Origin: Selaginella tamariscina
Lineage: Eukaryota; Streptophyta; Lycopodiopsida; Selaginellales; Selaginellaceae
Assembly: GCA_003024785.1 (NCBI GenBank)
Contig: PUQB01000290.1
Span: 1-64,000, forward strand
DNA length: 64,000 bases
Direction: 5' to 3'
In this document: in pieces, positions 1-64,000 of the stretch
How the letters are laid out: each line of letters starts with the position of its first letter
How positions within the stretch are numbered: position 1 is the stretch's first letter
Made by a program: the position numbers and the translations under genes
The notes under the pieces: model-generated
Told to the model about the DNA's origin: nothing
Database searches by the model: none
What the model saw: the letters and a program-made list of their open reading frames with translations, nothing else

Positions 1-100
1 AAAGATAGAACCGCCCTTATATAACTCTCATAATTTGTGGACCTTTTAAATTTATAGTATTGACTTTAAAACTTGTTAACTAATTCTGATTTGGTTACAG

Positions 101-612
101 TTAACCTCACCGTATGGAACAACATTACATTTCCTCGAAAACAAGGAGGAAGGGCAGTTTGGATTTACAACGACAGAAGCCGGGAACATGGCATGTTTTG
201 GATGCATTCTCATCCAGACAATGTCCCTATAAACGTGGAGCTCGACTGGAAAATGGGAGTGTCTGCCAAAGACTGGAACAGCATTGCTAAAAAAGAAAAA
301 CTCGAGGTGAGTTGTGTATGTGAGAGAGATGTGTAGTTTCTCTCGTGTGTGTAGAGAGTATATGTGATCTGGTAGAAACCATCTTACATATCTGGTGTAT
401 GTAGAGACTATATGTGATTTAATAGAAAACCATCCTACATGTATAATACACAATTGAATCAGAACAACTTTAGCACCGTTTGTATATGCATATGAATATA
501 GCATACACCATCTTACATGTGTAACAGGGCATGGAGCTTGAGCTTAGGAGGCTTGAAGATGTTGTTGAGTCCATTCGTGAGGAGATGTATTATTTGAGAG
601 ACAGGTAAAGCT

Positions 613-659
<47 letters not shown>

Positions 660-851
660 TTGTGTTTGTTTGTTAATATAAATATATATGTATATATTGT
701 TTGCAGGGAGTCCGACATGAGGAATGTAAACGAGACGACTAATACGAGAGTGGCATATCTTAGCATTGCGTCTTTGTTTATATGCTTAGTGGTTTCTGCG
801 TCTCAGCTCTGGTATCTCAAGTCTTACTTTCAAAGGAAAAAGTTACTGTAG
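101..851 (+). CDS. p24-delta family (emp24/GOLD) cargo receptor, 3' part
   Basis: Type I membrane protein of COPI/COPII vesicles that helps sort cargo between ER and Golgi. Three exons are visible: 101-306 (acceptor TTACAG, donor GTGAGT), 528-604 (acceptor AACAG, donor GTAAAG) and 707-851 (acceptor TTTGCAG), ending in TAG at 849-851. The exons join in frame. Exon 1 encodes the second half of the lumenal GOLD domain (DWKMGVSAKDWNSIAKKEKLE). Exon 2 encodes the coiled-coil neck (ELELRRLEDVVESIREEM). Exon 3 encodes the conserved R-ESDMR-VNETTN-RVA stretch, one membrane helix and a short cytosolic tail ending YFQRKKLL, with the aromatic and dilysine sorting signals of the delta subclass. Signal peptide and first exons lie upstream of the window. 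The frame is intact, so this is probably a functional gene. Confidence 0.9.
616..657. repeat. (TA)n microsatellite in p24 intron
   Basis: About 20 TA units fill the middle of the 605-706 intron of the p24 gene. Nothing suggests a function. Confidence 0.95.
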
Positions 852-2645
852 ACTTATTAACTAATTTTGTAACAAGAGATTGAGCTTTAAATTAACTTAT
901 TAAAGGTTAAATATTACCGATGTATACCCTTTATTTTATTAATGATGAATCTTAGCTATTAAAATATTTGTAAATAATATAGTTTAATTTTATAATTTGG
1001 TATAGATTATGATATTATTTTTGCTGTTTTATCATAAAAATTATTAAAAGTAAATTATGTTTTATCTATTTAATGTATTATATTTAATAAATAAAAATAT
1101 GTGAAATAAGTTAAATTTTAATTTTTAAAATCTTTTTTATTTTTCTTACAACAAATTATAATATACAGCTTAATATATTATTCAAAATATAAAACAGTAT
1201 GTATTTAACTTTTAACTCTTTTTTTTAATTATATATTAATATTTATAATTATAACCTAAATTTAATTTTATTATCTGGCACAAGTTTATAATACAGTGTA
1301 TCTTAAAGATATACTCTAATTAGGCGGTTAATCTTAAGCTAAATTTAAGAAAGCGTAATAAATTTTAAAAATATTTTAATAATAGCCTATATTAGATTCT
1401 AATTATAAAATAAAAGAATATTCTTCATTAAGAAGCTAATTATATATATATATATAAATCTTAGATAAAAGAGTTGAATACAAATCATGAAGTATATACT
1501 AAAAATATGTTTTAAACTTGTAATTATAAAGAAAAAATATATTATATATTATACATTTAAGTATTGTACTTTTCTTTGTTTAGTTTTACACTTAAGCCTC
1601 TCAAAGCCAATGCAATATATATGCATTAGTTGGTGAATAACTTAAAGATGATGTGACATGAACGTGTGTATATGTATATTTTTATGTTAAAGCAAAGCTC
1701 CACATTTTGAATATTAATATATAATGTGTGTACTTTATTAGCACAACCATTTTAAATTAATAATAAGTGTGCTTTAATTAAACATTGTAATGTAACTAAG
1801 GTATATAGAAGAGGGTAATTTTGATATATTTTAAAAGTTATTAAAGATATTTATGGTATAGTTAATCTTATAATCAAAACAAGTATTATTGATTTATAGG
1901 TGTGACTACTTGATAAGGTATTATTAGTTTATAAGATAGTTTAAATATAATGAAAAATATACCTTTCCTTTATATATAAAAATTCTATATTTAAACATAA
2001 AAAATATTTAAGTTTTAAAATTTTGTTGTTGTTGTTACTCAGATACTAAAAAATGTTCTTCTCGAGAAGATAACAAGTGATACCTCGAGAATTAAGTTTT
2101 ATAATAATTATAAAATAACAAAAGAAAGAGATTTAGAATTTCAAAATTTGTTGATGTTTTGACGCTTGCCCAACTAAACTTTTTTAAAAGTTTTTCAAGT
2201 CTTTCCTAACCATTTAGGTTTTATTGAATGAGGAATTAAATTTTGAATTTGAGTTGCAGTAAGAATTACATTTGATCAAAAGTTAAGAAGAAACTTAAGT
2301 TAAATTATGTTCATAATAATCCTATTCTTTCTTTTTGCTATTGTTATAATCTCGTATTCACATGGTTTTATTTTTTATTTTTTTTATTATTGTTATAATT
2401 CTTATTATAATTCTATAAATTAATATAACAAATACATAATTACTTATTTGAACTTTTGTTCTTTGGTAAATAATCCCTTTGGAAAACAAATCTCAACAAA
2501 TGTCTACTTAAATCTAAGTGAAAGACCTTAATATTTTTATTAATTTGATTTTTGATAATGAACATAAAATCTTTAAAAGTAATAATGACATGTGTTTTCT
2601 CTTGCATAAAATAGATAATGCATATCTTGATGTGGTTGTCGACAA
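852..2645. other. AT-rich intergenic spacer
   Basis: Very AT-rich DNA after the p24 gene with no coding signal on either strand. It includes short TA runs (around 1441-1456) and T- or A-rich tracts. Nothing else was recognised. Confidence 0.7.
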
Positions 2646-2649
2646 AGGT

Positions 2650-4360
2650 TATGAAGTACCACTTTCAATCTTGCTTTAAATTTGCATGGGGTGGCAAGCT
2701 CAAGAATATAAATGTAGTCCGGCTATACCTTGTGTAACAACGACAAGCAATTTTTTTCAAAACATAACTATGGCACAATCTTGGTTGATCATTTACTTCA
2801 AAGAGACCGTCGATCATATGTTTCTTGTGCATGCTCGTAATGATGGGGAGATAACGTGTCTTAGTCATTCGTGCAAGACCTAGACATTTGTTGTGAAACA
2901 TGCAATTGCTTGAGGAAGATGCCCATGGGGAAAATTTATTGAGTTTTGGCCAAATGTTTAAATGTTGAAAGTTGGAAGCTCATATAAGTTCTTGATATTG
3001 GATTGAATATAAACTTTACCTCAAAGCACTGTCATATTTACATGGAAAAACACTTCTTATTTTTCAAAATTTGTTAATTTTGTTACTGAAGTTAAGTTCT
3101 TTACCAATTAAGAAATAAATTAAACATATTTAAAAGGATTTTAAAATCCTATAACCAACTTGAATTTCAGTATTACCATTACTCATCTTTAACTCTAACT
3201 CACCAACTCATTATTGGACGCAAACTTTAATAACTCTTTTTATCCTTCCTCACGTGCCTCTCATATCACGAATCAATTATCTCCGTCTTTTTTAACCTTA
3301 AATGTTGTCCTAACAAAGATTCCTTCAAAGTCAAGACAACATAACCATTATGAAACATGGCAGGTGACCTTCTAAACCGCAATTGTATCGCATACTACCC
3401 TTTTCATAACCATTTTACTCTTAATTACCCTCTAGTTTTGCCACCTCCATTGCACTGCATGAACACCACGACCATTCCCTCTACCATGGCTACAACCATG
3501 GACTCGCCCTCGAGCATAGCTAGTCGCACACATTACATCAATTTATTAATTTTCTACCTTAGCAATTAATGTCATTGATCTTGAGCTATTTTCTGCATGA
3601 ATATGTGTTGTGTGAACTCAAAACAAAGTAGCATTTTTGTGTGTTCAAAAGATGTGACAACCACTTCAATAGCAGTGATAACTTTCATAAACACTTTGTC
3701 GTTAAAACATTTATAAAGAGTTACAATCTTGCGAGTTTTAGAGAAGCCAATTAAGATTTCTTTGAATGCATCTTAGTGTTCTTAAAGTTTGGTAAGGAAA
3801 TGTCCTTAATATGGAACTTCGTCTTCTTGATTGTGGTTTTTATCATGCTAACATTGATGTAACTAGTACCATATAGTGATTCACTAAATAAATCCATATT
3901 TTATAAGTAAATAGATTACGTACCATTATTAAGATAACATTCACCAACTTGGAGAAGATGATGGTTTTGGTTTTGGTTTTGTCTTTCTTTTCTTTTACTT
4001 CAATATGTTCCTGGTTTGTAAGAGCTTCTTATTGCTAATGAAGTTTTTATTGCATCTCCATTACTACATCTTTGTTAATCAAGTCTCCTTTCACTATTGC
4101 AACCACACCAACTCATGGACAAACTTGGTATGCCACAAGCAACACCTTCCCACATGCTCTCCAATTTGAGAACTCAAGCATTTTCTTAGCCCACATTGAG
4201 AATCCTCACTTGTCTTCAAAAGCAGTCATACCTTGAAGCACAACTAGGGCCATCTTGTTGCTACTCATCTTGTTAGATACTGGCACATAAATGAACAAGT
4301 AAATCAAAAATTTAAGCTATATAGCCACAAGTTAGGTGTGGCTCTTATACCTTGATAGAA
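2650..4360 (-). mobile_element. Decayed Ty1/Copia retrotransposon remnant
   Basis: On the minus strand at 2665-2901 a translated stretch keeps the order seen just before Copia integrase: an ARMTKTRYLPI segment like the 'KMTKNRMFPL' motif, then HKKHMIDGL and a C-x(2)-C-like CHSYVLKK segment. These resemble the pre-integrase GAG domain (H-x-x-x-x-M-x-x-L-P...C-x-x-C). At about 4100-4290, minus strand, MSSNKMALVVLQGMTAFED and FSMWAKKMLEF look like a gag start. At about 4333-4352 the minus strand reads GGTATAAGAGCCA, close to the initiator-Met tRNA primer-binding site TGGTATCAGAGCC. Reverse transcriptase is not recognisable, and stops and indels are frequent. The right LTR would lie beyond 4355 but its end is not clear. 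Confidence 0.5.
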
Positions 4361-6840
4361 TGGCCCATACATTAAAAGACCACAAGATTTATACATATTA
4401 AACATGATTTATAATGTTGAAACTATTGAGAGTATATCATACTAAATTTAAAAACCAACAAGAGAATTAGATATACCTAATACGATCCATAGAACTTATC
4501 AAAATATTAAAACTTATTAAGCTCTTTTAGTATTAAAATATTTTAAATTAACAGCCATAATCTAATTCCACCTAATTAAAATAATGTTGTGAACACTTAC
4601 TAAAGTGTGTGTATTGTTGCGGGTGTGTGGAGTCTTGTTTGATTTGATTATACAAGTATTTAGTATTGTGCATGTCTTTTATATGATAGGTTAAGAAAGT
4701 CATGATCCTATGTTCAACGAGTTAAAGGGGCTTCTTCGTAACATGGTAATAACATAGAAAAACCATATGTGTGATTATTTAACAAGCAATATATAAATAA
4801 CATCATTACAACCTTAAGAAAGCACATAAGATGTTTAAGAAGATAAGAACAACATTGTTATTGAATAATGTTGATGTATAAACATCATACCTTATGGAAT
4901 TTTATTTCATGAAAGTAGAGAGTTTACCTAAGATACAATGTGAAAGGGGAGTTAGACTTTATTAAGGAACCTGTGTAGCATGCCATTATTAAATTCTTAA
5001 GAAGGAAGGGCACATATGTGTATGATTTCATAACCAAGTTACTCAGGGCAGCAAGAGCTCAATCTGTAGTAAAAATACTCATGCCCATCTTTAACAACAT
5101 AATTCAGACATGATTCCCACATGCATGGTCAGTAAACAGAAGTACCCATCTACAAGGTAGGGGACTTTTTAATACCATTCAACTATTGTAGTGAGAGAAG
5201 AAGTTGACAAGGTGGATAAATAAAACAAGGGTACAAAAAAAGGACAAATGTGTTTCAAACTACACTTTTCATACATAGATCACCTAGTGGCATTCATGGC
5301 TTTGGCTAAATGAGTCGAAACGAAGACGAGTCATTCATTATACTGCTACTTTGCAGACTTTTGCAAATTTTTAATAAAGTGCCAAGAAGACAAATTGAAT
5401 GTCATGTCTGACTCGGTGAGTGCAATCCACACTTTATACATAACTGCCCAAGCTAGAGGACCACTACTCATATGCAATGTCTATGTGAGACAAGGATGCC
5501 ACTCTCAACAACTCTTTGGTGTGTACATCGACACTCTAAAGGATGCACTTAAAAAGCAAAACTTCCACAAGTAATTATATGTATGTTGCTATGTAGCTTA
5601 TCAAACGATGATGCAATAAATTATAATTATTAAAAGAGTTATATAATGAAATGGGACTAACAATGAACATGATTAAAATAATAGTCGTTTAAATTAGGAC
5701 GATGTAAAAAACAAGAAATTAAGATGATTCAAGAATATAAGTATTGAGAATATATGGTGAGATAAAGGAACATGTAGAAGGCAAGAGTGATGGGCATGAT
5801 TTGTGCAACTTTATAAGATTAAAGCAAAAAGAAATGATGTGCAAGCATGAGATGTGAAGTACACATATAACTTGACAAAATGAGAGGACTATATTATTGC
5901 ATAGATGCGAAGTGTGAGTTTTAGGCCTTGCATGACCAACATGGGACATAATAAAAATTTAAAATCGATAACTCATGTACAAATTTGGAGCAAAATCACC
6001 CACACAAAATATTATATTCTTAAGAGAAGTCTTGTGTCGATGGAGTTATAAATTTGAGACAAGATCAACCAGATAATACAACATTATGCTTTTAAAGACA
6101 TATTTTATATCAATGAAATTAAATGAAATCAAAATGAATAAAAGAAGGGCTTGACATTAAGTTAGTTTAAAACTCTCAAAGACTAATTAGAGAATGGGAT
6201 GAAGGGTGGTAAAAAGAGTTTAAAAAACAAACACATGAGCTTGGTCTTTACACAGAGCTTCTATTAGAAAAGGAGGAATTAATGATAAATGGTTATAACA
6301 AAATATGAAAAGAGCAAGTTGGAGCTGTACTCCAAAAACTTCAAACTGTTCTGGAAGCTTAACCAAGCCATCTACTTACAAGCATTATTGCCAATACACA
6401 TGTTCAAGATCACACTGATTGTTCATAAAAGTTGAAAGATATATGGGCATCCCATGAGAAGAGCAGATTTGCAATCTTTGCAACTAGTAGGGTCCTTCAA
6501 TCTTTGGCTTAAGTAAATATGTAACTCCGATAATGGGATCTACATTGGCAAGAAGGAAACCTACACCTGATTGGTGGAGATGCAATTCAAGCAAATAGAG
6601 CAGTGGAATCATCGATTCTTTCTTTTTATCTATGGTCTTATACTCTGGAGGAGACTTTAAACTGTCTACACACACACACACACAACACAACTGGAATATA
6701 TAAATAAACTGACATGAGTGCACACTTACAGAAGTTTCGCTATATATACACATGAATAGTATTATTGATTTAAATATGTACGAATGAATCGAATATTCTA
6801 GAATCAAGGGTTTAACGGATATCCAAACAAGATATGCTTC
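4361..6840. other. Spacer with no recognisable gene
   Basis: AT-rich on average, with a less AT-rich stretch at about 4920-5570 that could be an old transposon but has no readable frame. Open stretches on the minus strand at 5719-5949 and 6484-6981 have no protein-like composition and are probably chance. A short (CA)n run lies at about 6669-6690. Confidence 0.5.
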
Positions 6841-6974
6841 AAGACATGGCGAAGGAGACATGAAGGCAGCTATGGGGAGGCCCTGTTCACCTGGGGATTC
6901 AAAACTACGTTTGTTCCAATTTGTCATGGCGGCGCCATCAAAACTCTTCTTCCCATTTTCTTGAAGCAAAGAAT

Positions 6975-7369
6975 ATGCCATTCGTCAAGAGCAATCTGAG
7001 CAGCAATCTCTTGGTAGAGCTTTCATTTCCAATCAGGAGTTCGAATCCGCACAGCAGGAGGCTTGTTAGAATGTACTGTTCTAGGCAATCCACTTGCCTC
7101 ACATTCATCACGTCCTTTATGGCAAGATTTTCTGGTATAATTGGGGAGGTTATGCAGAGGATCATTAATGCAAACGCTGATAAAAGCACGTTTGAAGCCG
7201 GTAAGTCAATGTATATATGTATATGTACATGACATATATATATACACACATATAGTACGTGTGTGATCTATATATGTTGTATGTATAATGCCGAAAAATC
7301 ATTTACACCACACAACACACACACACACATGGATTTAGACAGATTTGATCTTGCGTACTGTTTTAAAGC

Positions 7370-7400
<31 letters not shown>

Positions 7401-8481
7401 CTGTGTGGAGGTGAAGTGCAATATACTCCTGTACATGCCTCACACGCGCGCGCGCGCGCACACAAACCCCACAGACGCACACACATGTTTAATTTTTATA
7501 TATGGATTGTAAGCATTTTGTTTTAATGCCTATTCATGAAATACACACATATATATACGAGTAGTAATATTCATCCATTATGTAAAAAATGTTGTGTGTG
7601 AGTGTATGCTGTCGTAACGCACACATGCGGATATTTCCATTATAGATGTTTCACATACATTTTCTTTGTGAATAACACGCACGCACGCACGCATGTGTGT
7701 GTGTGTGCGCTTTCAGTAAAATGACCCTACTTTGAGAAAAGTGGCACCGGTTTGTCACATGACAACCTCCGTACGTGTGTGTGCGTTGGTGAATATAGAC
7801 CATATAATATCATGTTTCGACTGCAAGGATTAATAACATGGTTATTCAATTTCTCAACGTAATCAGGACATAATGTCTCTCTGAAACAACACCAACAACT
7901 CGTATACAATAGACGCGTGCGTGCGTGTGTGTGTGCGATGCACCAAAGTTTAGATGAAATTATTTATGTATAAACCACACATATACTACATAATATAGAG
8001 CCACTTTTTAATACACAGGGTGTATATATGTGTGTGTAATGATGTGCAGGTGGACTCTTTGGCATGGGACAGGGATACGTATGGCAATCTTAAGCACGTC
8101 AGCCATAGCCAAAGCACACTTAAGCCCAGCGATACTCACTTTAAAAGCAAATCCTACATTTATGTCTGGTTTAGTAGCATGGATGGTGGCACAAGCAAGC
8201 AAGGTAGTAACCACGTACATAGTCTATAGACGGCTGGATTTGGGCGTGTTAGTTGGATCGGGTGGTATGCCTTCGTCACATTCTGCACTGTGTGTTGGGC
8301 TTACCACGTCCGTTGCTCTCTCTCACGGTGTTAGCGATGCTCTGTTCCCTGTGTGTCTCGGTTTCAGCCTCATTGTTATGTATGATGCTACTGGTGTTAG
8401 ACGACATGCCGGAATGCAGGCAGCAGTAAGTGTGTGTGGTGTGTCTGTGTGTATTATACAGACTAAGATACAGCTCTCAGA

Positions 8482-8542
<61 letters not shown>

Positions 8543-9108
8543 AGAAGTTTCACTATGTCACCGACAGACATCGAAAACACTATATATACAATATATGTGC
8601 ATTTATACATAAATATAGGTTGTGTATATACAATGCTTGTGTTCCTTCATTTAAATCCAATCTCTCTCTCTCTCTCTATATGTGTGTGTGTGTGGACTAA
8701 TATATAATCTGTCTGTTGTATATGCTTTATATAATCGTTTAGTTATTCTGAGCGCTAAGGTTTATAGACCATGTTCAAATTTTGTTTGAGTCATCCAAAC
8801 TTGATATAATAATTATAATGAGACTCAACTTTTAGTATACAGGCAAAAACTTATTTGTTGTGTGTGTGTGTGTGTGTCGAACATACATACATACATACGT
8901 TCGTATGTGACACACACACACACAACTTAATAACAATAAGGTTGTTTTTAATGTACAGGTGCTAAACATGATAACTAAAGACTTGTTTCATGGGCATCCA
9001 GTGAGTGAGAAGAAGCTTGAGGAGCTCTTGGGCCACACTCCCTTGCAAGTATTAGCTGGTGCGTTCGTGGGTATTGTGGTTGGCTGGTGTTGCTCCCGTC
9101 CCACTTGA
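6975..9108 (+). CDS. DUF212 protein (acid phosphatase/vanadium haloperoxidase-related), plastid type
   Basis: Small multi-helix membrane protein of the PAP2/haloperoxidase-related DUF212 family, like Arabidopsis At3g61770. Exon 2 (8050-8425) and exon 3 (8959-9108, stop TGA 9106-9108) join in frame (CAGCA|GTAAG ... ACAG|GTGCTAAAC). They give the family core: NPTFMSGLVAWMVAQASKV, then RRLDLGVLVGSGGMPSSHSA with the signature SGGMPSSHS, then SLIVMYDATGVRRHAGMQAA, and the C-terminal EELLGHTPLQVLAGAFVG. A first exon is proposed at 6975-7200 (MPFVKSNLSSNLL..., Ser/Arg-rich and transit-peptide-like, donor GTAAGT). It ends in a phase that does not fit the reading frame of exon 2. Either the N-terminus is mis-modelled, a small exon is missed in the 849-bp intron, or an indel is present. 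Molecular function of the family is poorly known. Confidence 0.8.
7201..8049. repeat. Microsatellite-rich intron of the DUF212 gene
   Basis: Contains (GT)n at about 7370-7397, (CG)n/(CA)n at about 7443-7464, an ACGC run at about 7677-7692, and further GT/GC runs at about 7913-7936. Open frames here and on the opposite strand are simple-repeat artefacts. Confidence 0.85.
8426..8958. repeat. Second DUF212 intron with compound (CT)n(CA)n repeat
   Basis: A pure (CT)n tract passes directly into (CA)n at about 8484-8543. Shorter CT (8662-8678), GT (8862-8878), ACAT and CA runs follow. Confidence 0.9.
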
Positions 9109-9299
9109 ATCACTTATTTTTTATTTTTCTTTATTTTTTGTCTCACTCACGTACATGTGTATGCCCTCAATTGACACGTGTTAATATATATAATTATTAT
9201 AAAACTAGTATTAACTTCGATCCGTTGGCCTGCATATCACTTATAACATATACCACATACTTTTATGTGGTGGTCACAATGTGTAAAGAGTAAAATATC

Positions 9300-9605
9300 A
9301 GGGAATCAAACAAAAAAAATCTGACGCCCAACCTGTGGCTGTGGCTGTAAACACGTCACCAATGACATGGCATTCCTATTGGCCGCAAACCATCCACATC
9401 AGCACAAGGTCGATAACGTCATCGGCCGGAAATCTTCCACCTCGCAATAAAAAATCTCTATATAGTTTCCCATTGGCTCCGGGACAGCACAAAGGATAAG
9501 GGTAACGAGAGATAAGGTCCATATTTAAAGAGCAACCTCTCCTCAGAGTTCATTCAGTAGTTTCTGCTTCTTCCTTTATACACACACAGGCAGATCTGCA
9601 ATGGC
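9300..9605 (+). promoter_or_regulatory. Light-regulated type promoter and leader of Lhcb
   Basis: Upstream of the Lhcb start are a TATA-like TATTTAAAG at about 9522-9530 and a second TATATAG at about 9459. Two GATAAG motifs (I-box type) lie at about 9495 and 9511, CCAAT/ATTGG elements near 9359, 9379 and 9472, and ACGT cores at about 9352 and 9416. GATA/I-box, CCAAT and ACGT elements are typical of photosynthesis gene promoters. The leader is CT-rich. An extra out-of-frame ATG at 9601 precedes the coding ATG at 9606 and would give a very short frame; it may itself reflect an indel. Confidence 0.6.
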
Positions 9606-10402
<797 letters not shown>

Positions 10403-10876
10403 GTGGTGTCATTGTGGTTCATGTGGGGAACAGAGGCGCAATGTGGGTGTTTTGTGTTAGCTTCTAGTTCTACTATGTATTAATATGTATGGGAATGGAT
10501 TCTTTTTTTGTACAATCAAATGTTTCAATGTATTAATAAAACTGAAAGTTTGGGATTTGAACGTAATGAATTACATATTTTTGTTATATTTAATTTATCT
10601 GTAACATTATTAAGTATGATTATCAAAATTGTTTAGCGTATCACATTGATTTAACTTATAATTATTATAATCACACCTACATATATGTGTGTGTATGTAA
10701 ATATGTATGTGTATGTGTTGTATGTGTACACATTTATACTTACGTACAGATTAACAAAATGCTACATTTTTAATTTCTACAACATTTTTAAAAAATAAAA
10801 TTTTAGCATTATTTTAATTAATTTCAGAGAATCCAATCTTATTAGATTTAGGGTTTACGAAGAAGAGGGTTCTCCC
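10403..10876. terminator. Lhcb 3' flank with poly(A) signal
   Basis: AATAAA at about 10534, some 130 bp after the stop, fits a poly(A) signal. The 3' flank, including the words around 10536-10625, recurs downstream of the Lhcb remnant in copy C (50786-50890). Confidence 0.6.
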
Positions 10877-11274
10877 ATGGCGGGGGTCGTGGAATGGCAC
10901 TTACGGCCGCAGAATGCCAAGAATCCCGTCGTCTTCTTCGACATCTCAATCAGCGGGCAAGACGCCGGTAGGATTAAGATGGAGCTATTTGCCGACATCG
11001 TCCCCAAAACAGCTGAGAATTTCCGGCAGTTTTGCACCGGTGAATTCCGGTAACTATTTCATACATACACAACACACGCACACACATATATAGCTTACAA
11101 TGTATGTCCTGTGCACATATGTTAACCATACAATATGATATATTGCTTCATAATAACATTATGTGTGTGTCCCAGAAAAGGTGGAACTCCACAGGGATAC
11201 AAGAACTGCAGCTTCCACCGTGTGATCAAGGACTTTATGATTCAAGGCGGCGATTTCCTCAAGGTGGGTGCACA

Positions 11275-11315
<41 letters not shown>

Positions 11316-11859
11316 GAAATATGAGAGTTTCTTGCAGGGAGATGGAAGCGGGTGCATCAGCATGTACGGCTCTAAATTTGAAGACGAGAATTTCATCGCC
11401 AAACACGGGTCCAGGCCTTCTCTCTATGGTATGTATACATTGTATATCCTTCTGAATGCCAATACTATTGCAAATCGCAGGCAAACAGTGGTCAAAACAC
11501 AAACGGATGTCAGGTAACTTGTTTGTGCTTTTAACACACATACTGATAATTAACGTATATATATTGCAGTTCTTCATAACCTGTGCAAAGTGTGACTGGT
11601 TGGACAACAAGCACGTAGTATTCGGGGTAAGTTCAACATGATAACTTGTCTTAGATTATGTATATAGGTATATACATGTATGTGTATATAATACATAACG
11701 TGTATGTGTATTAGAACGTTATATGCTGATTTATGAGATTGGTGCAGAGGGTTCTGGGTGATGGACTACTGGTCGTAAGGAAGATAGAAAACGTGCAAAC
11801 TGGACAGAAATAACAAGCCTAAGCTTCAGTGCACCATTAAAGATTGTGGAGAGATGTAA
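10877..11859 (+). CDS. CYP22: Cyclophilin H (CYP22-type peptidyl-prolyl isomerase), copy A
   Basis: Peptidyl-prolyl cis-trans isomerase of the spliceosome-associated cyclophilin H class. Six exons with GT-AG borders: 10877-11049, 11176-11263, 11338-11428, 11481-11513, 11570-11626 and 11748-11859. The protein begins [20 protein letters not shown], then [35 protein letters not shown] (catalytic Arg/Phe/Gln), [28 protein letters not shown] and a C-terminus matching the [14 protein letters not shown] type. Two length errors break it. Exon 3 lacks two bases of ACACAC at about 11403 (copy B keeps them, giving AKHTGPG). The last exon has one extra A at about 11809, producing an early stop at 11811-11813 instead of TAA 11857-11859. 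Corrected, it codes for 184 residues, normal for the family. Probably functional. Confidence 0.85.
11264..11337. repeat. (CA)n(TA)n microsatellite in cyclophilin H intron 2
   Basis: Pure CA then TA repeats fill intron 2. Copy B has only a short remnant here, so the tract length is labile. Confidence 0.9.
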
Positions 11860-12645
11860 GCATGTAAGAAACAATCTAAATATGACTTTTGAGCTTTTTT
11901 TCCATGTGTGGTAGTATACGTGTGTATATGTTTATTATACTCAAATAAGCAGGTTTATTTCAAGCATGTAATTAGTATTTACTCTTTTGGAAGAGCGATA
12001 ACCACGTAATCTCCAGATCTCAGCAAGTAATATATATTACATTATATATCATAGTTAAAGATAGAATGCATACAATCTAAAGGCTGCATCGATGGATGCA
12101 AGCATGCAATATGATGACCGTATATATCTATATACATATATACTATGCTACATATAAATTACATACATTTATTCATTGCACAACAGGTGATTAGCCGGTA
12201 TTATGTATTCTAATCGTAAATATATATATATATATATTATGTATGTTTTTCATTATCCTATTGTAAGGTAAATAAGATATATACGAGGTTAATTGTGATA
12301 TATTCTAGGACTTACTAAACATATTTAAGGTGTAATTAATTTTATAGTTAAGATCAAATATATATATAAACCCTGACCTAATAGAAAGGATATAAAAGTT
12401 TTATATCTTTTTTATGTATTTATTGGGTTGTGTTCGGGTTCTCACACTAATTGAAACCTCCGTTTCCATAGAATACTATTTTTGTTCAAAGCGTATTTTA
12501 ATATATATTAACATAATCATAATATATATGAAAAATGTAGATAGAGAAGCTGGCTGTTACAAGAACAGACAAGTTGCCCCTGCTCACTACTATAACAATT
12601 ATAATTTTAGACTGAGGAGAAAGCGGGGAGGGGCAGTAAACCAGA
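11860..12645. other. Cyclophilin H to F-box spacer, copy A
   Basis: AT-rich tail-to-tail spacer between the cyclophilin H gene (plus) and the F-box gene (minus). Long stretches recur in copy B (24440-24900), and a shorter part, starting with the words AATAAGCAGGTTTATTTC, recurs in copy C near 51392. No gene seen. Confidence 0.75.
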
Positions 12646-13723
12646 CTACACGGCAGCTTTGGAACTGCAACAACTCCAAGCACCCGCGCTCATGTCATAC
12701 ACAATAACCAATAAGTTCCATATTTGGAAGCACACAAGGTTGTCCTCCGCACTCGAACAGACAACACTACTGTACCTAGCCAAGGTCTCGTTGTCCGCAA
12801 ACCTGCTGGCAAGTGTTGCATTGACCAGTTTCAGCTCTTTCTTGTCTCTGTCTACCTCCACACTCCAAACCCGTCCAACGTGCTGCCGTACCATGGGCTT
12901 GCAACGTACAGCTGATGGTTATACCTCCAAAGACATGAGTTGGACCCAAAACTTGGATATGGTGTAGCATGCTGAAGCTTCAATTCTGTGATGATGCGGA
13001 TATCCCTGATTATATCAGTCTCCCAGCAGTTGTTCACCAAGTTATAGAACATGTACTTCAAATTCTCGTCATGTGGGACATGCAGCCTTGTCTCACACCA
13101 CCTGTCAGTGACCGAGTCGTACACAAATAAGCATTATAAGCATTACCAGGTACAAAGGCGCCCACTCGGAATGCACCACAATCTAGTACCTCCATTATGT
13201 ATGGTCCAAGGACGTCTTCGCTGGATAGAACAGGGAGGTCGACCCACTTGTTTGTGAGCGGATTCCCAACCACTAACTGGTTCGTGAACCAGCCTCTGTT
13301 TATGGATTGCACGCATACCAGTCCTCGAGAAGCCGCAACCAGTTCAAAGTGCTTAAAACCAGAACTGGGTGAAAGTGTGAGCTTCAAACTGAGTCCCGTG
13401 GAAGGACTCCACATGACGGTCTCAACTTCAAGATATGTGTGGGACAAAAGGCAGACCTCCGTGGAGGTCGGCTTCCACTTAAAACCAGGTGACTGGATGA
13501 ACGAGTTCCATGCCTTACACACTGCAAGGGACTTGAATAGCGATCTCATGTCCAGCCGACTGATTATTGTTTGTACTAGGTCCTCGGTATCGAATTCCAT
13601 CCTCTTGCATTGCCTCTTCCTCTTCCTCTTCCTGTCTGCCTCCATATCATAGAAATACCTTCCCACTGGGATGCTCTTCACCTCTTTGTTTTCATTGCTT
13701 TCGTCAAGTTACTGGTGGTCCAT
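12646..13723 (-). pseudogene. F-box protein gene, copy A (frame disrupted)
   Basis: Substrate-recognition type F-box protein, expected to act in an SCF ubiquitin ligase. The N-terminal F-box (DTEDLVQTIISRLDMRSLF followed by KSLAVCKAWNSFIQ) is readable from about 13580 down. A C-terminal kelch/F-box-associated propeller-like region follows with W-SPSTGLSLKL, LVAASRGLVCV, VVGNPLTNKWVDLPVL, EVLDCGAFRVGAFVPG and CLWRYNHQLYVASPWYG. The family start (MD..HQ, 13723) is followed by TAA at codon 5, where copies B and C have TAT, so initiation may move to the Met at 13681. Frame changes at about 13090 and 12880 split the propeller region. It lies tail to tail with cyclophilin H. Either a pseudogene or an intact gene with sequence errors. 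Confidence 0.7.
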
Positions 13724-14459
13724 ATCTAAATCCTAATATAACAATATTTTTGAGGAACTTCAAACCCTAAAAATTCTGATTAATTAAATACTTATACATG
13801 TATATAGATACCATAGGATATTCCTTATTAACTTACTTGAAGTTTTTGCTGATAGTGCAAGTTGGAGTCCTGGGTATCTCGAAGGCCTGAAAGACTTCCA
13901 GATCTTCTCTAAGTCTCTTCTTCCTCTACACATAGATATGCATAAGCATACACATGCATATACTCAATAACGTATGCATGTGTCAGATGCACGTCACGAA
14001 TACATCTACTAATTTCATCCGTATGGATGCATATCGGTTGAAAGCATGATGCATCATATTTGCATATGGGCCATGCTTGACTGTATAATGGTTTCTAACG
14101 CTTTAGTATGTCAATGAGCTATTAAAAAAATATTTTACTTCTGATTTGAAACCCATAAAACCTTAAGCTTTTGACACGTGTTAGCTAACGTGTTAAAACC
14201 TCCTAACGTGTGAGGATGCAAAGTTCTAGTAGCTTATACATGGTTTTATTACATATTGTATCGCGCGCACACACACAAGGAATATAAGTATTTACCTGGC
14301 AGAGAACTGAATTTTCTTCTTCAGGGTGAGGATTTGAGAGTTTCCTGCAAGAAAATCTGAAATCGGAGAAGGAAATATGATCCAACAAGAGACGAGAATT
14401 TGCGATCGAATGAGATTGCCAAATGAAATCTGAATCTGCTGTTTAGGGTTCTCGAACTA
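13724..14459 (-). promoter_or_regulatory. F-box gene upstream/5' leader region, copy A
   Basis: Sequence upstream of the F-box gene is conserved with copy C: 13790-13990 matches 53085-53280, and 14255-14400 matches 58470-58655. Part of it (around 14300-14390, ending in a GAACTGAATTTTC stretch) may be a 5' untranslated exon. No further motif is claimed. Confidence 0.45.
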
Positions 14460-15754
14460 TAATATCCTTAGAATATACTAGAATACTTTGACCTTAAGAA
14501 TATTCTTTAAATCATGAATAAATTTATCAAGTTGTTATATACTTTATAAATAATGTTCATCAATATTAAATGTTTGAAAAAATATTATTCTTAAACTCAT
14601 TAAACATGAATATTTTGTTATTATGTAAGTTGTCAAAACTATAAATAAATTCATAATTATGTTTTATCAAGCAACACAACTCTTTAGTATCTTTTAAACA
14701 CTTCATTGTTTACGTGAAAACTAATTGTGAGTATTTTTTCTCTCGTACATATATAACAAACAATTGTATGTATAATTTATTATGTTTTACACACATACTT
14801 AGATGCGATAAATGAACAAAGATAAAAGCCTTACACAAATCCAATAAGAAAACATAAGTTGTGAATTGGAAATCTTAATCCCCATTATAAAATGCATATT
14901 TTCGACTAAAATAATATACTTTAATATTTTATATTTTACATATGCAAAATGAATTTTAATAAATGTTAATTTGTTAACTTTTTTAGTATTTAAGTTGATC
15001 TTCAATGTATTTACTTTAAAGATTTACGGCACCAACAAGGTTAGTTAATGATTAGTTGGTTTAAATTAGATGTGTTTATTTTGTGTTTTATTGCAATAAA
15101 CATATTAGCAATTGCATGGATTAATTCACATTGTAAATATGCACGTAAAGAAAAGGTACACACATGTTATATACAAGTGTGTGTGATGCACATGTAAATA
15201 GATATATACATATGAAGAATTGAATTATATCATTTTAATAATGATAATTATTGAATAAACATTAAAATATATATATATATTATATATATATATATATATA
15301 TTATGTGATGGCTATTGACGAATGTAACAAGTCTGAGGTTAATACTAAGTATTTCTCTTATGTTGTATTATATGATAATGTACATAATTAGTGTGTAGAG
15401 GGAGTGAGATTCATGAAGTTTGTATTAGTTTTGATATAGTGAATATTAATCCATTTTAATTTTGATACGAGTAATATACTGACGATTTTATATAAGAATG
15501 TGAATAAAAGAAAGGATGAGCACCCGTTTTAGCTTTTTCTTCAGGCTGTATACAAATAAAGATTATACAATACAATAAATACTCTTTTATATAGATAATT
15601 ATATTATTTTAAATAGAATGATATACATGGAGGTAATATATAGGTATATTATAACGTACTTACATTGATTTGAATGTATCTACATACACACACATATATA
15701 TATATAATTATCACAAGTTTGTTTTCACGAGTGTTTTTGTTTGCTCATATATAT
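14460..15754. repeat. AT-rich noncoding block, copy A of a three-copy segment
   Basis: No coding signal. The stretch around 14940-15060 (TTTACGGCACCAACAAGG) recurs at 33590-33690 and 60500-60620. The stretch around 15215-15260 recurs at 33910-33965 and 60815-60865. This shows that the whole downstream spacer belongs to the triplicated segment. A (TA)n tract lies at about 15269-15300. Confidence 0.75.
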
Positions 15755-15959
15755 TGTCACAATTTTAACCTAGTGAGTTAACCACCTAGGTAAAGATCGT
15801 GAAATATGTAGGAAAAAGGACCTAAACAAACATGAGTTAAAATGACCAAGGGCTCTCTTATAAACACTAACTAATCATTTGCTTTATTGGCTTAAGGAGT
15901 GAGGGAAAGGTCATAACAATTTGATATTGGAGTAATCCTTAATTTGATTATGATGTAAG

Positions 15960-16787
15960 CACAACCAATTGATATGTGATGTGACCACAACCATGCGGTC
16001 AACGTACTAATCACTTCTAAGTTGGTTGTGAACCATGCAATCAATGTGTCGATCACCTATAATAGCACTAGCCTGTCATGAAGGACTCTTGGAGGACAAC
16101 ATAAAAGCAGCTTTTGAGTCTGATTGCCTCTAGCCCAATTAACATGTGATGCAAGTATACCATGCAGTCAACGTACCAATCGCCTCTAAGCTGGCTAAGA
16201 TCACATGAAGGATAGTAACAACCCTTGAGTCTAATTGCCTTTGGCTTAATTGACATGTGATGTAAGCATAACTATGTAGTCAACATATCGACTACCTCTA
16301 AACCAGTTGTGAGCCATGCAATCAACGTGTTAATCGCTTCTGAGTTGTGCTAGCTTGTCATAAGTGACCCTTGAAGAAAGGCACAGTAGCAGCCCTTGAG
16401 TCCAATCGCTTCTAGCTCAATTGACATGTGATGCAAGCATAACATGTGAGCCATGCAATCAACGTGTTGATCACATATGAGTTGCAGTAACATGTTATGA
16501 ATGATCCTTGAAGGAAGGCATAGTAGCAACCCTTAAGTCCGATCGCATTTGGCCTAATTAACATTCGATGCAAGCATAGTGCATTAATTGCCTCTAAGCT
16601 AATTGTCATCGCATGAAGACATAGTAACAACCTTGAGTTTGATTGCATGAAGGCATAGTAACAACCTTGAGTCTGATCGCATGAATGCATAGTAACAACC
16701 TTGAGTTTGATCGCCTTTGACCCATTTGACATGTGATGCAAGCAACCAGTTGCTTTTAAGCTGGTTATGAACTATGCAATCAACGTG
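15960..16787. repeat. Tandem repeat, roughly 180-200 bp unit, internal to the short-LTR element
   Basis: Repeated words such as CATGCAATCAACGTGTTGAT, GCATAGTAGCAACCCTTGAG and TTGACATGTGATGCAAGCAT recur in degenerate tandem units, with some partial units (for example around 16610-16700). The array continues after the nested Gypsy element at 22780-22960. Minus-strand open frames with repeated KGCYY motifs are products of this repeat, not genes. Confidence 0.8.
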
Positions 16788-16792
16788 TTGAT

Positions 16793-17241
16793 TGTCACGA
16801 CCAATACATGATGCAGGATACATGATACGGATTACAGGATATGCCTATAGGATATGCCTATAGGATATGCCTGCAGGATTCCTATACCTACAGGATATTC
16901 CTACAGGATATACTACAGGATATGCCTAGAAGATAAGAGTCACTTTTTTAACTCATGACCAAATTAGATTCATGACCAGATTAGCTTGGAGTTGTGAGTA
17001 TAAAAGCTTCGACCTAATTGTTGTACAATTAGTTACTATCAACACCAGTCTTTCTACGATCAGTCTTGTTCTTATCTTGTCTTACTCCTTGCCTCCTGCT
17101 CTTGTCTTATTCCTGGTTCTTAGTTCCTGTCTTGCTCCAGTTCCTGTCTACTCTTTGTCCTGCTCCTTGTCCTACTTCTGAGTCAAGCTTCTTTGTTCTA
17201 GAATCCTGCTCACTTCCTTATTCCTGGATCGTGGCTTGACA
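16793..17241 (+). repeat. 5' LTR of Gypsy 1
   Basis: 449 bp, TG...CA ends, preceded by TTGAT. The first third is a variable minisatellite of the word AGGATATGCCTATAGG. The end is rich in CTCCTTGTCCTG-like motifs. The LTRs differ in length (449 and 392 bp), mainly in these repeats. Confidence 0.92.
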
Positions 17242-17334
17242 GTTTGATAAAACTACTTTCATATCTTTCCGATTTTCAACTACTTTTTTTCCCTTGATTC
17301 TTCTCCTTCATTTTCCTTTTTTTTTTCATAGATC

Positions 17335-18240
17335 ATGGCCCAATTTCAACGCGAGCACCAAATATTGCTTCATGAGCTGGCCACTTTGCACCAAGTGGTC
17401 ACAAATCTGTAAGATTCCACCAACGCGGTGCATGTAGCTGCTGATGCATCCTCCAAGGCTGCTATGCAGGCTCTCTCTCAAGCATCCGTGGTTTCCTCTC
17501 CATCGAACACTTCTTTGAAGCTGAAGATCAGCATACCAGAAAAGTTCAATGGCAATCGTGCCAATTTCCAAGGGTTCCTAAATCAGATCAGGCTTTTGAT
17601 CCGCATGCAACCATGCTGCTACTCGACTGATGTACAAAAGGTACTAGTTAGATCTCCACGGGCTTGGGTTGCCCCTTTGCTAGAGCGTGACGACCCATTG
17701 ATGGAAGACTTTGAAGGTTTCGTGGCTGCCTTTGAAGCTTGCTTTGGAGATCCCGATAAGTACCGTTCTGCATACACGAAGTTACGAAAGCTTACACAAG
17801 GATCTCGATCAGCTTCCGTCTATGCATCCGAACTGCATGAACATTCCATGGGATGAGACTGCATTGATTGAACACTTCCGTTTTGAGTTAAGGGATGACG
17901 TGAAGGACCTTCTCCTTACGTTACTAGATGCCCAAACATTAGCGGAGATCATGAAATAGGCCGTTCACTGCAACAACCGCTTGTTCGAGCGTCCTCAGAA
18001 AAAATCCCGTTAGCAGTTCCTACAAACCAATCCTGCAGCTGTGGTACATACTCCTGCGACACCTTCTGGAGTAGTTCCTATGGAGGTTGAGAAATACAAG
18101 CGTGGCTCACTTTCCGCTGCTGAGAAGCAACGTTGCCGCAGTGAGAATCTATGTTTGTATTGTGGTGAAGTAGGACACAAGGCGGCGGAATGTCCTATTA
18201 AAGCCAGGAAGTTCAAGACGCGTGAAGTTGAAGCTGAAGT
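17335..18240 (+). pseudogene. Gypsy 1 gag (capsid and zinc knuckle)
   Basis: ATG at 17335 starts a capsid-like protein, soon interrupted by TAA at about 17410, then open again with LKISIPEKFNGNRANFQGFL, the usual gag capsid start. The end has a CCHC zinc knuckle, CLYCGEVGHKAAEC at 18152-18193 (C-x2-C-x4-H-x4-C). It packages element RNA. Broken by at least one stop and one frameshift. Confidence 0.85.
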
Positions 18241-18359
18241 TCAGTCGAAAACTTCAATGTTCACTTTGTTAGGAGCCACGAAGTTGGACGTAGGTGCAGC
18301 TCCATTGGTGCTGCTCATACCATTCCATCACTCAAGTTTCCTATACACATTCATCTCAA

Positions 18360-21300
18360 TAATCGAGAGCTCAAGGAGTTTGCCTGTTAGACACTGGTGC
18401 AAATGCATGCTTCATGGATGACACTTTTGCAACTCAACATGGCATTCTGGTGGTGAAGTTGAACGTGCAGTTCCTATGAAGTGGTCGATGGTCGTTTGAT
18501 TGCTTCTGGCGCATTACCCATGCTACCAAACCTCTCTCTTGCAGTCATGGCGCATTCAACTTTTTTCCTTCAACTTGATCAAGACTCAATCGACTCCCAT
18601 CATTTTGGGCATGCCATGGTTGTTGTTGCAAATCCTCAGATCAACTAGAGGTCTAGGTCGCTCACGTTTTCCTCTCCGGCAACCAAGACCAATCATGTAC
18701 CTTCCTGTGTGCAGAATACATCCTTAGTGTCTGAGGCAGTACAAGCTACAGGATTGACCGTGCCTGTTCCTGTATCAGTGTTGAAGATCCTCCTTCGACA
18801 GGATTCACCTTATGTCAGTTCTCAGCACTCACAGCTCTCTCCACTCCTGTGTTCCAGATTCCTGTATAGGATTCTTCCAATCCTGTACACTTGTCAACAT
18901 CCACATGTTTCTCCCAATTCTACCTCTTTTCATTACTCTTCTTCTGTTCCACCCAAGATCCTTCCTCTTTTTCAATCATAGCTCCCTCCTTCGAGTTCTT
19001 ACCACTACCATGCATGAACTTGCCACTGATCCTGCTCCTTTTCATCTTTTTGCCTTCCAAGTAACTTACGTCCTCTTCTACCTTTCCTGTATCTGATTCC
19101 CCTGTTTTTCAATCTCCTTCTCTGTTCCTTCTTCTTCTCCTCCTTCTTCCCTGCCATCCAAGTATCACTCTTTCAGATTTTTGACAAGCACAAGGCTGCA
19201 GTTCTTCCTGTTACAGTCTACGACTGTCCTATCGATCTTGAGAAGAAAGACTCCACCGTTCGGACCGATTTATGCACTGTCACCTACAGAATTGGAGGTT
19301 CTTCGTCAGTACATCAAGAAAACTTGGCATCCGGCTTCATTCGTCACTCAAAGTCCCCTGCAGAGCACCTATCTTCTTTGTCAAGAAGAAAGATGGGAGT
19401 TTACGTTTGGTTGTGGACTACAGATGTTTGAATCAAGTCACCATTCGGAACCGGTACCCGTTACCATTGATCCCGGAACTTCTCGATCGGCTGCAAGGAG
19501 CAAAGTGTTCACGAAGATTGACTTACGGGCTTACAATCTTGTACGAATTCGTCCAGTGATGAGTGAAGACTGCCTTTCGTACAAGGTATGGACACTTCGA
19601 GTACATGGTGATGCCTTTCGGACTTATTAATGCCCAGCCGTGTTCCAACACATGGTGAACGACATTTTTGTGACTTCTTGGACCAGTTTGGTAATCTACC
19701 TCGATGAAATTTTGATTTTCTCCAAGGACCAGGCGGCTCATGACAAGCATGTACGACTAGTCTTATAGAGGCTTCGCGAGCATGGCCTGTATACGAAGTT
19801 GGAGAAGTGTTTTCGACAGGATACTGAAATTCTTGGGCTACATCATCTCTCCTGCTGGCGTTTCATGGACATGCACAAGGTGAAGACTATCGCGGAGTGG
19901 GAGAGGCCCAAGTCTATACGAGATGTACAATGTTTCCTTGGCTTTGCAAACTTCTAGGCGTTTCATACAGGACTTCTCCAAGCGTGTACTTCCACTCACG
20001 GAACTCACCAAGCGCACAGGAGTGTTCTCTTGGTCCGACAAGGCAGAACATGCATTCACAACACTCAAGACATCTTCACAACAGCTCCGATTTTACACAT
20101 CTGATCCTTCTCGTCCCTTCTTCGTTGAAGCAGATGCCTCGGATTTTGCAGTAGGATCTGTTTATCACAAGTTGGAGAAGACAAGTTGCTTCATCCTGTA
20201 GCTTTTCACTCTCGTAAGTTCCTTTCAGCGGAGATCAATTACGAGATTCATGACAAGGAACTCAAGGCCATTGTGGATTCGTTCGAGGAGTGGCGGCATT
20301 TCCTGGAAGGTGCTGCGCATCCTGTACAAGTTCTTACGGATCACAAGAACCTGGAGTATTTTCAAACGGCTCGAGTTCTCAGTCGGCGACAGGCTAGGTG
20401 GGCAGAGTTCCTATCACGTTTTGATTTCGTCATCATCTACACCCTGGTTTTCGAAATGGCAAGGGGATGCATTGTCTAGGCGCTCTTACCTTGCACCGAC
20501 CCCGGCGATCCTGCATATGACTGTCAAAAGCAAGTGTTGGGTCTGATCGACTTCGCTTGCAGCATTACAAGTTCATCAGGCTCCAGCAGATTCCACACTC
20601 CTACAGGACATCCGTTTGCAGTTGGCTACAGACGACTTGGCAAGGAATGTGTTTTCACACATTAGTCCTGCATCGCAAGTTCCTCTTCCTCCAGTTCCCG
20701 TACAGACTACAAGTTGTTTGCTATACAGGACGGACTCCTGTACGGGAAGTCTCCTGTACGTTCCTGTTGGTGTTTGCATGACTCGTGTGGTACAGGATTA
20801 TCATGATACCCCAGCTACAGGACATTTTGGTGTGGCCAAGACAGTTGAGTTGGTGACTCGCAACTATTGGTGGCCTGGGTTGCGAGGTTTTGTGGACAAG
20901 TTTGTACGGAGTTATGACACCTGCAATAGGTCGAAGATGCCTCGTCACGTGCCCTCTGATCTTCTTCGTCCTCTTCCTGTTCCTTCTGCTCCTTGGAGAT
21001 CCATTTCTATGGATTTTTTCACAGATCTTCCTCCTTCTCGTGGATTTGATGCAGTTCTTGTGGTGGTTGACCGTTTCACCAAACAGACTCATTTTCTACC
21101 ATGTCAGAAGACTGTTACAGGCCAGACAACCACTGAGTTGGTGATCTGCAAAGTATTTCGACACCATGGTCTTACTGAGAACATTGTTTCTGATCAAGGC
21201 CCACAATTCATGTCCAAGTTTTGGCTAGAACTTCTCCGGAGTCTACAGGTTAAAGCGGACCTTTCTTTTGGGCATATCCTTGGGCATTTGATGTTTGACT

Positions 21301-22330
21301 CAACTATTAAATTTATAAAATATTTAGACCTTCTAATCATGCAAATGGATTATTAAACAAAATGAATTGGTTAATTATGAATGTGAAGTATTAATGATTT
21401 AAGTAAGTCTTATTTTTTTTCCACCGATATAACTTAGTTTGTATTGTTAAGGTACACGTAATATATATTTTACTTCATATTTATGATTTAAAATTCCCTT
21501 TCTTTTGCTGAGTATGGTATTGTGCCTTGTGCAAGTATGTGGAGACCATCTCCCAGGATACCATCCATAAACTGATGGGCAGTCAAAACGCACGATTCAG
21601 ACCTTGGAGCAATATCTTTGCTGCTTTATCAGTTACCAATAGGACAACTGGTTGGACCTTCTTCCAATGGTAGAGTTTGCCTACAACAACTCCATTCACG
21701 CATCTACAGGCCAGACACCTTTCTTTGCTCTTACAGGCTACCATCCACGTTTTGACTTTGCTCCTCCTGCTTCTCCTTCTTCCGCTCATGCAGTACATGA
21801 TCGTCTCCATCATCTTCGTCAGGTACATGAAGATCTCCGGGTTCATCTTCACAGGCACAAGAACAGTACAAGCATCATGCTGATGCTCATCGTCAACCGG
21901 CACTTGCATACAAGATTGGTGATCTCGTGTGGCTTCTTCGTCGGCATATTCGCACCAACAGGCCTTCTTTTAAGCTGGATTTTCAACGATTGGTCCCATA
22001 CAAGATTGCGGCTGAGGTTAATCTGTAGCTTTCCAACTCGAGTTACCATCTATAATGAAACTTCATCCTATGTTTCACACCTCTTTGTTGGAGCCTATCA
22101 TCTTTCTTCTCTTCCTGGTTGTGCTTCTTCTCCTCCCCCTCCTGTGGTCATTGACGGTGAACTTGAGTACGAAGTTGCAGCCATCCTTGATTCTCGTCTT
22201 CATCACTGCCAACTTCAATACTTGGTGGATTAGAAAGGTTATTTGCCTATTGATCGCACTTAAAACTTGCATCCAACTTATTCCATGTTTCTTTCAAAGT
22301 TGTTGCTTTCCATCGGCGTTATCTTACTAA
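18360..22330 (+). pseudogene. Gypsy 1 pol: protease, RT, RNase H, integrase with chromodomain
   Basis: Aspartic protease is recognisable from DTGANACFMDD (about 18390-18423). Reverse transcriptase spans about 19240-19800, with [20 protein letters not shown] and a YLDEILIFSKD active-site box (family YxDD, here YLDE). RNase H is at about 20110-20440 ([29 protein letters not shown]). Integrase has the H2C2 finger (20800-20935), the catalytic Asp in SISMDFFTDLP (about 21010) and IVSDQGPQF (about 21190). It resumes after an insertion with the TDGQ region (21560 on). A chromodomain follows at about 22150-22250 (ELEYEVAAILDSR...YLVD). Frameshifts occur throughout. Confidence 0.88.
21262..21548. mobile_element. 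Short AT-rich insertion inside Gypsy 1 integrase
   Basis: The integrase frame is lost after LRSLQVKADLSF and resumes at the YHPQTDG equivalent about 280 bp later. The DNA between is much more AT-rich than the element. A direct repeat CCTTTCTTTTG occurs near its start (about 21259) and near its end (about 21498) and could be the target duplication. Family unknown. Confidence 0.5.
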
Positions 22331-22375
22331 ACCAGGTCCCAAGACTTGTGGAACTCGTCCTTATGGAGGAGATGA

Positions 22376-22767
22376 TGTCACGACCGATACAGATGCAGGA
22401 TACAGGATACGAATTACAGGATATGCCTACAGAATATACTTATAGGATATTTCTATAGGATATACCTACAGGATATGCCTATAGGATATACTAGGATATG
22501 CCTAGAGGATAAGGGTCATTATTTTTAACTCATGACCAGATTAGCTTAGAGTTGTGAGTGTAAAAGCTCCCACCTAATTGTTGTACAATCAATTTTATTA
22601 AACACCAGTCTTTATACGATTAATCTTGTCTTGTCTTGCTCCTTGCCTCCTGCTCTTGTCTTATTCCTGGTTCCTAGTTCCTGTCCTGCTTCTTGTCCTG
22701 CTTCTGAGTCAAGCTTCCTTATTTTCGGAATCTACTTACTTCCTTGTTCCTAGATCGTGGCTTGACA
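22376..22767 (+). repeat. 3' LTR of Gypsy 1
   Basis: 392 bp, starts TGTCACGACCGATAC and ends GTGGCTTGACA, followed by the TTGAT target duplication. Confidence 0.92.
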
Positions 22768-23238
22768 TTGATTATCTTTAAGTTGCGCTAGCCTGTCATG
22801 AGTGACCCTTGTAGGAAGGCATAGTAGCAACTCTTGATCTAATTGCCTCTAGCCAATTGACATGTGAGCACGATCATGCAGTCAACATATTGATCATTTC
22901 TAAGCTAGTTGTGAGTCATGCATCAACATGTTGATTGCCTCTGAATATAAACTCACCACAACTAAGTTTAGAATCTAGGTTAGAGATAAATTCACCAGCT
23001 ACATAGCCACATGACAATAACTCACCACCCCTTTGAGAAATGAAAGTCCTTATACATGGACTCAAGAGTTGCTATTATGTCTTTCATGATAGGTTAGCAT
23101 CACAATTTTAACCTAGTGGTTGACCACCTGTATAAAGATTGTGAAATATGTGGAAAAATGACCCAAACAAACCTAGGGTCAAAGTGATCGAAGACCCTTT
23201 CATAAACATTTATCTTGTTGACTTAATGGAGAGGGAAA

Positions 23239-23530
23239 TGTCGTGACATGTCTTCATAACTTGGTCTTTTCTTTTTGTAAACAACTAAAGTTTTAGGAAC
23301 CTTGAACTTAAGTTTCTTAATGAGATAAATTCTGAATGTACAAATCACAAACACACACATACACGTGCATGTGTAGCCCTTATTTCTTATGCATGACCTA
23401 TGAACAGAACATTCGTCCTGGGTTCACTTTGGTGTCATCACAACCAAATACTCGTTCTTATATAATTTTAATGATGTGTTAAGCAATGCTAATTTTGTGA
23501 ATAATATTGCATTCTACTTGTATCTTATAA
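23239..23530. other. End of segment A spacer, displaced by the retroelement insertion
   Basis: Matches 34480-34820 of segment B (TCTTCATAACTTGG, TTTCTTATGCATGAC, TTGTTAAGCAATGATAATTT-like words). It is the direct continuation of the spacer that stops at 15754. Confidence 0.8.
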
Positions 23531-23545
23531 AAGATGTATACATAT

Positions 23546-24440
23546 TCGATTTAGGGTTTACGAAAGACCCTGGCGGGGTGGCACTTACGTCCACAGAATG
23601 CCAAGAATCCCGTTGTCTTCTTCGACATCTCAATCAGCGGGCAAGACGTCGTCAGGATTAAGATGGAGCTATTCCCAAAACAGCTGAGAATTTCCGGCAA
23701 TTCTGTATATATATATATTATATATATATTATATATATATATATATATTGCTTGTAATGTCTTGTGCACACAATAACGTTGTGTATTCAAGATCAATTTT
23801 AACCATACAATATGATATATGGCGATATGTGTGAGATGTGCAGAAAGGGGGACTCCACAGGGATACAAGAACTGCAGCTTCCACCGTGTGATCAAGGACT
23901 TCATGATTCAAGGCGGCTCAAGGTGGGTGCACACCACACACCATGTGTGTGTGTGTGTGAAATATGAGAGTTTCTTGCGGGGAGATGGAAGCGGGTGCAT
24001 CAGCATGTACGAGAATTTCATCGCCAAACACACGGGTCCAGGCCTTCTCCATATGGTATGTATACACACCACAGATACACTTTCTGAATGCCAATACTTT
24101 TGCAAATCGCAGGCAACAATGGTCAAAACACAAACGGATGTCAGGTAACTGTTTGTGCCTTTAACACACATACTGATAATTAACGTATATATTATTGCAG
24201 TGGCAAAAGTGTGATTGGTTGGACAACAAGCACGTACTATTCGGATGATACGTTACTTGTCTTAGATTAGTATATAGGTTTATATGTATGTGTTATAATA
24301 CATACGTGTATGGTGTAGTTGAACGTTATATGCTGATTTATGAGATTGGTGCAGAAGGTTGGGTGATGACTACTGGTCGTAAGGAAGATAGCAAACTGGA
24401 CAGAAAAACTTCAGTGCACCATTAAAGATTGTGGAGAGAT
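23546..24440 (+). pseudogene. Cyclophilin H pseudogene, copy B
   Basis: Clear duplicate of 10855-11860. The start codon is lost (CCTGG where copy A has CCATGG). Parts of exon 1 are deleted ([10 protein letters not shown] region shortened), exon 2 lacks its GATTTC end, exon 3 lacks GSKFED, and the FFITCA start of exon 5 is missing. The final exon is shortened. It keeps the ACACACGGG of exon 3 that copy A lacks, giving AKHTGPGLL. Multiple deletions besides simple indels make this a true pseudogene. Confidence 0.85.
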
Positions 24441-24958
24441 GCAAGCATGTAAGAAACAATCTATATATTGGACTTTGAGCTTTTATTCCACGTGTGGTAG
24501 TTATATGTTTATTATACTCAAATAAGCAGGTTTATTTCAAGCATGTAATTAGTATTTACTCTTTTGGAAGAGCAGCCAGCACGTAAATCTCCAGATCTCA
24601 GCAAGTAATATATACTACATTAATATATATCATAGTAGAATACTTATAATGCATACAGACCTAAAAGGAAGCTTACAATCTAAAACTTGCATATGGATGT
24701 GAAAGCATGCAATATCATGACCGTATATATCTATATACATATATGTTACTCTGCTACATATATAAGTACATACACTTATTCATTACATTAATTTAATTAG
24801 TGACACAACAGCGATTAGGGTGTGGAGGTGGTATTATGCATTCTAGCAACAATAACACTTCGTAAATATATAATATAGTTTGTCTTTGTATATATATCTA
24901 ATGTAATATATAACATAAATTTGTTAAATAGGTTTTTTTAAATATTATTTTTCTTTAA
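24441..24958. other. Cyclophilin H 3' flank, copy B
   Basis: Parallels 11860-12250 of copy A almost word for word with indels. No gene seen. Confidence 0.75.
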
Positions 24959-25229
24959 GTGAAAACCCGGAGACACAACACAATAATTATACGAAAAGAC
25001 AGAAAACTCGTATATGCTTTGCATTCAAGGTTTGAATTTATATATAGAGAAAAAAGTATATTCTAGTTATATTTGGACTATTCTATAAAGGATTTAGCAA
25101 CACCATAAATCGAGGTTTAGTATACTTAGGTTTGTGAGAAGCCAAACTAGTTTTTAAAGGCATTCGAGGGTCTCGCCCATACAAGGCCTTGAATGGAAAC
25201 ATGTCAATGGAATTCTAAATGCTAATGTT

Positions 25230-26057
25230 GTATGCAAATTCTAAGTATCGCAAATACCAATCCCAATCATTCTGAGTAAAATTTACATACTTAGAAATTA
25301 TACTTTTAAAAGTCCAATTCAAATGCTCGACTAGCCCATCTGTTTGTGGATGAAAAGGAAGATGTGAAAGATTATTGAATTATCATTCGTGAAGTAAAAA
25401 TCTTTAAAACTTCAGCAATAAAGGTATTCATTATCTGATAAAATCTGTTCTACACATGAATGGCATAAAATTACCCGAGTGAGTAGAAAATCAGCAACAC
25501 TATGAGCTGTGGCACTGGGGATTTATTTATCTCCGGTGATTAGTGCATGCAGCTTCCCCTTCCTTCCCTGGGGGGCGGCTCGAAGCAAAGTTCCAACCTC
25601 CACCCAACGTGTCAGATAATCTGTTAAAACCACAACATATCATTGCCTACAACTGAAGGTGAAAAAGGATCAATTAAATCTCATGTTACAAGTTCAAATG
25701 ACTATCCACCTGTATAGATCTAAAGCACCAGTTGATCGTGAGAAGTTCTGAGTCTGACACAATGAACAACTTTGTACATACTGGATCACATCTTGTCGCA
25801 TATTCAGCCAATAAAAAAAACGTGTAAGTTGTCCAAAATTCTTTATAACCAAAATGTCCAGTAGAAAGTGGTGAATCATGATATGCTGCAAGATACCGGA
25901 ACAAAAGTGGTTGGAATTGCCAAACGTAGTGAAGTTGTAACATCTGTGCCAATAAATAATAACCATCATGTATGCAAATTGTGCCACAAATGAAGAAAAA
26001 AAGAGTTGGATGGTTGAAAGGATTGGTTAGTGAAACGAATAGGTTGAATCCAAGCAT
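25230..26057 (-). pseudogene. Gypsy 2 integrase remnant
   Basis: The H2C2 zinc finger region is visible at 25694-25880 (the FYWLNMRQDVIQYVQSC and CSLCQ part). The catalytic core is only traceable in pieces to about 25230 (for example a reverse-complement DGLVEHLN-like TDG region at about 25320-25345). Confidence 0.65.
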
Positions 26058-26333
26058 TGTTTTCCTGAGCCCTTGAGACCTTTACAAGAATGGAATTGTA
26101 AGATCCACTGATTGGCCATAACTACACAAAGCCCTAGAAAGAGCATCAGCATCACCATATATCCCCGAGACGATGTTTGACTCAAAGTCATACATTTGAG
26201 CCGAAGTGCCCATCTGGCAGATCGTCGAGCAACTTCTTATTCTTCAGTAAGGCGAAACAGCTGCATGATCACACTCCAAAAGCTATGAGATCCATGGAGA
26301 TATACATGAAGACGTCAAAAGCCCACACTGCAG

Positions 26334-27107
26334 CTAAGCACTCAAGATCTGAAGCACAATAGTTGTGTTCAGGCCTTGCAATGCCCTACTCACATATGCA
26401 ATGGGATGTCGAACGGACTCATCACATACCTCAGTCTGCATTAGGACTCCACCAATACCTACGGAAAGCATCCGTTTAAATATAAAAGGACGAGAAAAAT
26501 CCGGATAATGAAGCACCGGAGGGGACGTCAAATACTTTCGTAGCTTACAAAAAGAATCTTCACAATCGTCAGTCCACACAAAAGGAACATCCTCATGCAA
26601 CAAAGCTCGCAAAGGAGCATTGACATCAGCCAAACGAGGTATAAAACGTCCTAAATATGTGACCTTACCAAGAAATCGTCGTAAAGACCGTACATCTGTT
26701 GGACGAGGAAATTTCGCCACAGCCTCCACCTTGGATGGATCCACACGTAACCCCTCACGAGAAACCATGTACCCCAAATACGTAGTTTCAACTGTGCCAA
26801 AAACACACTTGGGCTTCTTCAACTTGAGCCCATACTCCCGTAAACGATCAAACACACGAGCTACTTCCTTGAGATGATCTTCCCAAGATCCCTGAGTATG
26901 AACCAGAATGTCATCCAAGTACTTTGCAACTGTCTCCAGAAACTCATCATTAAAAACTTCATCCATCATGCGCTGAAATGTGGCAGGAGCAGATACTAAA
27001 CCAAAAGGCATAACAAGGAACTCATATAAACCAAAAGGAGTTCGGAATGCTGTTTTGGGAATTTTCGGGAGCCATAGGAATTTGCCAATAACCTGAAGCA
27101 AGATCAA
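26334..27107 (-). pseudogene. Gypsy 2 reverse transcriptase and start of RNase H
   Basis: 257 open codons. RT palm motifs AFRTPFGLYEFLVMPFGL, PATFQRMMDEVF and active site KYLDDILVH (YLDD). The connection is VFGTVETTYLGYMVSREGL and the RNase H start is HPIAYVSRAL. The RNase H Asp motif is altered (FKRMLSVGIGGVL in place of a VDAS-type start), so activity would be lost. Upstream fingers continue in other frames to about 27300. Confidence 0.9.
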
Positions 27108-27641
27108 ATTTAATAAATCAACGGCTTTTACCCAATTGATCTAATAAATCCTATGTGTTTGGCAAGGGATAACTATCTAGTTCTGTAACAGCATTTATGG
27201 GGCGGTAATCCACTGTGAATCACTTAGATCCATCAGTTTATCCACCAAATGGGGCTCCGATGCTCATGGACTTAAAGAATGGCGAGCCAACTTTTTCTCC
27301 AGCAACTCTAACACACATTTTCGTATAATGGCTAATTCTTTTGGAGATTGCCTTCGAACAATAGCTTTGTTTGAATGTGGTGTTGTGTTTGAACCTTAGC
27401 AGTAGGGGTGATATCTGTAGAGAAAAGATCTGAATATTTCTTTAATAATTATTGTACCTGAAACTCTCGCTGAAAAAGTTAGTTTGATTGCCACATGTAC
27501 ATCTCCTGAGTTCCTTGACACCGAGGACACTACTGCTGAAACATCTAGTCATGCATGATGGCATTTGACAAAAATTGCTCCACATTGCTTGAGAAGGGGT
27601 TTATCAAAAGGAAAAGGTGAATGACCTGGAAGTATTAACCG

Positions 27642-28625
27642 TCAAGGCCCAAATTGGCAACTTGCCTTACATACATTCAACCAAATACACCCAAGGATAA
27701 TGTCAAAAATTTGGTGTGAGAATACATGGAGTTGCAACTTGTTTGCATAAGTCCCAAACTGCAAAGGTACTTGAGCAAGTGTAGATGAAGCAGCTTGGGT
27801 ACATCCATCGCCATTCAACACATATAAAGCTTCCTTGCTTGGCACCGTTGTCAAAGCACAATGCGTAACCACATTAGTAGAAATCGAAGAAATACTAGAA
27901 CATGTATCAATAAGAATAGTTACAAGGGTATATGTATAAAACTTTGTAGTGTCAATGGAGATAATCATTTGTGAGGAGTTCCCGAAGCTTGAGGTGAAAA
28001 AGAAAGAAAAGATGAAGGACTAGGAGATGAAGGAAAGATGTTAGGTGCTTTATATCCAACACACCTACTCGTTTCCCGCCTCCATAGTCCACAACAACAA
28101 CCGGTTGATTCTGACCTAGACGTCAACCTGGATATGGTGGTCATATCGGGAAATCGCCAACAATGTTGATAAGTGTGACCAAGTACAACACAAGCCCAAC
28201 AAGACAATCGTTGTCATCCTTGTTCTTGACCATGACCAGCACCACGACCAACACCATTAATGCGAGTAGCTTCCACCTCCATAGGCACATAACCAACATG
28301 AGCATTGAAAGTTGGAGGAGTGATGGCATCTAGAATGGGTAATTTATTCTTAGAGCCACTTCAAACGTTGTGCACGAATGAAAGCCTCTTCCAAAGTGAT
28401 AGGACCCAGTGCCCGAACATAACCAACAAGATTCAGTCGAAGAGCAGGCCATAACATCCCTAATTTACTACGCTCAGACATGGTGAGATCAACCCGCATC
28501 AAAAGATCATGAAATTTAATAGTAAATTGCATGATAGATTCATTTGGTGCTTGCTTCAAACTGTGGAGTTGTTGAAACACATCATCAAAATCTTCTGCTT
28601 TCCCAAAAGCTAATTTAAACTCCAT
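27642..28625 (-). pseudogene. Gypsy 2 gag and protease
   Basis: Gag (28350-28625: DDVFQQLHSLKQAPNESIM, SERSKLGMLWPALRLNLVG) is closely related to Gypsy 3 gag. A zinc-knuckle remnant CWACVVLGHTYQHC lies at about 28150-28205. The protease-like stretch at about 27840-27925 reads ILIDTCSSISSIS, where the D-T/S-G catalytic triad has become DTC, so it is inactive. Frames are separate. Confidence 0.8.
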
Positions 28626-29175
28626 TTAAAAGGTGAATCAGGATTGCTCATTTATGAGTAAACATGTTAGTGGACTGTAGAGCAACATTTAAAAGACACG
28701 TTGGAAACTCGCAAAGGGAATGCGTAGTTATCCACCCATGATATGTGACAATATTGATTAAATGAGCCAACCAATGGTGAACATCTACACCCGGAACACC
28801 TCGAAAAGGTTGAAGTCGTACACGTGGGTTTGATTGAGGAGGAGGAGTTAGAACTGAACTTGAAAGTGTTAAAGGAGTTGTTTATGTTAATGTACGATGC
28901 AAATTAGTTGTTCCAAAAGTTATTGCTCCATAAGAATTGTATGAAAGAAAACAAATGAAAAAAAAAAAAGAAAGATTGAAAAGAAATAAAAAAAAAGAAG
29001 ATCAAAAGAAACTTCTTTCACAAATTGTCCGATTTCTCCACCAATGTGAGAACCTTAAAACAAAACACTAGAAAACTCAGATATCCTTTATATTTAAAGT
29101 CCAGGTTTATATATACAAAAGAAGAAGTATATTCTAACTATATTTGGACTATCCTATAAACATTTAGCCACATCA

Positions 29176-29370
29176 TAAATATCTTTAATAACTTTTAAAA
29201 TATACCATAGTTAACCTTCATAGTTACCTTACATTCAACATTAATTTTAATATATTTTAAGCATATCCTAATGTATACTAAAAATATAAGTATAATCCTC
29301 AAGTGTGTGAGTGAAAGAAAGAAAAGCTGGCTGTTACAGGAACAAACTACTGTACAATTACAATTTTAGA
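29176..29370. other. F-box 3' spacer, copy B
   Basis: AT-rich. Matches 12280-12640 and 51560-51630 in part. No gene seen. Confidence 0.6.
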
Positions 29371-30525
29371 CTAGTCTTGGCTAGGAGAACGCAGGGAGGG
29401 GCAGTAAACCAGACTCATAGGGTCAGCCCACCAACTAGAGCGCAGCTTGGAACTGTAACAACTCCAAGCACCAGCGCTCATGTCATACACAATAACCAAT
29501 AACTTATACATGGAAGCACACAAGGTTGTCCTGTGCACTCGACTCCAACCCTTAGAAACCTCATCCAAGGTCTGCTGACAAGTGTTGCATCCACAAGTAT
29601 CAGCTCTTTCTTGTCTCTGTCTACCCTCCACACTCCAAACCCATCGAACATGCCCCTCTGTTAACGTTTTGCGGTACCATGGGCTTGCAACGTACAGCTG
29701 ATGGTTATACCTCCAAAGACATGAGTCGTACCCAAACTTGGATACGGTATAACGTGCTCCTCTCCTTCAAGCTCCAATCCTGTGATGATGCGGATGTCTC
29801 TGATTATATCAGTCTCCCAGCAGTTGTTCACAAAGTTATAGAACATGTGCCTCACCAGGTGGGAAATGCAGCCTTGTCACACACCACCTGACAGTGACCG
29901 AGTCGTACACAAAATAAACATTATAAGCATAACCCGGTACAAAGGCGCCCACTCGGAATGCACCGCAATCTAGTACCTCCATTTTGTATGCTCCAAGGAT
30001 GTGTTTGCTGCAGAATAGAACAGGGAGGTCGACCCACTTGTTTGTGAGCGGATTCCCAACCACTAACTGATATGTGCGCCAGTCGCTGTCTGTTGATCGC
30101 ACGCATACCAGTCCTCGAGAAGCCGCAACCAGTCCGAAGTGCTTAAAACCAGAACTGGGTGAAAGTGTGAGCTTCAAACTGAGTCCCGTGGAAGGACTCC
30201 ACATGACAGTCTCAAGATCTGTGTGGGACAAAAGGCAGACCTCCGTGGAGATCGGCTTCCACTACTGGATGAACGAGTTCCATGCCTTACACACTGCAAG
30301 GGACTTGAATAGCGATCTCATGTCCAAGTGACTGATTATTTCTTGTACTGGGTCCTCGATATAGAATTTCATCCTCTTGTTACATTGCCTCGTCCTGTCT
30401 TCCTCCATAAAATATAAATCCAAATCGTCTGTATCTCCGCTTCCCACTGGGATGCTCTTCAAATGTTCAACTGTTACCTCTTTGTTTTCATTGCCTTTGT
30501 CAAGATACTGATGGTCCTGGTCCAT
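29371..30525 (-). pseudogene. F-box protein gene, copy B (frame disrupted)
   Basis: Starts at ATG 30525-30523 (MDQDHQYLDKGNENKEVTVE), and the F-box reads DPVQEIISHLDMRSLFKSLA then VCKAWNSFIQ. The frame is lost after FIQ, where about 15 codons present in A and C are missing, and resumes at about 30231 (ETVMWSPSTGLSLKL ...) as far as about 29836. Further shifts follow at about 29855 and 29631. The propeller-like repeats match copies A and C. Unlike copy A, codon 7 is TAT, so the authentic start is usable. Probably a pseudogene because of the internal deletion. Confidence 0.75.
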
Positions 30526-30539
30526 ATTTGAATCCTAGT

Positions 30540-32789
30540 ATAGAAATATTGTTTAAGAACTTTCAAACCCTGTATACAAGTTTGATTTAGTTGTGAAATG
30601 CGAATGAGTAATCAATCTGATTGGCATATTTGTTCGGTAAACAATTAATAAATACTCCCCATCGGATTAAAACTGGACCAATAATAATTTAATCATGGAC
30701 TCACATTTATATAGATACCATAGGAACAAAATTAAGGTTAAGGGCGTGCAGTTGATGTTTGTGTGGTCTTCCGATTTCTCTGTTCTTACATTTTTCAAGT
30801 TTTGTCTTCTAAGATTTGTGTTATTTTTGAGAAATGTAAAGATTCTTTATTGATAATTTTAAAGACTTTTCAAAATAAGCAACTAAGTCATCAATCTTCG
30901 GTCATTATCATAAGTGATAACTATGCAATTAAGTATCCCTTATTCTAATACTTTTGAAGGGGATTTAAGATGTATACATATTATGACACATAAAAAAAAT
31001 GTAATGAGACAAAAATTAAAAAAAAGTCAATCCGTTACATTGTCTTATTTTTTAAACAAAGTAGATTTATCTCTTTTATGTAATACCTTGATATAAGTCA
31101 AAACAAATAAAAAAAACCTGAATCTTCTTTATTAACACATTCTTAATTAAGGGTGTACATATTATATTTAAGTGGTGCATTTTTTATTACACCTCACATA
31201 GGTTTCATTTCATTGTTTGTGTATTATTTCTTTCTTTTATGAATTTTTTTTTTCATTATTATTATTATTTTATAATGTCTAATTTTTACTTTTTTGCTTT
31301 TTTGTAAATTGTTTTCTTCAAGATATAAACATATGTGAATTACATTAAAAAAAAACTAATTCACCATTAAAAGCAATTAATTTTTTGTTAAAATCAATTT
31401 ACTTTTAAATGATCATATTTGTGAAAAATACGAAAGTTTAATGAAAGTGAATAAAGACAACAACAAAAAAGATGAAATAAAATAAAAATGTAAAGGTTTT
31501 AAAATTGGTGCTTGGTTTGTTTATAATAATTTAAAATGAAAGCAAATGATCAATATTATATATTATTAGCTAATTAAAATGTAACAACAAATTATTATGG
31601 TAAAATGTTAAGTTTCTTTATATACTATTGCTGATTAGTATAATTTTCTTACAAATATTTACTATATTAGTTTATAAAATAGTAATACTAAGATTGGAGA
31701 ACTAAGAAAAATAGTAAAAATAAATAAAAATAAGTTTAATAAATGTAAATAAAACAAAGATAAAAAATAAAGGGTTAATGAGTGTTTAGTGATATAAAAA
31801 GGAATTCAAATAATATGTTTATGATACCAGTACTTAATAGAATTAATAAGATAATTACAAATCTCATTTATTAATATATAAAACTTGAGAGTGTAATTTT
31901 AAGTGATTGTTGGAAATTATTATTCAGAATGATTAAATCAATTCAATTTTGAGTATTTAATAAATCATTTTAAAAACTTTGTTAATCCTATTGATGCAAG
32001 GTGAGAATATTCTTTTTACCGAATAGATTCGGCAAATGTCGGAACTGAAGCAGTAATTCGCAGAGGTATAAAACTACAAAATGTATGTATAATAGTTATT
32101 TTCAAGAATATATGTAGCATAAAAAACTTACAAATAATAAAAATGCATTTGAGAGTTTTATGGATGTATTAATTTGTATGTTCACAATATAAAGTTTAAA
32201 AAAACCCTAATAAGTATATTTAAGAAATTCTTGAAAATTAAGGTAAATATTAATTTACTTTTAATTTCTTATACATATCCTAATTAAGGAGTCCCATTGT
32301 GCAAATCTCTTATAAAATCATTAAAATAAATTCTTTAATTTGATTTTGTAATGGAATTTGGAATTTTAGTTCTTAACTTATGGATTTCTTATTGTATTTG
32401 TGTTGTTTTTTAAAAATATGACGATTTTTTATTGATAATCTTAAGGATTTTAAAATAATTAAGTTTCCATTTTATTACAAAAGTTGAATTTTTTACTTTC
32501 ATCATGAGTAACAATTGTATAATAAGGTATTAGTCTTCATATTTTGTTATAATTTCTTTTATTTTGCATTAATAAAATGTAAAATCAAAGTAAACTTTTT
32601 TAGTCAAAAAGAAGCAATTTATAGTGAGGGTTTAAAATTTTTAGTTCACAACTTATGCTTTTCTTATTAGATTTATGCCTTAATCTCAATTTATTTGTTG
32701 TAAATATGCATGTGCATATAACATATATGAAATATATAAAATTTTATACATACAATTGTTTATGTGTGTGTGTGTGTGTCTATATATAC

Positions 32790-32842
<53 letters not shown>

Positions 32843-34393
32843 ATATAAAAGGATTTACAATTGGTTTTCATGTAAATAATAAAGTATTTAACAAACACTA
32901 AGGAGCTGTGTTAGGTGATAAGACACAATCATGAATTTTCTTACATTTTTAACAACATATAAAAAATATAATGTTTATGTTTAATGAGTTCAAAAGTAAT
33001 ATTGTTCAAATGTTTATATGTTTGAGATTAGTGAACATATCCATAAGGTATATAACTTTATTTACAACTTGATAAACTAAATGGAGTATGAAGCCAATAC
33101 CGTAAAGAGTGGTATCAATATAATTGTATTTCACATTGTAGATGGTGTATATGCTTTTTCACTTTGCCTTCATGTATTATTTAGTTTATCAATTTATAAT
33201 TAAGATTATATACTTTATACATAAGTTTGTTAAATATAGTAATACTCTTGAACTTGTTAAACATAAATATTCTATTATTTTGTAAGTTATAAAAATTGTG
33301 AAGAAATTTATAATTGTGCCTTATCAACCAATTAAACACTTCATTGTCTACATAAAAATTACTATTTTTCATATATATACACAACAAACAATGGATGTAT
33401 AAATTTTAGTGTATGTAAAAACTCATATATGTTTTACACATATACGTACATGTGATAAATGAACTAATACAAAACCTTGAATAAATCTAACTAGCTATGA
33501 ATTGAGAATTCTAAACCCCTATTGCAAAAATGCATCTTTTCAACTAAAATAGTATACGTTAGTGATTTTACATTTTATAATAAAATGAATGCCAATAAAT
33601 GTTGGTTTGTTAATTTTCTTAGTACTTAATTCGATCATGAATGCATTCACTTTAAAGGTTTACGGCACCAACAAGATTAATTAATGATTAATAATTTATA
33701 TTGGAGGACTTTGTTTTGTTTTTTTTTATTATAACAAACATATGACAAGTGCATAGACTTATTCACATTATAAATATGCCACATGAAAAAAGACACACAT
33801 GTTTATGTGTTTATACGGATATACACATTTATTATGTATTTTGATGTTAGTATGCTTCTTCTATTTAGTTGTATTGTGCTTATAAATATACATGTATGTG
33901 TGATGCACGATGAAGAATTGAATTATATCATTTTAATGATGATAATTATTGAATAAACATTAAAATATATACATTAGGTGATGGTTATTAAGAAAGATCA
34001 ATATTAAGTATTTCTCTTATTCTATAATATAACAATCATGTGTTTTATATGTATGCTATAAAATAATATACATAACTAGTGCGTGGGCGTGTGCATAGAG
34101 GGAGTGGGATTAATGAAGTCTTTGTTAATTTTTATATGATAAATATTAATTGATTTTGATGTTGATACGAGCAATATATTAATGGTTTTGTATAAAACAA
34201 GAGAGGATGAGTAGAAGCTTTAGCTCTTTTCCATATTATCATCTATAGATAAATATTATACAATATAATAGAGTACTCCTATATATAGATTGTCCTACAA
34301 TTTTAAATATAATGATATGCATAATAGGCACATGTAGAGGTAATATATAGGTATGTTATATTGTGCTTACAATCTATGTGAATATATATATAT

Positions 34394-34429
<36 letters not shown>

Positions 34430-35460
34430 AGAGCACAAGTTTGTTTTCACATGTGTTTTTGTTTGCACATATGCATGTCTTCATAACTTGGCCTTTTCTT
34501 TTGTGATCGGAATTATAAAAGTGATTATCAACCTTGAGCTTGGGTTTCTTAGCAAGGTAAATTTCAAGTGTGTAAATTATAAACACACACATGCATGTAT
34601 GCATATAATCTATGTATAGACATATACATGAAGGCTACATATATAGCTCTTGTTTCTTATGCATGACTTATCTATAAACAAAGCATTCATCTTGGGTTTT
34701 CTTTTGTGTCATCACAAGCAAATATTCATCCCAGGTAAAGACATACATATATGTGCATATAAAACTTATATAATTTTAATGTACCTATTTATTTGTTAAG
34801 CAATGATAATTTTATGATTGATATTGCAACCTATTTCGAAAGTTTCAAATGTCATTAGGATTCATATATCTTGGTATTCAAGTGCTCTTTTTCTTAATGA
34901 TATATATTTGATATTTTATTTTGTTTAAAATAATTATGAAAACTTGAAAAGAACTTATAAACAAGTAAATTATATATACATTTGCTTAATCAAATTTAAA
35001 TTTTGAGATAAAACTATAAAGTTATCAATATTCCGAACAATTGTTTAAAAATTAAGAAGCATGCATTAATTAATCACATGTAGTAGATTTTATGGTTGCC
35101 CTCAAGGATTTATAAATATTATTAATATACACATATAGTGACACATACACAACATTTTTAATGTGTTTTATAGTTTGAAAAAATATAGGTGTTGTTGGGA
35201 GAAGCACCTATAGCAATGGATTTCCACTTTTTAAAATATGGTGCTAATAATGACGGTTCATTTCCTACTCTGTACAATGACTATCTCTAGCAAAGAGATA
35301 GCTAACTTAATTATAAATAACGTTTTTCAGTTATACAAACTCCTCGCCAAAAACATGCAACAAGATAGGTAAATAAGGGGTTGTAAACTAAATTGAGATT
35401 TTTCATTTTAATTCGAGTTTCAATACAATACAACTAAATATTGTATACATGCACACATGT
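30540..35460. repeat. AT-rich noncoding block, copy B
   Basis: About 4.9 kb without coding signal. Parts match 14500-15750 (copy A) and 58700-61130 (copy C). Microsatellites: (GT)n at about 32763-32779, long (TA)n at about 32795-32840, (GT)n at about 34401-34429. The tail at 34480-34830 matches 23239-23530. Confidence 0.75.
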
Positions 35461-35472
35461 GTGTGTCATCCT

Positions 35473-35517
35473 AAAGGCATTTGCAAAACTCAAGGTGAAG
35501 GAGATTAAGAATGGATG
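35473..35517 (+). pseudogene. Lhcb fragment, first half of the copy C remnant
   Basis: Encodes [13 protein letters not shown], equal to the [13 protein letters not shown] of Lhcb helix A at about 10215-10256. The match stops at AATGGA, at the left edge of the 14.4-kb insertion. The next Lhcb residues continue at 49951. Confidence 0.8.
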
Positions 35518-36022
35518 CAAGTTGTAACTAAAATGGCATGACTATAGTCCCATTTCCTAATAATTAGCAATTTTAGCTATTTAATTAGCATTTTCTAATA
35601 TTAAAGGAATATTCTTTAGAATATATGTTTGAAAAGAGAATATTCTTTAGAATATTCTATTTTGTATTCTACCCTTTAATAAATTATAGCATTCATTGAA
35701 CAAAAATTAATAACATTATAAAAGTAGAAGGTATTAAATTATATAATATATATGCCTAATATAACAATTAAGGAAGAGCATAAGAGGTACATTATATAAA
35801 TATTGATGTTGTTATTAAAATATTAATATTTAAATATAACATTATTAATTAAAAATTTGTAGTAGTAATAATATATATATAATATCCCTATAATAATATA
35901 GTCAATCTTCCATATCATTTTTTAAATTTATATAGTTAAGTATACAATTTGGTACTATTATTAAAGAGTTTATAATAATTATGAATATTAAATATATGAT
36001 ATTTTATAATTTTGTAATTGCT

Positions 36023-39000
36023 TTAAGCTTCAGAAAACATACATTCCCTTGCAGTTTTGTTAATCGTGACTTTATCAACGCTTCTTGACATCCACCCATA
36101 TCGAATGGATTTAACATTTATAAAACATGCTGGGTCTTTTTGATTGGGAGACCATGTTTTCTCTAGGCATCCATTATATCTTTCGCTCTCCTTCTCGTGT
36201 CGCCTTTTTTGTGGTTTGAACCATGCAACCTTAACAATACTATTTTTTGTGATTACTTCAGGTGTGTCGATAATTTGACCCATCCAAATAGGCTGATTAT
36301 ATGACGCATCTGGAGTAATGAGAACCATCATTAGTTTTTGAAGATCCTTGCAGCAATCAAAGTATGCTTTAGGTTTTTGGTTCCTTTGTCCAACAAAGTG
36401 TGGGGTTTGCACTTCCACATCACTACTGGCTTCTATGTCGTCTGTGCTCAGTGATGTCATTTCAATCTCCTCTCGCCACCTTGTTTTAGGCCAAAAGGGT
36501 GTTGCAATTCTGTACTTGTGACAGTAGGCCCTTCCAACTCTCGAACAACAGTCTCCCAATAGTTGACCACATGCTTATATAGTTCTGAGTAACCAGTTGC
36601 CTTATCAGAATTCTTTGGCATCGATTTTTGAACCCATGCCACATATTTTTTGAATCAATAACCTCTTGTTCCTTGAGCTGGGCACTCAATGGAATAGGGT
36701 CTGGTTGTCCTTCTGGGAGAAGTGGCTTTCCATCCTCTCCACTTTTGAAGAGCATTAAGCCCTCTTTCGGTAACCACTCCTGCTCTGATGGCCGTAACTT
36801 GTACTGCATAATAGGTATACCATCTCGTATGGAGAAAAAGAATTGTAGCGGCACAAGGTGACCAACTAAAGAATCACTCCCTTCTTTTATATACTCCTTG
36901 AGAAATTTTTTGAAGTCTGGCACCTCAGTCACAAGCAAAGCACAACTTTTTTTGGAGATGCAATTTTCAAAAAGATTCATCATATGCGGTAAGGTAAGTG
37001 CACTTGTCCTTTTTGTAGAGTTGGAGACCTTGCTGAAGAACGCATCAATATCTTCATGAGTGTGACCAACCATAAGGAAACTGAGCGTGATTGTTTCAAA
37101 CACACCTTTGGCAACAAGCATTGACAAGTATGCTAGCACATATCTAGAAAATAAAAGTAAGTATGAGCTTGAGAAACCCTTAAGTAAAATGATTTACCTA
37201 TTTTTGTTCTCGCCTGCACAATTATCCATCTGTAAAAGCAAATGACGAGGAAGCTTATTTGATGTTGAGGACACATGTACACTATTTGAGCTAGATCCCT
37301 CCACTGAACCTGAACTCTCAACAGGGCCATCTGTTTTTGTGCAGGTGTTGACAATGCCTCTCATATTCCCAAGTAGCCTCAAGTGCAGACGTGTTCATGA
37401 GAGCATTATGTAAAGGTTGAAGGTGTTGTTTCTTCACTTTGAGATCACTGATAGGACTTGTCTGTGAGTGGGCTTCAAGGTTTCTGAAACACATGGCTAA
37501 CGATAGTGAAATTGGAGTCGCTAGACCAATGTGGAAGTGAAAAGTGTCCATATGACTCACAACCGTGTCCATGTGTTAGCACACCTGTCAATGAAATCGG
37601 AAGTTTCATGACATTTCCAAGGCACTTTGGTGTTGCAAAGAGCTTTGGAATGCTGGTCTTTGAATGATCCATCTTGTCATGGATCAAGCACAGGTACTCT
37701 GATGGGCGTGACACAGAAAGCATGCGGTGTGCATAGTACTGAGACCGGCAAGTTTGTTGTGCAATCATGTGGGCCTCCATCTTCTTTGAATGGTAGTGAT
37801 CTCCACCAAGGTTTTTGCACAAGCCTCTGCAGCCTTCAATGATGTACAAGTGTCACACTTGAAAAGCTAGAGTGTTTTGCAATCTCCACATCCTTAAAAT
37901 GAGTATTCCATATGTTGTTGAAGGTACCAGTGCAGATTGCTTGGAGCCCCATCAAACTGAGGCACTTGTTCACATGTTCACACAGTTTCAATTGAGTGTA
38001 GATTGAAGGCAAAACCTTGAGATTTTCCCTGACCCCTGCATTTGTGGTTCGGCATTTGTGAGGCATCCTGTCTGCATTTGCTTCCACAAAAGCCTTGAGT
38101 ATCTCTATGGCTGCCATGATGTGAGAGCGGGTTTTGACCAAGCGAGTGTTCCCATGAACTGAGGTTCGCGCTCCATCTAGCCACTCATCCCTCCGACGGT
38201 AGAACGTGGTCTTTGGGATCCCGTATATACTGTACCAAGCTTTGAAGCAGATGGCCACCTTATTAAATACCATGGATGTACTCTGATAACCTGTGTCCGA
38301 GGCCATTCCATCAATACACCCAGTTAGTGCAGCATATACAAACTCATGCCTTTGCTTTTGGGTGAGCATACGAAAGACATGTCTACATTGGGTAATTTCA
38401 TTCCGGTCTGCCATCTGACAACACTTCTTCTTGCAACAGTCAATCGTGGAAATGCTCGTAACACTTTCGGAAGATGTAGGATCCATCTTTACCCTCTTGC
38501 TGAAACTTGCAGGGGAAGATCTACAACCCATGAATCGCCTTTTTCTTACAATAGGACCAATGCAAGGAACCTCTTCAAATATGAGTTGTTCTTCCGGGTT
38601 GTTATTATTGAAATCCAACCCAGAATATGTTGAACCATCTTGCCGTCTTAATTCAGATGTTCGCCACCTCACGAGGGATCCAGGATACAATGTGCCATTA
38701 GGTGAAACCTCTGTCACAACTACACCCACGAAGTCGGACCCTAGTTTCTCTTCTGACACTGCTTCCATTGGATTTATAGCTGTGATGATGCCTCTTCCGA
38801 CTTCAATCTCACGAAGAAAGAGAATCACCTCATCCATCACAGCAGGCAAGCCATCATCTGGTAAACTCGTGCTACTATTTGTTTGTGACTCTGCATATTC
38901 TGTGTCAGCCTTGACTTCATCCAAATTCCACAATACAGGAGAACCCTCCTCAAATTCCATTCCCAGAACCTCAACATGCTTGTAAATGGTGTTCACCCAT

Positions 39001-40059
39001 ACGTACACACAAGATCCTTGGGCAATATTGTGACATGATGCATTATTATCTCGAACTTCCACAGTTCCAGTGCCAACTATCTCGTTGTTCCGAAGAAGAC
39101 ATACTTTATCTCCAGTATTAAACATATTGTCCTGCACATAAATAATTGTATTATTTATGATATCTGTTTATGCAATATTTTAAGAAATCTGAATTACGGT
39201 TACTTAATAATATGCATATGCAATAATACATAATTATGTTTAGAGATAATATCTCATGTTTGATTAATACAACTGATGGGCGGGATTAATCCCGCCCACG
39301 AATCCCTCCGACGAGGAACGGTCGGCGGGATTAATCCCGCCGCCGACTCAACCCCTTCGGAGAGAGTCGGCGGGATTAATCCCGCCGGCTCTTCCTTGTC
39401 GGAGGGAGTCCAAGGCGGGATTAATCCCGCCACAATTCTTACGACGGGAATGGGTGGCGGATTAAACCCGCACATAACTCTCTCCAAAACTATGATTTCA
39501 AAGAGATCTCGGGATAAATCCTGTCCCCAAATCTTAAAACAGGGAAGTGGTGGCGAGATTAATCCCGCCACCCCTTCCCTGCCTCCTAAAATGGTTGGCG
39601 GGATTAATCCCGCCGACAACTCTTTCTAATAAATTCTGGTAACTCTTCATCAGTTGAGAAGGTTATCGGCGGGATTAATCCCGCCACTCTTTTTCAGTGG
39701 CGGAGAAGCATTGCCCGGGCTAATTCTGCCATTGCTATTAAAGAGATGGTGGCGGGATTAATCCCGCCACCTCTTCGAAGAGGCGAAAAAGAAATGGCCG
39801 GATTAATCCCGCCGCCCCGGTTAACCTAGAATATTAAGTTAAAAGGATATTTAAACGGGATAAATCCCTAACGGAATATATTATAATCCTAATGCATTCC
39901 TAAACCCCTAAATTGTAATTTTAAGAGAGAATGTAAGAGAGTGAATCTTTATAAGTATTTTTAAATTTGTTTATAATACTTACTTGTAAACAGCACTGAA
40001 GGCGCCGTGCTTTCTTATAAAGAATAGCACCCAATTTAATCTCGCTCCTGAGATGATCA
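36023..40059 (-). CDS. DUF7869-type RNase H-fold transposase-like protein
   Basis: Multi-exon gene. Proposed exons: 40059-39984 (YKKARRLQCCLQ), then after an intron holding palindrome array 1, 39127-37840 or so, then exons to 37198, 37142-36486 and the C-terminus to TAA at 36023. The N-terminus has a VCLLRNNEIVGTGTV module, then a Cys cluster (CCKKKCCQ) and a helix-turn-helix-like part (GIPKTTFYRRRDEWL). The core has LIHDKMDHSKTSIP (Asp at 37676-37678), LLLQMDNCAGENKNR (about 37200-37240) and SFLMVGHTHEDIDAFFS (about 37035-37080). These are the three signature blocks of DUF7869 proteins, which resemble DDE/RNase H nucleases. The C-terminus (GQIIDTPEV...KVAWFKP) looks like a chromo/BAH-like reader. 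Single-base homopolymer losses break the frame at about 36655 (A6) and 36495 (T4). Likely the element's transposase; that role is inferred. Confidence 0.7.
39277..39868. repeat. Palindrome array 1 (about 13 copies of GGCGGGATTAATCCCGCC)
   Basis: Palindrome centres lie at about 39287, 39332, 39377, 39422, 39463, 39516, 39560, 39605, 39676, 39721, 39759, 39804 and 39862, so the spacing is mostly 44-45 bp. The perfect arms reach 22-24 bp at 39277-39298 and 39748-39771. Spacers are also related, some in inverted orientation (TCCCTCCGACGAGGA near 39303 and TCCTTGTCGGAGGGA near 39392). The array lies in the proposed first intron of the transposase-like gene. Confidence 0.95.
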
Positions 40060-40440
40060 CTGTGAAGAAAAAAGAAGATCAAAGAGTGAAAAATACAGAA
40101 ATGAAGAAACCCTTGCCAAGAAAGAACCAGATCTGAATTTGAGTGGGAAATTAAATGCATTTTCAAATTTACATGTCAGACCGACAATACATATGTCAGA
40201 AATTCAAATTTTTTAAAAAGAACAGAAAATAAAATTTAAGATGAGTTGACACAAATATCCGACACTCTGACATATATACTCTCAGTTCCAATGAGTATTT
40301 TAAAATTGCATTTAATGTTATTCAAGTGATTCAAGCTGTTTAATATTACGAAATTTTAGACTATATTCTACATTCTTAGTATTCAAGTATATTTATATAT
40401 ATATATATATAAATATATACTTATACAATAAATAAATTGA
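40060..40440. other. Proposed promoter/5' region of the transposase-like gene
   Basis: Lies upstream of the first recognised exon on the minus strand (acceptor-like CTTCACAG just above 40059). It may include a 5' untranslated exon. A TA run lies at 40396-40413. No clear promoter motif. Confidence 0.3.
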
Positions 40441-41165
40441 TATATTATTATATCATTTAAAATATATTCATAGTCTGTTTATTATTATTATTTTCTTAAT
40501 TACTCGAGTATTTAGTTTTCATTTCCTAGTATCAATGGGATATTCTTTATTATTTTATTAATATTTGAAGAATATTCTAATATTAAACCTGATTATCATA
40601 ATTAAATTAGTCTTGTTCTTAATTATTGCAGTAATTATTCTACATTTGTATATATTAATGGGATTTTCTCAATTAATTTGTTATTATTTCAAGAATATTC
40701 CTGTGTTAAACCTTATTATCAATATTAAATTAATATATATTATTAAAACTATATTACTATATATTGATAAAATGATGTATTATTATGTATAATTTAAAAT
40801 ATGTTCATAGTGTGTATATAATATCATTTCCTTAATTACTTGAGTAATTAATCTTCTTTATATTAATGGGATATTCTTTATTATTTTCTTATTATTCCAA
40901 GAATATTCCAATATTAAACATGATTATGATAATTAATTTAGTTAATTATTTGAGTACTTAATTTACATTTGTATATATTAATGGGATTTTCTCAATTAAT
41001 TTCTTATTATTTCAAGAATATTTCAATGTTAAACCTTTTTATCAATATTAAATTAATATATTTAAAAACTATATATGGCTATATATTAGATAAAATCATA
41101 TATTATTATGTATAATTTAAAATATGTTCATAGTGTGTTTATTAATATTATTTTCTTAATTATTC
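40440..41165. repeat. AT-rich tandem repeat, about 330-bp unit
   Basis: The word TTTAAAATATGTTCATAGTGTGT recurs at about 40457 (variant), 40792 and 41117. Within each unit a half-repeat TATTAATGGGATWTTCTYWATTA plus AAGAATATTC is seen twice. Two full units in tandem, noncoding. Confidence 0.8.
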
Positions 41166-41396
41166 GATGTTTGTTTTGCACACATATATAAACACAATCA
41201 TAAATTTACACACGCATTACAAGAACTTACAAAAAACATATGCACACACATGCACAACCCTAAACCAAACTGAAGAAATATGTTGCTTCTTTATTGAAAA
41301 CATCATGTTCAACGCATGTATGATATATGTACTCAATCTGTGTGTATGTAACACATTGAATTTACATGTGTAATATTTATATTAAGCTTGTTGGGA

Positions 41397-41965
41397 GCAA
41401 ACCCTAAACCCTAAACCCTAAACCCTGTGTATACATGTGTGTACAAAAATAATTTTTCAACACTCTCTCTTCACACCATGCATGATCCATCCTAAACCCT
41501 AAACCCTAAACCTAATATGTAACACAATGAATTTACTCATGTAATATGTATGTATGTCTGTGTGTATACACGTGTGTATGTATATATGTCTCTGTATGTA
41601 TAGTGTACTTTCTTCTTCTCTCATACATACACACCATGCATGATCCATGTTAATATGTACTGTCTCTCTTCTCTCAAACATACACACCATGCATGATCTA
41701 TAATATGTACTCGGTCTCTCTAATATTATGTACTAATATGTATGTATGTCTGTGTGTATAATACACACCATGCATGATCCATAATATGTACTGTCTCTCT
41801 TCTCTCATATACTATGTATGTATATCTGTGTATAATATGTGTATATATGTGTACTAATATATGCAATGTGTACAAAAATAATTTTTCAACACTCTCTCTC
41901 TTCATACATACACACCATGCATGATCCATCCTAAATCCAAAACCTAAACCTAAACCCTAAACCCA
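41397..41965. repeat. Interstitial telomere-type repeats (CCCTAAA)n with satellite
   Basis: Runs of CCCTAAA lie at about 41399-41426 (four units), 41491-41513 (three units) and 41929-41963 (degenerate). They alternate with a repeated CATACACACCATGCATGATC motif and ATGTATGTCTGTGTGTATAC words up to about 42180. CCCTAAA is the plant telomere unit (TTTAGGG on the other strand). Confidence 0.9.
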
Positions 41966-42339
41966 TGTAATATGTATGTAGTCTGTGTATACACGTGTGT
42001 ATGTATATGTATTAATATGCAATGTTATGAATTTAATACTTTAACACTCTCTCTCTTCTCTCATGCATACACACCATGCATATCCATGTTAATATGTACT
42101 GTCTCTCTTCTCTCAAACATACACAATATGATCCATAATATGTACTCTGTCTCTAATATTATGTACTAATATGTATGTATCTATGTGTATAAATATGTTG
42201 TGTATATGTATTGATACACATAAACTTTAACACTCTCATGGACACACACATGTTAAATCCCTGCATGATTTATTTTTGGGGTGTATGTGATACACCCACG
42301 CACACGCACGCACTAATAATATAATGAAAGAATATTCGT

Positions 42340-42512
42340 TTAGGGCGAATATATATTTTATTCTTTTTAGGATTTAAGTATATTCTCAGAAGGAATATTC
42401 TATTAGGGTTAATATATATATTTAATTCCTTTAGGGTTTAGGTATATTCTTAGGGTTTCAAGAGGCGGCAGCTGTGAAATCGGCAGCGGCGGCTGTGCAC
42501 ACAGGTGAGATC

Positions 42513-42515
<3 letters not shown>
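42340..42515 (+). promoter_or_regulatory. Possible transcription start and first (noncoding) exon of the ParB-like gene
   Basis: A stretch GGTTTCAAGAGGCGGCAGC to GCACACAG is followed by the donor-like GTGAGATCT at about 42504, after TA-rich DNA with repeated GTATATTCT/GGAATATTC words. The matching acceptor could be TTTTGCAG at 45073-45080. This would put the satellites and palindrome array 2 in a 2.6-kb 5' intron. No transcript is available to support it. Confidence 0.35.
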
Positions 42516-42547
<32 letters not shown>

Positions 42548-42579
42548 ATATGTATAGGAGTGTGCGTATAATTTTATTT

Positions 42580-43690
42580 ATTGATCTATCTCTCGCACAC
42601 ACACGCACACTCCTGTGTATATATATGTGTGTGTGTGTGTGTGTGTTTGTTTATCTGTATGATTTTATTTGTTTCGCTCACACACGCATACACACAATAT
42701 ACATATACACACATATATATATACCTATATACATATATACATACATATATTATGTGTACCAGTATCTATATAATTTTTTTTATTGATCTATCTCTCCCAC
42801 ACACACGCACACTGCTTTACATATATATATATAATCAATGCATATTAACAAATAGTATACAACACTAGTTTATATATATGCTTATATATTCATATGGGTT
42901 ATATATCTATACACACATATATATGTGTGTGTTTATCTGTATAATTTATTTATTTATTAGTTTTATCTCTCGCACACACACGCACACTCCTGTGTATATA
43001 TATGTGTGTGTGTGTGTTTGTTTATCTGTATGATTTTATTTGTTTTGCTCACACACATACACACAATATACATATACACATATATATACCTATATACATA
43101 TATACATACATATATTATGTGTACCAGTATCTATATAATTTTTTTTTATTGATCTATCTCTCCCACACACACTGCTTTACATATATATATATATATAATC
43201 AATGCATATTAACAAATAGTATACAACACTAGTTTATATATATGCTTATATATTCACAAACTCTCTCTCTCTCTCTATGGGTTATATATCTATATACACA
43301 CATATATATGTGTGTGTTTATCTGTATAATTTTATTTATTTATTAGTTTTATCTTTCTCACACACACGCACACTCCTGTGTATATATATGTGTGTGTGTG
43401 TTTGTTTATCTGTATGATTTTATTTGTTTCGCTCACACGCATACACACGATATACATATACACACATATATATACCTATGTACATATACACACAATATTT
43501 ATGTGTACCAGTACTGTATAATTTTATTTATTTATCTATCTCTTGCACACACACGTACACTCCTATACATACATACATACATACATATATGTATATATAT
43601 ATATATACACACACATATATATATGTGTGTGTTTTTATCTGTATAATTTTTTTATTTATTAATTTTATCTCTCGCACACACGCTAAGCCC
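42580..43690. repeat. Tandem repeat, about 385-bp unit
   Basis: The unit, beginning near GATCTATCTCTCGCACACACACGCACACTCC, starts at about 42583, 42967 and 43353, with a partial fourth at about 43535. It contains CA/GT and TATA runs and a constant ATTAACAAATAGTATACAAC stretch. Open frames across it are artefacts. Confidence 0.85.
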
Positions 43691-43694
43691 CTCG

Positions 43695-44745
43695 AGCGGC
43701 GAGATTAATCTCGCCGCTATAGGTTTATGGCCATGGCGGTGGGATTAATCCCGCCGCTGAGGCCCTTCACGCAGGCTATGGGCGGCGGATTAATCCCGCC
43801 GCTCTAGGACAAACCGAAGAGCAGCGGGATTAATCCCGCCGCCCATGGCCTGCGTGAAGGGCCTCGGCGGCGGGATTAATCCTGCCGCCCATGGCCTGCG
43901 CGAAGGGCCTCGGCGGCGGGATTAATCCCGCCGCCCACCCATGCCCTGCGCGGAATGCGGCGGGATTTATCTTGCCGGCAATGGCCTGTGTGAAGGCCCT
44001 AATGGGCGGGATTAATCCCGCCGGATTCCGCGCAGGGCATTTACAGGGGATGGGCGGCGGGATTAATCCCGCCGCTCATGAGGCTAACCGAAGAGTCTGC
44101 ATGACATGTCCTGCGCGTAAGGCGGTGGGATTAATCCCGCCGCCTAGGGAATTCACGCAGGACATGAACGGCGGGATTAATCTCGCCCCATGCTCATGCC
44201 CTTCGCGGAGGGCGGCGGGATTAATCCCGCCGCTCAGGCACTTCCGCAGGATATAAGCGGCGGGATTAATCCCACCCCACCCATCCCTGTTCAAAATGCC
44301 GCGGGATTAATCCCGCAGCCAATATATATGTGTGAGCGCATGATTTACGAGAGGGCGGCGGGATTAATCTCTCCGAACCTTCTATGCCCGGTAGCGGGAT
44401 TAATCCCGCCACCCTTCTTTTTTCCTCCATTGGTATGTTGAATCAATCTCGACTAACTCTGTCTGAGACGGAGAAGGTTTACAAAATACCAATGGAGGGA
44501 ACTGAGAAGGGTGGTGGGATTAATTTCACCATCCCTTACATGGTGGGTGGGATTAATCCCGCCGCCTTTCTGGAGCCCCTGAAGGGGTGTGAGAAATAAA
44601 TCCTACCCATTCTCTCTGAGAACGAGAAAGGTGGTGGGATTAATCCCGCACACCCATTCAGGGCCTCCAGAAAGGTGGCGAGATTAATCCCGCCCACTCT
44701 TTTAGGAGGCATAAGAGATGTGGCGAGATAATCCCGCCGCACCTT
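43695..44745. repeat. Palindrome array 2 (about 23 copies of GGCGGGATTAATCCCGCC)
   Basis: Same core palindrome as array 1, centres mostly 40-46 bp apart (43706, 43746, 43791, 43831, 43877, 43923, 43967, 44013, 44064, 44132, 44178, 44222, 44267, 44308, 44365, 44401, 44521, 44554, 44597, 44641, 44685, 44730). Perfect 24-bp palindromes lie at 43695-43718 and 43912-43935; 22-bp ones at 44054-44075 and 44212-44233. Spacers share a CCATGGCCTGCGYGAAGG core in both orientations. Copies towards 44.5-44.75 kb are more degenerate. GC content is far above the surroundings. Confidence 0.95.
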
Positions 44746-44869
44746 CCATGTGAATATATATGTTTATGACTATATATAAGTTGCATATCTCATTTTGTTT
44801 ACTTTTATCATCTTATCATAATATTTTGCTTATCATAATATTTTGAGTAAAAGCCAGTAAACCATGTAT

Positions 44870-44956
44870 AACTGTCCAAAGCTCACATTTGTGGTGGTTC
44901 TAAAACCAAATGTTATCAGTTTTTTGCACTATCACAAATGTTAGCTTCGGACAGTT
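44870..44956. repeat. Inverted repeat (hairpin) before the ParB-like gene
   Basis: AACTGTCCAAAGCTCACATT at 44870 on and the reverse complement of the stretch ending at 44956 match at about 22 of 24 positions, with a loop of about 40 bp. Confidence 0.8.
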
Positions 44957-45118
44957 AATCCTGTCCACTTCTCTCAGGTGTATGTGAATTTATCAGTGTA
45001 TTATTTTTTGTATATTCGGGTTTAAACAAGTGTTTGTGCATTTTTATATAAATTGTATTCATAGTGTATTATTTTGCAGAAGGACGATTTAATCAAATAA
45101 GGAGATTCAGTGATTAAT

Positions 45119-48100
45119 ATGGAGTCGTCGTCAAATTTAGGGTAAGAATTAAAATAAAATCTGTTATACTCGGATATGTGCTTGAAGAATTAAATACTGT
45201 TGTATACAGATGTGGAATTGAGGTGACATTGAAGACGAGAGCAGGAGAAGAGATGGGCAGGGGGATTCTGGAATCAACTTGGCCATATTTTAAGATAAAT
45301 GGGAAGCGCATTGGAGCAACCATGGTTGCTGTCAAATTAACCTCTGTCACATCTCATGGACAAGCAAAACAATGGAAAGTAGATTCGCTAGTCAAGCACC
45401 CGAAAGCAGGCTGCGAACCCAGATTGGACGATTCTCGACAGATATGCCTTGTTCCATCCAATGTCACGTTCTCGGATCCAGAGGTCGCCAGTTACAACAA
45501 TAATCTCGGGTGGTGTTGTCGACTTGTGGATAATGATGTTCACGTGTTCACTAATGATGTTGACCGTGGAGTTCTTCTTCAGCTCAACAAAAGCCCATCT
45601 TGGAGGGGATCCAATTAGATGTTTACTTCGAAGATCTTCAGACTCATCGAGTAGGTGTATTTTCAGCAGAGATTGCTTCACAATATAGAACATCCACAAG
45701 TGGAGCAATCGTCCCTCTTCACATTGAAGAAGAACACAGCGACATCATAAGGGAGATTGAGAGGGTGGCTCGGTCTCAGGTTCTCTACAGATCACGTTCA
45801 ATTTGCTTTAGGAAGCTTCGGGAGCTGGAAGAGTGTGCCGAGAACATTAGAACAGCTGCAGTCGAGGATCACACATGTTGATTCGGATCGCAAAAGAAAA
45901 TCATCAATCGTTTTGTCAGCTGCACCTGTGGCATCTCATGCTGCAATAAGTCACAAGGAAATGATGTTGAATGAAAAGATTTATCCTTGTAGGGTTAAAT
46001 ATTGCAGCGTCAACCCAAACTTCAATTACAGGCCACTCAACCAGGAACGTGTAGCTGAGCTCATGGAGAAGATGAAGGACGACAATTCTTATACCGTTCC
46101 ACATAATCCTGTTTTGTGTCCATACTATGAAAGAAGGAAGGGCGCTAACAAAGTCTGGATCACAACACCAGAACAACTCATGAAGATTCAGACGGAGAAT
46201 AGAAAATCTATCAAGTACTACATCATTAGTGGCCAGCACACAATAACGGCAGCCCAACGACTTCTCGATGAACACAATAAAGGAACAATAGTAACAAAAC
46301 TTTTCGAGCATACCCGTGAGAAGCTGACAAAAAGATCGGCGTTTTTAGCTAAGCCGAATCTCACAATCGAGCAGTACCATAAGTTATCTGCGGAATGGGA
46401 CGCTGCTGACACCAACCACTACAATAGCAAAATATGGGAGAAGTTTAAACACACGCGATCCGTGTGGGAATCTCTTGAGCGACCACAAAGAGCTACTACA
46501 GGAAATACACAATCTGCGAACTACCGGGTAAGCAAATTGTCTGGGCGGGATTTATCTCGCCGGTATATTAATCTGTCTTTTTTCTCAGAGAGTTGAAGAA
46601 ATTGCAGCAGTTGATTTTGCCCAGGTGGGCGGGAAGGAAACATCCTTTCTGATGATGTTGATTTCTTGCCCCAAAGATAGGATCTTTGCCAAATGGTTGG
46701 GGATTATGGAATCCTTTTCAAAAGGAACACTGAAGAAGAAACAGACAAGTGAAGGGAGCCCTCAGAGAAGTCTGCAAAAGAAACCCAGTAAGACGCCGAA
46801 GGCTAAGTTTGTTCAATCTACAAGGATGTAGACAACGATTTCAAGCTCACATGGTTGAAGCCTTTAAATGGAACAACGATGAAGGAGATGGAAGTCTTGG
46901 CTGATTTGGTGATCGATGGCAAACTACAAATTAATAACAGCAGCCCAACCTCTCCTTTTCATCTCAAGGCAATGGAGTTGAAGACGGTCAGGCATTTCAA
47001 GGAGTGGTTGGGAATACACTGCCACAAACTAGGTTGGACCTCGACCTCAACATATGAAGAGGTCAGCAAATATTTGCATGTGACGAATGATGATATGCTT
47101 GTCGAATGGGTGAACCAATCGGATCTAGGCAAGAATTTATTGCATGCCAACGCCAAAAAGGAGAACATTGGGATGACGCCTTCTCTTATGGCAGTCCTTC
47201 AGCAGCGGAGAACCGAATTGAACCTTATAAAGGAGGATGCTACGAATCACGACAAGCCCTACAGATGTTTGTTGTTAGATTCAGAGACTTTATGGGGTAA
47301 CATCACTGCTTGTAGGAAACCGTTTCAATTGTTCATGATGGATCGGCGGGTGTCAAAAAATCTTTCGACAGATAGGGCACTAGAGGATCTGGTGGAGAAA
47401 CTTAGCCGTGCAAGCATATACATAGAAGGTATTTATTATTGAATTCATGCTTGCGCTCTTCACTGATACCTACTTTTTCAGGTATTTATTTCTTGATTCT
47501 TGCTCATGTCACCGATACTTTTGCCTTCGCCTTCGCCAAGAAGAATAGACATCGTTGAACAGGATTTTATATGAACGATGCTAATCCCAAGTGCATTGAT
47601 ACCGTTGTTCACTTGGTTGTTAGGAATGCCAAACAATTTCAAGCTTCCAAATGACTGGCCAGGCATCTGTTTGCATTCCAACGGGCCTGAACCTCCATCC
47701 GATACACCGATAGGTGAGACGGACGTATTCGGCAATGTCCGTTATCCAAACATTACAAGTCAAGCGGCACGGAGCATCGTCAACTTGATCAGGGGTCCTC
47801 ACAGTGATGCATGGGTTTTTTACTACTGCACTAGGGGTCCGTCTTGAAGGAGTGTTACCTTTGGCATACATGTGTGTTTGCCGTTGAAAAGGATAAACCA
47901 TGGTTGAGGACCTGAACAAGTGGATAGAGAGGTTCTCAACTGACTACCCTAACGAATCCATAAAGGAGTATTTGAGAAAGTTCCCTCCTGAGAAGTGCGA
48001 TAGCTCTGAAGACGAATCTGTTCAATGTCGGAGTCTCAGGAAACTTCAATCAAAATTGGACCGAAGTTATGTCGAGGAGTACAGAACATTCACATATGGA

Positions 48101-48200
48101 AACATCAACAGAAAATACGGAAGATCATGAACCATCTCACAAGCGGCTTAGACCTTCTTCTTCTCATTCAGAAGGTAATAGCGAGAACAATTTTTATTGA
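45119..48200 (+). CDS. ParB/sulfiredoxin-domain protein of the insertion, with possible methyltransferase-like C-terminus
   Basis: Multi-exon gene with small frame breaks. Exon 1: ATG 45119 (MESSSNL, donor GTAAG). Exon 2 from about 45210: CGIEVTLKTRAGEEMGRGIL, then YFKINGKRIGATMVAVKLTS; the frame changes at about 45605 and 45860. After a basic KRKSS stretch comes a ParB/Srx-like domain (about 45980-46290): YPCRVKYCSVNPN, then RPLNQERVAELMEKM, then YYIISGQHTITAAQRLLDE, where GQH matches the ParB G-(E/Q)-(R/H) box. An intron lies at 46529-46588. Later exons (46589-47430, 47480-48200) read NDWPGICLHSNGPEPP, SDAWVFYYCTRG, VLEGVLPLAY and VFAVEKD, which resembles the end of a SAM-binding sheet, then an acidic/basic tail ending before TGA at 48200. 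ParB call moderate; methyltransferase call weak. Confidence 0.6.
46529..46588 (+). other. Intron containing a single palindrome copy
   Basis: A GTAAGC...TTTCTCAG intron, 60 bp, that carries GGGCGGGATTTATCTCGCC at about 46544-46562, a two-mismatch copy of the array palindrome. Confidence 0.7.
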
Positions 48201-48505
48201 ATGCTTAGAGTGACGAATACTTGTAAATGAGTGTAACAAAGGCATTTTTGTATATTTCGTTTATATTTGTACAGAAAATAAAATCTCAAGGATTAATGAA
48301 GCTTTTAGTTCAAACATGGGTCACACATTAACAAGGTAAATAATATACTTGATAAGTATAAGGCCAGCTAACTATCATTTTGCAAATGTAATGAAACAGT
48401 TGAGAACATGGATTTTCAACATTGCCATGAGGTAAGAGAGGGGTTTGGCGAAAATTTCTTCTGCCACTGTCAGAATGACAAAGTTCATGCAGGAAATGGA
48501 TAATA
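48201..48505. other. Spacer between ParB-like and HAD-like genes
   Basis: About 300 bp, AT-rich, no coding signal. It should hold the terminator of the first gene and promoter of the next, but no motif is convincing. Confidence 0.4.
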
Positions 48506-49626
48506 ATGCAGCTCAAAACATCGTTACCATGGGGACCACTTCCGTTTTTTTCATCATCATTTTTATTAGCTTCAGTTCCTAAATCACTTTCTTCAGCACC
48601 TGTAATATCTGAATCTTATAAGGATGATGTACAATTAAATGATAAAGGGATAGGCAACGATATAGTGTCAACAGATAAATGTGAAAGGGAGCAAACAAGT
48701 GAGTTGCAAAGCATTCAAGAGGCAACACTACCCCATGTTACCATGGCCAATTGTGTTGTTGGATGTCAATGGTGTTCTGCTTCATCGACAAAGGCCCGAG
48801 GATAGGAAAAAGAAATCAAACAAGGAGATTTCATTCCTTATCATGGTAAATTTCGATATGATATTATTTTTCGTCTAGGGTTGAACCGTCTCTTTCAAAA
48901 GCTTAAGGAGATGGGTGCACTTGTGGGGATTTGGTCATGCATGCAGATTCACAACTTGACACCGCTGCTGAATTTGCTTAGGAAACATTGTAGTGTTGCA
49001 GAAGAGGTGATTCGTAAAGATTGGATTTTGACCAGCGAATATGTTATAAACCTCTCGAATTTCACAATATAGAAAAGGAATGCAAGCCATACTTCTTCAA
49101 GAATGAAAGATTTATTGGGCTTCACGGGGAGATCAATCAGTTAAGGATAATGAAGAACGCACATATCTTAGTGGTAGACGACTCTCCTCAGAAGGCTATG
49201 CTTAACCAAAACATTGCTTATATTCATCCAATCACTTTCGACCCATATTCTATACAATACCATGGATGAGCTAGTGAACTACTTAGATACGTGTCTTAGA
49301 AAGAAGAATCTCGAAAATTTTTGCAAGCAGTATCCACCGTATCAAACATTTTCAGACGCTTTTCTTTCTCGTGATTTTGAGTTTTATAAAATGAAGGATA
49401 GTAACCGGGCGCTTTATATATTATTCTTAAGGAACGTCAATTTTTAGATGAGCCTTTATGCAGACCTGGTCTTATCACATCTTATGTATTAACAAGGATG
49501 GCAACTCCTAACTGCATTCGTAAGAGTGTTAGGTGGTGGCAACAACATCAAGATATTGACCAAAATGATTTGATTAATTCGGAGAGTGATGATTTAGACA
49601 AAATGAGAGATTTCTTGTATGGTTAG
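48506..49626 (+). CDS. FCP1/NLI-interacting-factor-like HAD phosphatase homologue
   Basis: HAD-superfamily protein of the FCP1/SCP (CTD-phosphatase-like) class. The N-terminus is poorly defined and Ser-rich (start ATG 48506 is only a guess). Motif I is VLLDVNGVLLHRQRP (about 48755-48800), where the second Asp of D-x-D is Asn, as in several plant NLI-like proteins. An intron follows at about 48845-48880. Then come LFQKLKEMGALVGIWSCMQIHN (motif II region), DW-DQRICYKPLEFHN, and motif III AHILVVDDSPQKAML. The C-terminus runs from DELVNYLDTCLRKK to DDLDKMRDFLYG before TAG. Length changes at about 49028 (T4 for T5) and 49264 (GG for G), and one near 49430, break an otherwise coherent frame. The motif I change suggests weak or no phosphatase activity. 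Cargo of the insertion. Confidence 0.7.
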
Positions 49627-49922
49627 TAAGAAAGTATTTATAAAGAAATGAACATGTTGATAAGGAAATGATTTCATTTGTAATTATGTTTGATAGTATT
49701 TTTAATTGTTGTGAATTATTTTTTAAAAACAAAGAATAATATGAATATTTTAAGATATTTTAGGAATATTCCTTGCTAAGTAAGTTATTAAAGGATTAAT
49801 TTGTTAATTAATTAATATTTAAGGCTTAATTACATATTAATTAAATAATTAATTAATAATTAATTAATAATTAAAACTTAAGTATTAATTAGTAATTTAT
49901 TTTATATTCCCATTTTCACGTA

Positions 49923-49949
49923 CATGCACTTTAGTAACTAAAGTGCATG
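49923..49949. repeat. Terminal hairpin at the right end of the 14.4-kb insertion
   Basis: CATGCACTTTAGT and ACTAAAGTGCATG form perfect 13-bp arms around one A. It abuts the resumed Lhcb sequence and partly matches the left end (GTAACTAAAATGGCATG). Confidence 0.85.
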
Positions 49950-50230
49950 AGCCATATTGCCATCTTTTCCATGTTTGGCTTTTTTGTTCAAGCAATTGTC
50001 ACCAATAAGGGTTTACTTAAGGACATATCTGACCACCTTGTAGACCCAATTGTAAACAATGCATGGGCATACACCACCAGATGGTGTCATTGTGGTTCAA
50101 GGGCATATGTGGGAACATACGCAAAATGTGGGTTTTTGTGTTAGCTTCTAGTTCTACTAATGTATTACTATGTGTGGGAATGGATTCTTTTATTATACAA
50201 TCGAATATTTCAATCTTATATAATAAATTT
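49950..50230 (+). pseudogene. Lhcb remnant, second half of copy C
   Basis: Encodes [16 protein letters not shown] and VNNAWAYTT, matching Lhcb residues around 10264-10380, then continues into the Lhcb 3' flank (TGTGTTAGCTTCTAGTTCTAC). Many differences from copy A are C to T or G to A. No start and no 5' part, a true pseudogene. Confidence 0.9.
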
Positions 50231-50780
50231 ATTTAATGTGCATGTGTGTGTTTATTTATCATACTTTATTAACAACCATCATAAATTTTAAATCGATGTG
50301 ATCGCTGACCATGCATAACTATGCATGGCATGGGTGCTTAAGGTTAACACACCATAACAATTGAGTCAAATGTAAACTCAACAAGTTAAGGATAACATGT
50401 TCAACTTAAAGAATAAGCTTGTCAGGTTAAAGACAACAACTGTGTTAAAGATCTAAATTAAAAGTACATAGGGATAATAACAACGTCATTAAATAAGAAG
50501 GGTAAACTCACCATGTTAAGGTAACAACTCAATTAAAGGTCATTAAATAAGAGTTTAAACTCACCAAATTAAGAATAATAATTGTGTTAACTCCAACTTA
50601 CTAGATTATTAAATAGTTAAGTCTAACTTAGAAATTCAATGATAAACTCACCAATTTAAAAATAACAATTGAGTTAAAAATTCAACTTAAAAATAAACTC
50701 ACAATTGGGTTAAAGATTTATTAATTAATAAATTATTAAATAATTAAGCCCACTAACATGGGAGCTATATGTACTAGTAT
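50231..50780. repeat. Insertion of degenerate short tandem repeats in the Lhcb 3' flank
   Basis: Interrupts the alignment with copy A. Composed of variants of AAACTCACCAAGTTAAGGATAACAA about 50-60 bp apart. Type of element unknown. Confidence 0.6.
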
Positions 50781-50971
50781 ATTAATAAAAACTAAAGCTT
50801 TGGGCTTTGAACGTAATGAATTACATTGCATTTCAAATATTTTTGTTCTATTTAATTTATCTTTAACATTATCTAAGTATGATTATTATAAATAAAAATT
50901 GATTTAACATATGAACTTATAATTATTATAATCACATACGCTCGTCACTGTCAATAGGCTAACAAAAAAGC

Positions 50972-51017
<46 letters not shown>

Positions 51018-51326
51018 GATGTGTATACATTTATATTTATTAATTTTGATAATTTAACGCTGTTGGTTTTTTAAAATTTTACTATGAAAACGTTTTTAAC
51101 GTTAAAAATTGTTTTTTGGCATTGTCTAATAGAACACACACACATCTATTAAAATTTATTAACTAATAATTTTAAATATTAAAATTTACTTTGTATTATC
51201 CGTCTAATTCGGATATAAAAGAACTAAATAACTAGATTTTAAATATAAATTAATTAATGTGAAATGTTTTATTTTAAATTCTCTTTTTGTTGGTTAAATA
51301 TATGCGTTTTATAAAAGACTTATGAT
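50781..51326. other. Lhcb 3' flank continuation and spacer, copy C
   Basis: 50786-50890 matches 10536-10625. A (CA)n tract lies at 50973-51010. The rest is AT-rich without genes. Confidence 0.7.
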
Positions 51327-51392
51327 TTACGAAAGACCCATGGCGGGTGGCACTTACGTCCGCAGAATGCCAAGCATCCTGTTGTCTTCTTT
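51327..51392 (+). pseudogene. Cyclophilin H fragment (exon 1 start only), copy C
   Basis: Matches the start of exon 1 in copies A and B (GCACTTACGTCCGCAGAATG) up to VVFF, then jumps directly to the 3' flank word AATAAGCAGGTTTATTTC found at 11943 in copy A. About 0.9 kb of the gene was deleted. Confidence 0.85.
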
Positions 51393-51630
51393 AATAAGCA
51401 GGTTTATTTCAAGCATGTAATTAGTATTTAATTAGTGACAGTCGACAGGTGATTAGGGTTTCTGACCGTGGTTTGTATCTAATGTTGTTTATTACATTAA
51501 TATAACATAAATTTGTTAAATAGTTTGTTTTTTTTTAATTAGAAACTTCATAAATAGAATATTATTTTTCTTCAACATTAATTTTAATATATTTTAAGCA
51601 TATCCTAATATATACTAAAAATATATCCTT
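51393..51630. other. F-box 3' spacer, copy C
   Basis: AT-rich, parts match 11943-12000 and 29180-29300. No gene seen. Confidence 0.6.
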
Positions 51631-52872
51631 CTATACAATTATAATGTCTTGGCGAGGAGAACGCAGGGAGGGGCAGTAAACCAGACTCATAGGCTCAACC
51701 CACCCACTAAACGGCAGCTTGGAACTGTAACAACTCCAAGCACCAGCGCTCATGTCATACACAATAACCGATAAAGTCAATATATGGAAGCACACAAGGT
51801 TGTCCTCCGCACTCGAATAGACAAGACTGCAACCCTTAGAAGCCTCATCCAAGGCCTTTTTGTCCACAAACCTGCTGAAAAGTGTTGCATCGACGAGTAT
51901 CAGGTCTTTCTTGTCTGTGTCTACCCTCCACACTCCAAACCCATCGAACATGCCCCTCTGTTGACCTTTGCAGTACCATGGGCTTGCAACGTACAGCTGA
52001 TGGTTATACCTCCAAAGACATGAGTCGTACCCAAAACTTGGATACGGTATAGCATGCTCTTCTCCTTGAAGCTCCAATCCTGTGACGATGCGGATGTCCT
52101 TGATTATATCAGTCTCCCAGCAGTCGTTCACAAAGTTATAGAACATGTACTTGGCAGCCTCACCAGGTGGGAAATGCAGCCTTGTCACACACCACCTGAC
52201 AGTGACCGAGTCGTACACAAAGTAAGCATTATAAGTATTACCCGGTACAAAGGCGCCCACTCGGAATGCGCCGCAATCTAGTACCTCCATTTTGTATGCT
52301 CCAAGGATGTGTGTGCTGCAGAATAGAACAGGGAGGTCGACCCACTTGTTTGTGAGCGGATTCCCAACCACTAACTGATACGTGTGCCAGTCGCCCCCGA
52401 GCCTGTCTATTGATCGCACGCATACCAGTCCTCGAGAAGCCGCAACCAGTTGAACGTGCTTAAAACCCGAACTGGGTGGAAGTGTGAGCTTCAAACTGAG
52501 TCCCGTGGAAGGACTCCACATGACAGTCTCAAGATGTGTGGGACAAAAGACAGGCTTCCGTGGAGGTCGGCTTCCACTCAAAACCAGGTGACTGGATGAA
52601 CGAGTTCCATGCCTTACACACTGCAAGGGACTTGAATAGCGATCTGATGTCCAAGCGACTGATTATTTCTTGTACTGGGTCCTCGATATAGAATTCCATC
52701 CTCTTGTTACTGCTTAATGTGTTCCATTGCCTCTTCCTCTTCCTGTCTGCCCCATAAAATATAAATCCAAATCGTCTGTATCTCCGCTTCCCACTGGGAT
52801 GCTCTTCAAATGTTCAATTGTTACCTCTTTGTTTTCATTGACTTCGTCAAGATACTGGTGGTCTCGGTCCAT
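51631..52872 (-). CDS. F-box protein gene, copy C (most complete)
   Basis: Start ATG 52872-52870 (MDRDHQYLDEVNENKEVTIE). F-box: EDPVQEIISRLDIRSLFKSLAVC at about 52610-52690. Then PGFEWKPTSTEACLLSH and a long C-terminal kelch/F-box-associated propeller-like region open for about 300 codons (ETVMWSPSTGLSLKL to PMSLVYCPSLRSPRQD, stop at 51631). Total about 413 codons. Two short length changes remain: one G missing at about 52752 (GGGG against GGAGG in copy A) and two bases at about 52533 (CACACATC against CACACAGATC in copy B). Expected role: SCF adaptor; target unknown. A Gypsy element lies upstream, which may affect expression. Confidence 0.78.
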
Positions 52873-53454
52873 GTCTGAATCCTCGTTTAAGGAACTTCAA
52901 ACCCTAAAAATCATAGTAGGGTATTTAATAATACAAAAGGTAGTAGGGTATTTAATAATACGTCAGAAATCAAAAGGTTCAGCTCGGTGTATACATACAT
53001 GTTTCTGTGTAATAAATCTGATTGACATATTTGTTTGGAAATAAATACTTTAAAGATTAACATTTAAACATAGATATGTGTATATTATATGTTATAGATA
53101 CCATAGGATACTCCTTATTAACTTACTTGAAGCTGTAGCTTGATCGGAGTCCTGGATATCTCGAAGACCTGCATTGCTGCCGTACTTCCTCTACACAATA
53201 AGCATACACATGCATATACTCAACAATGTATGCATGTGTCAGATGTACGGGTGCATATGTATGTCACATATGAATGTGTGTGTATACATACTAGTTTCAT
53301 CCATATATATGTATGGATGCATATGTAGATGTGCATACCTTCCAGGGGTTTGCATGGCTTGAAAGCATGATACATCCGTGCTCGACTGTACTAAGTCCAA
53401 AAAGTAGCTCATACATGGGCTTCAGTGATATATGCCGTAGTAAGAAAATACTAC
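52873..53454 (-). promoter_or_regulatory. F-box copy C upstream region
   Basis: Matches 13740-14060 of copy A (ACCATAGGATA, TATCTCGAAG, CATGTGTCAGATG words) until it is cut by the Gypsy 3 insertion. It resumes at 58371. Confidence 0.6.
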
Positions 53455-53614
53455 TGTAAGATCCACGTGTACTGCTGCATGTGCACATAGTATTATTAGC
53501 GTAGTGGATTTTGATAACCGTCGAATTGGATTCAATCTGGACCACTCGCTCTTGTATATAAGTTAGGGTTTCTGAATAATGGATATATACATTTCTATAT
53601 TCCGAGCTCTCACA
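53455..53614 (+). repeat. 5' LTR of Gypsy 3
   Basis: 160 bp, with TATATAAGTTAG (TATA-like) at about 53556. It has about 10 bp absent from the 3' LTR near its end. The primer region downstream begins TTGGTGGAGG. Confidence 0.9.
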
Positions 53615-53814
53615 TTGGTGGAGGTGAGGGGCAGCTTTAATTGTCCTACGGAGTGCTCGGATTTGTGTCTTTTTATCAATTTTCTTTGTCTTCTTAGGTA
53701 TAGCTTTTCTATTGTCTAGATTCAATATCTTCCTATACAAAACAAGTAAATAATTTGTCAATCACTGTAAGAAGGGCACACATTCTTTTTGTGGATTTTG
53801 TCTCTTCTTCGTCC

Positions 53815-54770
53815 ATGAATCCACAACAGGCAAATCCCTTGTCTGTGGAGCAGTTACTCATGCAGTTGTTGGATGCCATGCGTGTGCAACTGAACAATCA
53901 TTCTCAGTTGATGGCAGCATTCACAGTCCAGGGTACTCCTCCTACTCATGTTGCAAACCCCCGTGTCCGGCCGGATTTCTTTCGCGGAAATCCTGGAGAT
54001 GATGTGTACCATTGGTTTGACCACTTCACTGTGGTTGCCACATATCATTCGTGGGACGGTGCTCAGTGTTTGCGCGAGTTTCCTACTTGTCTTCAAGGGA
54101 CGGCGTTGCAGTGGTACAATGGTCTGGACGTTGCAACTCGTGGAGATTGGAATATTCTTCCAGAGATCTTCAAACGTGCATTTGGGCATGCGGAACTGTG
54201 ATGATGCTTTTCAGCAGTTGCATCGTATTCGTCAGGAGCCATCTGAGTCGGTGATGCAGTTTGGTGTTCGCTTTCGAAGCCTTTTGCTGCGTGCAGAACC
54301 TAACATGTCGGAACGCATCAAGTTAGGTATGTTGTGGCCAGCACTTCGTCAAGACCTTGTGGGGCTTGTGCATGCACTAGCTCCAGTGACTCTTGACGAT
54401 GCTTTGAGGCTGGCACAACGATATGAGTCGTCACCTCTCCCACTTGCGCCTTCACGTGCTCTTGTTCCACTCATGTTGGGGATGGACCTGCTCCGATGGA
54501 GGTTGAGGCTGTTGCCGCTCGTGTACCAGCACAAGGTGGGGCCCGTGGACGAGGACGTGGACGTGCAGTTCGTTGTTGGGCGTGTGATGAGGTTGGACAC
54601 ACGTATCGGCGCTGTCAACGGTTTCCCGATTGGCGTCCCCCATTTCCAGGATGGAGGCCATGGCGTCAACAACGTCCGGTTGGTGCTGCTGCAGTGGAAG
54701 GTTGTGATGCGGTGGATCTTCCGGGAAACGACGAATCGCACGAGTAGAGGAGGGTCCTCGTGCGAATAAA
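53815..54770 (+). pseudogene. Gypsy 3 gag
   Basis: ATG 53815 (MNPQQANPLSVEQLLMQLL). Capsid: VRPDFFRGNPGDDVYHWFDH, LREFPTCLQGTALQWYNGL. The frame changes at about 54197, then DDAFQQLHRIRQEPSESVMQ and SERIKLGMLWPALRQDLVGL. Zinc knuckle CWACDEVGHTYRRC at about 54576-54617 (C-x2-C-x4-H-x4-C). Two or more frameshifts. Confidence 0.88.
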
Positions 54771-54889
54771 TTAGTGACCCCTCCATCTTTCTTTCGGGAG
54801 TATCATCAAGGGGTTCACTCGGCACCAAATCATCCGGTTTTCACTTTTCAAGCTCGTTTTAATCGCACGCCTCGTCCTTTTTCCTTTCA

Positions 54890-57800
54890 GTGTTGGTGGA
54901 TACAGGTTCAAGTTTGTCCTCTGTTTCTCAATCTGTTGCTACACGTTGCAGCCTTCATTTGCGTCGTGCGGTAGAACCAGTCTTCATTCTGTACGGCAAC
55001 GGACATACTCATGCTTGTTCGCGGGATGAAGTGGACATTGTTGTTCGTGTGGATGATTGTGAGCTCGAGCTTCAATCTTTGCGGGTGGTGCCGAGTCAAG
55101 CTTTTCACCTTATTCTTGGTATGGATTGGTTAACTCGCAATCATGCCAAGTGTGACTTTGAAAAGTCTCCCCCTTGTTTGACTCTCCCTCGTCTTTTTCC
55201 ATTCCTCTTACTTCTATTCCACTTCGTCCATCTGCTTCCACCTCTGCTTCCATCACTTTTGTCTCACCCTTTTCCAACCATTTTCCCTTCATGCTCTTCC
55301 TTTCCTTCTTTGGATCCATCAGATGATCGTCGTGCTGTAGTTGTTGATCAACTCAAGAAGGAGTATGCTGATCTTTTCAACTTCGACTTGTCATCTGGGG
55401 CCAAGATTGCGACACGCCACCCTATTCCAACTGGAGAAGCTAGGCCAATCAAGGTACCTGTTCGGCGTCGATCACCAAAGGAGCTCAAGATCTTACGAGC
55501 GAATGTCAAAGAGATGTTGGAGAAGGGTTTATCCGGAAGTCTCGAAGTCCTTGGGCGTGCGAACCTCACCTTGTGACGAAGCCTGATGGGAGCGTTCGAT
55601 TCTGCATTGACTATCGCCCGTTAAATGAGGTAACCGTCTCAGATGTGTACCCACTTCCTCATACTGCAGACCTTTTGGATCGACTGGGGCGGAGCCGTTG
55701 GTTCACCAAGTTAGATCTCGCATCTGGATATTGGCAAGTTCCGATGGCTGACATGGACATTCCCAAGACTGCTTTTCGGACACCATTTGGCCTGTACGAG
55801 TTCCTGGTGATGCCTTTCGGTTTGAGCAATGCTCCAGCAACTTTCCAGCGTATGATGGACGAGGTTCTTTGCGACATGCCGGAGGTGACTGCCGATTTCA
55901 TCGATGATGTTTTGATCCATTCGGATGGAACGTGGGAGGAGCATGTCGGTGATGTACGTAAGGTTTTGGATCGATGCGGGAAGTTGGTTTGAAGTTGAAG
56001 CCATCTAAGTGTGTGTTTGGATCAAAGGACACCACTTATCTGGGTTATCGCATTTCACGTGAAGGTTTGCAAGTCGATCCTGACAAACTAGTTGCAGTTT
56101 TGAAGTTCCCTACGCCAAAGTGTGTGAATGATGTGCAACGCTTTCTTGGCAAGGTACAATATCTGGGTCGTTTTGTGGATCATCTTTCAGATCGTACTGC
56201 ACCGTTGCGCGCGTTGTTGAAATCGTCAATGACTTCTTTTGTTTGGTCTAAGGATTGCAAGCAGGCATTTGCAGATCTCAAAGAGTTGTTGACGACTCCT
56301 CCAGTTTTGGCGTACCCGGATTACACCCGTCCTTTCATCTTGCGTGTAGATGCTTCTGACATCGGCCTCGGGGGTGTATTGATGCAGGAGAGTACGAGTG
56401 TTCCTGGCCAACGACATCCCATTGCGTACATCAGCCGTACATTGCAGCCAGCAGAGGTGAATTACTCCACGACTGAAAAGGAGTGTCTAGCAGCAGTTTG
56501 GGGTTTTGAGAAGCTCCATGCCTACTTGCATGGTTCGCGGACGTTGTTGGAAGGCGATCATGCAGCAGTCACTTCGTTGTTGAAGCGAAGAATTTGATTG
56601 GGCGTACTGCTCGGTGGGCCTTGAAACTTCAAATTTACGACTTTGAAGTTGTTCATCGCCAGGAGTTCCATGGCTGATGCTGATGCTCTTTCTCGGGCTC
56701 CTCTTCCACCTTCTCTCTCTTCTGTTGCCCCAGAGGAACCAGTTGTTCCAGCTTCAGTGGACTTTTTGGATGAAGATTCCGTACCATCAGCAGTTGCTGT
56801 GCTTGACGTTCAGTGTCCGCAGAATGCAGAGTTAGATTTGCCGTCTTTGGATGAGGTTCGGGAAGCTCAAAAGGTTGAGCCGTGGATTCGAAGGCTTCGT
56901 GATGGGTTTGAGAATCCTGCATCACTTGCTGATGACTTGCCTTTCAGGCATTTACATTCACAGTATCGCCTTCAGGATGACCTTCTTTATTTTGTGGGGA
57001 CTGATCCAGATGATCCTTTGCGGTTGGTGGTGCCTTCAATCTTCATTCCACGCTTCCTCCATGCTTACCATGACTCTCCTATTCTTGGCGGGCACATGGG
57101 ACATCGTCGGGTGATGGAGAAGCTGCGCAGATCTTTCTATTGGCCGGAGTTGCGAGGAGATGTGATTCGGTATGTGCGTAGTGTGTGTGGTGCCAAGCTC
57201 GCAATACTCCCCCATGTGCTTCGGAAGGACGGTTGGAGTCAATTGCAGTTTCTCGTCCGTTTGAATTGGTGGCATTTGATTTGATGGGACCTTTTCCGCG
57301 GTCAACTGCTGGTAACGAGTACGTTATTATTGCTTCTGATTACCTAACTCGTTGGGTAGAAGTTGGTGCTCTTGCTAGTGCGACTGCTTCTGCTGTTGGT
57401 CAGTTTCTCCTGAATCGGGTCGTGTTTCAGCATTCTTGTCCGGAGCGAATTCTCTCGGATAATGGTCCCGCATTTATGGCTGAGGCATTTCATGTTTTGA
57501 CATCTCGATTAGGGATACGCCACACTTTCACAAGTGCTTATCATCCTCAGACAGATGGTTTAGTGGAACGGCTCGTCAGAACCTTCAAGGGGATGATCGC
57601 AAGTATGTGAACTTTCAACATTCAGATTGGGATGGTTATCTGCCGTCTCTCCGATATGCTTATGTCACTGGAGTTCAAAGTTCCATTGGTACTTCCCCAT
57701 ATAAGCTTTTATGGTCATGACCCGGTGTTGCCAACGGAGTTGGGTTTGCCTTCTCGGTTACCGCGAGCTGCTGATGCTAGGTCGTGGGATCGGTATCTGA

Positions 57801-58189
57801 CGAGCATTCTTCCATTGGTTCGTGCGGAGTCAGCAGAACACTTGGGCCGCGTACAAGTAGGACAACAACAACGCTACAACTCGCATCATCGTCCTCCTGC
57901 GGAGTACAAGGTTGATGAACTGGTGTTGGTTCGTTTTCCCAAGCTTACGGTACGTGGTTTAGCTAAGAGTCTCCTTCCTCAGTGGAAAGGACCGTATCGA
58001 GTGCTACGGCAAGTAGGGCCACAGGTTTATGAGGTTCGGCACGACATTCAACCCGATCCTCCGGAGATTGTACATGTACAACGGTTGAAGCATTTTGTGC
58101 AACGGGAACAAGTTGTGCCGCCTACAGATCCACCAGTGCCTCCTCCTGATGTTCCTCCAGATCCGGGCCCGTCTACAAGAGAACCCTAA
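54890..58189 (+). pseudogene. Gypsy 3 pol: protease, RT, RNase H, integrase
   Basis: Protease: MLVDTGSSLSSVS (54890 on) with the D-T-G triad, and LILGMDWL. RT: HLVTKPDGSVRFCIDYRPLN (about 55560-55620), AFRTPFGLYEFLVMPFGLSN, active site FIDDVLIH (YxDD box as FIDD). RNase H: LRVDASDIGLGGVLMQ and NYSTTEKECLAAVWGFEKL. Integrase: zinc finger region HMGHRRVMEKLRRSFYWPEL, where the second Cys pair looks altered (SVCGAKLA), core FDLMGPFPRSTAGNEYVI, ILSDNGPAFMAEAFH, YHPQTDGLVERLVRTFKGM. The C-terminus is an SH3-like VDELVLVRFPKL...WKGPYRVL ending in a Pro-rich tail, stop about 58189. Frame breaks lie at about 55560, 55975, 56597, 57190 and 57608. Nearly complete otherwise. Confidence 0.9.
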
Positions 58190-58221
58190 CCAACTTACAC
58201 CCTTCCGAGAGGAGGGGATGA

Positions 58222-58370
58222 TGTAAGATCCACGTGTACGGCTGCATGTGCACATACTATTATTAGCGTAGTGGATTTTGATAGCCGTCGGATTGGATTC
58301 AATCTGGACCACTCGCTCTTGTATATAAGTTAGGGTTTCTGAACTAATGGAATATTTCCGAGCTCTCACA
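58222..58370 (+). repeat. 3' LTR of Gypsy 3
   Basis: 149 bp, preceded by the polypurine tract and followed by CTAC. Confidence 0.9.
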
Positions 58371-59658
58371 CTACAAATTAATAATTAAATTAGTGATTAA
58401 ATATTTTCGTACCATTTTTGACTACAGATTTAATCACTGCATGGCTTTATTCATAAACAATATATATTGTATAGAACGCACACGCGCACAAGGAATAGAA
58501 GTATTTACTTGCTAGAGAACTGAATTTTCTCCTGAGATCTTCCATGTCTTTTGAAGCTTTGAGGTGGCATTTTGCGGCCTCTGCTCCGGCGAGGATTTGA
58601 GAGTGTCCTGCGAGCAAATCGGAAATCGGAGAAGGAAATCTGATCCAACAAGAGCGAAACATCCGGTAATATTCTTAGAATATGCTATAATAATTTGAAC
58701 TTAAGAATATTCTCTATATCAGGTATATATGCCTCGTTTATAGGTTAAGAGCGGGTTAGGGTTATACGAGCTCCTTGTGTGGCGTATTTGTGTTATTTTT
58801 GAGAAATCTGGTGATTCTTTGTTAGAGTTTCTTTAAAACATGGATTTCATAGTAAATTTAGGTCTCTAAGTTGAATTTTTTGCTATTATTTGTGATTTCA
58901 AGAGCAGCAACTATACAACAACGTATATTTTGTTATAGTTTTGTTCATTTTGCACTTTGATAATTTTAATGTAAAATGAAAAAACCTATAATAAAGTATA
59001 AAGAATAAATCGCTTGTGATGATAGTCATAAATTTAATTTTTGTAATGAAGCAAAAAACTTGCAAGATATTTCAAAAATAACACAAATATAATAAGTTAT
59101 GGTTTTAAAAATTCTAAATCCCCATTACAAAATGCATTTTTTTTTATTAAAAGAGTCTACTATTTTACAAAAAAGATGTTTTTAATTGATTTTGCAAAGG
59201 AGGTTTAAAATTCTCAATTTATGGCCTATGTTTTTCTTATTATATTTATGTTATTTTTTAGAAATATGGTAATTCTTTATTAATAATCTTAAGGATTTTT
59301 ATAAAATAAAGATTTTTGAAGTGATTAAGATTTTATTTCATTAAAAAATAAATAATTTTGATCATCATTGCAAACAAAAGCTATACAACAAGGTATTATT
59401 TTTCATATTTTATTATATTTTATTTAATTTTACATTTGTTAAATAAAAATCGTCAAAGTATATTCTTTTATCGAAAATATATATTTTGTAATGGAGGTTA
59501 GAATTTTCAATTTACAGTTTATGCTTTTTTTTTTTTATTGAATTTATGTAGGCTTGGTGTTGTAAATATACATGTGTAAAAAACACTATGAACTTTACAT
59601 ATGCTAAATATATAAAAATATTATGCATATAATTGTTTATGTGTGGTTGTGTCTATAT

Positions 59659-59717
<59 letters not shown>

Positions 59718-61150
59718 GAAAAATAGAGAGAGAATCACAATTGATTTTGATATACAATCGAGTGTTTACTAAATACTAAGGAGTTGTGTTGAATAATAAA
59801 ACATTATGATTTTTTTTTTTCTAATTTTTTAACAACATATGAACAACGTAATGTTCATGTTAAACAAGTTCAAGGCAATGCTTTTAAACATTTAAAATTA
59901 ATGTATTTAGTATATAATTTTGATTAGAATTTAAAAATTAAATAAAGCAATAAACAATAACATAAAGAGTAATACCAAATAATTGCATTTTCGTATTCAT
60001 ATCACGTGGTACTAATATAATCGCATTCATATGTGTTATTGTTCCTATGTAAATGATGTGTATGCTTTTCATTTTACCTTCATTTTTATTTGATTATTAA
60101 GTGGTAATTAAAATTATATACATTATAAACATTTGTTGATCTTAAATGTATGAAATTATTTAATTTAAACTCGATAACATGAACATTGTGTTATTTTATA
60201 AATTATAAAAAATAAGAAGAAATTTATGATTGTGTCCTATCGCCTGATGTAACTCTTTAATGTTTATAAACATTTCACTATTTACATAAAAACCTAATTG
60301 TAAGTCTCTCCCATGTATATACACAAACAAGTTATATATGTTTTACACATGTGTATTTGAGAGAAATGAACTTAGACAAAGCCTTACATAATAAAATAAA
60401 AAAAGTATAAGTTTGAAATGAAAATTTTAATCCCTTTTACAAAAATGTAATTTTTTAACTAAAGAGTTTATTTTGATGATTTACATTTTACAAATGTAAA
60501 ATAAATTTTAATAAATGTTGGTTTGTTAAATTTTTTAGGAGTGTTAGTATTTTAATTTAATCTGGAGTGTGCTCACTTTAAAGGTTTATGACACCAATAA
60601 GGTTAATTAAAAATTAGTAATTTCAAATAAATGACTTTGTTTCGTTTTTTTATTGCAACAAATAATACATGGACTCATTCACATTGTTAACATACCACAT
60701 GAAAAACAAATGCACACATGTTTATATGCCTTTGCACATATACACATTTGTTACACCTATTGAATATTGTTACACACGTGTGTGTGATGCATGTGTAAAT
60801 AGATATATACATATAAAGAATTGAAATCATATCATCTTAATGATAATAATTATTGAATAAACATTATATATATATATATATATATAATTATATATACATA
60901 TATATTTAGGTGACACTTATTAAATAAGACAAACAGTTTAATGTCAATACCATGTATTTCTCTTATAACAATTATGTGTTTATATATATGTTATACATAA
61001 CTAGAGTGTGGGTGTGTGTATAGAGGGAGTGGGATTCATAATTATAATATAAGTCTCTATTATTTTCGATATGGTGAATATTAATACATTTTGATTTTCA
61101 TATGAGTAATATACTAATGGTTTTGTGTAAAAGAGACTGTAATAATAAAT
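58371..61150. repeat. F-box upstream region and AT-rich block, copy C
   Basis: 58470-58660 matches 14255-14400 (GAACTGAATTTTC, GATTTGAGAGT, GGAAATCTGATCCAACAAGAG). The rest matches the AT-rich blocks of A and B (for example 60500-60620). Long (TA)n at about 59658-59712. No gene. Confidence 0.75.
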
Positions 61151-61557
61151 GTAATTAATCACTAAGTACTGTCTAACAATTATGCTTTTTCATTCATGAT
61201 GTAACAATTGCATGCAAGCTATAGTGAACAACCACAGGAATGATTCAGGAGAACTGGTGTGTAACAAGATTAATCACTAATTAATATATCTATTGCTTTC
61301 TCATTGAGTTAAAGCATACGTAGCAATTGCATGCAAACTAAAATGACCGTGAGACATATTTGTAATAGATATTGCAAATTTTAACTTCAGTTGAAATAAT
61401 TATTTAAAAAAAAATTTAAAAAAATTTTAAAATTTAATTTATTTTTTAAATGATTTGAGAAAGTCTGCCTATTCCAGTACTTGGTTGACCACGTGTCCTC
61501 TTAAGCATTCTCTCTATATATCACACTTCTCTCTTTCTCTCTCTATATATATATGTC

Positions 61558-61588
<31 letters not shown>

Positions 61589-62480
61589 CTCAGTTACGTA
61601 AGTTTTTTTGTGCAGCTTGTATAATGTTAATATTATATGGTCAAACTCATAAGCACTTTTGAATATTTTGCAAATATATAACCTACAAAACTACATCACA
61701 GGTTTGTTTTATAGATGAGGCATTAGTATAAATTTCAACACAAACACATCACACACATGTATATATAGGTCTTGCTTTAGTTTTTTATACGCAGATATTT
61801 GGAGAATCGAATTTTAGGAATTATACAATAATACGGCAACCACACAAGGTTTGTCACTTGATGACATTTATTGAGGTTTAATCTTCTATAATAGTTTCGC
61901 AGGTAAATTATTATTTTTCCGCTATTATTATATTTTTACAGGTTATACATGAACATTATTAAATAGAGATTATTATGGTTAAATGAATTTCTAAAACGGC
62001 TATGTAAAAGTTAAATTTAAACTTATGTGCTACATGTCAAACATGGACTTTACTAATCTCAAATTTTGTCTCTCCTGTACATGTGTCTGTGTATAAATAT
62101 ACTTGTAAATGCATTTAAAACATTTATTTTAATAACATATAGATATGTTCATTACCGCTGACGTTCTATATACTCGCTTCAAAACTAAAAATTTAAATAT
62201 ATTTTAAAAAATTAAACCATAAAATTATGACATTTTGCTTATTTATAATATTTAAACTTGGTTTTATTTAAAATAAATTATATAATTAATTATAAAGTTA
62301 AAATACAATTAAAATGAGTAAATTTGAAATATATAAAGTATATATATAATTTTCATAGGGCACGTGGCTTAATCAAGGCCATTGAAGTTAAAAAGGTAAG
62401 CAGGAATATACTTTACCTTTTAGACTACCATATTATAGTGTGAGTATCATTAGGTTCTTTAGGGTTCTTTAGGGTTTTTT
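61151..62480. other. AT-rich spacer with a short tandem duplication
   Basis: Two related stretches of about 80 bp (ATTAATCACTAA ... AACAATTGCATGCAAGCTA) lie at about 61153-61230 and 61269-61345. A (GT)n tract lies at 61556-61582. A 30-bp inverted repeat partner lies at 61463-61492 (see findings). No gene recognised. Confidence 0.6.
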
Positions 62481-62485
62481 TTAAT

Positions 62486-63460
62486 GGCTAAAGTATTGCG
62501 GGAAGAGCATGGCGTTGGAAGAGTTACTAAAGATGAGGAAGTGGAATAATATGACATTTGATGAATGGTACAAAGGTGGTTATGGTAATGAGAAGAACAG
62601 CGATGATTGCACAAAACGATGAACTCTCGGTCTCTGTCACCATATCAACCGCTCGACGTCCACTCGTTTCCGTGAACAAACAAAGGCAAGTGGAAGAGTT
62701 AACTTAATGAAGAATAAGAACCAGCACAGAATGACACTCGAGGAGCTGCATAAAGATGAAAAGTGGAATAATATGACATTTGATGAATGGTACAAAGGTG
62801 GTTATGGTAATGAGAAGAACAGCGATGATTGCACAAAACAATGAACTCTCGGTCTCTGTCACCATATCAACCGCTCGACGTCCCACTCATTTTCCGTGAA
62901 CAAACAAAGTCAAGTGGGAAGAGTTAACTTAATGAAAAATAAGAACCAGCACAGAATGACACTCGAGGAGCTGCATAAAGATGAAAAGTGGAATAAAGAC
63001 ATTTGATCAGTGGTACAAAGGTGGTTATGGTAATGAGAAGAACAGCGATGATTGGCACAAAACGATGAACTCTCGGTCTCTGTCACCATATCAACCGCTC
63101 GACGTCCCATCGTTTCCGTGAACAAACAAAGTCAAGTGGGAAGATTTAACTTAATGAAGAATAAGAACCAGCACAGAATGACACTCGAGAAGCTGCATAA
63201 AGATGAAAGTGGAATAAATGACATTTGATCAGTGGTGCAAAGGCGGATATGATAACGATAATGGAAACGGCGGATATGATAATGATAATGGAAACGGCAA
63301 GACGGATGAATGGTACAAAACTATGGACTCCCTGCATCAATCATCACATCGGTTGGCCGTGTTCCCATGAACGGCGACATGAGAATTATGAGGGCATTAC
63401 GTTGGAGTGGTCAACCAAGTACTGGAATAGGCAGACCTTTGGAGAACTGGTGTAGAACGG
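62486..63460 (+). CDS. Unrecognised repeat-containing reading frame, about 222-bp unit in tandem
   Basis: Units recur with the landmark CCGCTCGACGTCC at 62649, 62871 and 63095 (222 and 224 bp apart), with a fourth, diverged unit up to about 63360. The consensus plus-strand translation contains TFDEWYKGGYGNEKNSDDWH then KTMNSRSLSPYQPLDV, preceded by MTLEELHKDEKW. The last unit has a (GGYDNDNGN) duplication and ends with a KYWNRQTFGELV-like stretch before stop. Units one and two lack one G of GATTGGCAC, which shifts frame; unit three keeps it. The constant W, Y, G and D positions suggest selection at protein level. No family was recognised. It could be a gene with repeated exons or a decaying duplicate. 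Confidence 0.4.
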
Positions 63461-63620
63461 GTGCATCTCCGTCGTCCCAATGGTGATTGAAAGCATAGAT
63501 GAAAAGAGAAAACATTGATTAAATAAAACTCTATTAGAGAAAATTTAAACTCTGTCAATAATATATAGTTATTTAAGCTTTTTATAAAAACTCGAAAATA
63601 AATATTATTAGAGTTTACAT

Positions 63621-63791
63621 ATGGCATTTACTGCAATAAGTCATTTGATTGACTGCATCCCTCGTGTAGCTTGTGCTGCTAGTATTGTTACTGCTGCTGC
63701 TCACTATGATCCCGTTGCTGCTACTGCTTGCAATCTCACCGCTTTCTTCCATAAGACGGAGAAGGTTTTCCAAGGCAGATGCCCGCGTTAA
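63621..63791 (+). CDS. Short unrecognised open frame, strand uncertain
   Basis: 56 residues, MAFTAISHLIDCIPRVACAA to EKVFQGRCPR, stop TAA 63789. Composition is less AT-rich than the surroundings. The reverse strand across the same bases is also open (ALENLLRLMEESGEIASSSS), so this may be an exon of a minus-strand gene instead. No family recognised. Confidence 0.25.
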   Translation: MAFTAISHLIDCIPRVACAASIVTAAAHYDPVAATACNLTAFFHKTEKVFQGRCPR

Positions 63792-64000
63792 CGTGTAGAT
63801 CTCTTACGAGCGGTTCATCTTGTAGTTGGACCTAAGAATAGCGGTAAATATTCTAAGTTGTAAATATAAATATTAATTAATAATCAAATTAATTATTAGT
63901 AAATTAAGTACAAAAATTCATTTATTTTTTTCAAATGTTGATGTTTATTTCGTATTATAAATTGATTTGTTACTAGTATAACTATTCACTTATTAATTAG
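63792..64000. other. AT-rich end of window
   Basis: No feature seen. Confidence 0.6.

Follow-up and report, generated by a model that had tools for sequence, protein, structure and literature searches.

In En/Spm elements, repeated short sites near the promoter are bound by the element protein TnpA, and these sites are subterminal. A different arrangement has been described for VANDAL21, a MULE of Arabidopsis. In the parts of the account drawn on here, the VANC21 protein binds motif arrays in the non-coding DNA of VANDAL21 and blocks its silencing, and the motifs, densely packed in tandem repeats that evolve rapidly, stand upstream of VANA21 and inside introns of VANB21 and VANC21 (PMC5735166). 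For the Sola superfamily, the portion of the description used here gives 4-bp target duplications, terminal inverted repeats (TIRs), a size up to more than 15 kb and an occurrence in the moss Physcomitrella (PMC10741241).

The window analysed here is the whole 64,000-nucleotide stretch of Selaginella tamariscina DNA. It holds two arrays of the palindrome GGCGGGATTAATCCCGCC, array 1 lying 5′ of a DUF7869 gene and array 2 lying 5′ of a divergent orphan gene (gene 2). The features are as follows.

35515..49948, no strand: DNA transposon copy of 14.4 kb that holds both arrays, delimited by homology among genome loci
35515..35541, + strand: left terminal inverted repeat (ATGCAAGTTGTAACTAAAATGG..), with matching ends in other copies
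36023..39125, − strand: likely transposase gene (DUF7869, PF25273; Pfam E 3.9e-27), frameshifted in the window copy
39279..39813, no strand: array 1, nine good palindromes plus degenerate copies
39814..43697, no strand: divergent intergenic region between the arrays, A+T-rich, carrying internal repeats and runs of telomere-like AAACCCT
43698..44745, no strand: array 2, 19 palindromes with up to three mismatches
45119..47442, + strand: gene 2, orphan protein, frameshifted in the window and open over 478 aa in copy L018
46544..46561, no strand: lone palindrome GGCGGGATTTATCTCGCC in a short predicted intron of gene 2 (GTAAGC..CTCAG)
48700..49640 (approximate), + strand: broken third reading frame, open in L018
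49922..49948, − strand: right terminal inverted repeat, altered in the window copy relative to L018, with no clean 4-bp duplication

The locus shares with En/Spm (CACTA) the repeated short sites near a promoter and a weakly TNP1-like transposase N-terminus. However, CACTA elements need their subterminal repeats in cis, whereas the arrays here are internal and absent from MITEs that nevertheless carry target-site duplications (TSDs), and the ends and the 4-bp duplication also differ from those of CACTA. Like VANDAL21 in the parts of PMC5735166 drawn on, the element is a DNA transposon with extra non-transposase genes, and its non-coding DNA, both 5′ of the transposase gene and intronic, carries a dense short motif, in tandem repeats that vary strongly between copies. 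It differs from VANDAL21 in its DUF7869 transposase, in the unrelated orphan gene 2, and in its site, which is an 18-bp palindrome here and the 9-bp YAGTATTAY in one orientation there (same parts of PMC5735166). No VANC homologue was found, as gene 2 had neither a significant Pfam match nor a homologue in the searches. By analogy, the element might at most "work like" VANC/VANDAL without being a member. It is likened to Sola by its 4-bp target duplication with TIRs and its large size, and the portion of the Sola description used here contains no palindrome arrays (PMC10741241).

Both arrays sit inside a high-copy DNA transposon

Among the matches listed, the homology with the genome loci L012, L013, L018 and L019 begins at 35515, and that with L018 runs to 49948. 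A TIR 22-mer with up to three mismatches gave 5334 genome matches (2721+2613) and its reversed control 10 (8+2), and the TIRs lie at consistent ends in many copies, as in TIR DNA transposons. Exact 4-bp target-site duplications were obtained for six of ten TIR pairs (one pair being a MITE), while two further pairs of full length (L013/L014, L018/L019) gave no exact match, nor did the window copy. The copy number is very roughly 1,500 in the 300-Mb genome and seems to be well over a thousand. These data show both arrays to be built into a high-copy DNA transposon that encodes a DUF7869 protein and has ~27-bp TIRs and 4-bp target duplications. The initial annotation had not recognised that a single abundant transposon comprises the two genes together with the two arrays. 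The third frame, 92% identical in DNA between the window and L018, encodes in L018 an NLI-interacting-factor-like (NIF) phosphatase domain (PF03031, E 1.5e-7, above the Pfam cut-off). A tRNA search found none.

A 245-bp MITE family has the same ends and TSDs as the 14.4-kb element. Twenty MITEs were fetched and 14 scored, the script not having located the ends in six. The palindrome is absent from all 14 (best match 7–9 mismatches of 16), and 13 of them carry exact 4-bp duplications; the single miss, L115, looks like a misplaced end. Since palindrome-free MITEs share the ends and TSDs, the arrays seem, from these sequences, to be dispensable in cis for transposition. The shared ends also suggest that the MITEs were moved by the DUF7869 transposase. 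By eye, four of the unscored MITEs (L117, L122, L130, L134) have matching 4-mers and two (L127, L131) do not.

Occurrence and turnover of the arrays

With up to three mismatches, the palindrome matches 29 times in the window against 0.01 expected: nine times in array 1 (39279–39813), 19 times in array 2 (43698–44694) and once at 46544. Its 16-bp core with up to five mismatches gives 37 matches, 12 in array 1, 21 in array 2, one at 46545 and three scattered ones (34104, 53970, 56315) that look like chance. Eleven of the window palindromes are exact 18-mers, and perfect arms reach 12, i.e., a 24-bp palindrome. The initial four are spaced by exactly 45 bp (three intervals), and the palindrome of array 1 nearest to the presumed transposase ATG lies ~155 bp 5′ of it. 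The arrays, 3.9 kb apart, have 53% and 57% G+C against 27% in the window DNA between them. In the 300.7-Mb genome, the palindrome with up to one mismatch occurs 46,888 times and the reversed-pattern control 0 times, and a chance origin is rejected on both counts. Spacings of 43–47 bp make up 270 of 458 (59%, mode 45) in array 1 over 31 genome stretches, including the empty L061, and 110 of 194 (57%, mode 44) in array 2 over nine stretches. The initial annotation had described GC-rich palindromes at ~45 bp in AT-rich DNA, which is confirmed; its two clusters also stand, with the corrections that array 2 reaches ~44745 and that one more palindrome lies inside the neighbouring gene.

In 13 fetched stretches, array-free element homology is no more than 1.6 kb away from 325 of 334 palindromes and no more than 2.3 kb from the other nine, and among the arbitrarily placed stretches L020–L024 palindromes occur in L024 only. 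Array 1 is present in 19 of 20 copies with 98–99% identical left ends, the exception (L061) seeming internally deleted. It is kept at the same place, with 13–20 palindromes, in all 12 open-frame copies examined out of 49 scored. The suspected tie between the arrays and the two genes, DUF7869 and the neighbouring one, is supported. Arrays found widely without these genes had been named as counter-evidence; the arrays are indeed widespread, but lie inside the element in the stretches examined.

The spacers resemble one another, often in inverted orientation, which makes array 1 a nested inverted repeat as well; the nested order C′ T .. T′ C recurs in many copies. For this reason a plain satellite is rejected, as is a CRISPR, the repeats being palindromic and the spacers related and inverted instead of unrelated; both exclusions had been made from the outset. 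Spacer similarity is 0.644 and 0.616 within the arrays and 0.559 between them (0.505 shuffled), the array-2 spacers having only a weak likeness to the array-1 ones. The same palindrome, identical or with two mismatches, stands in three mostly different contexts, the two arrays and the intron of gene 2. Over 398 palindromes, position-wise identity is 0.80–1.00 within the 9-bp arms and does not exceed 0.56 beyond them; the values for the central 8 bp, which served as anchor, are biased. Among recent copies, pi is 0.031 in palindromes, 0.046 in spacers and 0.033 in the flank; single palindromes do not clearly evolve more slowly than flanks. Compensatory changes exceed expectation at some pairs only: arm position 7 has 13 where 3.3 are expected, but position 8 has 0 where 1.8 are. 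In viral contigs the two-palindrome pattern gave 0 matches and the single 18-mer one. The single 18-mer was also found in 49 prokaryote stretches, but 48 have one site and one has two sites 201 bp apart, so there is no comparable array there.

A proposed protein-binding platform and competing explanations

The initial annotation had offered a multi-site platform for a dimeric protein, and this is retained as the best reading. More specifically, the arrays may dock an activator or anti-silencing protein that the element itself encodes, a proposal by analogy to which we give slightly less than even weight. A dimeric element-encoded protein, with gene 2 as the first candidate and the transposase N-terminus as the second, would bind the ~18-bp palindromes; dense sites at both 5′ ends and one in the intron would allow its high-density loading. 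The loaded protein would keep the element promoters active, as VANC21 does on VANDAL21, while redundancy and palindrome-based unit exchange would let site number change fast with the site itself kept.

Several observations argue for docking: the arrays accompany the element in nearly all stretches and copies compared, the palindrome is missing from MITEs that share the ends and yet, in 13 of the 14 scored, have exact duplications, it is common to three contexts, and arm identity is high. The precedent of the VANC21 motif, as given in the parts of PMC5735166 drawn on, points the same way, as does selection on gene 2. Its dN/dS between subfamilies is mostly 0.1–0.3 (L009/L010/L016 group against the others, 0.22–0.31 in exon 1 and 0.10–0.14 in exon 2), with higher values for the window against L014/L018 (0.46–0.49); by this measure gene 2 appears to be under purifying selection. 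CpG observed/expected, 0.96–1.25 in six array stretches, also counts in favour, but is partly fixed by the palindrome motif itself; it is 0.41 in the transposase gene, 0.71 in gene 2, 0.70 in the NIF frame and 0.54 between the arrays. Mutational signs of low methylation are mixed. The CpG excess over other G/C sites is 2.8–3.2 in transposase exons and falls to 0.84 in the array block, but gene 2 (1.22) and the flank between the arrays (1.10) are low as well, and changes at CHG sites of the array block are about twice as frequent as those at other G/C sites. Against docking count these mixed signs, the palindromes' rate relative to flanks, the patchy compensatory excess, the lack of a recognisable DNA-binding domain in gene 2 and the higher dN/dS values, namely those of gene 2 against L014/L018, 0.57–0.73 for transposase exon 1 against L024 and up to 1 or more in pairs with few changes.

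A bolder version, possible but decidedly tentative, is that a non-MULE transposon lineage independently evolved self-encoded, sequence-specific anti-silencing or activation, gene 2 (possibly with the NIF-type phosphatase) reading the 18-bp palindrome arrays at both divergent promoters and co-evolving with them. If so, the spread of the family to its present copy number would rest on this system, it would be a second, independent plant transposon amplifying its own docking sites beside its promoters, and the evolution of transposon anti-silencing would become testable outside Arabidopsis MULEs.

The strongest competitor, which we hold to be rather unlikely, is a selfish minisatellite: a functionless self-complementary 45-bp unit carried by the transposon and spread by slippage and hairpin- or palindrome-mediated recombination. 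Copies with 98–99% identical left ends have indeed gained, lost and inverted ~45-bp units of array 1 (10–21 palindromes), palindromes are degenerate at the array edges and perfect in the core, array-1 spacers are partly self-complementary (0.547 vs 0.453 shuffled), and palindromes are not clearly slower than flanks. Yet arrays with weakly related spacers have the same palindrome at near-equal spacing, the lone intron palindrome is identical in six of six copies compared, and array 1 persists in every open-frame copy examined.

Improbable, too, is a hairpin RNA, in which array transcripts would fold and be diced into small RNAs as a host silencing trigger or for self-limitation of the element. 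Array 1 as RNA folds at −304.9 kcal/mol against a mean of −182.1 in 100 shuffles (z −16.5) and has the nested inverted order, but such folding is expected of any palindrome array, the compensatory excess is small and patchy, and Rfam at its gathering threshold gave no match in 35000–50500.

Transposase binding for synapsis, as at En/Spm subterminal repeats, is very unlikely. The palindromes accompany the element, and the transposase N-terminus has a weak TNP1/EN/SPM-like match (E 0.19 in the window, 0.023 in homologue P0006), but the open exon of L012 has no TNP1 match. The subterminal placement first suggested fails, because the nearer end is 3.8 kb away from array 1 and 5.2 kb away from array 2, and the 245-bp MITEs have ends and duplications without the palindrome.

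A partition or spreading platform as in bacterial ParB-parS hardly deserves credence: 16–18-bp palindromes do adjoin a gene for a putative binding protein, whose GQHTITAAQRL stretch we take to resemble ParB/Srx-type motifs, but the "ParB-like" label finds no support in Pfam or NCBIfam, in homologues (none even at E 10 among 688 candidates) or in the unusable fold model (pLDDT 35), and an integrated transposon needs no partition.

The DUF7869 protein and its relatives

The DUF7869 gene is likely the transposase of the element, with open frames of 870–1093 aa in the 49 copies scored, and in the structural model the family looks RNase-H/DDE-like. DUF7869, a Pfam domain of unknown function, would thereby gain a likely role as a DDE transposase of elements with 4-bp target duplications. 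A peptide pattern for DUF7869 relatives matched 180 stretches of viral contigs, of which none was confirmed. The homologue search gave 93 hits, the named ones being in bryophytes, corals, molluscs, lancelets and sea urchins.

Termini, copies and short derivatives of the transposon

The palindrome-bearing element is a transposon, and the following features of it were delimited in the window.

Features of the transposon (window positions)
35515–49948: the 14.4-kb DNA element
36023–39125 (−): probable transposase gene (DUF7869)
39279–39813: array 1
43698–44745: array 2
45119–47442 (+): gene 2, an orphan gene

In four other copies homology sets in at 35515; in the copy L018 it stops at 49948. In well-kept copies the terminal inverted repeat (TIR) reads ATGCAAGTTGTAACTAAAATGGGCATG at the left end and ATGCACGTTGTAACTAAAGTGGGCATG at the right, and its 22-mer gave 5,334 genome matches with up to 3 mismatches, as against 10 for the control. 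Exact 4-bp target duplications (CAAT, AAGA, TAGA, AAGG, CTAT and TTAA) flank 6 of 10 TIR pairs, one of the six being a short derivative (MITE); no exact 4-bp duplication was found for two further full-length TIR pairs. The window copy is also without one, and its right end is altered: the right TIR (49915–49948) resembles an inverted duplication of its own inner part, with no recognisable target duplication.

The 245-bp MITE family carries the transposon's ends. Forty copies were scored, including C1:1443135-1443379 of the assembly G000, the others being 90–98% identical. Exact 4-bp target duplications were present in 13 of the 14 copies scorable by script out of 20 fetched, and the palindrome is absent from these MITEs; the arrays thus seem not to be needed in cis for movement, provided that the MITEs use this transposase.

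The assembly (300.7 Mb, 1391 contigs) contains 46,888 palindrome sites with at most 1 mismatch, and none for the reversed control pattern. At this threshold 22, 26, 31, 34 and 38 sites were counted in five fetched element regions, from which very roughly 1,500 elements are estimated. A search with the left end returned 1,871 candidates at first look, and 40 of these were scored. Thirteen palindrome-bearing stretches were examined: one was placed arbitrarily, one came from within a TIR pair and the other 11 surround listed sites. Of their 334 palindromes, 325 are no more than 1.6 kb away from element homology outside the arrays, and the remaining 9 no more than 2.3 kb.

Organization and turnover of the arrays

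The palindrome GGCGGGATTAATCCCGCC claimed by the initial annotation was borne out, with 29 matches at up to 3 mismatches where 0.01 were expected; allowing 5 mismatches, arrays 1 and 2 together hold 33 core matches. Each of the first three intervals measures exactly 45 bp. The G+C-rich arrays (53% and 57%) do stand in A+T-rich surroundings (27% G+C between them), while the suggested subterminal placement was not upheld, the nearer transposon end lying 3.8 kb from array 1 and 5.2 kb from array 2. Instead, both share one divergent intergenic region, each upstream of a gene: array 1 starts ~155 bp from the presumed ATG of the transposase and array 2 ends ~375 bp from that of gene 2, both start codons being read from sequence and not from RNA. 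A lone palindrome in a short predicted gene-2 intron is identical in all six copies compared. AAACCCT telomere-like repeats occur between the arrays (41399–41426 and about 41491–41520); together with the relatives of DUF7869 they may point to a bryophyte host.

Array 1 is present in 19 of 20 copies whose left ends are 98–99% identical to the window's (10 to 21 palindromes each) and in all 12 examined copies with an open transposase frame, drawn from 49 (13–20 palindromes). Among the former, mostly whole inter-palindrome units were lost, gained or inverted, and some spacers were shortened. In many copies the spacer order is A B C' T .. T' C D E F G H U J K, C' being the exact reverse complement of C. 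Over 398 palindromes, anchored on the central 8 bp, conservation is 80–100% in the 9-bp arms and no higher than 56% at positions outside them. At one junction (L016:9974 / L017:18; C2:150974-151018), a transposase-gene fragment is seemingly fused directly to the array of another copy, possibly by palindrome-mediated rearrangement.

Possible function of the arrays

The location at both 5' ends, the constant core between differing spacers and the presence in the examined open-frame copies point to regulation. We favour a model in which a putative element-encoded dimer would bind the palindromes and activate or de-silence the element. CpG observed/expected is near 1 in the arrays versus 0.41 in the transposase gene, which would fit little methylation, although the motif itself fixes part of the value; gene 2 and the flank between the arrays likewise show a low CpG excess, and CHG sites of the array block do not change at a low rate. 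Two observations speak against the model: among recent copies the palindromes evolve not clearly slower than their flanks, and array RNA is predicted to fold into long hairpins (z −16.5). The arrays may thus be a by-product or act through hairpin RNA.

Related systems and other features of the window

Motif-bearing tandem repeats of VANDAL21 lie upstream of its VANA21 gene and within VANB21 and VANC21 introns (PMC5735166). The layout of our element resembles this VANDAL/VANC system, but homology was not detected. Our element is a TIR transposon with 4-bp target duplications, which are also a trait of Sola elements, known from moss (PMC10741241). No description of a palindrome-array transposon was found in the literature searched. 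PF03017 (TNP1/EN/SPM) weakly matches the N-terminus of the DUF7869 protein (38706–38813, E 0.19) and its homologue P0006 (E 0.023), with no match in the open exon of the copy L012; a distant link to CACTA proteins is possible.

Other features (window positions)
9506–10120: reading frame presumably resembling chlorophyll a/b-binding protein
12587–13774, 29374–30542 and 51646–52889: three copies of one gene segment (79–88% identical), putatively F-box-like by its translation
62528–63255: tandem repeat (222-bp unit, 3.3 copies, 94% matches)

Two of the three gene-segment copies flank the transposon at a distance.
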